DNA from: Nitrospira sp.
GTDB taxonomy: Bacteria > Nitrospirota > Nitrospiria > Nitrospirales > Nitrospiraceae
Direction of reading: 5' to 3'
DNA: 64,000 bases
Assembly (NCBI GenBank): GCA_022226935.1
Contig: CP092081.1
Coordinates: 1,102,734 to 1,166,733 of the forward strand
Both the position numbers and the translations under genes were made by a program. The notes under the pieces were generated by a model. That model made no database searches and had not been told where the DNA came from. It saw only the letters and a list, made by a program, of their open reading frames with translations. Positions 1-64,000 of this stretch are shown piece by piece; within the stretch, counting starts at the first letter, position 1, and each line of letters starts with the position of its first letter.

Positions 1-1
1 C

Positions 2-631
2 CAGGCCGCAGGCGTCGTGCCGGCTGGCGCCATCGTCGAAAAAGAATTGGTCGTGGATATCGACCAATGGGATACCGTGTCGGTGCTCTTGCGGCATCCG
101 GATTTCACCACTGCCATTCGCACGGCCGAAGCCATCGACGGCACGTTCGGAAAGGGTACCGCGGTTCCGGTCAATGCAGGCCTCGTCAAAACGACGCTGC
201 CGTCAACCTTCCAGGGGCGGGTCGTGGAGTACATCGCGACGATGGAAGGCCTGGATGTGAGTGTGGATGTGGCGGCCAAGGTGGTGGTGAACGAACGCAC
301 CGGCACCGTGGTGCTGGGAGAACATGTCCGCCTCTCCACCTGCGCCATTTCGCATGGCAACCTCACCATTTCCGTGAAAAACACGCTCAATGTGTCGCAA
401 CCGCCGGCTCCGGTGATCGGCTCTACCCAGGGCCAAACGACGGTTACCCCGGATGTGCAGACCGATGTGGCTGAGGAGCAGTCCCGGCTGATTGTCGTCG
501 ATCAAACCGTCACGCTTGGAGAAGTGGTTCGGGCGCTTAACGCCGTCGGCGTGACACCGCGAGATCTGGTCGCGATTTTGTCGGCCCTCCGTGCGGCCGG
601 AGCACTTCAAGCCAATCTTGAGATTGTATAG
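2..631 (+). CDS. flgI: Flagellar P-ring protein FlgI (3' part)
   Basis: C-terminal ~209 residues of FlgI; the 5' end is outside the window and the frame is open from base 2. The visible start (VVPAGAIVEKE) and the end (DLVAILSALRAAGALQA) are characteristic of FlgI. FlgI is exported to the periplasm and forms the ring around the rod in the peptidoglycan layer, so its presence implies a diderm envelope. It is followed after 17 bases by flgJ, the usual order. The GTG at 17 is internal, not a real start. Confidence 0.95.
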   Translation, partial: QAAGVVPAGAIVEKELVVDIDQWDTVSVLLRHPDFTTAIRTAEAIDGTFGKGTAVPVNAGLVKTTLPSTFQGRVVEYIATMEGLDVSVDVAAKVVVNERTGTVVLGEHVRLSTCAISHGNLTISVKNTLNVSQPPAPVIGSTQGQTTVTPDVQTDVAEEQSRLIVVDQTVTLGEVVRALNAVGVTPRDLVAILSALRAAGALQANLEIV

Positions 632-648
632 GGAAGAGTCAGGTAATT

Positions 649-972
649 ATGGACATTAAGAATCTATTGAGCGGGCAACTCGATCTGGCGCAGATGAATG
701 CGACTCAACCCGCCGGCCTGGAGCGGGTTCAGGGTCAGGCAGGACAGAAATCCACTGAAGCGATGCATAAAGCCGGGCAGGAATTCGAAGCATACTTTAT
801 TTCCTATCTAATTGGAAAAATGAGAGAAACTATTCCAAAAGGCCTGTTGGACAGGAAGGCCGAGCAAGTCTGGTACTCCTTTTACGATCAGGAAATTGCC
901 AAGCTGGCGACACAGGCGGGGGGGATCGGCCTCACGGCCTTTGTGGATGCCTACGTCGAAAAAAACAAATAA
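649..972 (+). CDS. flgJ: FlgJ-type rod-binding protein, muramidase domain absent
   Basis: 107 residues covering only the N-terminal rod-binding domain of FlgJ (FEAYFISYLIGKMRETIPKG, then WYSFYDQEIAKLATQAGGIG). The C-terminal glucosaminidase domain of the enterobacterial protein (about 310 residues) is missing, as in many non-enteric bacteria, so another enzyme must open the peptidoglycan. It caps and assembles the growing rod in the periplasm. It lies between flgI and flgM; a sigma-28-type promoter follows it. Confidence 0.9.
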   Translation: MDIKNLLSGQLDLAQMNATQPAGLERVQGQAGQKSTEAMHKAGQEFEAYFISYLIGKMRETIPKGLLDRKAEQVWYSFYDQEIAKLATQAGGIGLTAFVDAYVEKNK

Positions 973-987
973 ATCGACCGTTTCTCC

Positions 988-1015
988 TAAAGTTCCCGCC
1001 CGATCCCGCCGATAG
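988..1015 (+). promoter_or_regulatory. Sigma-28 (FliA)-type promoter for flgM-flgN-flgK-flgL
   Basis: TAAAGTTC (988-995), 12 bases, GCCGATAG (1008-1015). Both blocks nearly match the FliA consensus TAAAGTTT / GCCGATAA. The predicted transcript starts near 1022, about 50 bases before flgM. Confidence 0.8.
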
Positions 1016-1072
1016 AGTACTCGATTAGGGGAAAGTCTACGGAACACCCTGCGAAGGGGAGGAGAAGCAGTC

Positions 1073-1378
1073 ATGGAGATCTCAAACAATGGCCGGGCCG
1101 CAGATCTCGCGAAAATTCTCTTAGGCGTTCAGGAGACCGACCGGACACAGAACAAGAAACACGCATCCCAGACCACGCAGTCGCAAGACCGCGTGCAGAT
1201 TTCGGAGCGGGCCAAGGAACTCCAACGTCTGAGGGCGGCGGCGGAACAGCCGGATCACGAGCGTGACGCCAGAGTCGGCCAGATTCAGCAGTCCGTCGAA
1301 GGGGGCACCTACAACGTCGACGGCAAAAAGGTTGCGGATGCCATCATTCGTAACGTGTTGACGGACGCGGTTCTGTAA
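1073..1378 (+). CDS. flgM: Anti-sigma-28 factor FlgM
   Basis: 101 residues, the usual FlgM length. The C-terminal half (DRVQISERAKELQRLRAAA, then VGQIQQSVEGGTYNVDGKKV, then VADAIIRNVL) matches the FlgM sigma-binding region. FlgM holds sigma-28 inactive until the hook is complete and is then exported. GGGGAGGAG just before the ATG supports the start. It heads its own sigma-28-type promoter and a flgN-flgK-flgL operon, giving a feedback loop. Confidence 0.92.
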   Translation: MEISNNGRAADLAKILLGVQETDRTQNKKHASQTTQSQDRVQISERAKELQRLRAAAEQPDHERDARVGQIQQSVEGGTYNVDGKKVADAIIRNVLTDAVL

Positions 1379-1453
1379 CGAGTCGCTTCACCGGCTCGAC
1401 CCTTCGCTCGCTGTCCTCGTAGGCCGGAATGTTACTGTCGAGGAGGAAGCACG

Positions 1454-1897
1454 GTGTCGACCCTCTCGCAACATACTCCCACTGAATCAGACCTGCTCGT
1501 GCGGGGCATGCTCGACAAAATGCTCGCGTTCCAGTCCTTGCTTTTGGAGGAACAGGAGGCGATCCGGTCCTTGTCGTTCGGCCAATTCACTTCCGTCACG
1601 ACGCGAAAAACTCAACTTCTGGATGAGATTCGAGACTTGGAGCAACAGCGGCGTCATCGAACCTCGACCGAACGACCTCAACCGGCGGCGCGTACCTCGA
1701 TGGAAGCCAAATTGCTCACGGCCATCGGCGAGACTGACCGCTTGAATCGATTCAACGCCACACTCATTGGGCAGTCCCTTGAATTCTTGCATGGCGCGCT
1801 CAAGCGCTGGCAACGGTCTCCTGAATCTGCAGCACTCTATTCATCGTCCGGCACCGCGGTGGCGGACGGCGCCGGCCTGGTGAGAGCCAAAGGATAA
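1454..1897 (+). CDS. flgN: FlgN-like export chaperone for FlgK/FlgL
   Basis: 147 residues, helical throughout, as in FlgN, which escorts the hook-junction proteins FlgK and FlgL to the export gate. Sequence identity to the family is modest (LLEEQEAIRSLSFGQF, TRKTQLLDEIRDLEQQ), but the position directly between flgM and flgK is classic. The GTG start is chosen because AGGAGG lies at 1441-1446, seven bases upstream. The product is cytoplasmic. Confidence 0.82.
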   Translation: MSTLSQHTPTESDLLVRGMLDKMLAFQSLLLEEQEAIRSLSFGQFTSVTTRKTQLLDEIRDLEQQRRHRTSTERPQPAARTSMEAKLLTAIGETDRLNRFNATLIGQSLEFLHGALKRWQRSPESAALYSSSGTAVADGAGLVRAKG

Positions 1898-1908
1898 CGA
1901 GTGGTCGT

Positions 1909-3303
1909 ATGTCAGGACTGAACGGATTATTCGGCATGGGTTCCAATGCGCTGGCCAGCTTTCAGCGCGCGATGTCGGTCACCGGGCAAAATATCGCTAA
2001 TGTCAGCACCCCTGGCTATTCGCGCCAGGAGGCGATCCTCACCCCGACCCTTCCCGAAAACGGACGCCCCGGCCAGATCGGGACCGGCGTCCAGGTCTCG
2101 GAAATCCGCCGTTCCGTCGACAGCTTTGTCGAACAACAACTCTTGAACTCCAATGAGCGCATAGGGCAATTCGACGCATCACAAAAGGCACTCTCGCAGA
2201 TTCAAATTCTCTTTAACGATGCAAACGACCAGGGCATCGCGGCAGGCATCAATGAGTTCTTCAAGGCCTGGCAGGATGTAGCGACCAATCCGGCCGACCT
2301 GACCGCACGCACGGTGCTTCTGACCAAAGCAGACGGTTTGACGAAACAGTTGAACCAGGCGTCATCGCAACTGTCGGCGCAACGGATCTCACTCGATGGC
2401 CAAATTGGAAGCGGCATCAACGACATCAATGCGCTGGCGAGCAAGATCGCCGACCTGAACGCTCAGATCAAGCTGACCGAAGTGGGCGGGCAGCAGGCGA
2501 ATGATCTGCGAGACCAACGCGGCCGGTTCCTGAACGACCTCGCCGGCCTGGTGGATATTTCTTCGATCGAAGACGGAAGCGGGCAGGTCACCGTGTTTGT
2601 CGGAGTGGGCCAGGTCCTCGTGACGGAACAGACGGCGTTCAAACTGACGGGCGTTCCCGATGCGACCAACGGCGGATTACTCGACGTGCGGTATGACGGC
2701 GGGACCGGCCCCAACACAGATATTACTTCATCGATCAGCGGCGGCCGCCTCAAGGGACTGCTCGATGCTCGGGATACCACCGCGGTAGGGCTACAAACCT
2801 CTCTTGACACCCTCACGTCGCAACTGGTGTCGCAAGTGAATACTCAGCATCGGCTGGGGTATGGATTGGATGGATCCACGACGCAGGACTTCTTCACGGC
2901 ATCGGGGACCACAGCCGGCACCATCAGTATGGCGTTGACGGATCGGCAGAAAATCGCCGCCTCATCGACAGCCGCCGGCGTGCCGGGCAACAACGTGAAT
3001 GCCCTCGCCCTGGCAAACTTGCAAACAGCGTCCGTCGCTGGCCTGGGAAATACGACGTTTCAAAGCTACTACGGCGCAATGGCGGGAAGCTTCGGCGCCA
3101 CCCTTCAAGGGGCCACCCGGGACCTGCAAGGGCAGGAGATTCTGCACGATCAACTGCTGGCCCACCGGGCGGAAGTCTCCGGCGTCTCAATGGACGAAGA
3201 ATTAATCAATTTGTTGAAGTATCAGCGGGCCTTTCAGGCCGCGTCGAAGCTGATCACCACCAGCGACGAAATGTTGCAGACCATCTTGTCGTTGAAGCGG
3301 TAA
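1909..3303 (+). CDS. flgK: Flagellar hook-associated protein 1, FlgK
   Basis: 464 residues. The N-terminus (LNGLFGMGSNALASFQRAMS, then VTGQNIANVSTPGYSRQEA) and the C-terminus (SMDEELINLLKYQRAFQAAS, then MLQTILSLKR) are the conserved FlgK terminal helices that form the junction coiled coil. It is exported by the flagellar type III system and forms the first junction ring between hook and filament. It is 11 bases after flgN and in one transcription unit with flgM, flgN and flgL. Confidence 0.96.
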   Translation: MSGLNGLFGMGSNALASFQRAMSVTGQNIANVSTPGYSRQEAILTPTLPENGRPGQIGTGVQVSEIRRSVDSFVEQQLLNSNERIGQFDASQKALSQIQILFNDANDQGIAAGINEFFKAWQDVATNPADLTARTVLLTKADGLTKQLNQASSQLSAQRISLDGQIGSGINDINALASKIADLNAQIKLTEVGGQQANDLRDQRGRFLNDLAGLVDISSIEDGSGQVTVFVGVGQVLVTEQTAFKLTGVPDATNGGLLDVRYDGGTGPNTDITSSISGGRLKGLLDARDTTAVGLQTSLDTLTSQLVSQVNTQHRLGYGLDGSTTQDFFTASGTTAGTISMALTDRQKIAASSTAAGVPGNNVNALALANLQTASVAGLGNTTFQSYYGAMAGSFGATLQGATRDLQGQEILHDQLLAHRAEVSGVSMDEELINLLKYQRAFQAASKLITTSDEMLQTILSLKR

Positions 3304-3335
3304 CCGCCTCGTTACTTTTACCGGGAGCAGGTCTT

Positions 3336-4226
3336 ATGAGAGTCGCCGACCAACAGATGTACAACACGCTGCTCGGTAATCTCCAGCGGTCCCGATTGCA
3401 AATGCTGACCGCGCAAGAACAGGTCTCCAGTCAAAGACGGGTCTCGACTCCCGAAGACGATCCGAGTTCCTATGGCCAGATCGTTCTCGACAAATCCGCC
3501 CTGTCCCAAACCAAGCAATGGATTCGCAACATTGATTTCGGGACTTCAAGGGTCAACGCGGCGGACCAGGCGCTAGGGCAGGTCCAAACCGTCATCACAC
3601 GCGTCCGTGAATTGACCATTCAAGCCAGCAGCGATACGACCTCCGCGGAAGGCCGCCAGTCGATCGCCAAGGAAGTCCGCCAACTCCAACGGCAACTGGT
3701 CCAACTGGGAAATACGGAGGTGGCGGGGCAAGCGGTGTTCGGGGGGACAAAAACCAATGTGACCCCCTACGTCATCACGACGGGCGATACGGTGACCTAT
3801 CAAGGTAATACTGAAACCCAGTCGATCGCGGTGGGCGAAAATCAGACCGTACAAATTCTGGTTCCCGGGAGCAGCATTTTTACCGGCGGGACCACGAATA
3901 TGTTCGATTCACTCCGGGATTTGCTCGCGGCGCTCGAAAGCAACAATCGCGCGGGTATTCAAACCGGAATCGGCAATCTTGACCTGGCAACGGCGCAGAT
4001 CAGCGATGCACAGGGAACAGTCGGGGCGCTGGCCAACCGGTTACAAGTCACCCACGACGCGTTGGATACGGCGACTCTGACCATTTCCAAGGCCATCTCC
4101 GACAATCAGGATGCCGACCTGGCCACGGCTATCAGCCAGTTGAGCCTTCAACAGGTTGCCGTGCAAGCCGCCAGCCAGACATTCAGTAAGATTTTCGACG
4201 CTTCTTTACTCAACTATCTACCGTAA
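3336..4226 (+). CDS. flgL: Flagellar hook-associated protein 3, FlgL
   Basis: 296 residues with flagellin-like ends: MRVADQQMYNTLLGNLQRSR and a C-terminal helix (LQQVAVQAASQTFSKIF, then LLNYLP). FlgL forms the second hook-filament junction ring. GGGAGCAGG precedes the ATG. It is the last gene of the flgM-flgN-flgK-flgL run; csrA behind it has its own promoter. Confidence 0.95.
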   Translation: MRVADQQMYNTLLGNLQRSRLQMLTAQEQVSSQRRVSTPEDDPSSYGQIVLDKSALSQTKQWIRNIDFGTSRVNAADQALGQVQTVITRVRELTIQASSDTTSAEGRQSIAKEVRQLQRQLVQLGNTEVAGQAVFGGTKTNVTPYVITTGDTVTYQGNTETQSIAVGENQTVQILVPGSSIFTGGTTNMFDSLRDLLAALESNNRAGIQTGIGNLDLATAQISDAQGTVGALANRLQVTHDALDTATLTISKAISDNQDADLATAISQLSLQQVAVQAASQTFSKIFDASLLNYLP

Positions 4227-4233
4227 CCGGCGC

Positions 4234-4261
4234 TCAAGTTCATTCTCACCAGAACCGATAT
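4234..4261 (+). promoter_or_regulatory. Sigma-28-type promoter for csrA-fliW
   Basis: TCAAGTTC (4234-4241), 12 bases, ACCGATAT (4254-4261). The predicted start is near 4268, about 33 bases before csrA. Same architecture as the flgM and fliC promoters. Confidence 0.72.
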
Positions 4262-4300
4262 ACCCCATGTACCTGTATTCACACGCCAAGGAAGGCTTGT

Positions 4301-4546
4301 ATGCTGGTCTTAACTCGACGTCGGGGAGAAGGCGTCACCATCGGGCCCGATGTGCGCATTGTGGTGCTCGGCATCAAAGGCGGGCAGGTCAGACTGGGAA
4401 TCGAAGCGCCGCCCACTGTGCAAGTGCATCGCGATGAAGTGCACGCGAGGATTCAAGACGAGAATCGCATTGCCGCAGGGCCCGGAGTCATCCCTCTGGA
4501 AGCCTTTCGTCAACTGTCCAATAAAACGGGGCGCCGAGGGAGCTGA
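4301..4546 (+). CDS. csrA: Translational regulator CsrA
   Basis: 81 residues beginning MLVLTRRRGEGVTIGPDVRI, the signature CsrA beta-strand, followed by VLGIKGGQVRLGIEAP and VHRDEV. The C-terminal tail is longer than in the 61-residue E. coli protein, common where FliW is present. CsrA dimers bind GGA motifs in mRNA leaders and usually block translation; flagellin mRNA is the classic target. AAGGAAGG (4288-4295) is the ribosome site. fliW follows after 9 bases, pairing the regulator with its protein antagonist. Confidence 0.95.
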   Translation: MLVLTRRRGEGVTIGPDVRIVVLGIKGGQVRLGIEAPPTVQVHRDEVHARIQDENRIAAGPGVIPLEAFRQLSNKTGRRGS

Positions 4547-4555
4547 GAACCATCC

Positions 4556-5035
4556 ATGAAGTGTCAGTCGACCAGATTTGGGACCTTCGAGGTGAACGAC
4601 GACACGCTGTTGGTGTTTCCGTCCGGCATCCTGGGATTTCCCGACTGGACCAAATACGTCATGCTCGACCATGATACGGATGCGCCGTTCAAGTGGTTGC
4701 AATGCGTCGAGGAACCTCAACTGGCTTTCGTCATTCTCGATCCGGCACTCTTCAAACCCGACTACCAGATCACCATCACCACAGACGCGCTGATCGAAAT
4801 CCAGAAGCAGGACAACGACGAATTATCCGTCGTGACGATTCTCACGATTCCCTCCGATGATCCGACCGGGGTGACGGCTAATCTGCGTGGCCCGCTGGTC
4901 ATGAACCACCGCACCAGGCTGTGCAAGCAATTGGTGTTGCCCGAAGATTTACCGACCCGCTATCCGCTCTTTGCCGCTGCCTCCGCGGCGACCAGTCAGC
5001 CGCCGTCCCAGTCTCTGCAAGCTTCAGCCCGTTAA
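4556..5035 (+). CDS. fliW: Flagellar assembly factor FliW
   Basis: 159 residues. The opening (TRFGTFEVNDDTLLVFPSGI, LGFPDWTKYVML) and PFKWLQCVEEPQLAFVILDP are typical FliW. FliW binds CsrA and separately binds flagellin, so free flagellin releases CsrA to repress further flagellin synthesis. The end (after NHRTRLCKQLVL) is Ala/Ser-rich and less conserved. It is convergent with the hybrid kinase gene; the 103-base gap holds only short palindromes, no clear terminator. Confidence 0.94.
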   Translation: MKCQSTRFGTFEVNDDTLLVFPSGILGFPDWTKYVMLDHDTDAPFKWLQCVEEPQLAFVILDPALFKPDYQITITTDALIEIQKQDNDELSVVTILTIPSDDPTGVTANLRGPLVMNHRTRLCKQLVLPEDLPTRYPLFAAASAATSQPPSQSLQASAR

Positions 5036-5138
5036 GCCGCGGTCTGTCAGACCTCCTGCAGGCCTCGTCAAGTCTTCTTCATCGATAGAATCGTCGACGA
5101 TGCAGTCGCGCTGTGGGGTCTCGCGCGTACAGGAAGGA

Positions 5139-7979
5139 TCACTGCGGATCGGTAGGATTGATCTGGCGGGATAAGACGGCCACTAATTCCTGGACGGTGC
5201 GGTCCAAGCGGACAAGGAGGCCGGGGGCTTCGGTGAGGGTTCCCAGGCGTCCGGACGCTTCCAGCTGGCTTGCCAACAACACGACATCTGGTGCGCATAG
5301 ATTTCCCGCCGTGCCTTTGAGACTGTGAGCGGCCCGCTCGAGCGCCGCGGCATCAGCCTGGCCTATGGCCGACTCGATCTCTGTCATCATGATCCCGTGG
5401 CGGTCCAGGAAGAGCCGGATCAGTTGATCGAACAGTTCGGCATCTCCGCCGATGTTTGCCAGCATGGCGCCCGCGTCGAACACTCGCGCGTCTGTCTTGC
5501 TCAAGTCGCGGGCAGGGGCGGGGGGCGGCACATCAACGGCAGTCTTCGTCGGAGCCCATCGCTGCAAGATGATGCCGAGATCATCCGTCTTTACCGGCTT
5601 GGTGACATAGTCATCCATACCGGCGGCCTTGCATCGTTCACGATCGCCAGGCAACGCGTTGGCGGTTAAGGCAATGATCGGAATGTGTGCGCGCGTCCGG
5701 GACGCATCCGGTCGCTCCTCCTGCGCGCGAATGAGCCTCGTGGCTTCGTACCCGTCCATCGTCGGCATCTGGCAATCCATGATGATGGCCGCATAGGATT
5801 CCCGTTCGAAGGCCGTGACTGCTTCCTGGCCATTCGAGACCACGTCCGGTTGATATCCGAGGCGGTCCAGCATGCGAACGGCCAGCTTCTGATTGACCAC
5901 GTTATCTTCGGCCACCAGAATTCGCGGGCGCGGAGACTGTTCGGCCAAGGTGTGACGCGTGATGAGCGTCGGCGAGATCGGTTGCCCTTTGCCGGTCCCC
6001 ACCGCTGCGGTCGGCGCTTTGTGCTGCAATCCGAACACCACGCGAAGACACCCTTGCAGCTGATCATGGCGGACCGGTTTCGTCAGGTACGCCGTGAATC
6101 CGGCGCGGCGCGCCCGTTCCGCATGCCCGGGCTGAATCAGCGACGTCAAGACCACCAATCGAACTCCCGCGCCATGTTGGTGAGCCCGGATATCCTGGGC
6201 CAATTGGAGCCCATCCTTGCCGGGCATCAGCATATCCAGCACGGCCGCATCATAGGGTTCGCCCTTTGCCGCCGCCTCCTCCAGCATGTCCATCGCTTCA
6301 GTGGCATTCCGTGCCTGCCCGTCGTGCATGCCCCATCCCGAGACCAGATGATGGAGAATCGTTCGATTCGACTCATTGTCGTCGACGATAAGAATGCGGC
6401 GACCGCTCAACTCAGCCGAAGGGACGATGGCAGGGGAACACACCGCTTGTTTCTGGAAAAGGGCCGTACACCAGAAGGTGGTCCCTTCGCCAGACTTGCT
6501 GCGGAGTCCGACGGTACCGCCCATCAACTCCACCAATTGTTTGGAGATGGCCAGTCCCAGCCCGGTGCCGCCGTATTTGCGTGTCGTAGAACTGTCGGCC
6601 TGGGTAAACGCCTGAAACAGGCGTCTCTGCACTTCTTCGCTGATGCCGATGCCGGAGTCCGTCACTTCAAACTTGATCAACACCCCGGCCGGCGTGTCGC
6701 TCTCCAGGAACGCCTGCAGCGTCACCTCTCCCTGTTCGGTGAACTTGACCGCGTTTCCAACGAAGTTGGTCAACACTTGCCGCAAACGGCCCGGGTCTCC
6801 GCGTAGCGCGTTGGGCACCGCGGCGTGAACCAAGCCGGTAATTTCGAGACCTTTGCGCTGCGCCCGCTCCGCAAACTGTGACAGCACATCTTCAACTGTG
6901 GTGCGCAACTGGAAATCGAGCGTCTCCAACTCCAATTTGCCGGCTTCGATTTTGCTGCATTCCAATACGTCATTGATCAGGGACAGTTGCGCTTCGCCGC
7001 ATTGCTGAATCGTTTGCGTAAACGAGCGTTGCTCCTCGGTGAGCGATGTATCCAGCAACAGGCTGGCCATGCCGATCACCCCATTCATAGGCGTGCGCAA
7101 CTCATGCGTGATCATGGCGAGAAACGACGATTTTGCGCGTGCCGCCGCCTGCGCCTGCTGCAGCGCCTGATCCAATTGGCGGTTGCTCTCTCGAAGATGA
7201 TCGGCGGTGGCGTTCAGCGCGCGATGCGTGGCATGCACCTCACCGAGGTCGATTCCGTAAGCGCGCACGAGTTGATTGCTGGGGACGGGGCACAGCGTCC
7301 AGCTGTAGCAGGCCTCGCCTCTGACCACCTCCTGTGAAGTCAGCGTCCGTCCTTCCAGGAGGCATGTGGCCACAAGGGCGGGAAGATTGTCGGGAAGGAT
7401 ATCCGGTTTCCCGTTCGGGTCATATCCGAATCGGCACAGCACCTCCACCATCGCGGGATTCACATAGAGGATATTGCCGTTCCGGTCGATTTCGACGATC
7501 GGATAAGGGCTTTCTTCGGCCACGGTGGCGAGACGGTCACGATCCTGCTCCAACTCGCATTCCCGTGAAATGTCCCGGAGCGTCAGAAGCGTGGAGACGG
7601 AGGGAATGCCTGAAAGACGCAGTTGCTCCCACTCGATCACGGTGAAAGCCGGCGCCTCAGCCGCATCGCACGCCTGGTCCTCAGCCGACGCCACAGCTTG
7701 ATCGGCCTGGAATTTCAACACCCCGGTTGAATGCAAAGAGTTGTTCAGTTCGAGCGGCTGACCAATGAGATCCGAACAGACTTTCCCGACGCAGTCGGCC
7801 GACGATCGGCGCAGCAGACGGGCGGCGATCCGGTTGGCAAAGACGATGCGGTGATCCGGAGCCAGCAGGCAGAGGCCCAGCGGGATCGCATCCCAGAGCA
7901 GGCCCATCGCGTCAGGCAACGGCGTAAAACCATTAGGTGGTTGGGACTGCTGAGCATGCGAGCGTGACGAACCGTTCAT
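5139..7979 (-). CDS. Hybrid sensor histidine kinase (PAS-PAS-HisKA-HATPase-REC-REC-Hpt)
   Basis: 946 residues, no membrane segment, so probably cytoplasmic. Two PAS-like regions (about 25-110 and 150-245), HisKA with His292 in [15 protein letters not shown], HATPase with DSGIGI and [11 protein letters not shown], a first receiver (Asp582 in [11 protein letters not shown]), a second receiver (Asp735 in [11 protein letters not shown]) and a C-terminal Hpt with His885 in [11 protein letters not shown]. This is an ArcB/BarA-like phosphorelay in one chain. It starts 2 bases after the HD-GYP stop and is probably co-transcribed with it. No dedicated output regulator is adjacent, so the target may be one of the many receivers in this region. 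Confidence 0.93.
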
Positions 7980-7981
7980 GC

Positions 7982-9232
7982 TTATGCCCCACCAACGGCG
8001 ACATCAAGGTATTGCGGGAGATCGATCTGTTCCTGCTTCGGATCCAAAGCGCGAAGAATCGTGCGTGCCGGTTGATCGGCCGCCTGGTTCTGAAGATCGC
8101 TCTCAATGGGAGGACTTTGGATCTCTCCATCGGGACCTCTGATGATGCGGATACGCGGACGCAACCGGTCTTCATGATTCAGCCCTATGACGACCGCACA
8201 CTCATTGGTATTGAGCTTGATGAGGCTTCCGAGCGGGTAGACGCCCAACATCTTGATGGCGACTTCGACCAGATTCTTGTCGTATCGGCCTTTGGCCCCC
8301 AGCACAAAGAGTTGGCGGATGGCATCGTGAGGCAAGAGCGGCGCGCGGCCATAGCGGGATGTGACCAGGTCGTCATACGTATCCGCCAGGGCCATCAGTT
8401 GCGCCAACTGCGAAAGAGCACCAGGTTTCACCATCTTCGGGTATCCGGTTCCATCCTGAAATTCATGGTGTTGCGCGATGATGTGGGAGACCGCTTCGGG
8501 CAGCGAGTCGATTTTCGACAACACCGTGGCGGCCAACTGGGGGTGTTGTCGCATCAGAACCTGTTCCTGCTCGGTCAAGGGCGAGGTTTTCCGGTACAAG
8601 TTGCGCGGCAGCCGGACGAATCCGATATCGTGCAGCAGCGCTCCGAGCCCGAGCGACTCCATCTCGCTTTCCGTGCAGCTATTCTCCACGGCCAGAATGA
8701 GCGTCAACACGCACACATCCATGCCATGAGTGGCAAGGGTGCCATCGAAGCGGCGCATCTTATCCAGGCAAAACTGGATCATCATCGCTTCCGGTTGTTC
8801 GATGATCTGCCGCAACAGTTTGCTCACCACGGGTTTGAGTGCCGTGATCTTCGGCGGCTGGCCGGCTTCAATGTCGGTGAACACCCGTTCGATCGCTTCC
8901 ATGGCTTCTCGATAGATCGCCGCCGCTGCCGCGGCATGCGAAGGATGGCCGTTCGAGAGCGCTTCTACGGTGTCAGAAGAGACCGAGGGAGGTTCAGGGA
9001 CCGGAGGCGCGGCTTCCGGGACGGCAACGGAGGCTGCCCCTACATCCAATCCACGATCCGTATCGATGGTGACGATCTGAATGCCGTGCCGTTTGAGTTG
9101 CACGATATCGTCGGGATTGGAGACCAGCCACTTATGGAGCAGAAACGGCGTCCTGTACCAGGGTTGGTCCAAACCCGTGATAAACATGCCGACGGTGAGC
9201 TGATCAATGGGGATAGGTTTCGTCGAAGCCAT
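7982..9232 (-). CDS. HD-GYP domain c-di-GMP phosphodiesterase
   Basis: 416 residues from the ATG at 9232; the open frame extends to a TTG at 9256, but [18 protein letters not shown] is the usual DUF3391-type start. N-terminal DUF3391-like region (1-60), a Pro/Ala linker, then [17 protein letters not shown] (HD at 201-202), [15 protein letters not shown] (HH 255-256, GYP 263-265). Metal-binding and GYP residues are intact, so it should hydrolyse c-di-GMP. Lowering c-di-GMP favours motility, in keeping with its own sigma-28-type promoter and a divergent PilZ gene. Confidence 0.92.
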
Positions 9233-9301
9233 GTTAGAGTTATGCCTAATCCTCAAGAGGCCCGCGCTGATTGCGGACAGGATGTGGTTTCTGTCCTGTA
9301 C

Positions 9302-9329
9302 CTATCGGTCGATATGAGACCGGTCTTTA
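9302..9329 (-). promoter_or_regulatory. Sigma-28-type promoter for the HD-GYP/hybrid kinase operon
   Basis: On the minus strand: TAAAGACC (9329-9322), 12 bases, ACCGATAG (9309-9302). The predicted start is near 9295, about 63 bases before the ATG at 9232. It is back to back with the PilZ gene promoter. Confidence 0.72.
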
Positions 9330-9361
9330 CTCAGGGAATATGTCGCGAGGGTGACACAAGC

Positions 9362-9389
9362 TTCAGATTCTGAAGCCATCTGCCGATAG
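9362..9389 (+). promoter_or_regulatory. Sigma-28-type promoter for the YcgR-like PilZ gene
   Basis: TTCAGATT (9362-9369; 5 of 8 consensus bases), 12 bases, GCCGATAG (9382-9389). The -10 block is near-perfect, the -35 weaker. Predicted start near 9396, about 44 bases before the ATG. Confidence 0.55.
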
Positions 9390-9439
9390 GGCTGACAGGG
9401 GGATGTCTATGCCTTGCATGGCCTGCGTGGGGAGACCGC

Positions 9440-10153
9440 ATGAGTGATCTCATCGTGCATCGCCATCCTGCGTCGTTCCTCGAAGTGGGGCTCTCGCTGC
9501 AACTGAGTCTGCCAACCGAGGGCACAGGAGCACAGTACGGCGCTTCCGTCCTGGGATGGAAGGAACGCAGCTGGATCGTCTGCGAATGGCCGTTTCACTT
9601 CGGGCAACCCATTCCCTGCGTTGCAGGAACGGCCTGCCTGCTGCGGTATATCTACAATGGCAGAATGATCGGATACCGCACGGACGTGCTCCATGCGCAA
9701 CTGCAGCCGATTCCGTTTTTACTGCTGGCGTTTCCCGTTACGCTGGAGGAAGTGCCGCTCCGGAAACATGGACGCGTCACGGCGCAAGAACCCATCGTCC
9801 TGTTGCAGATAGACCAGCACGTGCGCCACCAACCATCCGGCAATCCATCACGCATCGGCGGGCTGTTGACGGACCTCAGCGCATCCGGATGCGCGGTGCT
9901 GGTACAACGGCCGATGCAGGACTTTTTCCCTGGCATGGTGATGCGCGCGGAATTCGAAATCGTGGGGACGGGGCACGTCAACAATCTGACAGGGGTTGTC
10001 CGAAACGTGTCAATGCAGGCAGACGGAACGCATCTCGGCTTGGAGTTCCGGTTCGATGGGAAGGAAACCATCGAGTACCGGGGCTGGGGAGGATCGGTCA
10101 GAAAAGCGCTGGAATCGTTCGTCCTTCAGAAACATTCCTTCGAGTCCGCCTAG
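9440..10153 (+). CDS. YcgR-like PilZ domain protein (c-di-GMP receptor)
   Basis: 237 residues. The N-terminal half has a YcgR-N/PilZN-like fold (LLRYIYNGRMIGYRTDVL), then a PilZ domain with both c-di-GMP contacts: RxxxR in RKHGR (about 109-113) and DLSASG (D/NxSxxG) about 40 residues on. YcgR-type proteins bind the motor when c-di-GMP rises and slow or bias rotation. Divergent from the HD-GYP gene, so synthesis of the likely brake and of an enzyme lowering its ligand should rise together. Motor binding is inferred from architecture and context. Confidence 0.83.
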   Translation: MSDLIVHRHPASFLEVGLSLQLSLPTEGTGAQYGASVLGWKERSWIVCEWPFHFGQPIPCVAGTACLLRYIYNGRMIGYRTDVLHAQLQPIPFLLLAFPVTLEEVPLRKHGRVTAQEPIVLLQIDQHVRHQPSGNPSRIGGLLTDLSASGCAVLVQRPMQDFFPGMVMRAEFEIVGTGHVNNLTGVVRNVSMQADGTHLGLEFRFDGKETIEYRGWGGSVRKALESFVLQKHSFESA

Positions 10154-10350
10154 ACTACAGCGGTTGCCGGGGACTGGGAATTTTTTGCCCGGTTGCAAAC
10201 CCCGCGTCAGTTCTACAACTAAGAAATCCTACGGTTTCACATCCTCCGTCTCCCATCCTCAGTGGCATACATCTTGATTAGTATCCTGATGCCGTGCCTG
10301 GTCTGTTGACAGACACAGGCTTCCTTTTTGGCGCGAGAGGGACCACGACC

Positions 10351-11544
10351 ATGACGATTCACGCACACGGTGCCAAGCTGAACCCGCGTTGGTGTCTGGC
10401 TCAGGATACGATCGACCGGCAGGATATTGATCATTTGATCGACTGGCTGCGGACCTATCCGCGACTCACCAAGGGCGCGGTAACCGTCGATTTCGAGCAA
10501 CGCTGGTCGCAGTGGCTGGGACGCCCCTATTCGGTGCATTGCAATTCAGGATCATCGGCCAATCTCCTCATGTATTACGCCTTGCTGCGATCGGGGAAGT
10601 TGCACAATACGAATGTCATCGTCCCGAGCGTCGGGTGGGTCACGTCCATCGCTCCGGCCATTCAATTCGGATTCACTCCGTTCATGTGCGAGGCAGACCC
10701 CGATACATTCGGCCTCGATCTCAATCATCTTGAAGACTTGCTGAAGCGTCACCAGGCCCAGACGGTCCTGCTGGTTCAAGTCCTTGGTGTGCCGCATCGC
10801 ATGCGCGAACTGCAGACGTTGAAAGATCGGTATGGGTTTTATCTCCTTGAAGATGCCTGCGCCGCCATCGGGGCCGAGTACGAGGGCAAAAAAGTCGGCA
10901 CATTCGGCGACATGGCGAGCTTTTCCTTCTACTTCGGTCATCAGATGTCCACGATCGAAGGGGGCATGGTCTCGTCCAGCGACAAGGAGCTCACAAATCT
11001 TCTTCTCATGTTGCGCAGCCACGGATGGAGCAAAGATGTGGACCAGGCGCGGCATCAGCAACTAGTGGATCAGTATCAGGTGGACGACTTCCACTCGCCC
11101 TTCGTGTTCTACGAACCGGGATTCAATCTGCGCTCGACTGATCTCAACGCATTCATCGGCCTCGAACAATTGCGCAAGCTGGATTGGATGACCGGTCGAC
11201 GGCAAGCGAATCACGACCGCTATCTCGAGCAACTGGGAAAACGGTTTTACACACAACGGCCGCCGCAGGGCAGCAAGGTCGCCAGCATTTCCTTTGGCTT
11301 ACTGGCTGAGAGCCCCGAACAACGGAAACGCATCGTCCGGGCGTTGGTGGCCGAGGGAGTGGAGACACGTATCTTCTCAGCCGGCAATCTGGGCCTGCAT
11401 CCGTTCTGGATGAATCGCTACGGGAAAGCCAGTTTTCCTGTGGCAGACCGGGTTCATCATTGCGGATTTTTTCTGCCCAACCACGCCTCGATGACCGACC
11501 AGGACGTCCTTCATATTTCCCGCATCGTCCTGGAGGCCGCATGA
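10351..11544 (+). CDS. DegT/DnrJ/EryC1/StrS-family PLP enzyme with His at the lysine position (dehydrase-like)
   Basis: 397 residues from the ATG at 10351, which follows GAGAGGGA; an in-frame GTG at 10294 lacks support. The fold I core is clear: NSGSSANLLMYYAL, VLGVPHRMREL, LLEDACAAIGAEYEG, SFYFGHQMSTIEGG. In sugar aminotransferases the residue before the EGG loop is the PLP-binding lysine; here it is His197 (codon CAT). Lys-to-His is the hallmark of the 3-dehydrases ColD (GDP-4-keto-6-deoxymannose) and E1/DdhC (CDP-4-keto-6-deoxyglucose), so C-3 deoxygenation is more likely than transamination. First gene of the carbohydrate island. The 197-base gap upstream shows no convincing promoter. Confidence 0.88.
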   Translation: MTIHAHGAKLNPRWCLAQDTIDRQDIDHLIDWLRTYPRLTKGAVTVDFEQRWSQWLGRPYSVHCNSGSSANLLMYYALLRSGKLHNTNVIVPSVGWVTSIAPAIQFGFTPFMCEADPDTFGLDLNHLEDLLKRHQAQTVLLVQVLGVPHRMRELQTLKDRYGFYLLEDACAAIGAEYEGKKVGTFGDMASFSFYFGHQMSTIEGGMVSSSDKELTNLLLMLRSHGWSKDVDQARHQQLVDQYQVDDFHSPFVFYEPGFNLRSTDLNAFIGLEQLRKLDWMTGRRQANHDRYLEQLGKRFYTQRPPQGSKVASISFGLLAESPEQRKRIVRALVAEGVETRIFSAGNLGLHPFWMNRYGKASFPVADRVHHCGFFLPNHASMTDQDVLHISRIVLEAA

Positions 11545-11596
11545 GCAGGACAGTGGGGCAGCACGAGTGGCACAGCCAGAAGGAGCACGTGTAACC

Positions 11597-12544
11597 ATGA
11601 CGACAGGCTCGACACATGTCCTTATCACCGGAGGGGCTGGATACCTGGGTTCAGTGCTGACCAGACGATTGCTCGATCGGGGATATGCGGTCACCGTCCT
11701 CGACAATTTTATGTACCGTCAAAACAGCCTGATGGATTGCTGTGCCGAGGAGAAGTTTCAGGTCGTGCGCGGCGACTGCCGGGATGAACGGCTGCTGACA
11801 GACTTGCTGCGCAAGGCCGATATCATCATCCCACTGGCCGCGCTGGTCGGAGCGCCCTTGTGCGACAGAGACCGGGTCGGAGCGTATACGATCAATTTCG
11901 AGGCCGTACAGCTGCTCTGCAAACTGTCTTCTCCTCGCCAGCAGATCATTTTCCCCGTGACCAACAGCGGGTATGGCATCGGCCAGCCTGGCGTACCTTG
12001 CACAGAAGATTCGCCGCTTCGTCCCATCAGTCTCTATGGCGAAACCAAGGTCAAGGCCGAGCGAGTTGTCTTGGACCGAGGCAATGCGATTACGCTACGC
12101 CTGGCGACGGTGTTCGGTGTGTCACCGCGGATGCGCATGGATTTGCTGGTCAACGATTTCGTCTGGCGGGCGGTGCATGATCGCGCGGTCGTGGTGTTCG
12201 AAGGCCATTGCAAGCGCAATTACATCCATATCCGGGACGTCGTCCGCACGTTTCTCCACGCGATCGACAATTTCGACGACATGAAAAACCGGCCGTACAA
12301 CGTCGGATTGGATGACGCCAATCTCTCGAAACTCGAACTCTGCCGTGAAATCCAGCGCGTCCTCCCGCAGTTTGTGTCCTTCGAAGCGCCGATCGGGGAG
12401 GATCCCGATAAACGCGATTACATCGTCTCCAATCAACGTCTGCTCGAGACCGGGTTCAAGCCCGAATGGTCGCTGGAGAGGGGGATTCGCGAGTTGATCA
12501 AATGCTACACAGTCGTCAAAGCCGGCCAATATGCCAATGTCTGA
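11597..12544 (+). CDS. NAD-dependent epimerase/dehydratase (extended SDR)
   Basis: 315 residues from the ATG at 11597, preceded by GAAGGAG (11579-11585); the GTG at 11567 is less likely. Rossmann motif VLITGGAGYLGSVL, catalytic SLYGETK (YxxxK), and RNYIHIRDVVRTFLHAI as in nucleotide-sugar epimerases and dehydratases. The substrate cannot be told from sequence; with the adjacent dehydrase-like enzyme it probably acts on a nucleotide-linked 4-keto or hydroxy sugar. Gap of 52 bases from the preceding gene. Confidence 0.88.
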   Translation: MTTGSTHVLITGGAGYLGSVLTRRLLDRGYAVTVLDNFMYRQNSLMDCCAEEKFQVVRGDCRDERLLTDLLRKADIIIPLAALVGAPLCDRDRVGAYTINFEAVQLLCKLSSPRQQIIFPVTNSGYGIGQPGVPCTEDSPLRPISLYGETKVKAERVVLDRGNAITLRLATVFGVSPRMRMDLLVNDFVWRAVHDRAVVVFEGHCKRNYIHIRDVVRTFLHAIDNFDDMKNRPYNVGLDDANLSKLELCREIQRVLPQFVSFEAPIGEDPDKRDYIVSNQRLLETGFKPEWSLERGIRELIKCYTVVKAGQYANV

Positions 12545-12574
12545 GTCCATCGCGAACCGGCAGGGAGGGCGAGG

Positions 12575-13645
12575 ATGATCATCAGCCGAACGCCGTTCCG
12601 TATCTCGTTTTTCGGGGGCGGTACCGATTATCCCGTCTGGTTCCGGGAACATGGCGGAGCAGTGCTGGCCACGACCATTGATAAATATTGCTACATCAGC
12701 TGCCGGCAATTGCCGCCGTTCTTCGAGCATCGCACCAGGATCGCCTATTCGCGCATCGAACTGGTGAACAACAATCAAGAGATCGAACATCCCGCCGTCC
12801 GCGGCGTGCTGAAATACCTCAATATCGACGATGGGCTGGAAATTCATCACGACGGCGACTTGCCGGCGCGAACCGGATTGGGATCGAGTTCTTCCTTCAC
12901 TGTCGGACTGCTCCATACGCTCTACGCCTTGCAGCACATCATGCCCAGCAAAGCGCAGTTGGCTCAGGCCGCCATCCATGTCGAACAGGATGTGCTCGGG
13001 GAGGCCGTGGGATGCCAGGACCAAGTGCTCGCGGCACATGGCGGCCTGTGCAAAGCGACATTTTTCCAGAACAGTGACATCGGGCACGCGCCGATCATCA
13101 TGCGACCGGAGCGGCTCGCGGCGTTTCAAAACCACCTCCAACTCTACTTCACCGGATTTTCGCGCATCGCATCGGAAGTCGCCCGCGAGCAGATCGACCG
13201 CACCAAACAACGTCAGGGTGAACTATCCACGATGTTGCAGATGGTCGATGAAGGTGTGTCGATTCTTACCGGAGAGCGCGATCTGGCGGACTTCGGCAGC
13301 ATGCTGCATGAGGCCTGGATGCTCAAGCGGCGATTGACTTCGCGCATCACCACGCCGGCCATCGATGCAATCTACGCGGCAGCCAGGGAAGCGGGGGCTC
13401 TCGGGGGAAAGCTTTTGGGTGCCGGCGGGGGCGGATTCATGTTGCTCTTCGCCAGACCGGAAGATCATGAGCGAATTCGTCTGGCACTTCCGGGCTTACT
13501 CCAAGTCCCGTTTAAGTTTGAGGGACTGGGCACCCAAATCGTGTTTTACCAGGAAGATCAGCTGATGCTGGATGACGTGTGGGCGCAAAGCTCCGCGCAG
13601 ACCGCGGCCCGGCTGAAGGCGGCCCTCATTGGAAAGGCGGCTTGA
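12575..13645 (+). CDS. GHMP-family sugar kinase, HddA-like (D-glycero-D-manno-heptose 7-phosphate kinase type)
   Basis: 356 residues. The N-terminus ISRTPFRISFFGGGTDYPVW is distinctive of HddA/heptokinase-like GHMP enzymes; RTGLGSSSSFTVGLLHTLYA is the GHMP phosphate-binding loop and LLGAGGGGFMLLF the C-terminal motif 3. Such kinases phosphorylate C-1 of a sugar phosphate before nucleotidyl transfer. It overlaps the nucleotidyltransferase by TGATG, so the two are translationally coupled. The heptose substrate is inferred from family resemblance; gmhA- and gmhB-type genes are not in the window. Confidence 0.87.
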   Translation: MIISRTPFRISFFGGGTDYPVWFREHGGAVLATTIDKYCYISCRQLPPFFEHRTRIAYSRIELVNNNQEIEHPAVRGVLKYLNIDDGLEIHHDGDLPARTGLGSSSSFTVGLLHTLYALQHIMPSKAQLAQAAIHVEQDVLGEAVGCQDQVLAAHGGLCKATFFQNSDIGHAPIIMRPERLAAFQNHLQLYFTGFSRIASEVAREQIDRTKQRQGELSTMLQMVDEGVSILTGERDLADFGSMLHEAWMLKRRLTSRITTPAIDAIYAAAREAGALGGKLLGAGGGGFMLLFARPEDHERIRLALPGLLQVPFKFEGLGTQIVFYQEDQLMLDDVWAQSSAQTAARLKAALIGKAA

Positions 13646-14409
13646 TGGCTCAGTTTGCCGATTGCGATGTGATCATTCTCTGTGGGGGATTCGGGACGCG
13701 ACTGCAATCCGTTGTATCCGACCGTCCGAAACCGATGGCGGAGATTCACGGCCGCCCGTTTGTGTCGTTGCTCGTCGAACATTTCCTGCGCCATGGCGCG
13801 CGCCGCTTCATTTTCAGCACGGGACATTTCGGAGAAATGATCGAGGACTGGTTCCTACGCCATCGCGGGGCTTACGAAACGCTGTTCGTGCGCGATCCTG
13901 TTCCCTTAGGCACCGGCGGGGCACTGGCGCATGCCATGCCGTTGGTGCGGAGCAACCCGTTTCTCGTACTGAACGGCGATTCGTTCTGCGAGATCGATCC
14001 CGAGAGGCTATTGCGATTCCATACTCTCAAACGGGCGAGCGCGACGATGGCCGTCACCCACGACGAGAGCCGGGAAGACACCGGTGCGGTCGCGTTGGGA
14101 GAGGGCGACCGCCTGTTGTCGATGGTGGAAAAACCACGCAAGCGGACATCGAACTATCACAATGCCGGGGTTTACCTATTCGATCGCGCCGTCACCACAC
14201 TGTTTCCGGACATGCCGGTCTGGTCGCTGGAGCGGGACCTGCTGCCGCGTCTCGTCACGCATCCGTGTTACGGATTCGTCACCGCTAGTCCGTTGCACGA
14301 CATCGGCACGCCGGAACGTCTGGCGCATTTCCGTGAAATCTGGAAGGACACATCGGCCTATTTCCCAACCTCGCTGCTCCATCAGACACAAGGATCGATG
14401 TCCCGATGA
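13645..14409 (+). CDS. Sugar-1-phosphate nucleotidyltransferase, HddC-like
   Basis: 254 residues from the ATG at 13645, which overlaps the kinase stop codon. CGGFGTRL is the nucleotide-binding signature, followed by DRPKPMAEIHGRPFVSLLV; VLNGDSF carries a metal-binding Asp and VKxxxEKP is seen as SMVEKPRK. Nearest in type to D-glycero-alpha-D-manno-heptose 1-phosphate guanylyltransferase (HddC). The product would be a nucleotide-activated sugar for the downstream transferases. Base and substrate are not certain. Confidence 0.88.
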   Translation: MAQFADCDVIILCGGFGTRLQSVVSDRPKPMAEIHGRPFVSLLVEHFLRHGARRFIFSTGHFGEMIEDWFLRHRGAYETLFVRDPVPLGTGGALAHAMPLVRSNPFLVLNGDSFCEIDPERLLRFHTLKRASATMAVTHDESREDTGAVALGEGDRLLSMVEKPRKRTSNYHNAGVYLFDRAVTTLFPDMPVWSLERDLLPRLVTHPCYGFVTASPLHDIGTPERLAHFREIWKDTSAYFPTSLLHQTQGSMSR

Positions 14410-14426
14410 CTCAGGAGAGAGTGCCG

Positions 14427-15626
14427 ATGCCGCAGACTCCGATCAGACCGGCCTTCTCCTCGCGAGGCGAGCGGTTGATAGGACAGGAAATGTTTCGCGT
14501 ATTGGATCGCGCGCAAGCGCTGGAACGCCAGGGCCACAGGATTTATCACCTTGAACTCGGCAACCCGCGCATGGCTCCTCCAGCCAAGATTCTTGAGGCC
14601 ACGATTAAGGAACTGCACGTCAAGCACGTTGGGTATGCGCCGATGGCCGGCCTGCAGGAATTACGCGCGGCAGTCGCCCAACGCTATGCCTCGTTGAGCG
14701 GGAAGCCGATAGCCGCTTCTCAGGTCGTCATCAGCCCGGCGAATATGCTCATTCACCAGTTTCTGGATATCACCTGCAACCCTGGCGACCGGGTGGTGCT
14801 GTTCACGCCGGCGTTTCCCTCCTATTGGGCGGCAGCCGCACATCTCCAGCTTGACGTCGTGCCCGTTATGCTCCCGGCCCGTGATGGCTTTCGGCTGTCA
14901 CGGCAGGCCATCGATGCCGCTCTGGCAGCAACGCCCAAGGCGATCATTGTCAACAGTGCCAATAATCCGACCGGCGCCGTCTATGAGCCGGCGATCCTTC
15001 ACGAGCTGGTAGCACGGTGCGGGCAGGCAGGAATCTGGCTCCTCAGCGATGAAACCTATGCCGATCTGACCTTCGATGGTTCACATGTCAGCCTGGCGGC
15101 CCCGCAGGTCGGACATGTCGTCGCCATGTCGTCGTTCTCCAAGGTGTTGTCCATTCCGGGATTTCGCACGGGGTACGCCCTGGCGCATGAGACGGTTGTC
15201 GCTAAGTTCGCCCTCTCCAATTCCACGCTCTACTCGTGCCTGCCCGGGTTTACCCAGAGCGGCTGTCTCGCAGGGTTGTCTGTGCTTGACGCCTATGCTG
15301 CAGAGGTCCGCGCTCGCAACCGACGTCTCATCGCAACCTGCCATGACCGCATCATTCACGCCGGGCTGTTGCAGTGTCACCTTCCGGACGCCGGTTTCTA
15401 CCTCTTTGTCGATATCACCCGAACGGGGCTCGACGATATGACATTCTGCCGACGTCTCCTCGAGGAAGAACATACGGCTGCGACGCCGGGGCGGTCCTTC
15501 GGCGACGCGTACGCGTCCTATATCCGACTCGCGGTGTGTGGACAGGAAGAAGATGTGCTGGAGGGCGTGTCGCGCACCATCGCGTTTACGCAGAAACTGG
15601 GAGGGTGCCATGTCCAAGCCGCTTGA
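14427..15626 (+). CDS. PLP-dependent aminotransferase, class I/II (fold type I)
   Basis: 399 residues from the ATG at 14427, chosen because AGGAGAG (14413-14419) is spaced correctly; the ATG at 14406 overlaps the previous stop and is the alternative. Conserved class I/II features: HVGYAPMAGLQELRAAVA, NSANNPTGAVY, LLSDETYADLTF and the PLP-lysine motif MSSFSKVLSIPGFRTGYAL. Family members act on amino acids and keto acids rather than nucleotide sugars, so it may supply an amino-acid-like building block. Overlaps the radical SAM gene by 17 bases. Confidence 0.86.
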   Translation: MPQTPIRPAFSSRGERLIGQEMFRVLDRAQALERQGHRIYHLELGNPRMAPPAKILEATIKELHVKHVGYAPMAGLQELRAAVAQRYASLSGKPIAASQVVISPANMLIHQFLDITCNPGDRVVLFTPAFPSYWAAAAHLQLDVVPVMLPARDGFRLSRQAIDAALAATPKAIIVNSANNPTGAVYEPAILHELVARCGQAGIWLLSDETYADLTFDGSHVSLAAPQVGHVVAMSSFSKVLSIPGFRTGYALAHETVVAKFALSNSTLYSCLPGFTQSGCLAGLSVLDAYAAEVRARNRRLIATCHDRIIHAGLLQCHLPDAGFYLFVDITRTGLDDMTFCRRLLEEEHTAATPGRSFGDAYASYIRLAVCGQEEDVLEGVSRTIAFTQKLGGCHVQAA

Positions 15627-17118
15627 CGTCTTGCTGGTGACGCCACCCAGCCGGGTCCAGGTCTATCAGGAACTCAGCCGGGACTTCGCCGCCATCGAAC
15701 CGCCGGTATGGTCGGGCCTGATCGCCACCTATCTTCGGCAACATAGTTGTTCCGTGGCCATTCTCGATGCGGAGGCTCAGGGGCTCACGCATCAGCAGAC
15801 CGCTGAGCAGATCGCGGCCATCGCTCCCAGGCTGGCGGTCTTTGTCATTTACGGGCAACAACCGTCTGCCTCCACGCAGTGCATGCCCGCCGGCCGGAAG
15901 GTCTGCGAGATCCTCAATACGCTCGCGGATATTCCTACACTCGTGATGGGCACGCATCCATCGGCGTTGCCCCAACGTACCTTGTTGGAAGAGCCCTATA
16001 CGTATGTCTGTCAGGGGGAAGGGCCGGCGACTATTTTCGGTTTGGTTGTCGCCTTGCGCGCGCCGCAGCATTCGCTCCGCGACGTGCCGGGCTTGTGGCA
16101 TCTGCAGGAGGGGAATGCGGTCGGCAATGCGCCTGCGCCGCTGTTCACGAATCTCGACCATGACTTACCGGGACAAGCCTGGGATCTACTCGATATGAGC
16201 CGCTATCGCGCCCACAATTGGCACTGTTTCGGCAACCCGGATTCCAGAACCCCCTACGCCTCACTTCAGACCAGCCTGGGATGCCCATTTACCTGTTCCT
16301 TCTGCTGCATCAACGCACCGTTCGCCACGCCGATGCTGCGTGTCTGGAGTCCCGACAATGTCATCGGACAGATCGACCGCCTCGTGCGTGAGCACGGCGT
16401 CTCGAATATCAAGATTCCGGATGAGATGTTCGTCTTGAACCGTCGCCACGTCATCGGCATTTGCGACCGGATCATCGAACGGGGCTATCGCCTGAATATC
16501 TGGGCCTATGCGCGAGTCGATACGGTGCAGGATGAAGTGCTGGAGAAGCTGGCGCGCGCCGGGTTTACGTGGCTGGGGCTCGGCATTGAATCCGGCAGCC
16601 AGCATGTCCGGGACGGGGTCGAGAAGGGCCGCTTCGGTGAACGGGAGATCGTCGCCACGGTGGACCGCATCCACTCCCACGGCATCCATGTCGCGGCCAA
16701 TTACATTTTCGGCCTCCCGGACGACACCCTCGAAAGCATGCGCGCCACGTTGGATTTAGCGCTGACGCTCAATACCGAATGGGCGAATTTTTACTGTGCC
16801 ATGGCCTATCCAGGCTCGGCGCTCTACGGTCTTGCCAAACAACACCAGTGGACGTTGCCGGATGATCAGGGCGGACCGGGCTGGATCGGGTATTCCCAAC
16901 ATGCGTACGAATGCCTGCCGCTGCCGACCGACAGTCTCACCGCCACGCAAGTGTTGGACTTTCGGGATTGTGCCTTTCAGGAATACTTCACCCATCCACA
17001 GTACCTCGCTATGTTGCAACGAACGTTTGGGCCGCGCGTCGTCGCTCACGTAACGGAGATGTGCCGGCATCAGGTGCGCCGTCGCCATCATGATCAGGCG
17101 TCCAATCAGGCGGCATAG
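15610..17118 (+). CDS. B12-binding-domain radical SAM protein (first copy)
   Basis: 502 residues from the ATG at 15610 (GGGAGGG upstream); the longer frame to 15538 runs into the previous gene. N-terminal cobalamin-binding-like Rossmann domain (LLVTPPSRVQVYQ, then TLVMGTHPSALPQ) and a radical SAM barrel with C225-x3-C229-x2-C232 (GCPFTCSFCC), followed by GLGIESGSQHVRDGVEKG. Such enzymes use a 4Fe-4S cluster, SAM and often methylcobalamin for methylation or rearrangement at unreactive carbons. A second enzyme of the same architecture lies at 19001. Substrate unknown; a sugar or sugar-linked group is likely from context. Confidence 0.88.
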   Translation: MSKPLDVLLVTPPSRVQVYQELSRDFAAIEPPVWSGLIATYLRQHSCSVAILDAEAQGLTHQQTAEQIAAIAPRLAVFVIYGQQPSASTQCMPAGRKVCEILNTLADIPTLVMGTHPSALPQRTLLEEPYTYVCQGEGPATIFGLVVALRAPQHSLRDVPGLWHLQEGNAVGNAPAPLFTNLDHDLPGQAWDLLDMSRYRAHNWHCFGNPDSRTPYASLQTSLGCPFTCSFCCINAPFATPMLRVWSPDNVIGQIDRLVREHGVSNIKIPDEMFVLNRRHVIGICDRIIERGYRLNIWAYARVDTVQDEVLEKLARAGFTWLGLGIESGSQHVRDGVEKGRFGEREIVATVDRIHSHGIHVAANYIFGLPDDTLESMRATLDLALTLNTEWANFYCAMAYPGSALYGLAKQHQWTLPDDQGGPGWIGYSQHAYECLPLPTDSLTATQVLDFRDCAFQEYFTHPQYLAMLQRTFGPRVVAHVTEMCRHQVRRRHHDQASNQAA

Positions 17119-17143
17119 CATGAGTGCAGGGAAAGGAGCATCC

Positions 17144-18982
17144 ATGATCAAGGTGGCAGACTACATCATCAATACGTTAGCCGAACGGGGCATCGACAAA
17201 ATGTTCGTTGTCTACGGCGCAGCCAACGGCGATTTGATCGATGCGTTTACCCGCACCGCCGCGACCCAGTATGTCGCCGTCATGCATGAACAGGCCGGCG
17301 GGTTTGCCGCTGAAGCCTATGCCAAGGTGAAAGGCATTCCCGGAGTTGCCATTGCGACCAGCGGGCCGGGCGGGATGAATCTCCTCACCTCGATGGGCAA
17401 TTGCTTCTACGATTCCATTCCCTGCGTCTTTCTTACCGGACAGATCAACTCGCGGTTCCTCCGCCCTGATCCGTCGATCCGACAAATCGGGTTTCAAGAA
17501 ACCGACATTGTGGCGATGGCCGCGCCGGTGACCAAATACGCGAAGATGATCCTCAATCCTGAAGACGTCCGGTTTGAGTTGGAAAAGGCCCTGTGGATGT
17601 GCCAGGAGGGTCGACCTGGACCGGTGTTGCTCGACATTCCCCTCAACGTGCAAAAAGCCATGGTCGATGCAAAACAATTGACGGGCTTCGAGCCGCCCGC
17701 GGCCATGAGTTTCGACCTCACGGTTGTCGACCAGCAGATCGCCCGTTTCATCAACGACCTTCAACAGGCGGAACGGCCGGTCATCCTCGTGGGGGGAGGC
17801 GTGCGCCTGGCCGATGCACAGGACGATGTCCGGGCGTTGGGGCGCCGCTTGAACGTCCCGTGTTTTCCGACCTGGAACGCGTTGGATGTGATCAGTTCGG
17901 ATTACGAGAACTATGGCGGACGGGTGGGGACCTATGGTGGTGCGGGTCGCAACTTCGGCATTCAGAACAGTGATCTGCTCCTGTCTATCGGCAGTCGCAT
18001 CTCCGGACGGATCACCGGCGGGAACGTTCAGAGTTTCGCCCGACAGGCCAAGAAGTATCTGGTCGAAATCGATCCGGCCATGGTGCAGCGGAAATTTCAG
18101 CAGGTGCCGTTTGACGTCAACATCCTCTGCGACGCGAAAGCATTTACGCAGCGCTTGTTGATCGCGCTGGATCGGCGCAGCAAACCCTTGCCGGATTTCT
18201 CAGCCTGGACGGGCCGCGTCATGGAATGGAAACGGCGATACGATCCGGTGCGACCGGAATTTTTCGCGCAACGCGAGCGCGTCCATCCGTACGCCTTCAT
18301 GCGGCGTTTGTCGGAGAAAATGGGCGCGACCGATATCCTGGTCGGCGACTGCGGCGGCAATATCGTCGTCAGCAACCACGCCTTCGAAACCAAGTACGGT
18401 CAGCGCAATCTGACGAACAACGGCAATTCGCCCATGGGGTTCTCCTTCGCGGGAGCGATGGGCGCCTGGTTTGCCGATCCCACGAGATCAGTCGTCTGCA
18501 CGATCGGCGACGGCGGCTTCAATATGAATCCGCAGGAATTACAGACCTTCGTGAACTATGGCGTCAAAGTCAAAACGTTCATTCTGAACAACCATATCTA
18601 CGGCATTACCAAGGCCTACCAGGAAACCAATTTCCAGGGTCGCGCTGAAGCCTGCGGGCCGAAGGGATACAACCCGCCGGATTTCATCAAGATCGTCCAG
18701 GCCTACGGCATCAAGACCGTCGCCATCGGAAACCATGCCGAGATGGACGCCAAGATCGATGAGGTGCTGCAGTTCGACGGACCGGTCGTCTGCGATGTGG
18801 ACATGCACGAGTTCCACACCTACGAGCCGAGGATCTTCGGCTGGAAGACCCCCATCGAGGATATGTATCCCTATCTGCCTCGCGAAGAATTCCGCGCCAA
18901 TATGGTCATCGATCCGGCGGAGGGGTGGATGAATCCCGAGTATCCCGACGTGGTGCGGCGAACGGATCAGTCACAGCCGTAG
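17144..18982 (+). CDS. Thiamine-diphosphate enzyme of the acetolactate synthase family
   Basis: 612 residues from the ATG at 17144 (AAAGGAG upstream); ATGs at 17090 and 17120 are alternatives. Pyr domain with catalytic Glu49 in AVMHEQAGGFAAEAYAK, central domain about 200-340, PP domain with the ThDP motif IGDGGFNMN...NN (about residues 450-482). No regulatory subunit gene (ilvH) is nearby, and the enzyme sits among sugar genes, so branched-chain amino acid synthesis is unlikely. A family precedent is YerE, which adds a two-carbon unit to a CDP-3,6-dideoxy-4-ketosugar in yersiniose synthesis. Gap of 18 bases to the second radical SAM gene. Confidence 0.88.
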   Translation: MIKVADYIINTLAERGIDKMFVVYGAANGDLIDAFTRTAATQYVAVMHEQAGGFAAEAYAKVKGIPGVAIATSGPGGMNLLTSMGNCFYDSIPCVFLTGQINSRFLRPDPSIRQIGFQETDIVAMAAPVTKYAKMILNPEDVRFELEKALWMCQEGRPGPVLLDIPLNVQKAMVDAKQLTGFEPPAAMSFDLTVVDQQIARFINDLQQAERPVILVGGGVRLADAQDDVRALGRRLNVPCFPTWNALDVISSDYENYGGRVGTYGGAGRNFGIQNSDLLLSIGSRISGRITGGNVQSFARQAKKYLVEIDPAMVQRKFQQVPFDVNILCDAKAFTQRLLIALDRRSKPLPDFSAWTGRVMEWKRRYDPVRPEFFAQRERVHPYAFMRRLSEKMGATDILVGDCGGNIVVSNHAFETKYGQRNLTNNGNSPMGFSFAGAMGAWFADPTRSVVCTIGDGGFNMNPQELQTFVNYGVKVKTFILNNHIYGITKAYQETNFQGRAEACGPKGYNPPDFIKIVQAYGIKTVAIGNHAEMDAKIDEVLQFDGPVVCDVDMHEFHTYEPRIFGWKTPIEDMYPYLPREEFRANMVIDPAEGWMNPEYPDVVRRTDQSQP

Positions 18983-19000
18983 TTTCACATGAGGTGATGT

Positions 19001-20626
19001 ATGAACGTCTTGTTGCTGTATCCCACATGGACCGGTGCGTACGGACTGTTCGGCCATTTCGCCCGCCGGAACTCGACCTGGCCTCCGCTGAATCTAGCGC
19101 TCCTGGCCGCCATTGCTGAGCGCCACGGCCACAATGTCACGATCCTCGACGGTGAGTCCGAGCAGATTCCGTTGGAGGAGATGGTGCACCGGGCGGTGGC
19201 AATGAAGCCTGACCTCATCGGCTTTACGGCTACCAGCCCGTTTTTCCATCTCAGCAAGACGGTCGCGGAAGGCATCAAACGTCTGGCTCCGGACATTCCC
19301 ATCGCCGTGGGCGGCCCTCATATCACCATCATGAAGGAGCAGTCGCTGTTAGGCTGTTTCGACTATGCCTTCATCGGCGAGGCCGAGGAATCGTGGCCGC
19401 AGTTCCTGAATGCCTACGAACAACGCAAGGACCTGTCGACGGTGCGTGGGATCATTTATCGACGGGACGGGGAGCTCGTCTCGACCGGTCAACCAGCTGA
19501 CATTACGGATCTCGACGCCTTGCCGATTCCTGCGCGGCATCGACTGCCGATGTCCCGGTACAAGCTCGGGACGCTGCGCGGGCGACTGCCGTTCACCTCG
19601 ATTCAAACCATGCGTGGCTGCCCTTGGAAATGTATTTTCTGTGCCTCGGAAGCGTTGAAGACCACGGAGATGCGTGTGCGCTCTCCGCGATCCGTTGTCA
19701 ATGAGATGAAGCAAGTCGTGGAGATCTTCGGCACGCGACACTTTTATATCGTCGATGATGTGATGACGCTCTGGAAAGACCACATTCTGGAGATTTGTGA
19801 CCTGATCGATCAGGAAGGGTTGGAGATTACCTTCGAAGGCAGCACCAGAGCCAATCTCGTGGAAGAAGACGTAATCGCACGGCTGGTCAAGAGCGGCCTC
19901 ATCCGTCTTTCGTTTGGACTCGAAACCGTCGATCCCGAGATACGGCGGACGATGAAAAAGCAGGTCCCCCTGGAGCACTACGTGAAAGCAAACGGGATCT
20001 GCAACCAGTACGGAGTCGAAGCCTTGAACTCCGTGATGATCGGATTGCCAGGGGAAACACGAGAAACGGTGCGAGCGACCCTAAACTTTTTGCGTCAGGC
20101 GAGAGAAGTCAAACAAGCGAACTTTGCCATCGCCGTGCCCTATCCAGGGACCGAGTTTCACAAGCTGGCGGTGAACGGGGAGAAGGGCGTGAAGCTGATG
20201 ACGCAGGATTTCTCCGAATATCGCCGCTATGGCTCGGCCGTCACCACGGTGGGGGAACTGACGCCTCACGACCTGATCGACCTTCAGAATGAGGGATTTG
20301 TCAGTATCTACTCTGCGCCCTGGCGCTGGATTCCCATGCTGCAGAAACACGGAATGATCGGCGGCTCACTCATGCTGGTCCGCGTGGCACGCCTCCTGTC
20401 GAAAAAGCTGTTTGCCGGCCACGGACAAGCCTCACAGGAGCAACTCATCAGCCTGGGAGACGGGGCGTTCGGCCGCATACAGGAGTCAGCCATGCGACCA
20501 GAGACAGTTGGAGTCGCTTCAGCCGGATCGACCAGCACGGCTCCGTTGTTGACCATCGCCTCTGCAACACGAACGGGAGCTGCGCCGGCCGGACATTTCG
20601 GTCATCCCACAAACCCCAATGGTTAA
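19001..20626 (+). CDS. B12-binding-domain radical SAM protein (second copy)
   Basis: 541 residues. N-terminal cobalamin-binding-like domain (LLAAIAERHGHNVTILDGES, AVGGPHITIMKE), radical SAM core with C207-x3-C211-x2-C214 (RGCPWKCIFC), SFGLETVDPEIRRTMKKQ and a methyltransferase-type tail. The last ~60 residues are Ala/Thr-rich and low in complexity. GAGGTGATGT precedes the ATG. Same type as the enzyme at 15610 but clearly diverged, so the two probably act at different positions or substrates. Ends 21 bases before the giant transferase. Confidence 0.88.
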   Translation: MNVLLLYPTWTGAYGLFGHFARRNSTWPPLNLALLAAIAERHGHNVTILDGESEQIPLEEMVHRAVAMKPDLIGFTATSPFFHLSKTVAEGIKRLAPDIPIAVGGPHITIMKEQSLLGCFDYAFIGEAEESWPQFLNAYEQRKDLSTVRGIIYRRDGELVSTGQPADITDLDALPIPARHRLPMSRYKLGTLRGRLPFTSIQTMRGCPWKCIFCASEALKTTEMRVRSPRSVVNEMKQVVEIFGTRHFYIVDDVMTLWKDHILEICDLIDQEGLEITFEGSTRANLVEEDVIARLVKSGLIRLSFGLETVDPEIRRTMKKQVPLEHYVKANGICNQYGVEALNSVMIGLPGETRETVRATLNFLRQAREVKQANFAIAVPYPGTEFHKLAVNGEKGVKLMTQDFSEYRRYGSAVTTVGELTPHDLIDLQNEGFVSIYSAPWRWIPMLQKHGMIGGSLMLVRVARLLSKKLFAGHGQASQEQLISLGDGAFGRIQESAMRPETVGVASAGSTSTAPLLTIASATRTGAAPAGHFGHPTNPNG

Positions 20627-20647
20627 TTGCTCGAGCGGAAAGGCCTC

Positions 20648-23600
20648 ATGACACCACGTCCACCCATGAAAGTGCTTCTCTTGCAGCTGGAGTTTCCCAC
20701 CTGGAAACAAGCTCGCGCTTGGACGTATCCGGCCTGTTTCGGAGTCGCTGAAGGGCTACGAGCGAGTGGTGTGGAATGTGTCACATTGCCTCTCATCGCC
20801 GATCCGCCTTATTCCAGCACCGCCTGGCTGGCGCACATGAAGCGGATGATCAAGGGACAACGGTTCGACCAGGTGTGGGTGTGGCTGGTTCATGCGCCTC
20901 TCGATGACGCGATTCTGAATTGGTTGAGCAAGCTGGCCCCGATCCGTGTCGGCATCATCATGGAATCCTTGCAGTACAGCGAAGACGATTATGCATGGGC
21001 GCCCCACCTTCGGGCGCGTCAGGGATTTGTTGAACAACAGGTCCGGGCGTTGACCCACGTACTCGTTCCGGATGAATGCGACGTCGAGCGAACCGCTGCA
21101 CGCACCGGCGTTCCCGCTCTCTGGTGGCCACCGATGGTGCCAGAACGTTTTATCAGTATGCCGCCGAACCCTGCGGTTCACCAAGCCGGCGTTTTCCACG
21201 GCGTGCCGTACGGCCCGCGTGAGCAATGGATCCATCATCCCGCGCTGAAATCGTGTCTGACCTTTGCCCGTTCATCGGCTCCCACGTTGTTTCAACAGCT
21301 GTTCGATCGGTTGCAGCAATCCGCCATCCAACGGTTGGCCACACCTGCGGGAATGTCCGCCGGTGAGCTCACTCACTATACGACGATGTGGCAAGAGGTG
21401 CGCGAAGGCGAATTCCGTGAATGGATGACTCAACTGCCGCAATGGGCGGCGATCGTCAATCTGCCGAGTCTGGCCAAGTTCTATGGTGGTCGTGTCTTTG
21501 AAGGGATTGCTGCCGGCCGCCCCGTCGTGTCGTATGCCGTGCCGGGACATCCGATGAACAACAACTTGTTTGTCGAAGGAGAAGAGATTCTCTATTTTTC
21601 CCCAAGCCGGCCTGACTCACTGGCGGAGGTGTTGGACCGCCTGTTAGCCGATGCCACATTCGCGACGCGACTGGCCAGCAACGCTCAACAGAAATTGCGG
21701 GCTTATCACACCAGCGAGCGACGGGTTGCGGAAACGCTTGAGTGGATTCAGTCGGGAACCAAGCCTGTGTATGGTGAGCGAGGGACCGATGCCGCCTATG
21801 CACTGGTTTCTTCTCAGGCCGGGCATGCCCTTCCAGTTATCGAACCGCGCCGCACAGAAGTCGCTGGCCGCGCAGAAACGACCATCTTTATCCTCACCGT
21901 TGACGATCCTGCGTATCCCGCCTGTAAAGCCGCCGTCGATGCGCAGCAAGGTGGGCCGTTTCACGTCGAGATCATCCGCAATGTCGCACCTTTCAGCGCG
22001 GCGGCCCAACGCATGATCGCAGATTGTCGAACCGAGTTCTTTATCCAGGTCGACGAGGACATGATCCTCAACTCCGACGCGGCGACTAAGATGGCGGACC
22101 TGATGCGCCGTGCCCCGGCCGAGGTCGGCATGATCTGTTTTCATCTCTACGATGACGATCGCGCCTGCCGGATCCAAGGCATCAAGATCTATCGCACGGC
22201 GGCCATGAAGCCCTTCGCCTTCCAGAATGTGAAGGCGAGCGAGATGGACTTGCTCGATCAGATGGGCCAACGGGGTGTCCGGTGGGTGCTGCATCCTGAT
22301 GTCCTCGGTCGGCACGGAACTCTGTATACACCGGAAACCATCTATCGCCGCTATAAAACGATGTATGAAAAAGACATCCGGCAGTGGAATACCCTGACCT
22401 CGGATATCCGTCGGAAAGCCGATCAGTTTCGAGCGACGGGAGACCCGCTGGCGCTCTTTGCATTGCTCGGGGCCGCGCATGGCATCATCGAAGGTCCTCG
22501 ATCGGCCGACCGTGAGAAAGATGCGCGAGCGTACGGATTGAACGAACTGGACATCTTCGCCCGGCTCTTCCGGCAAACGCCGCCCGCCAGCCAACCCTAT
22601 GATCCAAGGCGAAGTGGAGCGCCCGTAGCCAATAGCCCGTTGGCTCCCGAGGAGGTGCGTTGGGCAGGAGAGACGTCGTTGACAAAGGCGCCCGAGCAGC
22701 AGGCATTGCAGAGCGCTATCCCGGCACCGCAGGCTCAGCGTCATCATTCCGAGCGAATCCTCATTGTCACGCCATATTTTTGGCCTTCCATTGGCGGTGT
22801 CGAAAAGGTGGCAGAAAGTTTGGCCATCGGCTTGCAGTCTCGAGGACATGCCGTCGAAGTGGCGACCTACGCTCTCACCGAACGTACGGCCAAATCGCAC
22901 CGTGGCATTCCCATCATCGATCTCACATTCCCGGCCGACTTCGAAACGACCAGTCCCTATTCCATGCTGGAAGTGAAACGGTTGATCGAGTCGGGCTGCT
23001 ACGGATGCTGTATTCTCCTGGGCGCGCCGCTCCATCTCATGTTTTATGCCCCTCTCTCGATTCCCAAAGAGCGGCCTGTTCGATTCATTCTCCAACCGAC
23101 TATCAACAAGGACATTGCTGAATTGTTGGAGGGGAGCGAGCAGGGGCGCACCATGTTGTCTCAACTGGGACAGCGCGTGAACGCAGTCGTCACGTTCGGC
23201 GGCAAGGGATACGATGAACAGTTCTTTCGAGAACGCCGGATTCCGACCTGTGTCATTCCGAACGGTACACCGGCGCTCGCGCCCAAGAATGATTTCAGGC
23301 AGCGCTACGGGATTGCCCGCGAAACCTTCATGGTGATCCATCTCGCCAATCTCTACAAGGTCAAAAATCATCCGGGATTGCTCGAGGCCCTGGAGAACCT
23401 TCCGGAAGGCGTCCAGCTCGTGTTGATCGGGAATGACACACACGAAACCGAGTATGTCGAGGCGGTGAAGGCCCATCTTGCGGCACGACCGGATGTCAAA
23501 CTACTTGCTGGGCTGGACTCCACCGAAGTCGCTTCGGCCCTGGCGGCGGCCGATCTCGTGGTGTTGGCCTCGCATGCCGAAGTTTCGCCTCTCTGCCTAT

Positions 23601-26600
23601 TGGAAGCGATGAGTGTCGGTCGGCCCTGGCTTGCCACACCAGAGTGCGGGACTGCGGTGGAACAGGGGGGAGGACTGGTGCTTCCGCTGTCGCAGTTCGC
23701 AGCCGCAGTACGCCTCCTCAAGAGCCATCCGGAATTTTGCACAGAGCTGGGACGACTGGGCCGTGAACATTGGGCGCAGTCACATGACTGGGCGGCCGTC
23801 TTGACGGCGTGGGAGGATTTGATCGAAGGCCGATCCGTCTCCCATTCATTTGCCACATCGGTCTCCATTGTCCAACGGCGAGAGGCTCTCCGCGAACAAT
23901 TCCGTCGTCTTTTGGCACAACAAGGCACTGTCGACGCGTCTCCTGCGTCACAGCTGCGGGTCGAAACGAAAGGGGTCGTGATGGACGGGTTGAACCAAGG
24001 ACCGCGGGGCTCGGCAAACCCAGGCGCCTTATCGAGTTCCGCGCCGACGCCTCAAGAGCAGAAACAGCAGGATCAATTTTACATCGACATGTTCGTCAAG
24101 AGCCGGGCCTGGTCGTCCCCAGGACCCAATCATGACGAGGCGGCTCGGTGGAGCAAAATTGCGGCCTTTCTGGAATATCTGCTCCGTCGCGTGCGTCAGA
24201 CGGACCCTCAGCGACAACTCCGCATGTTGGACGTCGGTTGCGGGCGGGGCTGGCTGACCAATTTGGCAACGGCTTATGGCACGTGCGAAGGTATCGAACC
24301 GGTAGCCGGCGTCATCGAACATGCGCGACGGTTATTTCCGCACCTGCGATTCGAAGCGGGTACGGCTCAGAGCGTGCTCAGTCGCCCAGATTTTGCGCCT
24401 TACGATGTCATCCTCTGTTCGGAAGTGATCGAACATATTCCCCACGGCCGGAAAGAAGGGTTTGTCGCAGAATTGGCCTCACTTCTGAAGCCGGATGGCT
24501 ATGTCATCCTGACGACGCCGCGCGGAGAGATGTGGGAACAGTGGAAATCGATCGCACCGCCTTGTCAGCCGGTTGAAGATTGGGTCACGGAAGCGCAACT
24601 GCGCGACATTTTCACGAGCCAAGGTTTCTGCGAACTCGGCTTGGAACGGGTGCACTGCGAAATTCCTTCGCTGCGCTATATCCCTGCACCCACTCCGGCA
24701 GACTTCACTAAACTGAAGCTGGTGCCCATCTATCAAATCTGGGCCTGCCAGCGTCGGGGTGCCTCTCCCGTTCCCTCGTTCACACGTCCGCCCATGGTCT
24801 CGGTCATTGTGCCCACCTACAATCGGCCTGATCGCCTCCAGGTCGCACTCTCCAGCATCCTGGCCCAGACCTATCAGGACTTTGAGATCATCGTTGTCAA
24901 CGACGGCACACTCGATGTGAGTGAGGTAATCGCTCCGCTCAACCGCGACGGTCGTATCACCATGGTCAGGCACGACCACAACCGTGGACTGGCCGCGGCT
25001 CGCAACACAGGCATCCGGGCGGCCAAAGGCACGTACATCGCGTATCTCGACGACGATGACACCTACCTCCCGGACCATCTGCACACCCTGGTCACGGTTC
25101 TACAGGGCGGCGAGCATAAGGTCGCCTATACGGACGCCTGGCGTATCCATGAAGTGCGGCAGGGCGATCAATACGTAGTGACCGGACGGGATATCCCGTA
25201 TTCGCGTGACTTCAACTGCATCGATCTCTTGTTGTGCAACTATTTCCCGGTCCTCTGCGTCATGCATGAGAAAGCCTGCCTCGAACAGGTCGGCGTCTTC
25301 GACGAATCGCTCTTCGCGCATGAAGATTGGGATCTCTGGATCCGGATGGCGACGATCTATCCGTTTCTCCACATCAAGCACACGACGGCAGCATTCACCT
25401 GGCGGCGCGATGGCTCATCGATGACAAGCAGCACGAGCGACACCTACCGACGCACGACCGAAATCATCTATAGAAAATACCGGCCCTATGCAGAGCGCAT
25501 CGCCGGGGTTTTGGAGGCGCAGCAAAAGAAACTGGAAGGTATGCGATCCGACGCCCAGGCCAAGACGTTCGATTGCTCCATTATCATTCCGGTGTGGAAC
25601 AACCTGGCGCTCACCACGCAATGTTTGACCGCCCTGGCGGAAGTCACGTACGGCGTCTCGTACGAAGTCATCGTGGTGGACAACCACTCGACGGACGACA
25701 CCCCCGCGTTTCTCGCTGGACTCGGCGGCGATGTGACCGTCATCACTAATCAGGAGAATCTCGGGTTTGCCAAGGCCTGCAACCAGGGCGCTCAGGCGGC
25801 CAAGGGCGAATACCTCGTGTTCCTGAACAACGACACCATTCCACAAGCCGGGTGGCTCAGCGCGCTTGTCGACGAAGTGAAAACCCATTCCGAGGTGGCG
25901 GTGGTAGGAAGCAAACTGTTGTACGAAGACGGCACGATTCAACATGCGGGAGTGGCGTTCTCCCGTGAGTTCCTGATGCCATACCACATGTATCCGGGAG
26001 TGCCGGCCAATGCGCCCATGGTCACGCGCCGCCGCGAGTTGCAATGCGTCACTGCCGCCTGCATGCTCATCCGCCGGCAGGCATTCGCGCAGGTCGGGGG
26101 TTTCGATGAAGGCTACAAGAACGGATTCGAAGACGTCGATCTCTGTCTCAAGATCGGCGAAAAGAACTGGAAGATCGTCTACCAGCCGCAAAGCACCGTC
26201 ATTCATCTAGAAAGCCGAACGCCGGGACGGAAGGCGCACGAGGAGCAGAACACCACCCGCTTCCGGGAACGCTGGGGCCATTGCTGGTGGGTGACGGACG
26301 AGGATCGGCTCCATTTTGACGACGGTTACTCTGTGCATACGCGCCTCAACGATCAACTCCTCGGGTACACGCTGCACCTGATTACCGACCCTGCGGTTCG
26401 GGCAGAACGGGCACTGGTCGCAGATGTGCAGCGCGCGACGGCCCTCAAGAATCAGGAACAGGTGGTCACGTTGCTACAACGAGTCGACCAATGGCCTGCC
26501 GATGCATGGATTCTACGTTGGGGAGCTTCACTCAGCGAGGGCATCGGTCACCATGAATTGGCCCTGCCATTCTGGAAACGCGTGTTGCTGCTGAAAAATG

Positions 26601-27184
26601 ATCCGCAGGCCCGCGTGGCCTTGGCGAAGCACGCTTTGGAGACAGGCGCCATCAAAGAAGCGGACAGTCATCTGACCTCATTGCTCCAGACTGAACCCGC
26701 GCATGGGGAGGGATGGCTGCTGCGCGGCATTCTCGCCATGCAGCTCAATGCCTACCGCGATGCCGAACAAGCATTCGAACAGGCGAAACAGGCAGGCGCG
26801 AATCCTAGGAAGGCCATCCTCGGTCTGGTCATGGCGGCCATGGGAGACAATCGGGCTGAGGCTGCCTGGTCACACGTGACAGCTCTCTGCGCCGATCATC
26901 CGGATGATGAAGAATGCATGCACTGGATGTTGAAATGCGGAACGTTGCTTCAACGCTGGGATGCTCTTGCGTCACGGCTCTCCTCGTTTGTCGCCCGCAA
27001 TCCGGGCAATATTGCTATGCGATTTGCCCTCGCGGGAGTACTGTTAAGAGCAGGACGCCGGGCGGATGCGCAGCGGGAATATGAGTGGTTACGCGCCATG
27101 GTGCCGACCTTCGAAGGCATGGACGAGTTGGCAAAACAACTGACCGGAGCCGAACGACCATTGGTACCGAACCATGCCGCATGA
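20648..27184 (+). CDS. Giant multi-domain glycosyltransferase with embedded methyltransferase and TPR tail
   Basis: 2178 residues from the ATG at 20648 (GGAAAGG upstream; ATG 20666 possible). Approximate order: CgeB/GT-B-like domain (118-375; GGRVFEGIAAGRPVVSYAVP); GT-A-like segment (411-618; QVDEDMIL); GT4 (701-1071; VTPYFWPSIGGVEKVAESL); SAM methyltransferase (1191-1305; MLDVGCGRGWL); GT2 (1383-1611; SVIVPTYNRPDRL, YLDDDD); second GT2 (1641-1861; SIIIPVWNN, FLNNDT, EDVDLCLKIG); TPR-like tail (1921-2178). No signal peptide or membrane segment, so a cytoplasmic assembly enzyme. Linkers near 620-700 and 1071-1180 are Pro/Gln-rich. The frame is open throughout. Acceptor unknown; flagellin or a lipid-linked glycan is plausible. 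Confidence 0.9.
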   Translation: MTPRPPMKVLLLQLEFPTWKQARAWTYPACFGVAEGLRASGVECVTLPLIADPPYSSTAWLAHMKRMIKGQRFDQVWVWLVHAPLDDAILNWLSKLAPIRVGIIMESLQYSEDDYAWAPHLRARQGFVEQQVRALTHVLVPDECDVERTAARTGVPALWWPPMVPERFISMPPNPAVHQAGVFHGVPYGPREQWIHHPALKSCLTFARSSAPTLFQQLFDRLQQSAIQRLATPAGMSAGELTHYTTMWQEVREGEFREWMTQLPQWAAIVNLPSLAKFYGGRVFEGIAAGRPVVSYAVPGHPMNNNLFVEGEEILYFSPSRPDSLAEVLDRLLADATFATRLASNAQQKLRAYHTSERRVAETLEWIQSGTKPVYGERGTDAAYALVSSQAGHALPVIEPRRTEVAGRAETTIFILTVDDPAYPACKAAVDAQQGGPFHVEIIRNVAPFSAAAQRMIADCRTEFFIQVDEDMILNSDAATKMADLMRRAPAEVGMICFHLYDDDRACRIQGIKIYRTAAMKPFAFQNVKASEMDLLDQMGQRGVRWVLHPDVLGRHGTLYTPETIYRRYKTMYEKDIRQWNTLTSDIRRKADQFRATGDPLALFALLGAAHGIIEGPRSADREKDARAYGLNELDIFARLFRQTPPASQPYDPRRSGAPVANSPLAPEEVRWAGETSLTKAPEQQALQSAIPAPQAQRHHSERILIVTPYFWPSIGGVEKVAESLAIGLQSRGHAVEVATYALTERTAKSHRGIPIIDLTFPADFETTSPYSMLEVKRLIESGCYGCCILLGAPLHLMFYAPLSIPKERPVRFILQPTINKDIAELLEGSEQGRTMLSQLGQRVNAVVTFGGKGYDEQFFRERRIPTCVIPNGTPALAPKNDFRQRYGIARETFMVIHLANLYKVKNHPGLLEALENLPEGVQLVLIGNDTHETEYVEAVKAHLAARPDVKLLAGLDSTEVASALAAADLVVLASHAEVSPLCLLEAMSVGRPWLATPECGTAVEQGGGLVLPLSQFAAAVRLLKSHPEFCTELGRLGREHWAQSHDWAAVLTAWEDLIEGRSVSHSFATSVSIVQRREALREQFRRLLAQQGTVDASPASQLRVETKGVVMDGLNQGPRGSANPGALSSSAPTPQEQKQQDQFYIDMFVKSRAWSSPGPNHDEAARWSKIAAFLEYLLRRVRQTDPQRQLRMLDVGCGRGWLTNLATAYGTCEGIEPVAGVIEHARRLFPHLRFEAGTAQSVLSRPDFAPYDVILCSEVIEHIPHGRKEGFVAELASLLKPDGYVILTTPRGEMWEQWKSIAPPCQPVEDWVTEAQLRDIFTSQGFCELGLERVHCEIPSLRYIPAPTPADFTKLKLVPIYQIWACQRRGASPVPSFTRPPMVSVIVPTYNRPDRLQVALSSILAQTYQDFEIIVVNDGTLDVSEVIAPLNRDGRITMVRHDHNRGLAAARNTGIRAAKGTYIAYLDDDDTYLPDHLHTLVTVLQGGEHKVAYTDAWRIHEVRQGDQYVVTGRDIPYSRDFNCIDLLLCNYFPVLCVMHEKACLEQVGVFDESLFAHEDWDLWIRMATIYPFLHIKHTTAAFTWRRDGSSMTSSTSDTYRRTTEIIYRKYRPYAERIAGVLEAQQKKLEGMRSDAQAKTFDCSIIIPVWNNLALTTQCLTALAEVTYGVSYEVIVVDNHSTDDTPAFLAGLGGDVTVITNQENLGFAKACNQGAQAAKGEYLVFLNNDTIPQAGWLSALVDEVKTHSEVAVVGSKLLYEDGTIQHAGVAFSREFLMPYHMYPGVPANAPMVTRRRELQCVTAACMLIRRQAFAQVGGFDEGYKNGFEDVDLCLKIGEKNWKIVYQPQSTVIHLESRTPGRKAHEEQNTTRFRERWGHCWWVTDEDRLHFDDGYSVHTRLNDQLLGYTLHLITDPAVRAERALVADVQRATALKNQEQVVTLLQRVDQWPADAWILRWGASLSEGIGHHELALPFWKRVLLLKNDPQARVALAKHALETGAIKEADSHLTSLLQTEPAHGEGWLLRGILAMQLNAYRDAEQAFEQAKQAGANPRKAILGLVMAAMGDNRAEAAWSHVTALCADHPDDEECMHWMLKCGTLLQRWDALASRLSSFVARNPGNIAMRFALAGVLLRAGRRADAQREYEWLRAMVPTFEGMDELAKQLTGAERPLVPNHAA

Positions 27185-28367
27185 GGAGTCACCGGAACAC
27201 CGCGATCTGGTGATCCAGATGGCTCGACTGGGTGATCTGGTGCAAACGCTTCCCGCCATCGAGGCCTTACAGGAAGCCTCTCCTGAACGCAGGCTGGATG
27301 TCCTCTGTGCGGCACCGTTGACCGGAGTCCTTGCCGCAGTTCGTGACATCGGCCGTGTGATTCCCTGGGACGGGGCACAATGGCGAACCTGGGCCACTCG
27401 CTGGCAGGAGAATCCGGCGGCCACGCTGCAAGTCATGCGACACTACCTCGCGTCACTCGGTGACACGACGTATGAGCAGGTCTATCCCTTGAATCAGCAC
27501 GCACGAAGCCATCTGATGACGCAGCTATTCTTACGCCATTCCTCCCACGAACAGGAACAAGACCGCATTGAAGCGCGCATGCGCCCATGGGCACAGCATC
27601 TCCGGCAGGTTGCCAGAGAACGGGGAGCGAATCGCGTGCATCTCGCGGACGCCTGGTGCGGCATGTGCGGAGTTCGGCCGCGAGGGCAGGCGCCGTTCTG
27701 TGTGCCACCGGCCGTCGAACTCCCAGAAGACTTGGCCGGGATCGGCGAACATCATGGACGCTGGGTTGCGTTGGTCACCGGAGCAGGGGAGTCTGATCGT
27801 TGTGTCACTCCCGCCGTGTGGAGCCAATGGATTTGTGAATTCCTGGCACAGACACAGGATGGGCAGGTCGTGCTGATCGGTAGCGGCACGGAGCGCGAAG
27901 CCGCACAGGCAATCCTCGACTCACTTCCCACGCTGCTCCACGGTCGTATATGGGATGGGACTGGTCGCACGAACATATCCCAGTTGATGCGAGTGCTTCA
28001 TAAGTGCCACTGGGTCATCGGAGCTGATACGGGGCCGCTTCATCTCGGCACGCTGGTGGGTACTCGTGCCCTGGGCTGGTACTTTTCACGTGCCCGTCTG
28101 CACGAAACCGGGCCCTACGGCGAAGGGCATTGGGTCTATCAGCATGCCACGCAGGCACAGCCTCAACGCTGGCCGATCCTGGAGAGCATCGCCCTGATGT
28201 GCGGCGACCAGGGTCGTAGCGGGACTGATTGGACCCTTTGGAGGAGTCGAATGGATCGATGGGGAGCGTATTTTGATGACGGCTCCGGGAACGCAACTGT
28301 CGAGTCTTCGCGTGCAGAGATCTGGCGAGCTTGTGCACCGGCCCTTTGCGAAACGATGGCGGCATGA
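27174..28367 (+). CDS. GT9-family (heptosyltransferase-like) glycosyltransferase
   Basis: 397 residues. GT-B fold of the ADP-heptose transferase family: LVIQMARLGDLVQTLPAIEA at the N-terminus, VVLIGSGTEREAAQAIL and the nucleotide-sugar site VIGADTGPLHLGTLVGT. The ATG overlaps the end of the giant transferase by 11 bases, and its stop overlaps the next start, so these transferases are translationally coupled. Residues 155-185 hold a Cys-containing insert (DAWCGMCGVRPRG). Acceptor unknown; protein heptosylation has precedent in the TibC family. Confidence 0.85.
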   Translation: MPHEESPEHRDLVIQMARLGDLVQTLPAIEALQEASPERRLDVLCAAPLTGVLAAVRDIGRVIPWDGAQWRTWATRWQENPAATLQVMRHYLASLGDTTYEQVYPLNQHARSHLMTQLFLRHSSHEQEQDRIEARMRPWAQHLRQVARERGANRVHLADAWCGMCGVRPRGQAPFCVPPAVELPEDLAGIGEHHGRWVALVTGAGESDRCVTPAVWSQWICEFLAQTQDGQVVLIGSGTEREAAQAILDSLPTLLHGRIWDGTGRTNISQLMRVLHKCHWVIGADTGPLHLGTLVGTRALGWYFSRARLHETGPYGEGHWVYQHATQAQPQRWPILESIALMCGDQGRSGTDWTLWRSRMDRWGAYFDDGSGNATVESSRAEIWRACAPALCETMAA

Positions 28368-30181
28368 ATATCCTCCACGACAACCTCACCCGCTTGGCTT
28401 CACGTCACCAGGATCTCGCGGCAGCGGTCAAGTACGCAGTCGGCGGAACGCTCACGATTGAGCCGTCCCGAAGCGGCGTGCCTTCCGCGCGTCGATCCGG
28501 TCGGTGGATTCACAGTGCCTACGACCCGCTCCGTGAAGCTCAGACCTGGGCAGATACCCATGCAGCGTCCTGCCGTCCTGGCGAAATGGTTGTCGTGGCT
28601 GGGGTAGGGCTGCTCTATCATGTCGAAGCGCTTCGCAGAAAGTTGGCGCCCGATGTGTCTCTGGCTGTTCTGATTCCCAATCTCGACGAGTTTCACGATG
28701 CCCTGGCCGCTCGCTCTCTCGAAGCCTGGAGTGAGTCCATCCTCTGGCTGCCAGGAGCACCGGCTGAGATTGCCGAAACCTTGACCAAGATAGGCCGGCC
28801 GATACGCTGTCTATCCTATACGCCGGCGACGCTTGCGGATGCTGAATTCCATCGCGCCGTTGAAGACGCGTTACGACAGGGAATTGCACGCCAGACCGGT
28901 GGCCAATTGACAATTGCCCTCGTGGGACCGATTTACGGGGGCTCGCTCCCGATCACCGGCTACGTCAAACGCGCACTGGAAACACTTGGTCACAAAGTCC
29001 AGTGGATCGATCACAGCGTGCATGCGGCGAGCTATGAGGCCATGGGAAGCCTCAAGGACCAGCGCAACCGGCAAATGATGCAAGGCCGGATGGCGGAAGT
29101 CATGAGCCAATGGACGTTGGCCAGCCTTGCCGAATCGCCTCCTGATCTCGTGCTCTCGATGGCCCAGGCTCCCATGACGCTCCAGGTGTTGGAGCATCTG
29201 CGCAAAAAAAAGTTCCTGACGGCCATGTGGTTCGTTGAGAATTACCGGCATCTGACATACTGGCAACAGTTAGCGCCTGGATACGAGTTCTGGTTCGTCT
29301 TTCAACAGGGGGCCTGCCTCGACGCATTCCGCCAGGCCGGTGCGCGCCAGGTGAATTATCTTCCGATGGCCGCCGACCCGGACCTGCATTGTCCGATGTC
29401 TTTGTCGGAGGAAGACCGGCGCCGGTTTGGGTCCGATGTCTCGTTCGTGGGTGCAGGGTATGCCAACCGCAGGCGGCTCTTTCCTTCGCTACTCCATCAG
29501 CCTTGGTCGTTCAAACTGTGGGGTAATGAGTGGGATGGGGCAGAGGAACTGCGCTCTGTTCTCCAACTGGACGGGGCCCGGATCGATACCGCCACATGCA
29601 TGAAGGTCTTTAATGCGACGGCGATCAATTTGAATGTGCATTCCACCACAGGCGCAGGCCTGGACCCCCAAGCCGACTTCGTTAATCCACGCACCTTTGA
29701 ATTGGCTGCCTGCGGCGCGTTTCAACTGGTCGATCATCGTTCGCAGCTGCGCCAATTCTTCACTGAGCAGCAGATGGTATCGTTCCAGGACTTTGGTGAA
29801 GTTCCGGGATTGGTTCAGCAGTGGCTGAATGAGCCCGCGGCCCGCCAGGCCATGGCCAATGCGGCTCGGGCGCATGTCCTGAGTGAGCATACCTATGTGC
29901 ATCGGATGCGGGACTTGCTGGGGCACATCGGCTTGTCTCAGCCGGACCGCGTCGGATCCGTCCTCCGGGGGGAGCGCCAGCAGGAAGCATTAGTGAAGCG
30001 TTGCGCCGATGATCGTCCGCTGGAATCTTTGCTAAAAGACTGCCCGAGCGGGCAACGCATCGAACTGAAAGATGTAGCCGCTCGAATTCGAAGCAAAGGT
30101 CCGACCGCCACACTCAAACGCGAGGAATTGATGGTGCTGATGTTGGATGAATACCGGAGCGAGACACGCGACCTGTTATGA
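28364..30181 (+). CDS. CgeB-like glycosyltransferase (DUF3880 / GT-B)
   Basis: 605 residues from the ATG at 28364, overlapping the previous stop in ATGA; the GTG at 28331 is unlikely. After a ~190-residue N-terminal region comes a CgeB-type core: LVGPIYGGSLPITGYVKRAL, FLTAMWFVENYRHLTYWQQL, DVSFVGAGYANRRRLFPSLL, NVHSTTGAGLDPQADFVNPR, FELAACGAFQLVDHRSQL. CgeB-type enzymes glycosylate surface proteins such as spore crust proteins, and homologues are frequent in flagellar loci. Cytoplasmic. Ends in another ATGA overlap with the second GT9. Confidence 0.84.
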   Translation: MNILHDNLTRLASRHQDLAAAVKYAVGGTLTIEPSRSGVPSARRSGRWIHSAYDPLREAQTWADTHAASCRPGEMVVVAGVGLLYHVEALRRKLAPDVSLAVLIPNLDEFHDALAARSLEAWSESILWLPGAPAEIAETLTKIGRPIRCLSYTPATLADAEFHRAVEDALRQGIARQTGGQLTIALVGPIYGGSLPITGYVKRALETLGHKVQWIDHSVHAASYEAMGSLKDQRNRQMMQGRMAEVMSQWTLASLAESPPDLVLSMAQAPMTLQVLEHLRKKKFLTAMWFVENYRHLTYWQQLAPGYEFWFVFQQGACLDAFRQAGARQVNYLPMAADPDLHCPMSLSEEDRRRFGSDVSFVGAGYANRRRLFPSLLHQPWSFKLWGNEWDGAEELRSVLQLDGARIDTATCMKVFNATAINLNVHSTTGAGLDPQADFVNPRTFELAACGAFQLVDHRSQLRQFFTEQQMVSFQDFGEVPGLVQQWLNEPAARQAMANAARAHVLSEHTYVHRMRDLLGHIGLSQPDRVGSVLRGERQQEALVKRCADDRPLESLLKDCPSGQRIELKDVAARIRSKGPTATLKREELMVLMLDEYRSETRDLL

Positions 30182-31854
30182 ACAAGCGCGTCCTTCTGAT
30201 CAACATCACTCGGATGGGCGATCTCGTGCAAATGGGCACGCTGCTTCAGCGCCTCCAGCACGAGTGGCCCGGCGCGGAAGTCGATCTGGTCGTGGATCAA
30301 CGGTTTGCTCCGGTAGCGAAGCTTCTGCCGCACCTCCGGCACATTGTCGCATACGACTTTCATCGCCTCGTGGATGAGAGCCGCGCGCAGACCAAGGATG
30401 TGGTGACCCTCTACCAAGACATGACACGCTGGGCGGCACCCCTAGTTGAGGCTCGGTATGACCGGGTCATCAACCTGACCTTCAATCGGCGGAGCGGACT
30501 ACTGACCTCCTATGTCGGCGCGAAAGAAATTCGTGGTATCGCCGCCCCCAAAGACGGAGATGTGACCATTCACAATCCCTGGATGGCCTATCTGACCGAC
30601 GTGCATCATGAGCGTCGCTTCAACCATTTTAATCTCGTCGATATCTACGCCCTGGGCGGCAGCGGCAGCGGCCCGTTTGCGCCGCTCTCTCTGACCATTG
30701 CTCCTGATACGGCTGAATGGGCGCGCAGCTTTCTCGCCAGTCAGGGGAAGCAGGAACAATCTTGGATCGCCGTGCAGGTCGGGGCCAGCGATCCGATGAA
30801 AGCCTGGCGCCCTGAATTGTTCGGGCAGACCTTAGCAGCTCTTAGCCGGCAGGCACCGGTCGGCTACGTGTTTATCGGCACCGAAGAAGAACGGAAAGCG
30901 ATTCACCTGGCTCACACCACATACCGGCAGGCGGGGGGAACTGCTCCGCTCTGCGATGCGGTGGGAAAGACGTCGTTGCCGCAACTCGCCGCCGTGCTGT
31001 CGCAGTGTCGACTCTTGCTGACCAATGACACCGGCCCCATGCATCTTGCGGTGGGAGTCGGCACTCCGGTGATCGATCTGTCGGTCGGGCACGTCGATTT
31101 TCGGGAGACCGGACCGTATGGACCGGGCCATTGGATGGTGCAGCCTGATCTCGGGTGCGCGCCCTGCGGATTCGATCAAGTCTGTTTTCATCATGCCTGC
31201 AACGACCGGCTCGTGCCGGATCAGATCGCGGCCTTGTGCGTACACGTGCTGACAGGCGCAGCCTTTCCCGGAAAGATCACGGGAGCGAAAATCTATCGCT
31301 CGCGCGCCGATGAGGATGGCTTGGGGAGCACAGAACTTCAAGCCGGACGGGAGGATCCTCTGGTCGAGTGGTATGGCCGTTTTTGGCGCCGGTTCTGGTT
31401 CGAGGAATTCACCGGCCGTGCCAGCCAGGTTCCTTCTGATTTCGAACCCTCGCCCGATTGGGCGGACGCGCTGCGAGTGATGGAGCATCTGACCCCTCTC
31501 GCGAAGAAGCTGGTGTCGAACGCGGAAGAACTGGTCCGTCTCACCGCCAGACGGCCACTGCCGGTCAACGCACTGCAACAGATGCAACGGCAGGAAACCG
31601 CGGAACGGCAACAGATCGTCGCGCTCAGCATGCAATCTCCGGCGACTGCATCCCTGACCGTGGCGATGGTGCGAGATACGCACAATGATGATGGCAGCGA
31701 CCTGACCGGTCTCGCGCAATCCAGGCTTGCGACCTATCGACGGTGGCACAAGCGGCTACATGCGGTGGCAATCGCGTTTCGTGCATTCAACAGCGCGCAG
31801 GGACGCAGTCATCGTGGACAACCCCGACCTCTTCCCATGGCGCGTTCCGCATAG
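30178..31854 (+). CDS. GT9-family glycosyltransferase with C-terminal extension
   Basis: 558 residues. LLINITRMGDLVQMGTLLQR and LLTNDTGPMHLAVGVGTPVI identify a GT9/heptosyltransferase-like GT-B enzyme (residues 1-370), with a CAPCGFDQVCFHHAC cluster near 345 that could bind metal. The last ~190 residues are helical and unmatched to a known domain. ATGA overlap with the CgeB-like gene. Last gene of the carbohydrate island, 43 bases before the unknown gene that precedes fliC. Confidence 0.83.
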   Translation: MNKRVLLINITRMGDLVQMGTLLQRLQHEWPGAEVDLVVDQRFAPVAKLLPHLRHIVAYDFHRLVDESRAQTKDVVTLYQDMTRWAAPLVEARYDRVINLTFNRRSGLLTSYVGAKEIRGIAAPKDGDVTIHNPWMAYLTDVHHERRFNHFNLVDIYALGGSGSGPFAPLSLTIAPDTAEWARSFLASQGKQEQSWIAVQVGASDPMKAWRPELFGQTLAALSRQAPVGYVFIGTEEERKAIHLAHTTYRQAGGTAPLCDAVGKTSLPQLAAVLSQCRLLLTNDTGPMHLAVGVGTPVIDLSVGHVDFRETGPYGPGHWMVQPDLGCAPCGFDQVCFHHACNDRLVPDQIAALCVHVLTGAAFPGKITGAKIYRSRADEDGLGSTELQAGREDPLVEWYGRFWRRFWFEEFTGRASQVPSDFEPSPDWADALRVMEHLTPLAKKLVSNAEELVRLTARRPLPVNALQQMQRQETAERQQIVALSMQSPATASLTVAMVRDTHNDDGSDLTGLAQSRLATYRRWHKRLHAVAIAFRAFNSAQGRSHRGQPRPLPMARSA

Positions 31855-31897
31855 CGAAAAATGAAGACGGCGCGAATTCTTACACAGGAGTCTGAGC

Positions 31898-32440
31898 ATG
31901 GATATTACCCTTGACGGCGAACAGTTGCAGGTACCGGATAACACGTCGATGATGAACGCGCTTGCGGCGTTGAGCGACAGGGCACATGCCAAACATCGTA
32001 TCGTGACGTCGTTGACCATCGGAGGGCAGACGATCACTGATCGCGATCTTACCCCGCCGTTTCTCAATCAACAGGTCAGGAATGTGGGGACCATGCAGGC
32101 CATCTCCCAGTCGCTCCAGAGCATCATCATCGAGGCGAAGCAGGCCATCGAGCGATTTGCGGCAGAACTCCGAAACGACGGGCAGGTGTTGCTGGCGCCC
32201 TTGCGTTCCGGAACCGCCCAGGTGGGAACCATCGATGCCTGGCTCGGACGACTGGCGGACTACACCGAAATGTTGGAAGCCGGGCAGGCTCAGGGTGTCG
32301 AAGGGTTGTCGTCGGCTGCGTTACTGCCATGGATCCAGGAACTCTTGGGCGCACGAACCACGGCCGATGCGATCCGCGTCGCGGACCTTCTTGAATACGA
32401 ATTATTACCCCGGCTCGCCGATGCCCGGTTGGCTGCTTAG
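31898..32440 (+). CDS. Unknown protein between the glycan island and flagellin
   Basis: 180 residues, AGGAG (31886-31890) before the ATG. I do not recognise the family. The first ~65 residues look like small beta strands (MDITLDGEQLQVPDN, IVTSLTIGGQTITDRDL); the rest is helical with heptad-like spacing (AISQSLQSIIIEAKQAIERF) and a final LEYELLPRLADARL. No signal peptide, membrane segment or Cys. It follows the last transferase and precedes the fliC promoter, suggesting a role linking glycosylation to flagellin, perhaps as chaperone or adaptor; this is inference from position only. Confidence 0.8.
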   Translation: MDITLDGEQLQVPDNTSMMNALAALSDRAHAKHRIVTSLTIGGQTITDRDLTPPFLNQQVRNVGTMQAISQSLQSIIIEAKQAIERFAAELRNDGQVLLAPLRSGTAQVGTIDAWLGRLADYTEMLEAGQAQGVEGLSSAALLPWIQELLGARTTADAIRVADLLEYELLPRLADARLAA

Positions 32441-32517
32441 TGTTCATTGTTATTCGATAGGGCACACCGGCCGGTACTGCTCCTCATTGCAGGTGTTTTC
32501 TGCGCATCCTGAACCGC

Positions 32518-32545
32518 TTAAGTCTTCCTGACAGCCTACCGATAA
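32518..32545 (+). promoter_or_regulatory. Sigma-28-type promoter for flagellin
   Basis: TTAAGTCT (32518-32525), 12 bases, ACCGATAA (32538-32545). Predicted start near 32552, giving a leader of about 125 nt before fliC, long enough for post-transcriptional control. Confidence 0.8.
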
Positions 32546-32576
32546 GGGGCACAGCAACACGGTAAGAGGGCGCAAG

Positions 32577-32596
32577 GGGGATGTGGCCACATCTCC
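32577..32596 (+). other. Dyad (hairpin) in the fliC leader
   Basis: A 20-base inverted repeat, arms of 10 with a single G-T pair, centred between 32586 and 32587 (GGGGATGTGG / CCACATCTCC). It carries a GGA in its 5' arm, a feature of CsrA-bound hairpins. It could also be a DNA operator. Confidence 0.5.
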
Positions 32597-32622
32597 GGCA
32601 GGCCTGATTACCACCTCGTCGG

Positions 32623-32630
32623 CACGGACG
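32623..32630 (+). promoter_or_regulatory. Candidate CsrA site in the fliC leader
   Basis: CACGGACG matches the CsrA core CANGGANG. A second GGA-rich element is the ribosome site AGGAGGAAG (32662-32670). Two GGA sites, one over the Shine-Dalgarno, is the usual arrangement for CsrA repression of flagellin; csrA-fliW is in this window. Confidence 0.4.
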
Positions 32631-32676
32631 CTGGCGACTCCGAGAGTAGTGCGGAATCTTCAGGAGGAAGTACGTC

Positions 32677-33504
32677 ATGGCATTAGTAGTCAATACCAAC
32701 GTTGCGTCCCTGGCAGCTCAGCGAAACCTGTCGATCAACCAAGCTCAATTGGGGAAGTCCGTTGAGCGGTTGTCATCTGGATTGCGGATCACCCGCGCGG
32801 CGGACGACGCGGCAGGTTTGGGCGTGTCCGAAACCTTGCGCGCTCAGATTCGTAGTATCAATCAGGCCAATCGAAATGCGGGTGACGGTATCAGCTTGAC
32901 CCAGGTTGCCGACGGTGCGGCAGCGACGGTCGGCAGCTTGTTGTCTCGTATGCGGGAGTTGGCGACGCAGTCTGCCAGCGGAACCTTGGGCACGACCGAG
33001 CGTTCCTATCTGGACCAGGAATTCGTGGCGTTGCGTTCGGAAATCGATCGCATTGCGACGACGACGGAATATAACGGTCAACCGCTTCTCAGCGGAAGCA
33101 GCAACACGTTTGAAGTCTTCATCGGTTTCAAGAGTGGATCGGGCAATTCATTGAGTGTGGCCTTGGATGACCTCGACGTAGCGGCGGTCGGCTTGACCGG
33201 CGCCAGCGTGTCGACGGCGACAGCCGCGCAGTCGATGCTGTCAAAGATCGACAGCGCGATCAGCGCGGTCGCAACCGCCCGCGCGAATTACGGTTCGATC
33301 CAGAGCCGTTTTGAAGTCGCGATCCAGAATCTGACGGTCACGGCCGAGAACTTCACGGCGGCCGAATCGCGGATTCGAGATGCGGACATTGCCCAGGAGA
33401 CATCTGTGTTCACGAAGAACCAGATCCTCACCCAATCCGGTATCGCGATTTTGGCGCAAGCCAATTCGCTGCCACAGCAAGCGTTGGCGCTGCTGCGAGG
33501 ATAA
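32677..33504 (+). CDS. fliC: Flagellin FliC
   Basis: 275 residues, a short flagellin. The conserved N-terminal D0/D1 (MALVVNTNVASLAAQRNLSI, SVERLSSGLRITRAADDAAG) and C-terminal D1/D0 (FTAAESRIRDADIAQETSVF, ILAQANSLPQQALALLRG) are complete; the central region is only about 40 residues and Ser/Thr-rich (SGSSNTFEVFIGFKSGSGNS), offering candidate O-glycosylation sites. Exported by the flagellar type III system. Consensus AGGAGG lies 9 bases before the ATG. It is the only flagellin gene in the window and the likely target of the glycan island. Confidence 0.96.
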   Translation: MALVVNTNVASLAAQRNLSINQAQLGKSVERLSSGLRITRAADDAAGLGVSETLRAQIRSINQANRNAGDGISLTQVADGAAATVGSLLSRMRELATQSASGTLGTTERSYLDQEFVALRSEIDRIATTTEYNGQPLLSGSSNTFEVFIGFKSGSGNSLSVALDDLDVAAVGLTGASVSTATAAQSMLSKIDSAISAVATARANYGSIQSRFEVAIQNLTVTAENFTAAESRIRDADIAQETSVFTKNQILTQSGIAILAQANSLPQQALALLRG

Positions 33505-33517
33505 GGCATCACCCGGC

Positions 33518-33547
33518 GGGTAGCCCTCTTGTAAGGGAGGGCTACCC
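33518..33547 (+). terminator. Strong hairpin between fliC and flaG
   Basis: Perfect 11-bp stem GGGTAGCCCTC / GAGGGCTACCC with an 8-base loop (33529-33536), 14 bases after the fliC stop. No T-run follows, so it is more likely a partial attenuator or 3'-end stabiliser that sets fliC mRNA above flaG-fliD than a full terminator. Confidence 0.6.
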
Positions 33548-33571
33548 ACGGACTGAGCCTAGGAGGGTACC

Positions 33572-33931
33572 ATGGTCCACGATGTTTCCAATTATAAAGA
33601 CCTCCCCGCAGCCGCCATCCAAACGACGCAGACTGGGTCGCAGCATTCGACTGAAAAGAAGGTCGAGGCGAAGGCTCCCGAACCTGAGTCGTCTACGCCT
33701 GAGACGAAGGGGAAAGATCTGGAACAAGCTCTCACACGTGTGCGTGAGGTGTTCAAGAACGCAGACTCCAGATTGGAGTTTACGGTCGATCCGGATCTGG
33801 ACCGGGTGGTGGTCAAGGTGATGGATGGAGATTCCGGTACGATAATCCGCCAGATACCACAGCAGGAAGTCATCGACCTTGCGAAGAGGCTGGAAACGCC
33901 CACGGGGCTGCTCCTGCACCACAAGGTGTAA
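33572..33931 (+). CDS. flaG: FlaG family protein
   Basis: 119 residues. A charged, disordered N-terminal half is followed by the FlaG core (LTRVREVFKNADSRLEFTVD, VVVKVMDGDSGTIIRQIPQQ, EVIDLAKRLETPTGLLLHHK). FlaG influences filament length in several species. Preceded by AGGAGG and by the fliC-flaG hairpin; fliD follows 27 bases on. Probably transcribed by read-through from the fliC promoter. Confidence 0.9.
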   Translation: MVHDVSNYKDLPAAAIQTTQTGSQHSTEKKVEAKAPEPESSTPETKGKDLEQALTRVREVFKNADSRLEFTVDPDLDRVVVKVMDGDSGTIIRQIPQQEVIDLAKRLETPTGLLLHHKV

Positions 33932-33958
33932 CCTGCGCAACGGCATGAAAGGGATGTC

Positions 33959-35353
33959 ATGGCGATTAGTTTCGGCGGGTTAGGCAATGGTGTGGACTTT
34001 GGCCAAGTCGTGTCTGAGTTGGCCAAAGTCCAACGCCTGCCGATCGACGCGTTAAACGCGAAGAAGACAAACCTACAGACCAAACTGACCGACTACGGGA
34101 CCCTGGGCGACAAGCTGCTTGCCCTGCAGAGCGCCGCCAATGCCATCCGCCTCCCGACCAGCTTCGACCGCACGACCACGACCGTCAGCGATGACACCAA
34201 ATTAACCGCGCAAGCCGGCGCCGGCGCGGCCGCCGGCAGCTATACGGTGCAAGTCACTCAGTTGGCCAAAGCGCATCAAATTACCAACAGCACCGCCAAG
34301 GCGGTCGCAGCCACGACCACTCCGATCGTCTCCGGCGGCTCGGGTACCTTTACCTTCAAAGTCGGAACCGGCGCGAATCAAACCGTGACGCTCAACGACG
34401 GCGCCACCCTCGACGATCTTCGTTCCGCCATCAACGATCTGGGCGCCGGTGTGACCGCCTCCGTCATCAACACCGGTACGACCGCAAGCCCGGCTTATCG
34501 CCTGACCCTCACCGCCACCGCGACGGGCGCCGCCAATGCCGTGACGGTCGTCACGGACACCACGAGTTTAGACTTTACCAACACGAGCGGAACCGGCGGC
34601 AGCAGCACGCTCCAGGCAGGACAGAACGCCATTGTGGTAATCGGAGAGCCGGACCAGACGACGATTTCAATCGAACGTGAAAGCAATGTGATCAGCGACG
34701 CCATTCCGGATGTGACCCTCACGCTGAAATCCAAAACCGTCACCACTCCCACACCGGAACCGGTCACGGTCAATATCTCTACCGATCCCGACAGCGTCAA
34801 AACCAATATCAAGGCTCTCGCAACCGCCTATAACGATATTGTGAAATTCGTCAATGAGCGCACGACCTACGATATTTCGACGAAGACCGGCGGAATTTTC
34901 TTCAATGAGAGTACCGCGAAGGGCGTCCTGAGCCAGCTACGCACCGCGCTCTCCGGAGAGGTCGGCGGATTGTCCACATATAAAAGCTTGGGGGAAGTCG
35001 GGTTCAAAACGGAGCGCGATGGGACCGTCACGGTAGACGATGCCAAGTTGGACTCGGCATTGGCGAGTAACTACAGCGCCACGAAAGCCCTGTTTGTCAC
35101 ACAAACGACATCCAGCGGCATTGCGGACCGTGTGGTCAAGGCCGTCGATTTTCTCGACGCCATCGATACCGGGGCGTTTACGGTCAGGAAGACCGCGATC
35201 ACCAGCCAGATCAGCAAACTCACCGATGAAATCGGTCGCAAGGAAGATATCGCCTCGCAATATGAAGAACGGTTACGACTGCAATTCGCATCGCTCGATG
35301 CCTTATTGCAAAAGCTCAACAGCCAAACCAGCGCTCTCCAGGCGTTACAATAA
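33959..35353 (+). CDS. fliD: Flagellar filament cap protein FliD
   Basis: 464 residues. N-terminal FliD_N (FGGLGNGVDFGQVVSELAKV, PIDALNAKKTNLQTKLTDYG), a FLG_IN/D2-D3 middle part rich in Thr/Ala with LNDGATLDDLRSAINDLGAG, and C-terminal FliD_C (VKTNIKALATAYNDIVKFVN, EERLRLQFASLDALLQKLNS). It caps the filament tip and folds flagellin subunits. Followed 15 bases later by its export partner fliS. Confidence 0.95.
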   Translation: MAISFGGLGNGVDFGQVVSELAKVQRLPIDALNAKKTNLQTKLTDYGTLGDKLLALQSAANAIRLPTSFDRTTTTVSDDTKLTAQAGAGAAAGSYTVQVTQLAKAHQITNSTAKAVAATTTPIVSGGSGTFTFKVGTGANQTVTLNDGATLDDLRSAINDLGAGVTASVINTGTTASPAYRLTLTATATGAANAVTVVTDTTSLDFTNTSGTGGSSTLQAGQNAIVVIGEPDQTTISIERESNVISDAIPDVTLTLKSKTVTTPTPEPVTVNISTDPDSVKTNIKALATAYNDIVKFVNERTTYDISTKTGGIFFNESTAKGVLSQLRTALSGEVGGLSTYKSLGEVGFKTERDGTVTVDDAKLDSALASNYSATKALFVTQTTSSGIADRVVKAVDFLDAIDTGAFTVRKTAITSQISKLTDEIGRKEDIASQYEERLRLQFASLDALLQKLNSQTSALQALQ

Positions 35354-35368
35354 CCAGATAAGGTCATC

Positions 35369-35761
35369 ATGATAGCTACGGCAGCGAACGCCTATCAACA
35401 GACGCAAGTCATGACAGCCAGTCGGGTGCAACTGATCGTCCTGCTGTACGATTCCGCGATTCAATCGATGGAGCTCGCCCGGGAAGCCATTCTCACCAAC
35501 AACTACAAGGATAAGGCTCGATTTCTCGACCGCAGCATGGCCATCGTCGGGGAATTGTCCAGTGTGCTGGATTTCGAGCGAGGCGGAGAGATCGCCGTGT
35601 CCCTGCACCGGTTGTATGACTACATGGTTCAGCAGTGTATCCAAGCCAATCTCCGGCATAACGGAAAACATCTGGACGGACCGATTCGCTGCCTGACGAC
35701 CCTTCGGGAAGGGTGGCAGGTCGTGGCAAGGCAAGAAGCGGTGGCGCATGTCGGCAGCTAG
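35369..35761 (+). CDS. fliS: Flagellin export chaperone FliS
   Basis: 130 residues of typical FliS: AYQQTQVMTASRVQLIVLLY, DSAIQSMELAREAILTNNYK, FERGGEIAVSLHRLYDYMVQ. FliS binds the C-terminus of flagellin in the cytoplasm and prevents early polymerisation. The stop overlaps the next gene by 14 bases, so the two chaperones are coupled. Confidence 0.95.
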   Translation: MIATAANAYQQTQVMTASRVQLIVLLYDSAIQSMELAREAILTNNYKDKARFLDRSMAIVGELSSVLDFERGGEIAVSLHRLYDYMVQQCIQANLRHNGKHLDGPIRCLTTLREGWQVVARQEAVAHVGS

Positions 35762-36092
35762 CTCCCCACAGACCCCTCCTTGTAACGACTTTCACATCAT
35801 TGAACGGTTGACCACGCAAGCACTCGACGCCGCCCGGGCCGGGGACTGGGATCAAGTCGACGCCTGCTATAGCGCGCGTGAGATCAACCTGGCCGCTTGC
35901 TCCCCAGACCGGACCTTTGCGCAACAGCTTCTGATCATGGATGAAGACGTTCGCCAGGCCATCCTGGTCGCGCAAGCCGGAATCTCCGCTTTATTGGTTG
36001 AGGCCGCCCAAGTGACACGACACCTCCGCCAATTACGTGAAAGTAGCGGACAACTTGCCTCCGACAGTGTCACGATACATCGTGAAGCCTGA
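35748..36092 (+). CDS. fliT: FliT-like flagellar chaperone
   Basis: 114 residues, helical, weakly conserved. LTTQALDAARAGDWDQVDAC resembles the first FliT helix, and a four-helix pattern follows. Assigned chiefly from its position straight after fliS with a 14-base overlap; FliT chaperones FliD. Cytoplasmic. Confidence 0.65.
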   Translation: MSAASSPQTPPCNDFHIIERLTTQALDAARAGDWDQVDACYSAREINLAACSPDRTFAQQLLIMDEDVRQAILVAQAGISALLVEAAQVTRHLRQLRESSGQLASDSVTIHREA

Positions 36093-36147
36093 GGGGCGTG
36101 CGACCAGACAACCTGGCTTCCCCGGTACCTTCCAGGAGAGAGGTGGT

Positions 36148-36759
36148 ATGAGGCCTTCATCTGAGCGGCTGCTGCAGCCCCCGCACAACGATATCAAAAA
36201 TGACGAGCGCCGCGAGTGGTTGCGCATCGAAGATCGTCTGTTGCTCGAGTATCGTCGATGCGATGAGACCGCGGAAGCCATGAACGCGTACCTCCCGCCG
36301 GTTACGGAGGACACGATCGCCACCGCCGTTTCGAAACCCACCCTCGACCTTCTCGTGCGAGGAGGGGAAACCTTTGCCGGCTCTCCGCTGCTCCCGTGGG
36401 TATCCAAAATTGACTGGATGCTGGAGACGATCCTTAAATCGATGGTCAAGAGTCACCCCGGCAGTGTGGCCATTGCGCGACTGACCGATGTGGATATCAG
36501 CGCCGGGGGGCTGGGATTCGACACGCCCCGCCGGTTCGAGGTTGACGAAGTGCTGGCGATCAAATTTATTTTGCCGCCGTTCAGCATGATCGAGACCACC
36601 GCGCGTATCATTCGGGTCACTCCACTCAACACCTCTCCCGCCGAGTTTCATCTCGCCACCCAGTTCGTAGACATAGGAGGAGACGAGCAGGAACTCATCA
36701 TCCGGCATATTCTTCAGGTGCAAGCAGAACGACTGCGGGCGAGAAAAGCCGCACACTGA
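36148..36759 (+). CDS. PilZ domain protein
   Basis: 203 residues from the ATG at 36148 (AGGAGAGAGGTGGT upstream); the longer frame from 36037 overlaps fliT. The opening WLRIEDRLLLEYR carries an RxxxR motif; after a ~90-residue insert, LTDVDISAGGLGF supplies DxSxxG. Single PilZ domain interrupted by a helical segment, a form sometimes tied to surface-organelle control. Second PilZ protein in the window; different architecture from the YcgR-like one. Convergent with flhG across an 18-base gap. Confidence 0.82.
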   Translation: MRPSSERLLQPPHNDIKNDERREWLRIEDRLLLEYRRCDETAEAMNAYLPPVTEDTIATAVSKPTLDLLVRGGETFAGSPLLPWVSKIDWMLETILKSMVKSHPGSVAIARLTDVDISAGGLGFDTPRRFEVDEVLAIKFILPPFSMIETTARIIRVTPLNTSPAEFHLATQFVDIGGDEQELIIRHILQVQAERLRARKAAH

Positions 36760-36777
36760 TCCGACCGCGAAGCTCTG

Positions 36778-37716
36778 TCAGGAAGGAATGGGAGTCTGCG
36801 CCGGCGCGGTAGAAGGCTCGGCTCGTACCGCAATGCGGGGCGCCATCGTAGCCAGCAATGCGTCGGCCGCCTGACTAAGGGCAAGGGACGCGGGCGCGGT
36901 AGGCTCGCATTCGACGACCGGCAAGAAACTGCGCACCGCGCGCGTGACGGCTGGGTCATCCGGAATCTCTCCCAGCGTCGTCAGGTCGCCGCCGACATAT
37001 TCCTGCAGCAATTTCTTCAACTGCAGCACATTCACGCGTGATTTGCCTGACACGCGATTCACGATGAGGTGCGGCTGAAACCCTTGCAGTGTCCGGCTCG
37101 CCGTGTTTCGGGCATTCGGATCCGTCTCGGTGACAGCCTGAATCACTTCCTCGATACTGGCAAAATCGCGATCCGACAGCGCCTCGCTCACGGCGTCGCG
37201 CGACAGGAATGCCGACAGGACGCGGCGGATCGCCGCGAGCTTGATGAAGCGGTAGAGATCAAGAACCGAGGTGGGGTCGGGCGTCGCCACCGTCACATAG
37301 TGGTCGGCCATCAGAAAAAAGTCGAGCGCATGATAACTCGTGCCGGCGCCGATATCGACGATGATGATGTCCGCCTGTAACTGGGAAAAGTGGCGAATCA
37401 AACGCTTTTTCTTGGCATAGGGGAGGTTGGCGGTCGCCAGCGTATCTCCGGTACCGGGCAGTAACTGCAGGAAGGGATGCGCCGAAATCGGCTGAAGCAC
37501 CTCTTCCAAACGTTCCACCCGCCGTTCAACGAAATCGGTCAGGGTACGAGGTGGATTCAGGAGACCGAACAGAATGTGCGCATCGGCGCCTCCCACATCG
37601 AGATCGGCCAGCACCACACGTTTGCCCCGTTTGGCCAATAACATAGCCAAATTGGCGGCGATGACGCTTTTTCCGACACCGCCCTTGCCTGATCCAATCG
37701 AGACGATCGTGGCCAT
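36778..37716 (-). CDS. flhG: MinD/ParA-type ATPase FlhG (FleN)
   Basis: 312 residues from the ATG at 37716; the open frame reaches 37851, but that includes the promoter. Deviant Walker A IGSGKGGVGKSVIAANLAML, switch I VLADLDVGGADAHILFGL, and ADIIIVDIGAGTSYHALDFF. FlhG sets flagellar number and position with FlhF and a C-ring factor. No flhF in the window. Lacks a clear N-terminal FlhF-activating helix, although a short one could be missed. Confidence 0.88.
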   Translation of the reverse strand: MATIVSIGSGKGGVGKSVIAANLAMLLAKRGKRVVLADLDVGGADAHILFGLLNPPRTLTDFVERRVERLEEVLQPISAHPFLQLLPGTGDTLATANLPYAKKKRLIRHFSQLQADIIIVDIGAGTSYHALDFFLMADHYVTVATPDPTSVLDLYRFIKLAAIRRVLSAFLSRDAVSEALSDRDFASIEEVIQAVTETDPNARNTASRTLQGFQPHLIVNRVSGKSRVNVLQLKKLLQEYVGGDLTTLGEIPDDPAVTRAVRSFLPVVECEPTAPASLALSQAADALLATMAPRIAVRAEPSTAPAQTPIPS

Positions 37717-37758
37717 GCAGAACTCTCTCTCAGCCTTGAGTGTGATTGCCGATGTCTG

Positions 37759-37786
37759 TTGTCGGTCCTTCGGCCTACGAACCTGA
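37759..37786 (-). promoter_or_regulatory. Sigma-28-type promoter for flhG
   Basis: On the minus strand: TCAGGTTC (37786-37779), 12 bases, ACCGACAA (37766-37759). Predicted start near 37752, about 36 bases before the ATG at 37716, which also supports that start. Confidence 0.6.
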
Positions 37787-37869
37787 GTAGGATGAGCCCA
37801 TGAGAAGACATTTTCCCGCTGGCTTGCAGACTGTGCCTTATTAAACCTCATCGTTCAAAAACGGGCAAC

Positions 37870-37897
37870 TAAAGTTTGAGATGGCGCCCACCGATAC
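37870..37897 (+). promoter_or_regulatory. Sigma-28-type promoter at the HTH gene
   Basis: TAAAGTTT (37870-37877; exact consensus), 12 bases, ACCGATAC (37890-37897). Predicted start near 37904, only a few bases before the ATG at 37908. Confidence 0.75.
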
Positions 37898-37907
37898 CAT
37901 ATCCGTT

Positions 37908-38138
37908 ATGAACAACGCTATTGTGCCCACAACCAACGTCAGCCTCGACAGTGTATCGCCTTCGGAAGGCGAGATTCTCACCGTGTCGGATGTCGCGCAG
38001 TTTCTGCGTGTGCCGAAATCCACGGTGTATAAGCTCGCGCGTCTGGGAGAATTGCCAGCCTCCAAAATAGGGAAGCACTGGCGGTTCCTTCGACGCGACA
38101 TTCACGATTGGATGCACAGCCGGACCCAGCACCACTGA
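37908..38138 (+). CDS. Excisionase-family helix-turn-helix DNA-binding protein
   Basis: 76 residues from the ATG at 37908. An upstream ATG at 37881 lies inside the promoter spacer, so it cannot be the start if that promoter is used; no good Shine-Dalgarno precedes 37908, so a leaderless mRNA or a later start (GTG near 37983) is possible. ILTVSDVAQFLRVPKSTVYK, LARLGELPASKIGKHWRFLR, RDIHDWM is a MerR-like/excisionase (HTH_17) domain. No phage genes are near. Probably a small regulator of the downstream chemotaxis operon or the divergent flhG; the target is inferred. Confidence 0.8.
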   Translation: MNNAIVPTTNVSLDSVSPSEGEILTVSDVAQFLRVPKSTVYKLARLGELPASKIGKHWRFLRRDIHDWMHSRTQHH

Positions 38139-38247
38139 TCTCTCGTTAGAGAGAGGGACGTGCAGGGCCGACAACACGTGAGCAACGCGGACTCCTTGGG
38201 AGCACCGGCGAGTGTGCTCACCTTTAGCGGTTCGAACGAGGTACGCG

Positions 38248-39111
38248 ATGGCCGAGACAAATACGGTGAGAAAAACGGAGCTGCCTGCCCCTAAGCTGAG
38301 CCCCGACACATTCAAGCAGCTCCGGGATCTCATCTACGAGATGACCGGCATTCATTTTCAAGACAACAAGACGTACCTGCTGGAAAGTCGGTTGCTCCCT
38401 CGTTTGAAGGCCTGTCGCTGTCTGACATTCGAAAACTATCTCAATTTTTTGCGCTTCGATGCCTACAGGGACCGGGAGATCACCGAGCTGTATACGGTGA
38501 TCACGACGAATGAAACCTACTTCTTTCGCGACGAAGCGCAACTCGATAGTTTCATGAAAGTGATGATTCCGGAAGTCATGAAAACAAACGCCCAGACGAA
38601 ACAACTCCGGATCTGGAGCGCCGCCTGCTCAACCGGGGACGAACCCTATACTCTGGCACTGCTGCTGCGCGATTACGCTCCGCTGTCCGGATGGACCATC
38701 GATATCCTGGCCACCGACATCAGTGAGAATGTCCTGAACATCGCACGCACGGCCACCTATTCCTCCCATTCGTTACGTAAGGTTCCTCCCGCGATGCTGG
38801 CGCGCTATTTCACCGGCAAAAAAGAGGCGCAGACGTTGGTGCAGCCGGTGAGGGACATGGTGCGGTTCATGAACGTCAATCTCTACGACCGCCCGAGACT
38901 GAAATTGATCCGCGGCATCGATATCATTTTTTGCCGCAACTGCCTCATCTATTTCGACGAAAAAGCCAAGGCGCAAATCGTCTCGGATCTGCGTGATGCC
39001 CTTCGCCCGAAGGGATACCTGATGATCGGCTTTTCCGAGACTCTGCACGACACGGCAGGTCATTTCAAAACCATTCATGCGGGCCGTTCAGTTATTCATG
39101 AGAAACAGTAA
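38248..39111 (+). CDS. cheR: Chemotaxis methyltransferase CheR (first)
   Basis: 287 residues from the ATG at 38248, preceded by GAACGAGG; the GTG at 38212 sits in a small hairpin (38200-38219) and is unlikely. CheR N-domain (FKQLRDLIYEMTGIHFQDNK), SAM domain with RIWSAACSTGDEPYTLALLL, DIIFCRNCLIYFDEKAKAQI and LMIGFSETLHD. Methylates glutamates in MCP signalling helices. First chemotaxis gene of the cheR-cheY-cheZ-cheA-cheV run. Confidence 0.95.
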   Translation: MAETNTVRKTELPAPKLSPDTFKQLRDLIYEMTGIHFQDNKTYLLESRLLPRLKACRCLTFENYLNFLRFDAYRDREITELYTVITTNETYFFRDEAQLDSFMKVMIPEVMKTNAQTKQLRIWSAACSTGDEPYTLALLLRDYAPLSGWTIDILATDISENVLNIARTATYSSHSLRKVPPAMLARYFTGKKEAQTLVQPVRDMVRFMNVNLYDRPRLKLIRGIDIIFCRNCLIYFDEKAKAQIVSDLRDALRPKGYLMIGFSETLHDTAGHFKTIHAGRSVIHEKQ

Positions 39112-39120
39112 GGAGGACCC

Positions 39121-39501
39121 ATGCCAGCTGATCCAAATATGAAGATTCTGGTCGTCGATGACATGTCCACCATGCGACGGATCGTCAAGAACATCCTGAA
39201 ACAACTGGGCTTCAACAACCTGGAAGAGGCTGAGAACGGTCAGGAAGCCTTGACCAAGCTGAAGGCAGATACCTATGGCTTCGTGGTGTCCGACTGGAAC
39301 ATGCCCGTGATGATGGGCATCGACATGCTGCGCGCCATCCGCGCGGATGAGTCGTTGAAGAAAATTCCGGTCCTGATGGTCACGGCGGAAGCCCAGAAGG
39401 AAAATCTCATGGAGGCCGTTCAGGCCGGCGTCAGCAACTACGTCGTCAAGCCGTTCACCGCAGAGACGATGCAGGACAAAATCAACAAGATTTTCAAGTA
39501 A
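39121..39501 (+). CDS. cheY: Chemotaxis response regulator CheY (first)
   Basis: 126 residues, a single receiver. [20 protein letters not shown], phosphoacceptor Asp58 in [11 protein letters not shown], Thr in [10 protein letters not shown] and Lys in [10 protein letters not shown]. Very like E. coli CheY, unlike the second CheY at 50205, and it is followed immediately by cheZ. AAGGAGG lies before the ATG. Phosphorylated form binds FliM at the motor. Confidence 0.96.
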
Positions 39502-39527
39502 TCGGCTCTTAACCGGTGGGGGGGACG

Positions 39528-40178
39528 ATGGCACAACCACGCGCAGCCGCACAATCGCACGTTGTACGCAATGAGGATGACCCGGAGGAGAAGACACCGG
39601 ACACGAAACTCTACGAAGAATTGGGTGAGCTCGCGCGGTTTATCGATACCACCATGAAGACGCTGTCCGAATTCAGCGCACCGGTCAATGCATCGACGGA
39701 GCAATTGCCGCAAGCGCAGAGCCATCTCTTGAATCTCAAAACGCAGACCGAACAGGGAACGCATCGCGTCATGCTCGAAGTCGAAGCCATTCAGGACAAC
39801 CATACCAAGATCAGCACAATGCTGAAAGAGATGACCCTGGCGCTCCAGCAAGCCAAATCGTCGCCTGCTGTCCTGGCGCAGGTATCCGCACTGGGACAGA
39901 CCCTCGGGCAGGACGACAAGCGGTTGCTCGATATCATGACCGCTTTGTCGTTCCAGGATCTGGTGGCGCAGAGCGTCAATAAGCTGGTCACGATTTTAGA
40001 TGAAGTCGAACACAAGCTCCTTCAACTCGTGGTGGTTTTCGGGCCGTATCAAAAGCAGGCAGCGAAGACCGATCAGAGCAAAGCCAGCGAAATGTTGAAG
40101 CAACTGGAAGCCACCAAGAACACGTCGATGGATCAGGATTTGGCCGACGAAATCCTGAAGCAATTCGGTTTTAACTGA
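39528..40178 (+). CDS. cheZ: CheY-P phosphatase CheZ
   Basis: 216 residues from the ATG at 39528 (GGTGGGGGGGAC upstream). Helical hairpin with the catalytic motif ALSFQDLVAQSVNKL: Asp144 and Gln148 match E. coli Asp143 and Gln147. The C-terminus SMDQDLADEILKQFGFN matches the CheY-binding helix. Speeds dephosphorylation of CheY-P. It sits between cheY and cheA. Confidence 0.92.
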   Translation: MAQPRAAAQSHVVRNEDDPEEKTPDTKLYEELGELARFIDTTMKTLSEFSAPVNASTEQLPQAQSHLLNLKTQTEQGTHRVMLEVEAIQDNHTKISTMLKEMTLALQQAKSSPAVLAQVSALGQTLGQDDKRLLDIMTALSFQDLVAQSVNKLVTILDEVEHKLLQLVVVFGPYQKQAAKTDQSKASEMLKQLEATKNTSMDQDLADEILKQFGFN

Positions 40179-40186
40179 GGTGGGTT

Positions 40187-42067
40187 ATGAGCGATGAAAT
40201 GCAGGAAATACTCAATGATTTTCTCACCGAATCCAACGAGATGTTGGAGGTGCTGGATCAGCGGTTCGTGACGTTGGAGTCCGATCCCAACAACACCGAT
40301 CTCCTCAACGAGATCTTCCGTGCGATGCATAGCATGAAGGGGTCCGCCGGATTCCTCGGTTTCAACCATCTGGTGGATGTCGCCCATCGCGGCGAAAACA
40401 TTCTGAACAAGCTGCGCCAGGCTGAAATGGCCGTCAATCCGACCATCATCAGCGTCATTCTTGAAACGATCGACGTGATTAAGGCGATCATGGCCGACAT
40501 TCGGGAATCAGGCACCGACAGTCATGTCGCCACGGCAGCGATTGCCGCCAAACTCGACGACATTCTCAACGGAACCACGCCCCCCGCGCCGCCGACGGAA
40601 GCGGTAGCTTCCTTGAAGGTCGAGGCGTCGCCTGCCGTCGAGGCGCCTGCTCCGGTCGCGCCCGCCCAGACGTTGGGTGAAATTCTGGTGAACGATGGGG
40701 TGGCCTCCAAAGAGCAAGTGTTCGATGCGCTCACGGCGCAACAACATCAACCGGAACCCAAGACTCCCTTGGGGGAAATTCTGCTGCAGGCGAAAGCTAT
40801 TACCGAACGCGCCCTCGATCAGGCACTGCACAAACAAGATAAACAGTCGAAACCCGCTGAAGAAGATGCCACCATTCGCGTCGAAACCAAACGTCTCGAC
40901 AGCGTGATGAATCTGGTTGGAGAGCTGGTTCTTGGCCGCAATCGTTTGATCAAGATCGGAACGCAGCTAGAGCAACAACACGAGTCCGATCCGCAGGTCC
41001 GTGTGTTGAGCGAAACTCTTGCGCAGCTCAATCTGGTCACCACCGACTTGCAGTTGGCCGTGATGAAGACCCGTATGCTCCCGATCAAAAAAGTGTTCGC
41101 CAAGTTGCCTCGCATGGTGCGGGACCTTTCGCAAAAGCTGAACAAGCAGGTCCATTTGGAGATGCGCGGCGAGGAAACCGAACTCGACAAGTCGGTTGCC
41201 GACGAGATCGGCGATCCGCTTGTGCACCTGGTGCGCAATGCGATCGACCATGGGATCGAAACTCCGGCCGAACGTCAGGCGAAAGGCAAAGCGGGAGAAG
41301 GCCAACTGACCATTGCCGCGAGCCAAGAAGGCAACAGCATCGTCATTCGGATCAATGACGATGGACGCGGGATTCAGGTTGAAAAGATCAAGGAAAAAGC
41401 CTTGGCCAAGGGCCTCATCAGCGAAGCTGAACTCTCGACGATGGAACACCGCGAAATTTTGAACCTCATTTTCTTGCCGGGATTCAGCACGGCCGAGAAA
41501 GTGACGGATGTTTCAGGTCGCGGCGTCGGCATGGATGTGGTCCGCACCAACATACGAAAAATCAACGGCAGCGTGGATCTGGAGTCCGAGCCGGGTAAAG
41601 GCAGCCAGATCATTATCAAGCTGCCGCTCACCATCGCGATTATTCAGGCCTTGATGGTGGAAGTCGAGCGTTCGATTTTCGCCATCCCTTTAAGCACCGT
41701 CATCGAAGCCGTGCGAATTTCGCGCTCCGAGATCAAGACGATCAACGGGCGTGAAGTGTTGCACCTGCGTGACCGCGTGCTGCCGCTCATTCGCCTGGCT
41801 CAGGAGTTCGATATTCCGACGGACTCCAATCGGGAGCGGTTCTACGTAGTCGTCGCGGCATTAGGCGATCGTCGAGTGGGGGTGGTCGTCGACGAACTGC
41901 GATCTCAAGAGGAAGTCGTGATCAAGTCGATCTGGGACTATCTGGAAACCGTCAAAGGCGTCTCGGGTGCCACGATCACGGGCGAGGGCAAGGTGGTGCT
42001 CATTCTGGATACCTCGGAGTTGGTTCAAAATGCTCAAGCTTGGCATAACCCGGGTATCGCTGCCTGA
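40187..42067 (+). CDS. cheA: Chemotaxis histidine kinase CheA (first), with LGEIL-repeat insert
   Basis: 626 residues. P1/Hpt with His48 in FRAMHSMKGSAGFLGF; no normal P2 domain, instead residues ~161-220 carry two LGEIL-type repeats (TLGEILVNDGVASKEQVFDA and PLGEILLQAKAITERALDQA) resembling T2SS ATPase N-terminal motifs; P3 (SVMNLVGELVLGRNRLIKIG); P4 ATPase (HLVRNAIDHGIETP, DVSGRGVGMDVVR); P5 CheW-like end. Phosphorylates CheY and CheB under MCP/CheW control. Nine bases after cheZ. Confidence 0.95.
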   Translation: MSDEMQEILNDFLTESNEMLEVLDQRFVTLESDPNNTDLLNEIFRAMHSMKGSAGFLGFNHLVDVAHRGENILNKLRQAEMAVNPTIISVILETIDVIKAIMADIRESGTDSHVATAAIAAKLDDILNGTTPPAPPTEAVASLKVEASPAVEAPAPVAPAQTLGEILVNDGVASKEQVFDALTAQQHQPEPKTPLGEILLQAKAITERALDQALHKQDKQSKPAEEDATIRVETKRLDSVMNLVGELVLGRNRLIKIGTQLEQQHESDPQVRVLSETLAQLNLVTTDLQLAVMKTRMLPIKKVFAKLPRMVRDLSQKLNKQVHLEMRGEETELDKSVADEIGDPLVHLVRNAIDHGIETPAERQAKGKAGEGQLTIAASQEGNSIVIRINDDGRGIQVEKIKEKALAKGLISEAELSTMEHREILNLIFLPGFSTAEKVTDVSGRGVGMDVVRTNIRKINGSVDLESEPGKGSQIIIKLPLTIAIIQALMVEVERSIFAIPLSTVIEAVRISRSEIKTINGREVLHLRDRVLPLIRLAQEFDIPTDSNRERFYVVVAALGDRRVGVVVDELRSQEEVVIKSIWDYLETVKGVSGATITGEGKVVLILDTSELVQNAQAWHNPGIAA

Positions 42068-42153
42068 GGCAAGGCGCTATGGCCTCCTCTGACAACGGGA
42101 GACGGGTGTTCAAGCATAGTCGATGAACGGAGACGCGCGAGATCGGAGGAAGT

Positions 42154-43137
42154 ATGTCCACACTGATCAATGAAATCGATGCCAGGACCAGGCTGGCCGG
42201 CGCAAACCAGATGGAGTTGCTGCTGTTCAAGCTCGGGACGAACGAGATTTTCGGCATTAACGTCTTCAAGGTCCGCGAGGTCATGAAGCTGCCCGAGCTC
42301 ACTCAGATCCCAGAAGCCGACAGCCGCATCGTCGGCATGGCAAACATCCGGGGGATCATGGTTCCCGTCGTCGGGCTCAAGCGCAGTTTGGGACTTGGCA
42401 TGGAAAACGAGGGGCTGAGTACCGGAACCCCGGGGGGAAATCCATACCTGATCGTTTCCGAATATAACGGCAGCTTGCAAGGATTTCTCGTAGCCGGCGT
42501 CGATCGCATTATTCGCTTTTCCTGGTCGGCAATTAAGACGCCTCCGGCGATTGTCCGGGAAAACAACAAAGGCGCAGTGACCGCCGTCACGATGCTGGAA
42601 GACGGCCGGATGGTGCTGATTTTGGACGTGGAAAAAGTCCTGAACGATATTTGCCCCCGCACCGACGACGATGTCTTCGCCAGCATGACGATCGCGCCGG
42701 AATTACGATCGAAATGTGTCTTGTTCGCCGACGATTCGTCCGTGGCCAGGATGCAGATCCGCAAAGCCCTCGATCGCCTGTCCATGTCGTATGTGATTGC
42801 CACGACCGGCGGGGAGGCTTGGCAAAAGCTGCAGGCCCTGGCCGATCAGGCCACGGCTGAGGGGAAAGAACAAGTGGATCAGATCCAGTGCATTCTCAGC
42901 GATATTGAGATGCCCGAGATGGACGGATTCACGTTGACCAAACACATTCGGGCCGACCCGAGACTCGCGCACCTCCCGGTCATGCTGCATTCCTCCCTGA
43001 CGGGTGCCTGCAACATGGAAAAGGGGCGGACGGTCGGCGCCACGGACTACATCACAAAGTTTGATGCGAAAATGCTGGGCGAGAAACTGGCGCTGTATAT
43101 CCAGAATCCGACCCTGCACGCGAAGAAGGCAGCCTGA
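42154..43137 (+). CDS. cheV: CheV: CheW domain fused to a receiver
   Basis: 327 residues. CheW domain (MELLLFKLGTNEIFGINVFK, VREVMKLPELTQIPEADSRI, GMANIRGIMVPVVGL) followed by a receiver (VLFADDSSVARMQIRKALDR, phosphoacceptor in LSDIEMPEMDGFTLTKHIR). Couples receptors to CheA and may adapt them by phosphorylation. GGAGGAAGT before the ATG. It lies between cheA and cheB. Confidence 0.94.
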   Translation: MSTLINEIDARTRLAGANQMELLLFKLGTNEIFGINVFKVREVMKLPELTQIPEADSRIVGMANIRGIMVPVVGLKRSLGLGMENEGLSTGTPGGNPYLIVSEYNGSLQGFLVAGVDRIIRFSWSAIKTPPAIVRENNKGAVTAVTMLEDGRMVLILDVEKVLNDICPRTDDDVFASMTIAPELRSKCVLFADDSSVARMQIRKALDRLSMSYVIATTGGEAWQKLQALADQATAEGKEQVDQIQCILSDIEMPEMDGFTLTKHIRADPRLAHLPVMLHSSLTGACNMEKGRTVGATDYITKFDAKMLGEKLALYIQNPTLHAKKAA

Positions 43138-43176
43138 GGATTAGCCACAGCGACAGTCGTAAGTATGAGAGCTGAT

Positions 43177-43204
43177 TCAAGCTTTTGTGACAGACGGCCG
43201 ATGA
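43177..43204 (+). promoter_or_regulatory. Possible sigma-28-type promoter before cheB
   Basis: TCAAGCTT (43177-43184), 12 bases, GCCGATGA (43197-43204). Spacing fits the other sites, but the predicted start (about 43211) is only ~9 bases before the ATG at 43220, so the site may be inactive or the true start later. Confidence 0.4.
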
Positions 43205-43219
43205 ATCGGTAGAGACCCT

Positions 43220-44317
43220 ATGGCACTCCCACTCACACAGCCGCAAAGCGTCGCGAACCCGGTTCGCGTCTTGGTCGTCGACGATTCTGCGTTCATGCGG
43301 AAAAGTTTGACCACGATGTTGGAGGAGGGGAAGCAGATTCAAGTGGTGGGCGTGGCCCGCAACGGTGAAGAAGCGGTGCAGCAGGTTCAGCAGCTCAAGC
43401 CCGATGTCGTCACGATGGATGTGGAAATGCCGGGGATGACAGGGCTTCAGGCGCTTCAGCAGATCATGACCAAGAATCCCGTTCCGGTCATCATGGTGAG
43501 CTCGGTGACAGTCGAAGGCGCGCAAGAGACATTGCAGGCGTTGGAGTGGGGGGCGGTCGATTTCATCCCCAAACAACTGGACGGCGTGGCCTCGAAAATC
43601 TCCGAGATTCAAAAAATACTGGTTCCCAAAGTGCTTGCCGCCAGATACGCGGGCAGCAAACTGAAACGGTTGACCGTCGCGGGAGCACCGAAAGTCATGG
43701 TGCCGATCGCCAAGGCGTTGAGCAGCCGGTCAGTCTCCGTAACGCGCGGCACGAAACTGATTGCGATCGGATGCTCCACGGGGGGACCACAAGCCTTATT
43801 TGAGATTGTTCCGACCATTCCCGCCGATTGTCCGGCCGGCATCGTCATCGTGCAACACATGCCTAGCTCTTTCACAAAACCGTTCGCCGAACGCCTGAAC
43901 AATCTATGCGCCTTGGAAGTACGCGAGGCGGTGGACGGCGACGAAGTGAAACCAGGCCGCGTTCTGGTAGCTCCGGGGGGTATGCAATTTCGGGTCGTCA
44001 AGAAAACCATCACGACCTCGGTAGTCAAATTGTCGCCCAACTATGAACGACATGCTCATTCGCCATCCGTCGACATCATGTTGCAATCCGTGGCGGCCCT
44101 GTTCGGAGAGCGAAGCATCGGGGTGATTTTGACCGGCATGGGGCATGACGGACTGGAGGGGATGAAAGCCATCAAGGCAGCAGGAGGTCGAACCGTGGCG
44201 CAGGACGAAGCGTCGAGTGTCGTATACGGCATGCCGAAAGCCGTCGTCGAAGCAGGATGTGCAGAAAAAGTGGTGTCGCTCTCGAAGGTCATCGGGGAAC
44301 TCATGAATATGGTGTGA
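43220..44317 (+). CDS. cheB: Chemotaxis methylesterase/deamidase CheB (first)
   Basis: 365 residues. Receiver ([20 protein letters not shown], Asp67 in [12 protein letters not shown]), then the methylesterase domain with catalytic Ser in [16 protein letters not shown], His in [19 protein letters not shown] and Asp in [16 protein letters not shown]. Removes methyl groups from MCPs when phosphorylated by CheA. Ends just before the c-haem MCP. Confidence 0.95.
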
Positions 44318-44369
44318 GAAGGAATCGTCAAGTCAACCGTTCACGCATGGAGAGGGAAGAGGAGGAGTT

Positions 44370-46055
44370 ATGGGGAGCATGATGAAGCATATGTCGATCG
44401 GGCCTAAGTTTATTTTATCAATCTCGCTGGTAGCCGTCTTGGTCATCTCGCTTGGGCTTGTAGTCCTGTATCAGCAGGAAGAAAGTAAAATCGACACCCT
44501 ATTGACCGGTCGAATGAATGTCGTCAGCACGCAAATCATGATCAGCCGCGCATACATCACTCAGAACTATGTCGCCAAGATCAAGAAATCCAAGGCCGGC
44601 AATGAAATTCAGGTTCTCAAAGACCATAGCGGCGTTGCCGATGCTATTCCATTCCCAGCTACTGCCGTGCGTGAGATGGGTGAAGAGGCCAGTCGCACAG
44701 GACTGTATAACGTGCGGCTCATTAGCCAGAACCCCATGAATCAATCAAATACACCGAAGGATAACTTTGAGAACGAAGCGATCCGGGCGATCATGGCCGG
44801 AGCCGAGTCTTATGCGCGTCGAGATGAAGTGAACGGCGTGCAGACATTCCGCCGCGCGACTGTGGATAAAGCGACCTCGACCGCCTGCTTGAGCTGCCAT
44901 ACCAATAACCAGGTCGGCGACGTACTGGGTATGTTGAGCATGTCGGTGCCGATGACCGAGGCGATTGCATTATCGAACCGATCCATGTGGCAGACGGGCG
45001 GCTTGATGGGCGCGATCGTCGCCATCATCCTTGTCGTGACCTATATGCTCCTCCGCAACATCGTCCTGCAGCCGATGGCTAAAATGAGTGAGATTTCCCG
45101 CGACATCGCCAAGGGCGAAGGCGATCTCACCAAGCGCGTGCCGGCCGAAGGCCATGATGAAATCGCGCAGATGGGTCAGTACTTCAACGAATTCATCGAG
45201 AAGTTGCAGCACATGATCAAGAAGGTGGCCCACGTGACGGACAAGGTCGCGTCCGCCTCTGTCGAGCTGTCGGCCACCGCCGAGGAAATCTCGAAGGGCA
45301 CCGATACGTTGACGTCCCGTGCGTCGCAGACGGCCGCCGCGGTGGAAGAAATGAACGCCACGGTCGGGCAAGTGGCGCAGAATTCCGGCAAGGCCGCCAG
45401 CCTGGCGCAGGATACGGTCAAGACGGCGCAAGAAGGTGGAACGGTGGTCTCAAGCACCATTTCCGGAATGCAGCAGTTGTCCGAAGCGGTGTCGAACTCG
45501 GCGACCATCATCTCCGATCTCGGCAAGTCGTCCGATCAAATCGGCGAAATCGTCCGGACGATCGAAGACATCGCCGACCAGACCAACTTGCTGGCTTTGA
45601 ACGCCGCCATCGAAGCGGCACGAGCCGGTGAACAGGGTCGTGGATTCGCAGTCGTGGCCGACGAAGTCCGGAAGCTCGCAGAGCGGACGACCAAAGCCAC
45701 GAAGGAAATCGGCGATATGATCCGCCAGATCCAACAGGATACGCGGGGCGCCGTCGATTCGATGCAACAGGGCACGCAGAAGGTCACGGCGGGTGTGGAC
45801 CTGGTCAACAAGACCGGCGAGGCCCTGTCCCAGATCGTGCGAATGGTCTCGGAAAGCGCTGATATGATCCGACAAATTGCGGTGGCATCCGAGGAACAAT
45901 CGGTTGCGACGCAGCAGATTGCCAGCGACATCGAAAACGTAGCGAAGGTCACGAAAGAGTCTTCGTCCGGCGCGCATGAGTCGGCGAAGGCCAGTCAGGA
46001 CCTCAGCCAGTTGGCGGTCGAATTGCAGGGGATCGTGGGTGGATTCAAGCTGTAA
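44370..46055 (+). CDS. Methyl-accepting chemotaxis protein with periplasmic c-type haem domain
   Basis: 561 residues. TM1 (about 13-34), a periplasmic DUF3365/Tll0287-like domain (35-207) with a c-haem motif C173-L-S-C176-H177 preceded by [12 protein letters not shown]2 (about 211-233), HAMP (about 229-282) and the signalling domain with [20 protein letters not shown]. The haem would be attached covalently in the periplasm, so the protein could sense redox state, O2 or NO-type ligands. GAGGAGG precedes the ATG. Ends in GGFKL, without a CheR-tether pentapeptide. cheW follows 27 bases on. Confidence 0.93.
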
Positions 46056-46082
46056 GCGGCCAACCACGAGAAGGAGCCCAGC

Positions 46083-46601
46083 ATGAGTGCGACTGAACAA
46101 CACGTGCAATCTCACATCCAGACGGCCGCAGACAACCCTGCGGACCGTCTGACCGAGAAGTCCGCCGACGATCTGCTGCAGTTCGTGATCTGCCTGATCG
46201 GCAGTGAAGAATTCGCGGTGGATGTCTTGAGCGTGCAGGAGATCAACCGGATCGTGGAAGTGACGCGAGTGCCCAAAACCCCGCCCTACGTGGAGGGGGT
46301 CATTAATCTGCGGGGCCGTATCATTCCTGTTCTGGATCTTCGGAAGCTGTTTGGCCTCACCGGAGCACAACAGACCACCCAGACCCGCATCGTGGTCGTG
46401 TCGGTCCAGGCACGACTGGTCGGGCTGATCGTGGATTCAGTGGAAGAGGTCTTGCGTGTGCCGAAAAGCGCGATTGAACCACCGCCCTCGGTCGGCACCA
46501 TGGCCGGGGCGGAGTTCACGCAGGGAGTCGGCCGGATCGACGACCGGCTGCTGATCCTCGTGGATCTCAGCCGGCTCCTGTTGGCCCGGGAAGCAGCCTA
46601 A
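46083..46601 (+). CDS. cheW: Coupling protein CheW (first)
   Basis: 172 residues. CheW fold: FVICLIGSEEFAVDVLSVQE, INRIVEVTRVPKTPPYVEGV, INLRGRIIPVLDLRKLFGL, VGLIVDSVEEVLRVPKSAIE. Bridges MCPs and CheA. Last gene of the first chemotaxis run. Beyond it a short hairpin (GAAGGCCTGCCTTC, 46621-46634) lies before the convergent small gene. Confidence 0.94.
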   Translation: MSATEQHVQSHIQTAADNPADRLTEKSADDLLQFVICLIGSEEFAVDVLSVQEINRIVEVTRVPKTPPYVEGVINLRGRIIPVLDLRKLFGLTGAQQTTQTRIVVVSVQARLVGLIVDSVEEVLRVPKSAIEPPPSVGTMAGAEFTQGVGRIDDRLLILVDLSRLLLAREAA

Positions 46602-46655
46602 GCAAGATGAATAGAACGGTGAAGGCCTGCCTTCTGCGAGGGGATTGAGCAGGTA

Positions 46656-46898
46656 TCAGGATTGGTGAGAATCGGACGAATCGGGTAGGGAGGGTCCTCG
46701 GCGATTCCGTGCGTCGAGGACCCGTTCCAGCAACTGAATCGACTCTGCCAGGACATCCGACGCGCAGTTTAGGGTGACATGAAACTGGTGCATGGCTTCG
46801 GTCCAGCGGCCTTCCTTCTGCAAGACCTGAAACTTGCGGTGTTGCTCATCGAGGATGGCTTGTTTGGCATCGAGGATCAAGCTATCGGCAGGGCCCAC
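46656..46898 (-). CDS. Small unknown protein with perfect Shine-Dalgarno
   Basis: 80 residues from a GTG at 46898. GGAGGTGAT, an exact match to the anti-Shine-Dalgarno complement, ends five bases before it. The protein is acidic and helical (SLILDAKQAILDEQHRKFQV, LQKEGRWTEAMHQFHVTLNC, ASDVLAESIQLLERVLDARN) with a polar tail; no signal peptide or membrane segment. It occupies the 427-base gap between cheW and motA and is divergent from motA. The family is not recognised; size and helix pattern recall FliT/FlgN-like chaperones, but that is only resemblance. The rest of the gap (46899-47028) holds a small GCAA-loop hairpin and no clear promoter. Confidence 0.6.
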   Translation of the reverse strand: MGPADSLILDAKQAILDEQHRKFQVLQKEGRWTEAMHQFHVTLNCASDVLAESIQLLERVLDARNRRGPSLPDSSDSHQS

Positions 46899-47028
46899 AA
46901 GATCACCTCCATGGAAAACATGTGTGCGTCGGCTGCACGCTACCAAAGCAGTTCCCGCGGGCGCAAGCCCACCATTCTGGGTAGATGGCGGATGCCACAG
47001 CGCTGCGCGACGGTGAGGTAACTGAACT

Positions 47029-47799
47029 GTGGATATCGCCACAATCATAGGCATTGTCGTAGCCCTCGGCTCGATCATCGGCGGGCAAGCGCTCGAAGGG
47101 GGCCATCTTGGCTCCATCCTCCAACTGACGGCGTTTATCATCGTCGCCGGAGGAACCTTCGGTGCCTGTTGTGTGCAGAATCCTCTGTCCGTCGTCATCA
47201 AGGCGGCGAGCGGCGCCACTCTCGTGATTACCAACCCACCGCACGATGTGAAGGGCACGATCACACAAATTCTGGATCTCGCCAACGTTGCGCGCAAACA
47301 GGGTTTGCTCGCGCTGGAAGGCAAACTCAAGGATCTGCACGACCCGTTTTTCAAGAAGGGGATCCAGCTGATCGTCGACGGCACGGATCCCAAATTGCTC
47401 CAGGAAATTCTCGAAATCGAAGTCGAGCATCATGAGGAAGAAGGCGTCCATGCGGCAAAGGTCTGGGAAGCCGCAGGCGGATATGCCCCGACCGTCGGTA
47501 TTCTCGGCGCCGTGCTCGGGTTGATTCACGTCATGGAAAATCTCGCCGATCCCTCGAAACTCGGCGGCGGTATCGCGGTAGCCTTCGTGGCGACCGTCTA
47601 TGGCGTCGGACTCGCCAACCTGTTTTTTCTTCCCATCGCCAACAAGATGAAGTTCAAACTGAAGGAAGAAGCCGGGCTCCGTACGATGGTGATCATGGGG
47701 CTTGTCGGCCTGGCTCAGGGCGAAAACCCGCGACTGCTGCAAGAGAAGCTCGAAAGCTTCCTCCCTCCGCACGAACGCACCAAGGACGACAAAAAGTGA
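47029..47799 (+). CDS. motA: Flagellar motor stator protein MotA
   Basis: 256 residues, GTG start. Four predicted membrane segments: about 5-20, 33-50 (LTAFIIVAGGTFGACCV), 150-170 (YAPTVGILGAVLGLIHVM) and 182-203 (AVAFVATVYGVGLANLFFLP); large cytoplasmic loop between 2 and 3. VWEAAGGYAPTVGILGAVLG is the MotA/PomA signature. Forms the ion channel of the stator with MotB. A MotA/PomA type of the non-enteric class; ion (H+ or Na+) not certain. Confidence 0.94.
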   Translation: MDIATIIGIVVALGSIIGGQALEGGHLGSILQLTAFIIVAGGTFGACCVQNPLSVVIKAASGATLVITNPPHDVKGTITQILDLANVARKQGLLALEGKLKDLHDPFFKKGIQLIVDGTDPKLLQEILEIEVEHHEEEGVHAAKVWEAAGGYAPTVGILGAVLGLIHVMENLADPSKLGGGIAVAFVATVYGVGLANLFFLPIANKMKFKLKEEAGLRTMVIMGLVGLAQGENPRLLQEKLESFLPPHERTKDDKK

Positions 47800-47882
47800 G
47801 GCGCCATTCCACAGTCGCGCCGGGGCTATCTCCATACCGTGCGCCTGTATGAGTGCCGCCTTACCCGCAAGGGTTTGACGCC

Positions 47883-48656
47883 ATGGCGAAGAAAAAACAC
47901 GAAGAACATGAAAATCACGAACGCTGGCTGGTGTCCTACGCGGACTTCATCACGCTGCTGTTCGCCTTCTTTGTGGTGATGTATTCGGTGTCGTCCGTGA
48001 ACGAAGGCAAATATCGAACGGTCAGCGATTCCATCAAAGCGGCGTTGAATCCGGTGAATAGCACGCCCTCCAGCCGGCTGCCTTTCGCCGTCGGTGACTC
48101 CAAGCCGAAGATGATCAATACCGACATGTCCAGCCCGAACGACCCGGTCATCCGGCGCATGAAAGAAGTCATCAAGAAGATTCACCCCTCGCTTGCGCTG
48201 GAGATGCCCGACATCAGAATCATCGAAACCGGCAATGGAACCATCATGATTTCCCTGCCGGAATCCATTCTCTTCGGCAGCGGGGAAGCGCGCGTCCGCC
48301 CCGAAGCGCTGCCGTTCCTGAAATCCCTGGCACAGATCCTCATAGAAATGGATCGCCATGTCCGTGTGCTGGGCCATACGGACAATGTGCCGATCCGGAC
48401 GGCTCAATTTCCTTCCAATTGGGAACTGTCGGCCGTGCGGGCGGTCATGGTGGTCCGGATTTTCTCCGAACTCAATGAAGTCCCCATCACGCATCTTTCC
48501 GCCACGGGTTTTGCCGACTCCAAACCCATCGCCAGCAACGACACTCCTGAAGGCCGGACAAAGAATAGACGGGTAGAAATCATTGTACTCGAGAAAAAAC
48601 TGGCCGAGGAATCGCTTGATTCGCTGCTGCCCAATCAGGGTCCTCCGGCCCTGTGA
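47883..48656 (+). CDS. motB: Flagellar motor stator protein MotB
   Basis: 257 residues from the ATG at 47883; the open frame begins at 47853. One N-terminal membrane segment with the ion-binding Asp in RWLVSYADFITLLFAFFVVM (Asp near 21), a plug and an OmpA-like peptidoglycan-binding domain (VRVLGHTDNVPIRT, NWELSAVRAVMVVRIF, GRTKNRRVEIIVL). Anchors the stator to peptidoglycan. Separated from motA by 83 bases without a recognisable signal. A weak ribosome site suggests coupling to motA. Confidence 0.94.
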   Translation: MAKKKHEEHENHERWLVSYADFITLLFAFFVVMYSVSSVNEGKYRTVSDSIKAALNPVNSTPSSRLPFAVGDSKPKMINTDMSSPNDPVIRRMKEVIKKIHPSLALEMPDIRIIETGNGTIMISLPESILFGSGEARVRPEALPFLKSLAQILIEMDRHVRVLGHTDNVPIRTAQFPSNWELSAVRAVMVVRIFSELNEVPITHLSATGFADSKPIASNDTPEGRTKNRRVEIIVLEKKLAEESLDSLLPNQGPPAL

Positions 48657-48709
48657 CCATGACCCAAAGGCCCCAGTCGATACCAGTACTAAATACAACC
48701 CCTTACGTG

Positions 48710-48737
48710 TCAAGTTTCGTAGGATAGACACCGATAC
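48710..48737 (+). promoter_or_regulatory. Sigma-28-type promoter for the STAS-MCP-cheY-cheA operon
   Basis: TCAAGTTT (48710-48717), 12 bases, ACCGATAC (48730-48737). Predicted start near 48744, about 38 bases before the STAS gene. Confidence 0.72.
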
Positions 48738-48781
48738 AGAAGCACGTGAGGTAACGACCGCCTCTCGAAAGGAATGGGTGT

Positions 48782-49012
48782 ATGACGCTCAAGCCGGTTG
48801 GTGATCTGACGATTTTTGAGGTGGGCGCACTGTGCGAAGAAGTGAAGCAGGCGGCGGCGGCTCACCCGCAGGTCGAGCTGGATCTCTCGGAAATCGACAA
48901 ACTGGATGCCGCCGCCCTTCAATTGCTCATCGCCGTTCGCCGGTCGGAGCATTGTGTGCTGACGGGAATGACCGATCCCATACGAGCGCGAATGACTGAG
49001 CTGGGCGCATAG
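48782..49012 (+). CDS. STAS domain protein lacking the phosphorylatable Ser
   Basis: 76 residues, one STAS domain ([20 protein letters not shown]). In anti-anti-sigma factors the loop after the Asp carries a Ser/Thr phosphorylated by an anti-sigma kinase (DSSG or DSAA); here it is Asp-Ala-Ala, so it should not be switched by that phosphorylation. First gene of the second chemotaxis set, under its own sigma-28-type promoter. STAS genes heading che operons occur elsewhere; role unknown. Confidence 0.82.
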
Positions 49013-49052
49013 ACGTGATTCACCTCGCGACGACGTAGGGAAAAAGCCGCCA

Positions 49053-50168
49053 ATGACTTCACACTGGTTATTCATGCTGGGCGCGTTCGTGATCGGTGCC
49101 TCTCTGTCGTGGATCTGGTGTCAACGCCGGGTCGCTTCTGCGAAACGAGCGCTTGAAACTGCGCAAGAATCCATTGTGAAGGAGCATGCGGATCGAACCG
49201 CATCCTGGGAGTGCCTTGGGCACTCCCTCATTCCGCTGGTCGCCGTGCTCAACGCCCAAATGAAGAGCGTCATCAATCAGACTGAACAGGCCGCAACCGA
49301 CCTCGGCCGGCGATTCAGCACGATTGCATCGCGAGCGACATTACAGGCGAATGAATCGATGCATCTCTTCGGTGACGGTGAAAACAATTTGGACACCGTG
49401 TTGAAAACTACCGACACCATGCTTGAAGGCTTCGTGAGCGACGTCATGAAGTCGTCGGAAATGGCGCTTCAGATCGCAACCATTATGGACGAGGTCGAAC
49501 GCAGCACGAAAGCCATCACAGGCATGATCGGCGAAATCGAATTTATTGCAGACCAAACCCGATTGCTTGCTCTCAATGCGGCCATCGAGGCAGCCAGGGC
49601 AGGAGAACATGGCCGCGGCTTTGCCGTGGTCGCCGACGAGGTCACCAAATTGGCCAACCGTTCCGGTCAAGCAGCCAGCAGCATCAATACCATGGTTAAG
49701 GATGTGCAGCGAAGCACGACCCAGGCCATGCAGACCGTTGAAAGTCTCGCCTCCGTCGACCTTAGCAAGACCCTTTCGATCAAACATCGACTCGACCAGA
49801 TGACCCGCGGCCTCGCCGAACGCAATACGACATTACATTCGGCCGTCATGAATTCGAAATCACATTCCGATGAACTCGCCAAAGACGTAGGCCAGATCAT
49901 CATGTCGCTTCAATTTCAGGACATCACTCGGCAGAAGTTGGAACATGTGATCGAGCCGTTGACCGAGGTGCGCGATGTCATGGATGCCTTGATTCAAAGG
50001 CAATCGGCCGACAAGATCGCCGCCAAGATGGACTTTCTGACGAATCTGGACCGCAGCTACACGATGGAAGAAGAGCGGGCCATATTCAATCAGTCGACGA
50101 ATGGGCATGCGTCGGTAGGAGCACAGGTTCCCGCCACGTCTGAGGATGCGAACGTCACGTTGTTTTAA
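49053..50168 (+). CDS. Short methyl-accepting chemotaxis protein, one N-terminal TM
   Basis: 371 residues. A single N-terminal membrane anchor (about 5-23, [19 protein letters not shown]), then coiled coil and an MCP signalling hairpin ([34 protein letters not shown]). No ligand domain, so it probably senses something at the membrane or from inside. Near 280-295, [15 protein letters not shown] has the CheZ-like D-x3-Q arrangement. The C-terminus is DANVTLF, like NITLF at the CheD end. Sits between STAS and the second cheY. Confidence 0.9.
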
Positions 50169-50204
50169 GTACCACCGGTTCGTGAAAGGACCAAGGAGCG
50201 CGCC

Positions 50205-50576
50205 ATGGCGAAAACAGTATTGGTTGTCGACGATTCTCCCACCATGCGACAGATGGTGGCTTTTACCCTGACCAGCGCCGGTTACCAGGTGGTGGAGGCC
50301 GGCAACGGAAAAGAAGCGGTCGGCAAAGTGAACGGCGGAGCCAAGCCGGACCTGGTGGTTACTGACTTGAATATGCCGGAGATGGACGGCATCACGCTGA
50401 TCAAGGAAATCCGGAAAATGCCGGCACTGAAGTTCACGCCGATTTTGATGCTGACGACGGAAGCCTCCGACGACAAGAAAAAAGCGGGCCAGGCGGCCGG
50501 CGCAACCGGCTGGATCGTGAAGCCCTTCAATCCTGAACAGATGATGGCCGTGATCAAGAAAGTGTTGCCCGGTTGA
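50205..50576 (+). CDS. cheY: Chemotaxis response regulator CheY (second)
   Basis: 123 residues, single receiver: TVLVVDDSPTMRQMVAFTLT, phosphoacceptor Asp54 in VVTDLNMPEMDG, Thr in MLTTEASDDK, Lys in GWIVKPFNPEQM. Resembles the CheY of second-type chemotaxis operons (for example in Geobacter or Myxococcus) rather than E. coli CheY. It may be a phosphate sink or act on another target. cheA follows 94 bases on. Confidence 0.94.
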   Translation: MAKTVLVVDDSPTMRQMVAFTLTSAGYQVVEAGNGKEAVGKVNGGAKPDLVVTDLNMPEMDGITLIKEIRKMPALKFTPILMLTTEASDDKKKAGQAAGATGWIVKPFNPEQMMAVIKKVLPG

Positions 50577-50599
50577 CCGATCTCGATCCTCACGAGTCG

Positions 50600-50632
50600 T
50601 TCGTGTCTCGCGCATCCATCGCAAGACACGAA
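50600..50632 (+). other. Hairpin between cheY and the second cheA
   Basis: Perfect 9-bp stem TTCGTGTCT (50600-50608) / AGACACGAA (50624-50632), with a further 3-bp GCG/CGC helix inside the loop after a C-A mismatch. No T-run follows, so an mRNA processing or stability element is more likely than a terminator. Confidence 0.5.
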
Positions 50633-50670
50633 TGTATCCTCTGACCTGCGACGAAAGACGCGGAGAGACC

Positions 50671-52797
50671 ATGAGCACTGACCTTTCCCATTTCAAAGAC
50701 GCTTTCTTCGAAGAATCGCAGGAACATCTGACGACGATCGAAGAAGGATTGCTCCAGCTCGAACAACGTCCCGGGGATATCGATCTCCTCAATCGTATTT
50801 TCCGAGGGGCTCATTCCATCAAGGGGAACAGCGGTATGTTCGGCTTCACCGCCGTCTCGCAATTCACCCATAAGATGGAATCGGTGCTGGACCAGCTCCG
50901 CAGCAGCCAGATGGTCGTCACCGTAGAAATCACGGACCTGCTGCTTCAGTCGCTCGATTGCTTGAAAACGCTGATCGATTGCGCAAAGAGCGGCGACTCT
51001 CCGGACGACGTGCAAGTCGCCAGATTGAGCGCTCAACTCGAAGCCTGCCAGGGTGGTGGGGCACCCGCGGCCAAACCGAGCGCGGCGGCAGCCGCATCTC
51101 GTCATTCCCAGGTGCCAGGAGCCCATCACTTCACGATCACCTGGGTTCCGCCTCGCTACTTATTTCAGCGTGGCTTGGACCCGGTCCAATTCATCAAGGA
51201 GTTGGGCGAGCTGGGCTCCGTGACCAGCGTGATTCTGGACCCCAGCCGATTGCCCGCCCTGAAGGATTTGGACCCGGAGCAATGTTATTTGGGTTGGACC
51301 ATCGAGATGGAGACGGTGAAAGATTTGAAGGTCATTGAGGGCGTGTTCGACTTCGTCCGCGAGGACAGCACTCTGACCATCGTAGATACGCCTCCTCCTG
51401 CCGACGAGTCCCGTGGCTCATCCGAGGGAGCGAAACCATTAGGCGAGATCCTGGTTGAAACCGGCGTCGTGTCGCAGTCGCAGCTCAACCAAGCCCTATC
51501 TCAACAAAAACGTGTTGGTGAGATTCTCGTCGAGCAAAAGATCGCCACGCCGGAACAAATTTCAGAGGCCTTGAAAAAGCAAACCGAAGCCAGCGCCCCG
51601 GCGAAAAAGGCTGAGACGCCGTCGATTCGCGTGGACACGGTGAAAATCGATCGCCTCATCAACTTGGTTGGCGAACTCGTGATCACCCAGTCGATGCTGA
51701 GTGATTTGGGTTCGCGCTTTGAAATGAGCCAGCTGCCGGTGTTGCTGGAACGTGTCGCCCAACTCGAGCGCAATACGCGCGAGATTCAAGAGCGCGTCAT
51801 GGGCATTCGCATGGTGCCCATCGGAAATGCGTTCAGCCGATTTCCACGCTTGGTGCGCGATTTATCCGGAAAAGCTGGGAAAAAAATTCAATTGATTCTC
51901 TCCGGCGAGGAGACAGAACTCGACAAGACGGTGATCGAATCCATCGGCGACCCCTTGACGCATCTCGTACGCAACTCGGCCGATCATGGACTGGAACCGC
52001 CCGATGAACGCCTCGCCGCAGGCAAATCTGAACAGGGCACCATTCGACTCAATGCCTTTCATGAAGGCGGCAACATCTGCATCACGGTCGAAGATGATGG
52101 GCGCGGGTTGAATCGAGACAAGATTCTCGCCAAAGGCATCAAGCAGGGACTCATCGCGGAAACCGACAAACTGTCCGACGAGCAGATCTGGATGCTCATC
52201 TTTAAACCGGGCTTTTCCACGGCCGACAAGGTGACCGACGTCTCCGGCCGCGGCGTCGGCATGGATGTCGTCAAGCGCAATATCGAAGGTTTGGGCGGCA
52301 CCGTCAGCATCAAAACCAGCTCGGGCAAAGGCACCACGTTTACCCTCAAGCTGCCGCTTACCCTGGCGATCATCGAAGGCATGACCGTCCGGGTCGGGAA
52401 AGACACCTATATCGTTCCGCTCCTGTCGATTCTGGAATCGATTCAGCCCCGGCGCGAAATGATCAAGACGCTCATCGGCAAAGGGGAGTTGGTCAATGTT
52501 CGCGGCATCTATCTTCCGCTGATGCGGCTCTACGAAGTGTTCCGGCTGAAACCGGAGCTTTCGGATCCGACCAAAGCCATTCTGCTGATTCTGGAGACAG
52601 AAGGGGAGCGCGTCGCCGTGATGGTCGATGAGATCCTCGGGCAGCAGCAAGTGGTGATCAAGAGCATGGAACAAAACTTCAGGAAAGTCGAAGGCGTGGC
52701 CGGCGCCACCATTCTTGGCGACGGCACAGTCGGATTTATTCTGGATGTTCGAGGGTTGCTGGAAATTGCCCGGCGGGACGTTTCTATAGCGGCGTGA
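50671..52797 (+). CDS. cheA: Chemotaxis histidine kinase CheA (second), with LGEIL-repeat insert
   Basis: 708 residues from the ATG at 50671. P1 with His48 in FRGAHSIKGNSGMFGF; a P2-like domain (about 150-245; FTITWVPPRYLFQRGLDPVQ); a linker at about 255-306 with two LGEIL-type repeats (PLGEILVETGVVSQSQLNQA, RVGEILVEQKIATPEQISEA); P3 (RLINLVGELVITQSMLSDLG); P4 (HLVRNSADHGLEPP, DVSGRGVGMDVVK); P5. Kinase of the second chemotaxis pathway. The same repeat insert is in the first CheA. Confidence 0.95.
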   Translation: MSTDLSHFKDAFFEESQEHLTTIEEGLLQLEQRPGDIDLLNRIFRGAHSIKGNSGMFGFTAVSQFTHKMESVLDQLRSSQMVVTVEITDLLLQSLDCLKTLIDCAKSGDSPDDVQVARLSAQLEACQGGGAPAAKPSAAAAASRHSQVPGAHHFTITWVPPRYLFQRGLDPVQFIKELGELGSVTSVILDPSRLPALKDLDPEQCYLGWTIEMETVKDLKVIEGVFDFVREDSTLTIVDTPPPADESRGSSEGAKPLGEILVETGVVSQSQLNQALSQQKRVGEILVEQKIATPEQISEALKKQTEASAPAKKAETPSIRVDTVKIDRLINLVGELVITQSMLSDLGSRFEMSQLPVLLERVAQLERNTREIQERVMGIRMVPIGNAFSRFPRLVRDLSGKAGKKIQLILSGEETELDKTVIESIGDPLTHLVRNSADHGLEPPDERLAAGKSEQGTIRLNAFHEGGNICITVEDDGRGLNRDKILAKGIKQGLIAETDKLSDEQIWMLIFKPGFSTADKVTDVSGRGVGMDVVKRNIEGLGGTVSIKTSSGKGTTFTLKLPLTLAIIEGMTVRVGKDTYIVPLLSILESIQPRREMIKTLIGKGELVNVRGIYLPLMRLYEVFRLKPELSDPTKAILLILETEGERVAVMVDEILGQQQVVIKSMEQNFRKVEGVAGATILGDGTVGFILDVRGLLEIARRDVSIAA

Positions 52798-52913
52798 CTC
52801 CAGCTCGGCCGGCGCCAATGTGGATCGGGATGGTCGCATGTGCTGCGCACTGTGTTCGCAACCCGCCAACGAAAAACTCCATGCCACCCTCATAGAGATG
52901 GAAAGGCCATACG

Positions 52914-54122
52914 ATGACGACTTCTTTCGACAGTATTGAAGCGGCCATTCGCGACATTGAATGCGGAAAGTTTGTCATCTTGCTCGATGACGAAGATCGG
53001 GAAAACGAAGGGGATCTCGTCATAGCCGCTCAACATGTGACCCCTCAGGCCGTCAATTTCATGGCCCATCATGCCCGCGGTCTCATCTGTCTCGCGCTGA
53101 CCCCTCAGCGGGTGGATGAGCTGCACCTCCCGCAGCAAGCCGCCGACAACACTGCCACCTTTGGCACGGCCTTCACCGTATCTATCGATGCAAAACACGG
53201 CATTACCACAGGCATCTCCGCAGCCGACCGGGCGAAGACCATTCAGGTCGCCATCGATCCCAAGGCCAAGCCGGCTGATTTGGCCAGACCGGGACACATT
53301 TTTCCGCTCAAAGCGCAGCAAGGTGGGGTTTTGAAACGGGCCGGTCAAACAGAAGGGGCCGTGGACCTAGCCCGACTCGCCGGACTGGAACCTGCCGGAG
53401 TGATCTGTGAAATCATGAACGACAACGGGACCATGGCGCGGGTGCCCGACTTGGCCAAGTTCGCCAAAACACACAAGCTCAAAATGATCACGATCAAGGC
53501 GCTCATCGAATACCGACTGAGACATGAGATTTTCGTGCGCCGGATGGCTAGCACTCACTTGCCGACCAAGTTCGGCAATTTTGAAGCGATCGCCTTCGAA
53601 AATGAGATTGACGGCATGACGCATGTCGCTTTGGTAAAAGGACGGGTACAAGGAGGCGCGCCGACGCTCGTACGCGTGCATTCGGGCTGTCTCACCGCCG
53701 ATGTGCTGGGTTCTTTGCGGTGCGATTGCCGCGATCAGCTTCATGAGGCCATGAAGCTGATCCAGCAAGAAGAGCGGGGCGTGCTGCTCTACCTCAATCA
53801 GGAAGGACGCGGCATTGGTCTGCTCAACAAGATCAGAGCCTACGGGCTGCAGGATCAGGGGAGCGACACGGTGGAGGCGAATCTCAAGCTAGGATTCAAG
53901 GCTGATCTACGCGAGTACGGCGTAGGGGCCCAAATTCTGATGCAGTTAGGGCTGCGTCGAATCAGGCTTCTGACCAACAATCCGCGGAAAATCGTCGGGA
54001 TCGAAGGCTATGGGTTGGAGGTTGTCGAACGGGTGCCGATCGAAATTCCACCGCGCACGGCGAATATCCGATATCTGCGCGCGAAGAAAGACAAAATGGG
54101 GCATCTTTTAGAAGCAGTATAG
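52914..54122 (+). CDS. ribBA: Bifunctional riboflavin enzyme RibBA
   Basis: 402 residues. N-terminal 3,4-dihydroxy-2-butanone-4-phosphate synthase ([38 protein letters not shown]) and C-terminal GTP cyclohydrolase II with zinc cysteines in [20 protein letters not shown] and [20 protein letters not shown]. Makes both precursors of riboflavin. No other rib genes or FMN riboswitch are nearby; it lies alone between cheA and a ferredoxin inside the chemotaxis region. Both halves look intact. Confidence 0.95.
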
Positions 54123-54136
54123 AAGGACATGACAGT

Positions 54137-54484
54137 ATGGCGTTGATGATCAATAACCACTGCATCGCCTGTGATGCGTGCCTGCCGGTGTGTCCCAACC
54201 AAGCGATCTTCGACAAGCGCAGCGCGGCCGAGGAGCGTGGCTACCGGATCGGAGAAAATCAAGGGATCGACAACAGCATTTACGTGATCACCTATGAACG
54301 TTGTACCGAGTGCGTCGGTCATTTTGATGAGCCGCAGTGCGTCTCGGTATGCCCGATCGGCGAATGTTGCGTGCCAGACCCGGATCGTCCAGAGTCTCGG
54401 CATACGCTGCTTGATCGCGCCAGGCGCCTTCACCCGAACAAGGACATTCATGAAGACAAAGTATGGCCGGGTATCAGAGGATAG
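54137..54484 (+). CDS. YfhL-type 4Fe-4S ferredoxin
   Basis: 115 residues with two cluster sites: CIACDACLPVCP (C-x2-C-x2-C-x3-CP) and CTECVGHFDEPQCVSVCP (C-x2-C-x8-C-x3-CP). The second spacing is typical of YfhL/alvin-like ferredoxins with a low-potential cluster. 14 bases after ribBA, so probably co-transcribed. Electron partner unknown. Confidence 0.9.
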   Translation: MALMINNHCIACDACLPVCPNQAIFDKRSAAEERGYRIGENQGIDNSIYVITYERCTECVGHFDEPQCVSVCPIGECCVPDPDRPESRHTLLDRARRLHPNKDIHEDKVWPGIRG

Positions 54485-54500
54485 CGAACGGGTGTCTGAT

Positions 54501-54528
54501 TAAAGTTTGCCGCCGAAACAGCCGACAA
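54501..54528 (+). promoter_or_regulatory. Sigma-28-type promoter for cheW-MCP
   Basis: TAAAGTTT (54501-54508; exact consensus), 12 bases, GCCGACAA (54521-54528; one mismatch). Predicted start near 54535, about 96 bases before cheW. Confidence 0.7.
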
Positions 54529-54630
54529 TGGCGGGGGCGGTGTTGCCATCACAGACGAACGTCACGCGCCTGAGGCGGCTTGCCCGTTCGCGAATGCGGT
54601 ACGAAATGATGTCTCGTAAAGGAGGACCCC

Positions 54631-55152
54631 ATGCCTACTGGTGCGCTTGAGAACACGACGAAAGATATCAACCCGCAGATCGGGCTGAGCACGAGCGGGA
54701 ATCAATTTCTTACCTTCAACCTCGGCGACGAACTTTACGGCGTCGATATTCTCCGCGTCCAGGAAATCAAAGGCTATACGGCTGTCACCAAGATCCCGAA
54801 CACGCCGGCGCACATCAAGGGCGTCTTGAATCTGCGCGGCACCATTGTGCCGATTATCGAACTTCGTACGAAATTCAGCATGCCTACGATCGATTACACT
54901 GCTTTCACCGTCATCATCGTGGTGGTGGTGCGAGACAAAGTTATGGGGCTCGTGGTGGATTCGGTCTCCGATGTCTTGGACATCGATAACAAGGACATAC
55001 AGCCGGCGCCGCAATTCGGAGCCAAAATGGATGTGAGTTTCCTGAACGGAATTGGAAAGTCCGGCGACAAACTCGTGGCGCTGTTAAACATGGATCGCCT
55101 GCTGACCGATGGCGACGTGCCCCAAGCGGGCGGCGCCGCGGCAACGGTGTAA
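54631..55152 (+). CDS. cheW: Coupling protein CheW (second)
   Basis: 173 residues: FLTFNLGDELYGVDILRVQE, IKGYTAVTKIPNTPAHIKGV, LNLRGTIVPIIELRTKFSMP, GLVVDSVSDVLDIDNKDIQP. AAAGGAGG lies before the ATG. Pairs with the triple-PAS MCP downstream. The 179-base gap to that MCP has no clear promoter. Confidence 0.94.
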   Translation: MPTGALENTTKDINPQIGLSTSGNQFLTFNLGDELYGVDILRVQEIKGYTAVTKIPNTPAHIKGVLNLRGTIVPIIELRTKFSMPTIDYTAFTVIIVVVVRDKVMGLVVDSVSDVLDIDNKDIQPAPQFGAKMDVSFLNGIGKSGDKLVALLNMDRLLTDGDVPQAGGAAATV

Positions 55153-55331
55153 GGCAACACTCTGGATATGGCAAATCTTCGCGCGCGACCTACCGCGCAT
55201 GCATCGATCGTGCAGCGACCGTGGACAACTCCCGTCCCGGTGAAACTTCATTCTTTTCACCATCATGAGGCTGGAAGGTATCCGCGATGCGGCTCTGCGT
55301 CCGGCGCCTATTTCACACTGGAGGCATAGTC

Positions 55332-57599
55332 ATGGCAAAGAGCACGCAAGCAAGTAAAGTCCCCGCCGCAAAAGTCGATGTGAAGGACTGCGCGGCTCGA
55401 GCGGAAGCGATCGGCAAGGCCTTGGCAGTCGTTGAGTGCGCCCTCGACGGCACGGTGCTGACGGCCAATGAGAACTTCTTGAAGAGCGTCGGATATGCCC
55501 TCGATGAAGTCAAGGGCCAGCATCACCGGATGTTTTGCGAACCGGCCCATGCGACCAGTTCGGAATACCAGGGCTTCTGGGCGAAGTTAGCCGGCGGGGA
55601 ATCTGTATCAGGTCTCTATAAATGGCTGGGCAAAGGCGGGAAAGAAATCTGGGTACAGGCGACGTACGCGCCGATGCTTGGCCGCGATGGAAAAGCGGCT
55701 AAAGTGATCGTGCTGACTTCCGACCAGACGGCCCATCAATTGGAACTGGAAAACACGCGGGATGAACTCAAGGTCCGACAGGACATCATGAACGTCACCA
55801 GCATCGTGTCAGAGGCGGATCTCAAAGGCGACATCGTGACGGTCAATGAAAAATTTCTTCAAGTGTCCAAATATCCGAAGAACGAATTAATCGGTCATGG
55901 GCACAACACCACACGCCATCCGGACATGCCCAAAGACGTGTTCAAGCAAATGTGGGCCACGATCGGACGCGGACAGATCTTTCGCGGTATGGTGAAGAAC
56001 CGCGCCAAGGATGGCACGCCCTATTATGTGGATGCTTGCATTGCGCCCTTCGTCGATAAAAAGACCGGCAAGCCCCGCAAGTATTTGGGCGTGCGATACG
56101 ACATTACCGAGCAGGAAATCCAGCGTCAAAACATGCAAGGGATCATGGATGCGATCGATCGCGCCTATGCCTCCATCGAGTTCAATTTGGACGGAACAAT
56201 CATTAAGGCCAATGAGAACTTTTTGAAAACGCTGGGATATTCGCTTGAGGAAGTCAAAGGCCAGCATCATCGCCTGTTTTGTGACCCCGCCTATGCGAGT
56301 ACGGCTGAGTATGCGGCGTTCTGGCAGAAACTGAACCGCGGCGAATTCGAATCTGCCATCTACCGCCGGGTGGGCAAGGGCGGCAAAGAGGTGTGGATCC
56401 AGGCGTCATACAACCCCGTCAAGGACGAGATGGGCAGACCATTCAAGGTCGTGAAGTTTGCCACTGACATCACGGCGCAAAAACAATCGCAGGCAGATAT
56501 GGAGAAGCTGGTGGCTGAGGCACAGGCGGTCCTGGGTCGGCTTGCGGTCAACGATCTGACGCAGGAAATGACCGAGACGTATCGAGGCGATCTGGATAAG
56601 GTGAAGACCAGCATCAACGCGGTGGTTCAAAACCTGACTCAGACGATTACCACCGTGCGTGAGGCGGTCCAGGCCGTGTCATCCGGTGCCGAACAGATTA
56701 CCAGGGGTAATGAGGATCTCTCGCAGCGGACCTCTGAACAGGCGAGTGCCCTGGAAGAAACCTCTGCTTCCATGGAAGAGATGACCTCGACCGTCAAGCA
56801 AAACGCCGACAACGCCAAACAGGCCAATCAGCTGGCCATTGCGGCGCGCGATATCGCGGACAAGGGCGGATCCGTCACCGTCCGCGCGGTGGAAGCCATG
56901 GGCGAGATCAATAAGAGCAGCAAAAAGATCGCCGATATTATCACGGTGATCGACGAGATCGCCTTCCAGACGAATCTCCTGGCCTTGAATGCCGCCGTCG
57001 AAGCGGCCAGGGCAGGGGAACACGGGCGCGGCTTCGCCGTCGTCGCCGCGGAAGTGCGCAACCTGGCACAACGGTCCGCGACCGCCGCGAAAGAGATCAA
57101 GGGCTTGATCAACGAGTCGATCCAGCGCGTCAGCGACGGCAGCGAGTTGGTCAATCAATCCGGGAAGACGCTCGAAGAAATTGTCAGCTCCGTGAAGCGC
57201 GTGACCGATATCATCGCTGAAATCACGGCTGCCTCTCAGGAGCAAGCCCAGGGCATCGATCAGGTCAATAAGGCCATCATGCAGATGGATGAAACGACCC
57301 AGCAAAATGCCGCCTTGGTGGAAGAGACGACATCGGCCAGTCAGTCGATGAAGGACCAGGCGAAAGAGCTGATGAGCCAGATGGATATGTTCATCGTCGG
57401 TTCCGCCGGGACGCAATCCCCGGCGCGAGTGCCGGCTGCTGTCAAATCCATGGCCAAACCCGTCGCCGCAGCTCCCAAGCTGGGCCTGAAGAAACCCGGT
57501 GTGCCGGGAAAACCGGGAGAGGCGAAGCAGCCCACGGGGGTTGCAGCCGACAACGGCCACGATCGGCGCAAAAAAGATGATGACTTCGAAGAGTTCTAG
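55332..57599 (+). CDS. Soluble triple-PAS methyl-accepting chemotaxis protein (Aer/BdlA-like)
   Basis: 755 residues from the ATG at 55332 (GGAGGCATAGTC upstream). No membrane segment. Three PAS domains (about 20-130, 140-270, 275-385); the first and third are close copies ([19 protein letters not shown] versus [19 protein letters not shown]), the second is Aer-like ([20 protein letters not shown]). HAMP-like region, then MCP hairpin [20 protein letters not shown]. Lys/Pro-rich tail ending DDDFEEF, which fits the CheR-tether pentapeptide pattern x-F-x-x-F. Probably an energy or redox taxis receptor; no cofactor is proven by sequence. Confidence 0.93.
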
Positions 57600-57698
57600 G
57601 AATCTGGACTGCAGGGGTGGGCAGCATATGCCCGCTCCTGCGGTCGTGCGCCTTGCCAGACCGGAGCTCCTCCCTTCATCTCCATCAAATCGACTCCC

Positions 57699-57726
57699 TC
57701 AAGAAACACGACGTAACGACCGATAA
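57699..57726 (+). promoter_or_regulatory. Sigma-28-type promoter for the DUF420-cheR-cheD-cheB operon
   Basis: TCAAGAAA (57699-57706), 12 bases, ACCGATAA (57719-57726; 7 of 8). Predicted start near 57733, about 70 bases before the ATG at 57803. Confidence 0.62.
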
Positions 57727-57802
57727 GAGAACGTGCGGGTGTACTCACACCGGAGCTCCACACAGATTCCGGTTGATGCCACCTTTAGCCGGGGGACGAA
57801 TC

Positions 57803-58264
57803 ATGGACGTCAAAACCTTCCTTTGGTATCTCGTCCTGTCCAGCCTGACAGTCGCCTATCTTGTCGTATTAGCAGGAGTCAAAGCCGCCAAGTCCCACGA
57901 TGTCACGCATCATTCCCATCGCATGATTGTCGGCTGCACGATCGTCGGCATCTGGCTGGTCGCTTATGTCCTCAAACAAGCCCTATTTGGACGCGATTCG
58001 TTCCAGGGGCCGGAGAGCGTCTATTGGTCGGTGTATCTCCCGATCTTCATGACGCACATGCTGCTCGCAATTACCACCATCGGCTTGGGAGCGTACAACC
58101 TCTACATGGGGCTCCATCGCCTGCGGTTCGGCAGTGTCGGCGCCATGGTCGCCGGCATGACCACGCACCGCCGAATGGGTAACGCCCTCATCTGGACGTT
58201 TAGCGGCACGATGATCACGGCATACCTCGTATATCTCATGCTGTTTGTCTGGTATCGGAGCTGA
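57803..58264 (+). CDS. DUF420-family membrane protein
   Basis: 153 residues from the ATG at 57803 (GGGGGA upstream); the longer frame to 57617 includes the promoter. Four predicted membrane helices, with conserved His residues in HHSHRMIVGCTIVGIWLVAY, IFMTHMLLAITTIGLG and THRRMGNALIWTFSGTMITA. DUF420 proteins include CtaM, needed for haem-copper oxidase activity in Firmicutes. Its place at the head of a cheR-cheD-cheB operon is unusual; a haem or redox role in taxis is inferred, not shown. Confidence 0.8.
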   Translation: MDVKTFLWYLVLSSLTVAYLVVLAGVKAAKSHDVTHHSHRMIVGCTIVGIWLVAYVLKQALFGRDSFQGPESVYWSVYLPIFMTHMLLAITTIGLGAYNLYMGLHRLRFGSVGAMVAGMTTHRRMGNALIWTFSGTMITAYLVYLMLFVWYRS

Positions 58265-58268
58265 GACG

Positions 58269-59087
58269 ATGGACTATCCCATTTCAAAGAAAGAATACGA
58301 TCAAATCCGCACCCTGCTCTATGACGAGAGCGGCATCTCATTGGGAGACAGTAAACAATCGCTGGTGGTGTCGCGCCTGACCAAGCGGCTGCGCGACCTC
58401 CGATTGGACGGTTTCTCCTCATATTACGACTACGTGACGCAGGACAACAGCGGCGAAGAATTTACGCGCATGCTCGATCTGCTCTCGACCAACAAAACCG
58501 ATTTCTTCCGCGAACCGAAACATTTCGACTTCTTGCGCGAGCGCATTCTTCCCTCGCTCGAAAAGGAGAAGCGTATCCGCATCTGGTCCTCAGCCTGCTC
58601 GACCGGGGAGGAACCCTACACCATTGCGATGACCTTGCATGAAAGTGTCCAACAACCGGCCCAGTGGAACTTTCAAATTCTCGCATCCGACATTTCGACG
58701 CGAGTCCTGGCCCACGCCGCCAAGGGGCTGTATGCGGAGGAACGGGTGCGCGAAGTGCCACCCGCAATCGTCAAACACCATTTCCTGCAGGGGCGGGGAG
58801 ACAGCGCCGGGCTCGTGAAGGTGAAGCCGCACCTCTCGGCCATCATTAAGTTCCGTCGGTTGAACTTGATGGACGATCACTTCCCCATCAAGGCTCCGTT
58901 GGACGTCATCTTCTGCCGGAATGTCATGATTTATTTCGACCGCCCCACTCAAGAACGACTGGTCAATAAGTTCTATCACCATCTCAAACCGGGTGGGCAT
59001 CTCTTCATCGGCCACTCGGAAAGTTTGCAGTGGGTGTCCCACCCCTTCAAAACCATCGCGCCCACCATCTACTGGAAGGAATCCTGA
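58269..59087 (+). CDS. cheR: Chemotaxis methyltransferase CheR (second)
   Basis: 272 residues from the ATG at 58269. N-domain (EYDQIRTLLYDESGISLGDS), SAM domain (IRIWSSACSTGEEPYTIAM, DVIFCRNVMIYFDRPTQERL, GGHLFIGHSESLQWV). Methylates MCPs; paired with cheD and cheB in one run, as in type F7-like operons. Begins 4 bases after the DUF420 gene. Confidence 0.95.
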   Translation: MDYPISKKEYDQIRTLLYDESGISLGDSKQSLVVSRLTKRLRDLRLDGFSSYYDYVTQDNSGEEFTRMLDLLSTNKTDFFREPKHFDFLRERILPSLEKEKRIRIWSSACSTGEEPYTIAMTLHESVQQPAQWNFQILASDISTRVLAHAAKGLYAEERVREVPPAIVKHHFLQGRGDSAGLVKVKPHLSAIIKFRRLNLMDDHFPIKAPLDVIFCRNVMIYFDRPTQERLVNKFYHHLKPGGHLFIGHSESLQWVSHPFKTIAPTIYWKES

Positions 59088-59092
59088 CGGAT

Positions 59093-59710
59093 ATGGCCGT
59101 GATCGATACTGAGGCGTTCTCGCATATCCGGCGCATGCGCGACGGCCGGTTCCCGCATGAGGTGGCGTGCATTCTGCCGGGAGAGTTTTTTGTCAGTCGG
59201 GAACCGATGGTCGTCTATACGGTCCTCGGGTCCTGCATCTCGGCCTGTATCCGAGACCCGATCGTGGGGGTCGGCGGCATGAACCATTTCATGCTTCCCG
59301 CTCCAAAAGAGCATCAGTCCGGCGATGCCTGGGGCGGGGAATCGACCCGCTATGGGTCCTTCGCGATGGAACAGTTGATCAACGAAATCTTGAAACGCGG
59401 CGGACTCCGGCACCGGTTGGAAGTGAAATTATTCGGGGCAGGGAAGATCTATGACGGTAACATCGATGTCGGAGCCCGCAATACCGAATGGGTGCTCCAG
59501 TATTTGAAGACCGAAGGCTACGCCCTCGCCAAGAGCGACCTGGGCGATGTCTTTCCGCGAAAGGTGTACTACTTTACCGATTCGGGCCGCGTCCTGATGA
59601 AGAAGATCGAGCGCATAAAAAACCGCACGATCTACGAGCGGGAAACGGAGTACCAACATCGGATCCAAGTGGAACCGACGGTCCAACAAGACAACATTAC
59701 GTTGTTTTGA
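59093..59710 (+). CDS. cheD: Receptor deamidase CheD
   Basis: 205 residues from the ATG at 59093, 5 bases after the cheR stop. Catalytic Cys in [14 protein letters not shown], His in GGMNHFMLP and the substrate-binding [17 protein letters not shown]. CheD deamidates glutamines of MCPs and can partner CheC-type phosphatases; no cheC is in the window. Ends in DNITLF, like the DANVTLF end of the short MCP. Confidence 0.94.
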
Positions 59711-59771
59711 GATCCGACGACGGGTGCGGCACCGAACAGGCGCACACCATACGACCAGGAGATGTGTGGCA

Positions 59772-60818
59772 ATGGCGAAGATTCGAGTCTTGACCATCGA
59801 TGATTCCGCGCTGATGAGACAGGTGCTGGCTGAGCTGCTTTCAAAAGATCCTGCCATCGAGGTGATCGGCAGCGCGCCGGATCCTTACGTCGCCCGGGAA
59901 AAAATCAAAGCCTTGAATCCGGATGTGCTGACCCTCGACGTGGAAATGCCCAAAATGGACGGGCTCACGTTTTTGGAAAAGCTGATGCGTGGACGCCCGA
60001 CTCCGGTGATTATGGTCAGTTCGCTCACCGAGGCCGGGTGCCAAACGACTCTCCGGGCGCTGGAACTCGGCGCGGTCGATTTCATCACCAAACCGAAAAT
60101 CGATTTACGCGAGGGCATGGACCATATTGCGCAGGATCTCATCGCAAAAATCAAAGCCGCCGCCACGGCCTCGGTGCGTCCGACCACGGCCTCATCGTCC
60201 GGCACCGCTCGTCCCCCATCCCTCAATTCGGCCATGATCAAAACCACGGATATGATTATTGCGATCGGCTCCTCCACGGGAGGCACGGAGGCGGTCAAAG
60301 ACGTGCTCCAAGTGCTCCCTCCCAATACGCCCCCGATCCTCGTCACGCAGCACATGCCTGAAAAGTTCACCAAGACCTGGGCGGATCGCATGAACCAGCT
60401 CTGCCGTATCTCCGTCAAAGAAGCCGAAGACGGGGATAGCGTCCTGCCGGGACATGCGCTCGTGGCGCCCGGCAACTACCACCTGACGCTGGTGCGCAGC
60501 GGCGCGCGCTACTCCGTGCGCATCAATCAGGATGAGCCGGTCAATCGCCATCGCCCCTCGGTCGATGTGATGTTCGACTCCGTCGCCCAGTATGCGGGAG
60601 GCAACGCGGTGGGCGTAATCCTCACCGGGATGGGCGGAGACGGGGCCAAAGGCTTGCTGCGAATGAAGGAAGCCGGCGCCTATACCATCGCCCAGGACGA
60701 AGCATCATGCGTGGTGTTCGGCATGCCGAAAGAAGCCATCAAGCTCGGCGCAGCCGACGTTGTCCGTCCGCTCGGCGACATTGCCGCGGCCATTTTGACT
60801 CATGTCACCCGTGCCTGA
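59772..60818 (+). CDS. cheB: Chemotaxis methylesterase/deamidase CheB (second)
   Basis: 348 residues from the ATG at 59772. Receiver ([20 protein letters not shown], Asp56 in [12 protein letters not shown]), then methylesterase: Ser in [16 protein letters not shown], His in [19 protein letters not shown], Asp in [16 protein letters not shown]. Completes a cheR-cheD-cheB set separate from the first cheR and cheB. 31 bases to the first STAS gene. Confidence 0.95.
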
Positions 60819-60849
60819 TTGTTCACCTTTTGCCTCAAGAGGAGCTGCG

Positions 60850-61188
60850 ATGAAAATTACCAGTGAAGTCCACAACCATAAAGTGACCTTAAAACTGGAA
60901 GGCAACTTTACCTATACCCAGCGCAAGCCGTTTCAGGAAATGTTGAAGTCCGTGAGCGTCGATCCGATGGAACACATCGTCATCGATCTGTCCCAAGTCG
61001 CGTTTCTCGACAGCGCCGCCTTGGGCCTCCTGATGATCTCCCATCGGCAGTTGCAAGCCGAAAAGCGTACCTTGTCGTTGGCGTATCCTCAGGCGACGGT
61101 GCGGCAGATCATCGAACTTGCCAACCTGCACAAGACCATTCCGCTGATCGAATCGTCGGTGCCTTCTATGGCGAAGAAAAGCGCATGA
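60850..61188 (+). CDS. STAS domain anti-anti-sigma factor-like protein (first of pair)
   Basis: 112 residues from the ATG at 60850 (AGAGGAGCTGCG upstream). Typical SpoIIAA/RsbV fold with VIDLSQVAFLDSAALGLLMI; the Ser of DSAA is present, so it can be phosphorylated and reset. First component of the partner-switching set with the PP2C and HATPase proteins below. Confidence 0.9.
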   Translation: MKITSEVHNHKVTLKLEGNFTYTQRKPFQEMLKSVSVDPMEHIVIDLSQVAFLDSAALGLLMISHRQLQAEKRTLSLAYPQATVRQIIELANLHKTIPLIESSVPSMAKKSA

Positions 61189-61219
61189 CCGTCCTTGCTC
61201 GGGATGAAAGGGATCAGGC

Positions 61220-61570
61220 ATGCAGATTACTGAACGGCGAATCGGGGAGTCCGTCATTCTCGACCTGGTGGGCGAACTGACGTATGCCAATCGCGCCACG
61301 TTCAAAGCGTCGGTGGAGCGGAGCAAAGCCGGCGGCGCCCGTCATCTGATTTTGAACATGCACGACGTTCGGTTTCTCGACAGTTCGGCGCTCGGAACGC
61401 TGGCGTTACTCACGCAAAGCCTTAGCGCGACCCGGAGCACCATCGGTCTCCTGAATCCCCAGAGTTACGTCAAAGAAATCCTGACCCTGGCGAACTTGCA
61501 TCAACTGCTGCCGGTCTACCATTCGGAGCAGGAGGCGTTGGCGGCCTGCCGTGTGCCCACAGCCGGGTAA
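61220..61570 (+). CDS. STAS domain anti-anti-sigma factor-like protein (second of pair)
   Basis: 116 residues, RsbV-like: LVGELTYANRATFKASVE, LILNMHDVRFLDSSALGTLA with the phosphorylatable Ser in DSSA. Resembles its neighbour but clearly diverged, so the pair is an old duplication. Ends 23 bases before the phosphatase gene. Confidence 0.9.
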   Translation: MQITERRIGESVILDLVGELTYANRATFKASVERSKAGGARHLILNMHDVRFLDSSALGTLALLTQSLSATRSTIGLLNPQSYVKEILTLANLHQLLPVYHSEQEALAACRVPTAG

Positions 61571-61593
61571 GGTACGCATCAGGAGCATGACAC

Positions 61594-62859
61594 GTGGCTG
61601 AATCCGCACGACGTATCGAGCCGCAATCCGTCGCTGAGAGCTCCACCAAGCCGACGCCGGTCATTCTTCTCGTCGACGACGACGAGATCACCCGGACCAG
61701 TATGGCCGGACGATTGAAACGCTTGGGATACCGCGTCATCGAGGCCGGCGACGGGACCGCCGGCTTAACCGCCATCCGCGCCCAGCGCCCCGATTTGGTC
61801 ATTCTGGACTGGATGATGCCGGGGATGGACGGCCCCACGGTTTGCGAAGCGATTCGCGCGGATCCGGAGTTGAAATCCAGCCAGGTCGTGCTCATGACCG
61901 CACACGACCGGCCCGAACAAATCGCCGAAGGGCTGTCCCGAGGGGCCGATGATTTTCTGAGCAAAGCGGCGAGCAAGCAGGAAGTGTTGGCGCGGGTGCA
62001 AGCCAGCCTGAGGTCGAGCGCGCTGGTGCGTGAAATCGAACGCACCCGCGACGATCTGGATCGATCCCACCGCCTCCTGTCCGCCAAACAAGCCGAACTG
62101 GAGAGCGAGCTGCAATCGGCCGCGGAGTTCGTCCGGGCGCAATTGCCTCTGCCCGGTATACCGGCCGCGGGAGTCAGCATGCAGTGGGCCTATCAGCCGT
62201 CCCTCGCCCTGGGCGGGGACCTGTTTCAAGTCTGCTCCTGGGGAGCCGATGCTCTCGGATTATACATTCTTGACGCCTCGGGGCACGGAGTGGCCGCCGC
62301 TTTGCGCGCCGTTGCGCTCATGAGTTTTCTGCGTGAAGACAATCTCGCGAAAGCGGTCGGGAGTCTGGACCCTGGGGCCATTATTACGGAAGCGAACCGT
62401 TTATTTCCGCTGACGCCGGATGGGGAATATTTCACGTTATGGGTGGGGCGGCTGGACATCTCCTCGCGCATGCTGTCCTATGCCACCGCGGGTCATAGCG
62501 GAGCGTTTCTGCAGGGCGCCGGCAACGGATCCCGATGGCTGTCCATGGCCAGCCTTCCTTTAGGATTCGACCCGCACAGTATGTTTGAAAGCATGCATAC
62601 CCCGCTTCTCTCGCTCGACCGTCTGTATTTGCTGAGCGACGGCATCTATGAAGCCCCGTCGCCGACCGGGGAACTTTGGGGGCGAGATCGCTTGCAAGCG
62701 ACGCTGGAAGCGCACCGGAGTCATAGTCTTGGGCAGAGCATCGCCGACACCATGGCGACGGCCCGGCAATGGCTGGCGGGGGATATTTTCCCGGACGACG
62801 TGGCCTTGTTGGGTTTGGAAATGTTGGAGAACCCCGCCTGCCAAAAGGAGAGGGCGTGA
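61594..62859 (+). CDS. Response regulator with PP2C (RsbU/SpoIIE-type) phosphatase output
   Basis: 421 residues, GTG start (AGGAGCATGACAC upstream). Receiver (VILLVDDDEITRTSMAGRLK, Asp72 in VILDWMMPGMDG, LSKAASK), a coiled-coil linker (about 140-180) and a SpoIIE-type PP2C domain with SLALGGDLFQV, LDASGHGVAAALRAV and LYLLSDGIYEAPSP. Likely dephosphorylates one or both STAS proteins when its receiver is phosphorylated. Overlaps the Hpt gene by TGATG. Confidence 0.92.
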   Translation: MAESARRIEPQSVAESSTKPTPVILLVDDDEITRTSMAGRLKRLGYRVIEAGDGTAGLTAIRAQRPDLVILDWMMPGMDGPTVCEAIRADPELKSSQVVLMTAHDRPEQIAEGLSRGADDFLSKAASKQEVLARVQASLRSSALVREIERTRDDLDRSHRLLSAKQAELESELQSAAEFVRAQLPLPGIPAAGVSMQWAYQPSLALGGDLFQVCSWGADALGLYILDASGHGVAAALRAVALMSFLREDNLAKAVGSLDPGAIITEANRLFPLTPDGEYFTLWVGRLDISSRMLSYATAGHSGAFLQGAGNGSRWLSMASLPLGFDPHSMFESMHTPLLSLDRLYLLSDGIYEAPSPTGELWGRDRLQATLEAHRSHSLGQSIADTMATARQWLAGDIFPDDVALLGLEMLENPACQKERA

Positions 62860-63218
62860 TGGAGTCGCAACCGGTCATGGACCTTGCCGCCGCCTTGGAT
62901 CGTTTGGACGGAGACCACGAACTCTTTCTCACCCTCGCCGGCCTCTTTGTCGAGCGCTCGGGACAGGCGCTGAGCGCCCTCCAGACAGCGCTCTCGGCAC
63001 AGGATCTTCCTGTGCTGGTCAAGGAGGCGCACAAATTAAAAGGATCGGCCATGGAGTTTTGTGCCCGTCCCGCCGTCGCCGCCGCCGCACACCTTGAGGA
63101 ATCCGCCCGGAAGGCTGCCGTGCAGGATCTCCCGGCAGCGGCCGACCAGGCTCGTGCGGAGGTCCAACGACTGACCGCCGCCCTGGTGGAGATCATGGAC
63201 AAAGGATTTCCCTCATGA
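62859..63218 (+). CDS. Hpt domain phosphotransfer protein
   Basis: 119 residues from the ATG at 62859, overlapping the previous stop. A single Hpt domain with His58 in VKEAHKLKGSAMEFCA. A free Hpt can relay phosphate from a hybrid kinase to the receivers on either side. Overlaps the next gene in ATGA, so it is part of one coupled module. Confidence 0.88.
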   Translation: MESQPVMDLAAALDRLDGDHELFLTLAGLFVERSGQALSALQTALSAQDLPVLVKEAHKLKGSAMEFCARPAVAAAAHLEESARKAAVQDLPAAADQARAEVQRLTAALVEIMDKGFPS

Positions 63219-64000
63219 CTGGCCACGCCGCATCGCCCACGATGCTGGTCGTCGACTCCTCTGCCGAGATCTGGGCCCTCGTGATGGAGCAGGCCAAGCT
63301 CCGTGGCATCTCGGTCATCACAGCGCCTGATCCGCAGGTGGCCTTGGCGATGATCGATATGGCGATACCTCACATTCTCATGACCGATCTGTTCTTACCC
63401 AACCAGGGCGGGCTCACATTGATCCGTGACGTCCGCGCACGATCTGCCAAAACCGTGATCATTGCGAGCGGGGAGTCGGGGCAGATCGTCACGGCTCTTG
63501 AGGTCGTACGCGCGGGCGCAGGAGACTACCTGCAGAAGCCGGTGCTCGCGGAAGAACTGGGCTGGGCGCTGGACCGGGCGCTCCGGCAGATTCCATCGAC
63601 GATCGAAAACGTCCCTGGCATCGAACAGGCGGACTACCGTCTGGTGTTAGGCACCAATCCCGATCACGTCGAGGCCTGCGTGACCTGGTTGATCCAGCAG
63701 ACCGCGCTGTCGCTTCCCGAGATGCAGCGCCTGCACCTCCGCACCACGTTGATCGAACTCATCGTCAATGCCGTGGAACATGGCAGTCTTGAGATCTTGT
63801 ACCAGGAAAAACACGAGGCGTTGAGCACCGACCAGTTTGAGAGGCTGATTGCGGAGCGCCGCCGCCATCCGCGGTTTGCCAAGCGGCGTGTCGTGGTCCA
63901 AGCGGCGTATGACAAAGACCGCCGCCGCCTCCGCTATGCGATCACGGATGAGGGAAAAGGTTTTGCCTGGAACCGCTTTGTGGAGACTCCCGACCAACCC
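63215..64000 (+). CDS. Receiver fused to an RsbW-like HATPase (3' end outside window)
   Basis: At least 262 residues, no stop before the window end. Receiver-like N-terminus (MLVVDSSAEIWALVMEQAKL, Asp58 in MTDLFLPNQGG, YLQKPV), with only one acidic residue where two are usual. Then an anti-sigma-type HATPase: N box TLIELIVNAVEHGSLEI and G1 box ITDEGKGFAWNRF. It could be the serine kinase and partner of the STAS proteins. ATGA overlap with the Hpt gene gives strict coupling. Confidence 0.88.
   Translation, partial: MTGHAASPTMLVVDSSAEIWALVMEQAKLRGISVITAPDPQVALAMIDMAIPHILMTDLFLPNQGGLTLIRDVRARSAKTVIIASGESGQIVTALEVVRAGAGDYLQKPVLAEELGWALDRALRQIPSTIENVPGIEQADYRLVLGTNPDHVEACVTWLIQQTALSLPEMQRLHLRTTLIELIVNAVEHGSLEILYQEKHEALSTDQFERLIAERRRHPRFAKRRVVVQAAYDKDRRRLRYAITDEGKGFAWNRFVETPDQP

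Follow-up and report, generated by a model that had tools for sequence, protein, structure and literature searches.

What does a full-length ThDP enzyme resembling acetolactate synthase do in a sugar gene cluster that lies among flagellar genes? The original prediction, made from sequence alone, was that it probably makes a branched sugar, as does the pairing of an E1-type dehydrase with YerE that yields the two-carbon-branched sugar yersiniose. The DNA we analysed, here called the window, is a stretch of 64,000 nucleotides (positions 1,102,734-1,166,733) from a Nitrospira genome comprising one contig of 4.23 Mb. Its near matches are Nitrospira genomes, Candidatus Nitrospira defluvii among them; N. 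defluvii has the locus too (L017).

Twelve tightly packed genes with intergenic gaps of −17 to +49 nt form an operon spanning 10345-31854 (Table 1), and this operon is flanked by flagellar genes, with a flagellin-family gene upstream (G000:C1:1106081) and a flagellin gene downstream. The gene order is identical in about 20 Nitrospira records and the arrangement is therefore not due to chance. Two records titled uncultured Nitrosospira (L008 and L024) also carry the Nitrospira-type locus, with a ThDP enzyme of 86-98% protein identity, and for this reason their titles look misassigned. The large protein fusing glycosyltransferase domains, a methyltransferase and TPR differs strongly in length and similarity among relatives.

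Table 1. Genes of the operon and the adjacent flagellin gene, in window coordinates.
Feature	Coordinates	Strand	Evidence
ColD-type sugar 3-dehydrase (DegT fold, His replaces PLP Lys)	10345..11544	+	motif FGHQMSTIEGG; best PDB match ColD 2gms
SDR, Cj1427-like GDP-heptose C4-dehydrogenase (putative)	11594..12544	+	best PDB matches 6vo6/6vo8
GHMP kinase, HddA-like heptose-7-phosphate 1-kinase (putative)	12575..13645	+	best PDB matches 3k85, 4usm, 4n3o; NF049969
Sugar-1-phosphate nucleotidyltransferase, guanylyl type (man1P_GTase/HddC-like)	13645..14409	+	NF052502, NF049965
Class I aminotransferase, possible 2-oxo acid donor supplier or branch modifier	14406..15626	+	PF00155
B12-binding radical SAM protein 1	15610..17118	+	PF04055 + PF02310; CxxxCxxC present
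YerE-like ThDP carboligase, 612 aa, proposed C4-branching enzyme	17144..18982	+	Pfam TPP_enzyme_N/M/C; best PDB match 8rph JanthE; tree and AU test
B12-binding radical SAM protein 2; absent at several loci	19001..20626	+	PF04055 + PF02310; CxxxCxxC present
Multi-domain glycosyltransferase, 2176 aa (GT1-type, methyltransferase, two GT2, TPR)	20654..27184	+	Pfam
Family 9 (heptosyltransferase family) glycosyltransferase	27174..28367	+	PF01075
Glycosyltransferase-like protein (Glyco_trans_1_2 + DUF3880)	28364..30181	+	Pfam
Second family 9 (heptosyltransferase family) glycosyltransferase	30178..31854	+	PF01075
Flagellin (fliC), presumed acceptor protein	32677..33504	+	PF00669 match at G000:C1:1135422

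The ThDP gene is intact: its frame runs from an ATG at 17144, preceded by a good ribosome site (AAAGGAG), to a stop at 18982, and the protein contains all three ThDP-decarboxylase domains (Pfam, E 1e-27 to 1e-37). The catalytic glutamate (E49 in HEQ) and the cofactor motif (GDG...NN at 455-457 and 482-483) are conserved. No gene for an ACT or other regulatory subunit was found among the neighbouring genes using Pfam and NCBIfam. The prediction of a full-length ThDP enzyme without a regulatory subunit, located between two radical SAM genes in a sugar cluster that also encodes a 3-dehydrase-like enzyme, thus held in each part, the last being the DegT-fold protein in which histidine replaces the PLP lysine. 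The ThDP protein retains the AHAS-type GFQE segment and R289, the equivalent of an arginine that contacts the second keto acid in AHAS, so its residues leave acetolactate synthesis possible. The position of the tryptophan singled out for its role in AHAS enzymes is occupied by Tyr492. A structure model of the protein (pLDDT 89.5) did not separate the two families, since in a fold search JanthE (Z 47.5 over 596 residues) and a plant AHAS (Z 48.2 over 558) were tied.

Three lines of evidence indicate that the protein is not the biosynthetic AHAS, IlvB, with which it shares a fold, the cofactor motif and about 30% identity. First, among the six ThDP proteins that a PF02776 search finds in the genome, IlvB is encoded in a separate ilvB-ilvN-ilvC operon, where the regulatory subunit adjoins ilvB. 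Second, the genome's ilvB product scores 835 bits against TIGR00118 (cut-off 538.35), whereas the window protein falls below the cut-off at 374 bits. Third, IlvB forms its own clade in maximum-likelihood trees (support 98/95 in one tree and 96/86 in the other), and forcing the window clade and IlvB together costs 66 log units and is rejected (p-AU 0.0002). The original prediction would have been refuted had this been the only AHAS in the genome and had it grouped firmly with IlvB; neither is the case, and the second ilvB with its regulatory gene, which the prediction proposed looking for, is present. As a separate observation, a frame elsewhere in the genome (G000:C1 ~1341024-1344356, L005) appears by eye to join a phosphoenolpyruvate-mutase-like N-terminal part to a nucleotidyltransferase-like part, and it adjoins a ThDP gene that may encode a phosphonopyruvate decarboxylase, a possible hint of phosphonate synthesis.

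The same trees place the protein with YerE-like carboligases. The window clade, made up of Nitrospira sequences together with those of loci L027, L028 and L029, is one group (100/100) that falls with YerE-like proteins, and the window clade and all YerE-like rows are split from IlvB and Gcl at 100/99. Within the YerE-like set the stem of the window clade is long (1.24) and internal branches are supported at just 77-88, so its exact sister remains unsure. Our tree contains no YerE sequence from Yersinia; loci linked to RfbF, RfbG and RfbH were used as stand-ins. The best PDB sequence match (8rph, 320 bits) is JanthE, a YerE-like enzyme that couples 2-oxo acids to ketones (PMC12188165; PMC12247030). 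The fold search also returned 5ahk, titled 'acetohydroxy acid synthase Pf5 from Pseudomonas protegens', which is probably the enzyme later named PpYerE. Sequence and tree thus support a YerE-like ThDP carboligase; addition of a 2-oxo acid to a ketone and FAD binding are inferred. The predicted YerE-type branched-sugar enzyme is supported to this extent, without activity data. Like YerE, JanthE and ErwE (PMC12247030, PMC12188165), the protein belongs to the ThDP-decarboxylase superfamily, lacks a regulatory subunit and is accompanied in its sugar cluster by a His-type 3-dehydrase. It differs from them in forming its own deep clade, with about 31-38% identity to other YerE-like proteins, and from JanthE in having GDG where JanthE has a CDG motif. 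One member of the clade, in a record titled Parcubacteria (L028), is a 68%-identical ThDP gene accompanied by a dehydrase, an SDR and a kinase, reflecting either horizontal transfer or a binning error. In a broader group of YerE-like genes, including those at L088 and L117, a gene nearby (two loci scanned) encodes a NeuB-like synthase some 505 aa long, which could possibly make long 2-oxo acid donors.

If the protein branches a sugar, the neighbouring genes point to which one. RfbH-type dehydrases (motif SFYPAHHITMGEGG) often adjoin the genes of its tree relatives, and the sister locus L108 combines RfbF (474 bits), RfbG (518) and RfbH (758) with a ThDP gene. In contrast, a scan of the operon with Pfam and NCBIfam found no CDP-glucose genes RfbF and RfbG beside the window ThDP gene, which speaks against the CDP-sugar (yersiniose) pathway there; its neighbours are instead of the GDP-heptose type and its setting is a flagellar locus. 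The histidine substitution in the dehydrase is present in the window, in L027, L028 and L029, and in 24/24 orthologues checked. This enzyme matches ColD (2gms, 166 bits) better than the CDP-type E1 (3bb8, 125 bits), and ColD acts on GDP-4-keto-6-deoxymannose. The adjacent SDR has 6vo6 as its top match (387 bits across 309 aa, E 5e-115), with the next at only 85 bits; 6vo6 is named 'putative sugar-nucleotide epimerase/dehydratase' in the PDB, and we take it and 6vo8 to be Cj1427. The D-E pair is the motif of 4,6-dehydratases, and since the SDR has TNSGYG instead, we rejected its assignment as a 4,6-dehydratase.

The GHMP kinase finds heptose kinases as its best PDB matches. Its NF049969 score (115 bits, cut-off 600) and those of the nucleotidyltransferase (NF052502, 121 bits; NF049965, 107 bits) are below curated cut-offs, and GmhA-like (195 bits) and GmhB-like (146 bits) genes elsewhere in the genome fall just below theirs, so the HddA/HddC-type and GmhA/GmhB-like assignments are weaker. 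Cj1427 oxidizes GDP-D-glycero-manno-heptose to the 4-ketone and, together with the HS:5 C3-dehydratase, yields GDP-D-glycero-3-deoxy-4-keto-heptose in vitro (PMC10680097). Because the ThDP gene has neighbours encoding a Cj1427-like SDR, a ColD-type dehydrase and a GHMP kinase resembling heptose kinases, GDP-3-deoxy-4-keto-heptose is the expected acceptor. From these neighbours we infer a GDP-heptose, rather than a CDP-hexose, as the probable nucleotide sugar; oxidation of GDP-heptose by the SDR is likewise an inference. The C4-oxidation and C3-dehydration would be those of the Campylobacter jejuni capsular heptose pathway, but the pertinent passages of PMC10680097 contain no ThDP branching step and epimerases and C4-reductases come next in that pathway. 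The original prediction is supported here with corrections: the His-type 3-dehydrase is nearer to ColD (GDP-sugar) than to E1/RfbH (CDP-sugar), the sugar is probably not of the yersiniose type, and its branch could differ from two carbons in length.

The best evidence that the protein performs a branching step comes from sister loci in which a different ThDP enzyme occupies its place. Of 44 genomes searched, 31 have the SDR, and several close relatives lack the window ThDP gene. We examined the locus in nine genomes having the SDR without a window-type ThDP gene. Seven of these keep the dehydrase (cut by the stretch end in one), the SDR (74-96%) and the kinase, and have another ThDP enzyme substituted: a split transketolase (Transketolase_N plus Transket_pyr/Transketolase_C) at L142, L143, L144 and L146, and a split E1-type pair (E1 alpha-like plus beta-like) at L145, L147 and L148. 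The other two, L149 and L150, have more distant SDRs (57%) and different gene surroundings. No locus has two types together, the seven swapped loci lacking the window type and the window-type loci lacking the others. Parsimony on the SDR tree requires six changes among the three types, of which well-supported branches force only two, so repeated exchange is likely and its exact number is unsettled.

Ketone branching has been reported or proposed for three ThDP classes: YerE-kind decarboxylases, transketolases and E1-type alpha-keto acid dehydrogenases (PMC12247030). This one-of-three occupancy beside a kept set of genes argues that the window gene carries out ThDP branching on the intermediate that the constant genes produce. 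Keto-sugar branching by ThDP enzymes is reported or proposed for the split transketolases of miharamycin and amipurimycin and for the E1-type enzymes (alphaKADH2) of aldgamycin and kibdelomycin (PMC12247030); these are known from antibiotic producers, but here enzymes of the same classes substitute for the window gene in sister genomes. The 13 predicted ketone-accepting transketolases are all from Streptomycetes and are untested (PMC12247030). Some other genes vary with the ThDP type. Radical SAM protein 1 is 76-95% identical among YerE-type Nitrospira loci and 50-55% identical to its counterparts in the six swapped loci having a match, and from these cross-type identities we read that it was swapped along with the carboligase. 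The aminotransferase is found at YerE-type loci and at two of the three E1-type loci (the contig start truncates the third, L148) and at none of the four transketolase-type loci. An extra SDR is found at L145 and L147 and not at transketolase-type loci.

Taken together, we consider it likely (probability roughly 0.68) that the window enzyme attaches an acyl branch at C4 of GDP-3-deoxy-4-keto-heptose. The sequences themselves show the protein families, the histidine substitution, the order of the genes, the place in the tree and the swap with other ThDP classes. There are no biochemical data, and the acceptor, the donor and its chain length, the order of steps and the flagellin target are inferred. 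In the proposed pathway, the GHMP kinase and nucleotidyltransferase would turn heptose-7-phosphate into GDP-D-glycero-manno-heptose, with isomerase and phosphatase supplied from elsewhere in the genome. The SDR would then oxidize C4 to give GDP-4-keto-heptose, and the ColD-like dehydrase would take off the C3 hydroxyl. The ThDP enzyme would decarboxylate a 2-oxo acid (pyruvate, or one from the adjacent aminotransferase) and the acyl carbanion would join the C4 ketone, giving a tertiary alcohol bearing a carbon branch. The B12 radical SAM enzymes may alter the branch, and the downstream glycosyltransferases would attach the sugar to flagellin. That the aminotransferase supplies the 2-oxo acid or transaminates the branch is no more than possible, since the correlation behind it covers a small number of loci. 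Among the operon genes we identified no clear YerF-like branch reductase.

Of the alternatives, the one that survives best, though we consider it unlikely, is a carboligase acting not on a heptose but on another keto-sugar, for example the GDP-4-keto-6-deoxy-mannose made by GDP-mannose 4,6-dehydratase (Gmd), or its 3-deoxy form. In its favor are the dehydrase's best match to ColD and two Gmd genes over cut-off in the genome, one of them (G000:C1:1170798-1171760) about 4 kb beyond the window end, where it starts another polysaccharide region. Against it, neither gene is inside the operon, which itself encodes a Cj1427-like C4-oxidase and a heptose-kinase-like protein, both kept under every ThDP class. 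Also unlikely is a second, unregulated acetolactate or acyloin synthase that gives the glycan only a small molecule, such as a branched 2-oxo acid later transaminated. The 374-bit overall similarity to IlvB, the retained GFQE and R289, and the adjoining aminotransferase favor this view; the tree and AU test, Tyr492 in place of the AHAS tryptophan, and the swap with split transketolase and E1-type enzymes, neither of which is an acetolactate synthase, speak against it. Finally, the three ThDP types might make different products with only the 3-deoxy-4-keto intermediate in common, which would leave the exchange little informative on the window enzyme and would fit the type-dependent aminotransferase and extra SDR, but this is very unlikely, since one position is strictly held by one of the three and published work ties all of them to ketone branching (PMC12247030); even with differing donors on one acceptor, the type of step would not change.

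In the preferred reading, C4 branching of a GDP-heptose, the predicted link to a flagellin glycan is supported by gene position only, and flagellin as target is inferred. Flagellin is present in nearly all genomes of the family with or without the operon, which makes a presence/absence comparison of the two uninformative. No flagellin match was found in the L028 and L029 genomes, which have related modules and are both small or incomplete, so the sugar there probably goes elsewhere. The flagellar islands of two other relatives, L116 (G667) and L115 (G633), carry a different YerE-like ThDP gene, 33-34% identical, near flagellin; the L116 island also encodes a transaminase, an AMP-ligase, a FabZ-like protein and a NeuB-like synthase, and represents a further sugar type at a similar site.

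In the open-licence literature searched we found no paper describing a C-branched sugar in a flagellar glycan or one built on GDP-heptose. C-branched sugars made by YerE-like enzymes are known from lipopolysaccharides and those made by the other two ThDP classes from antibiotics (PMC12247030). If our reading is true, the locus supplies naturally matched enzymes of three ThDP classes that share an acceptor, allows the split-transketolase branching reaction, so far untested, to be tested directly, and opens a way to make chiral tertiary alcohols on sugars. It would also reveal how the flagellar surface is varied by nitrite oxidizers. A bolder reading, which could as readily prove wrong as right, is that the Nitrospira flagellar island contains a modular step in which GDP-3-deoxy-4-keto-heptose is C-branched by any of the three ThDP classes, swapped as cassettes between close relatives. 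The flagellum's surface sugar would then become more diverse through different carbon branches.
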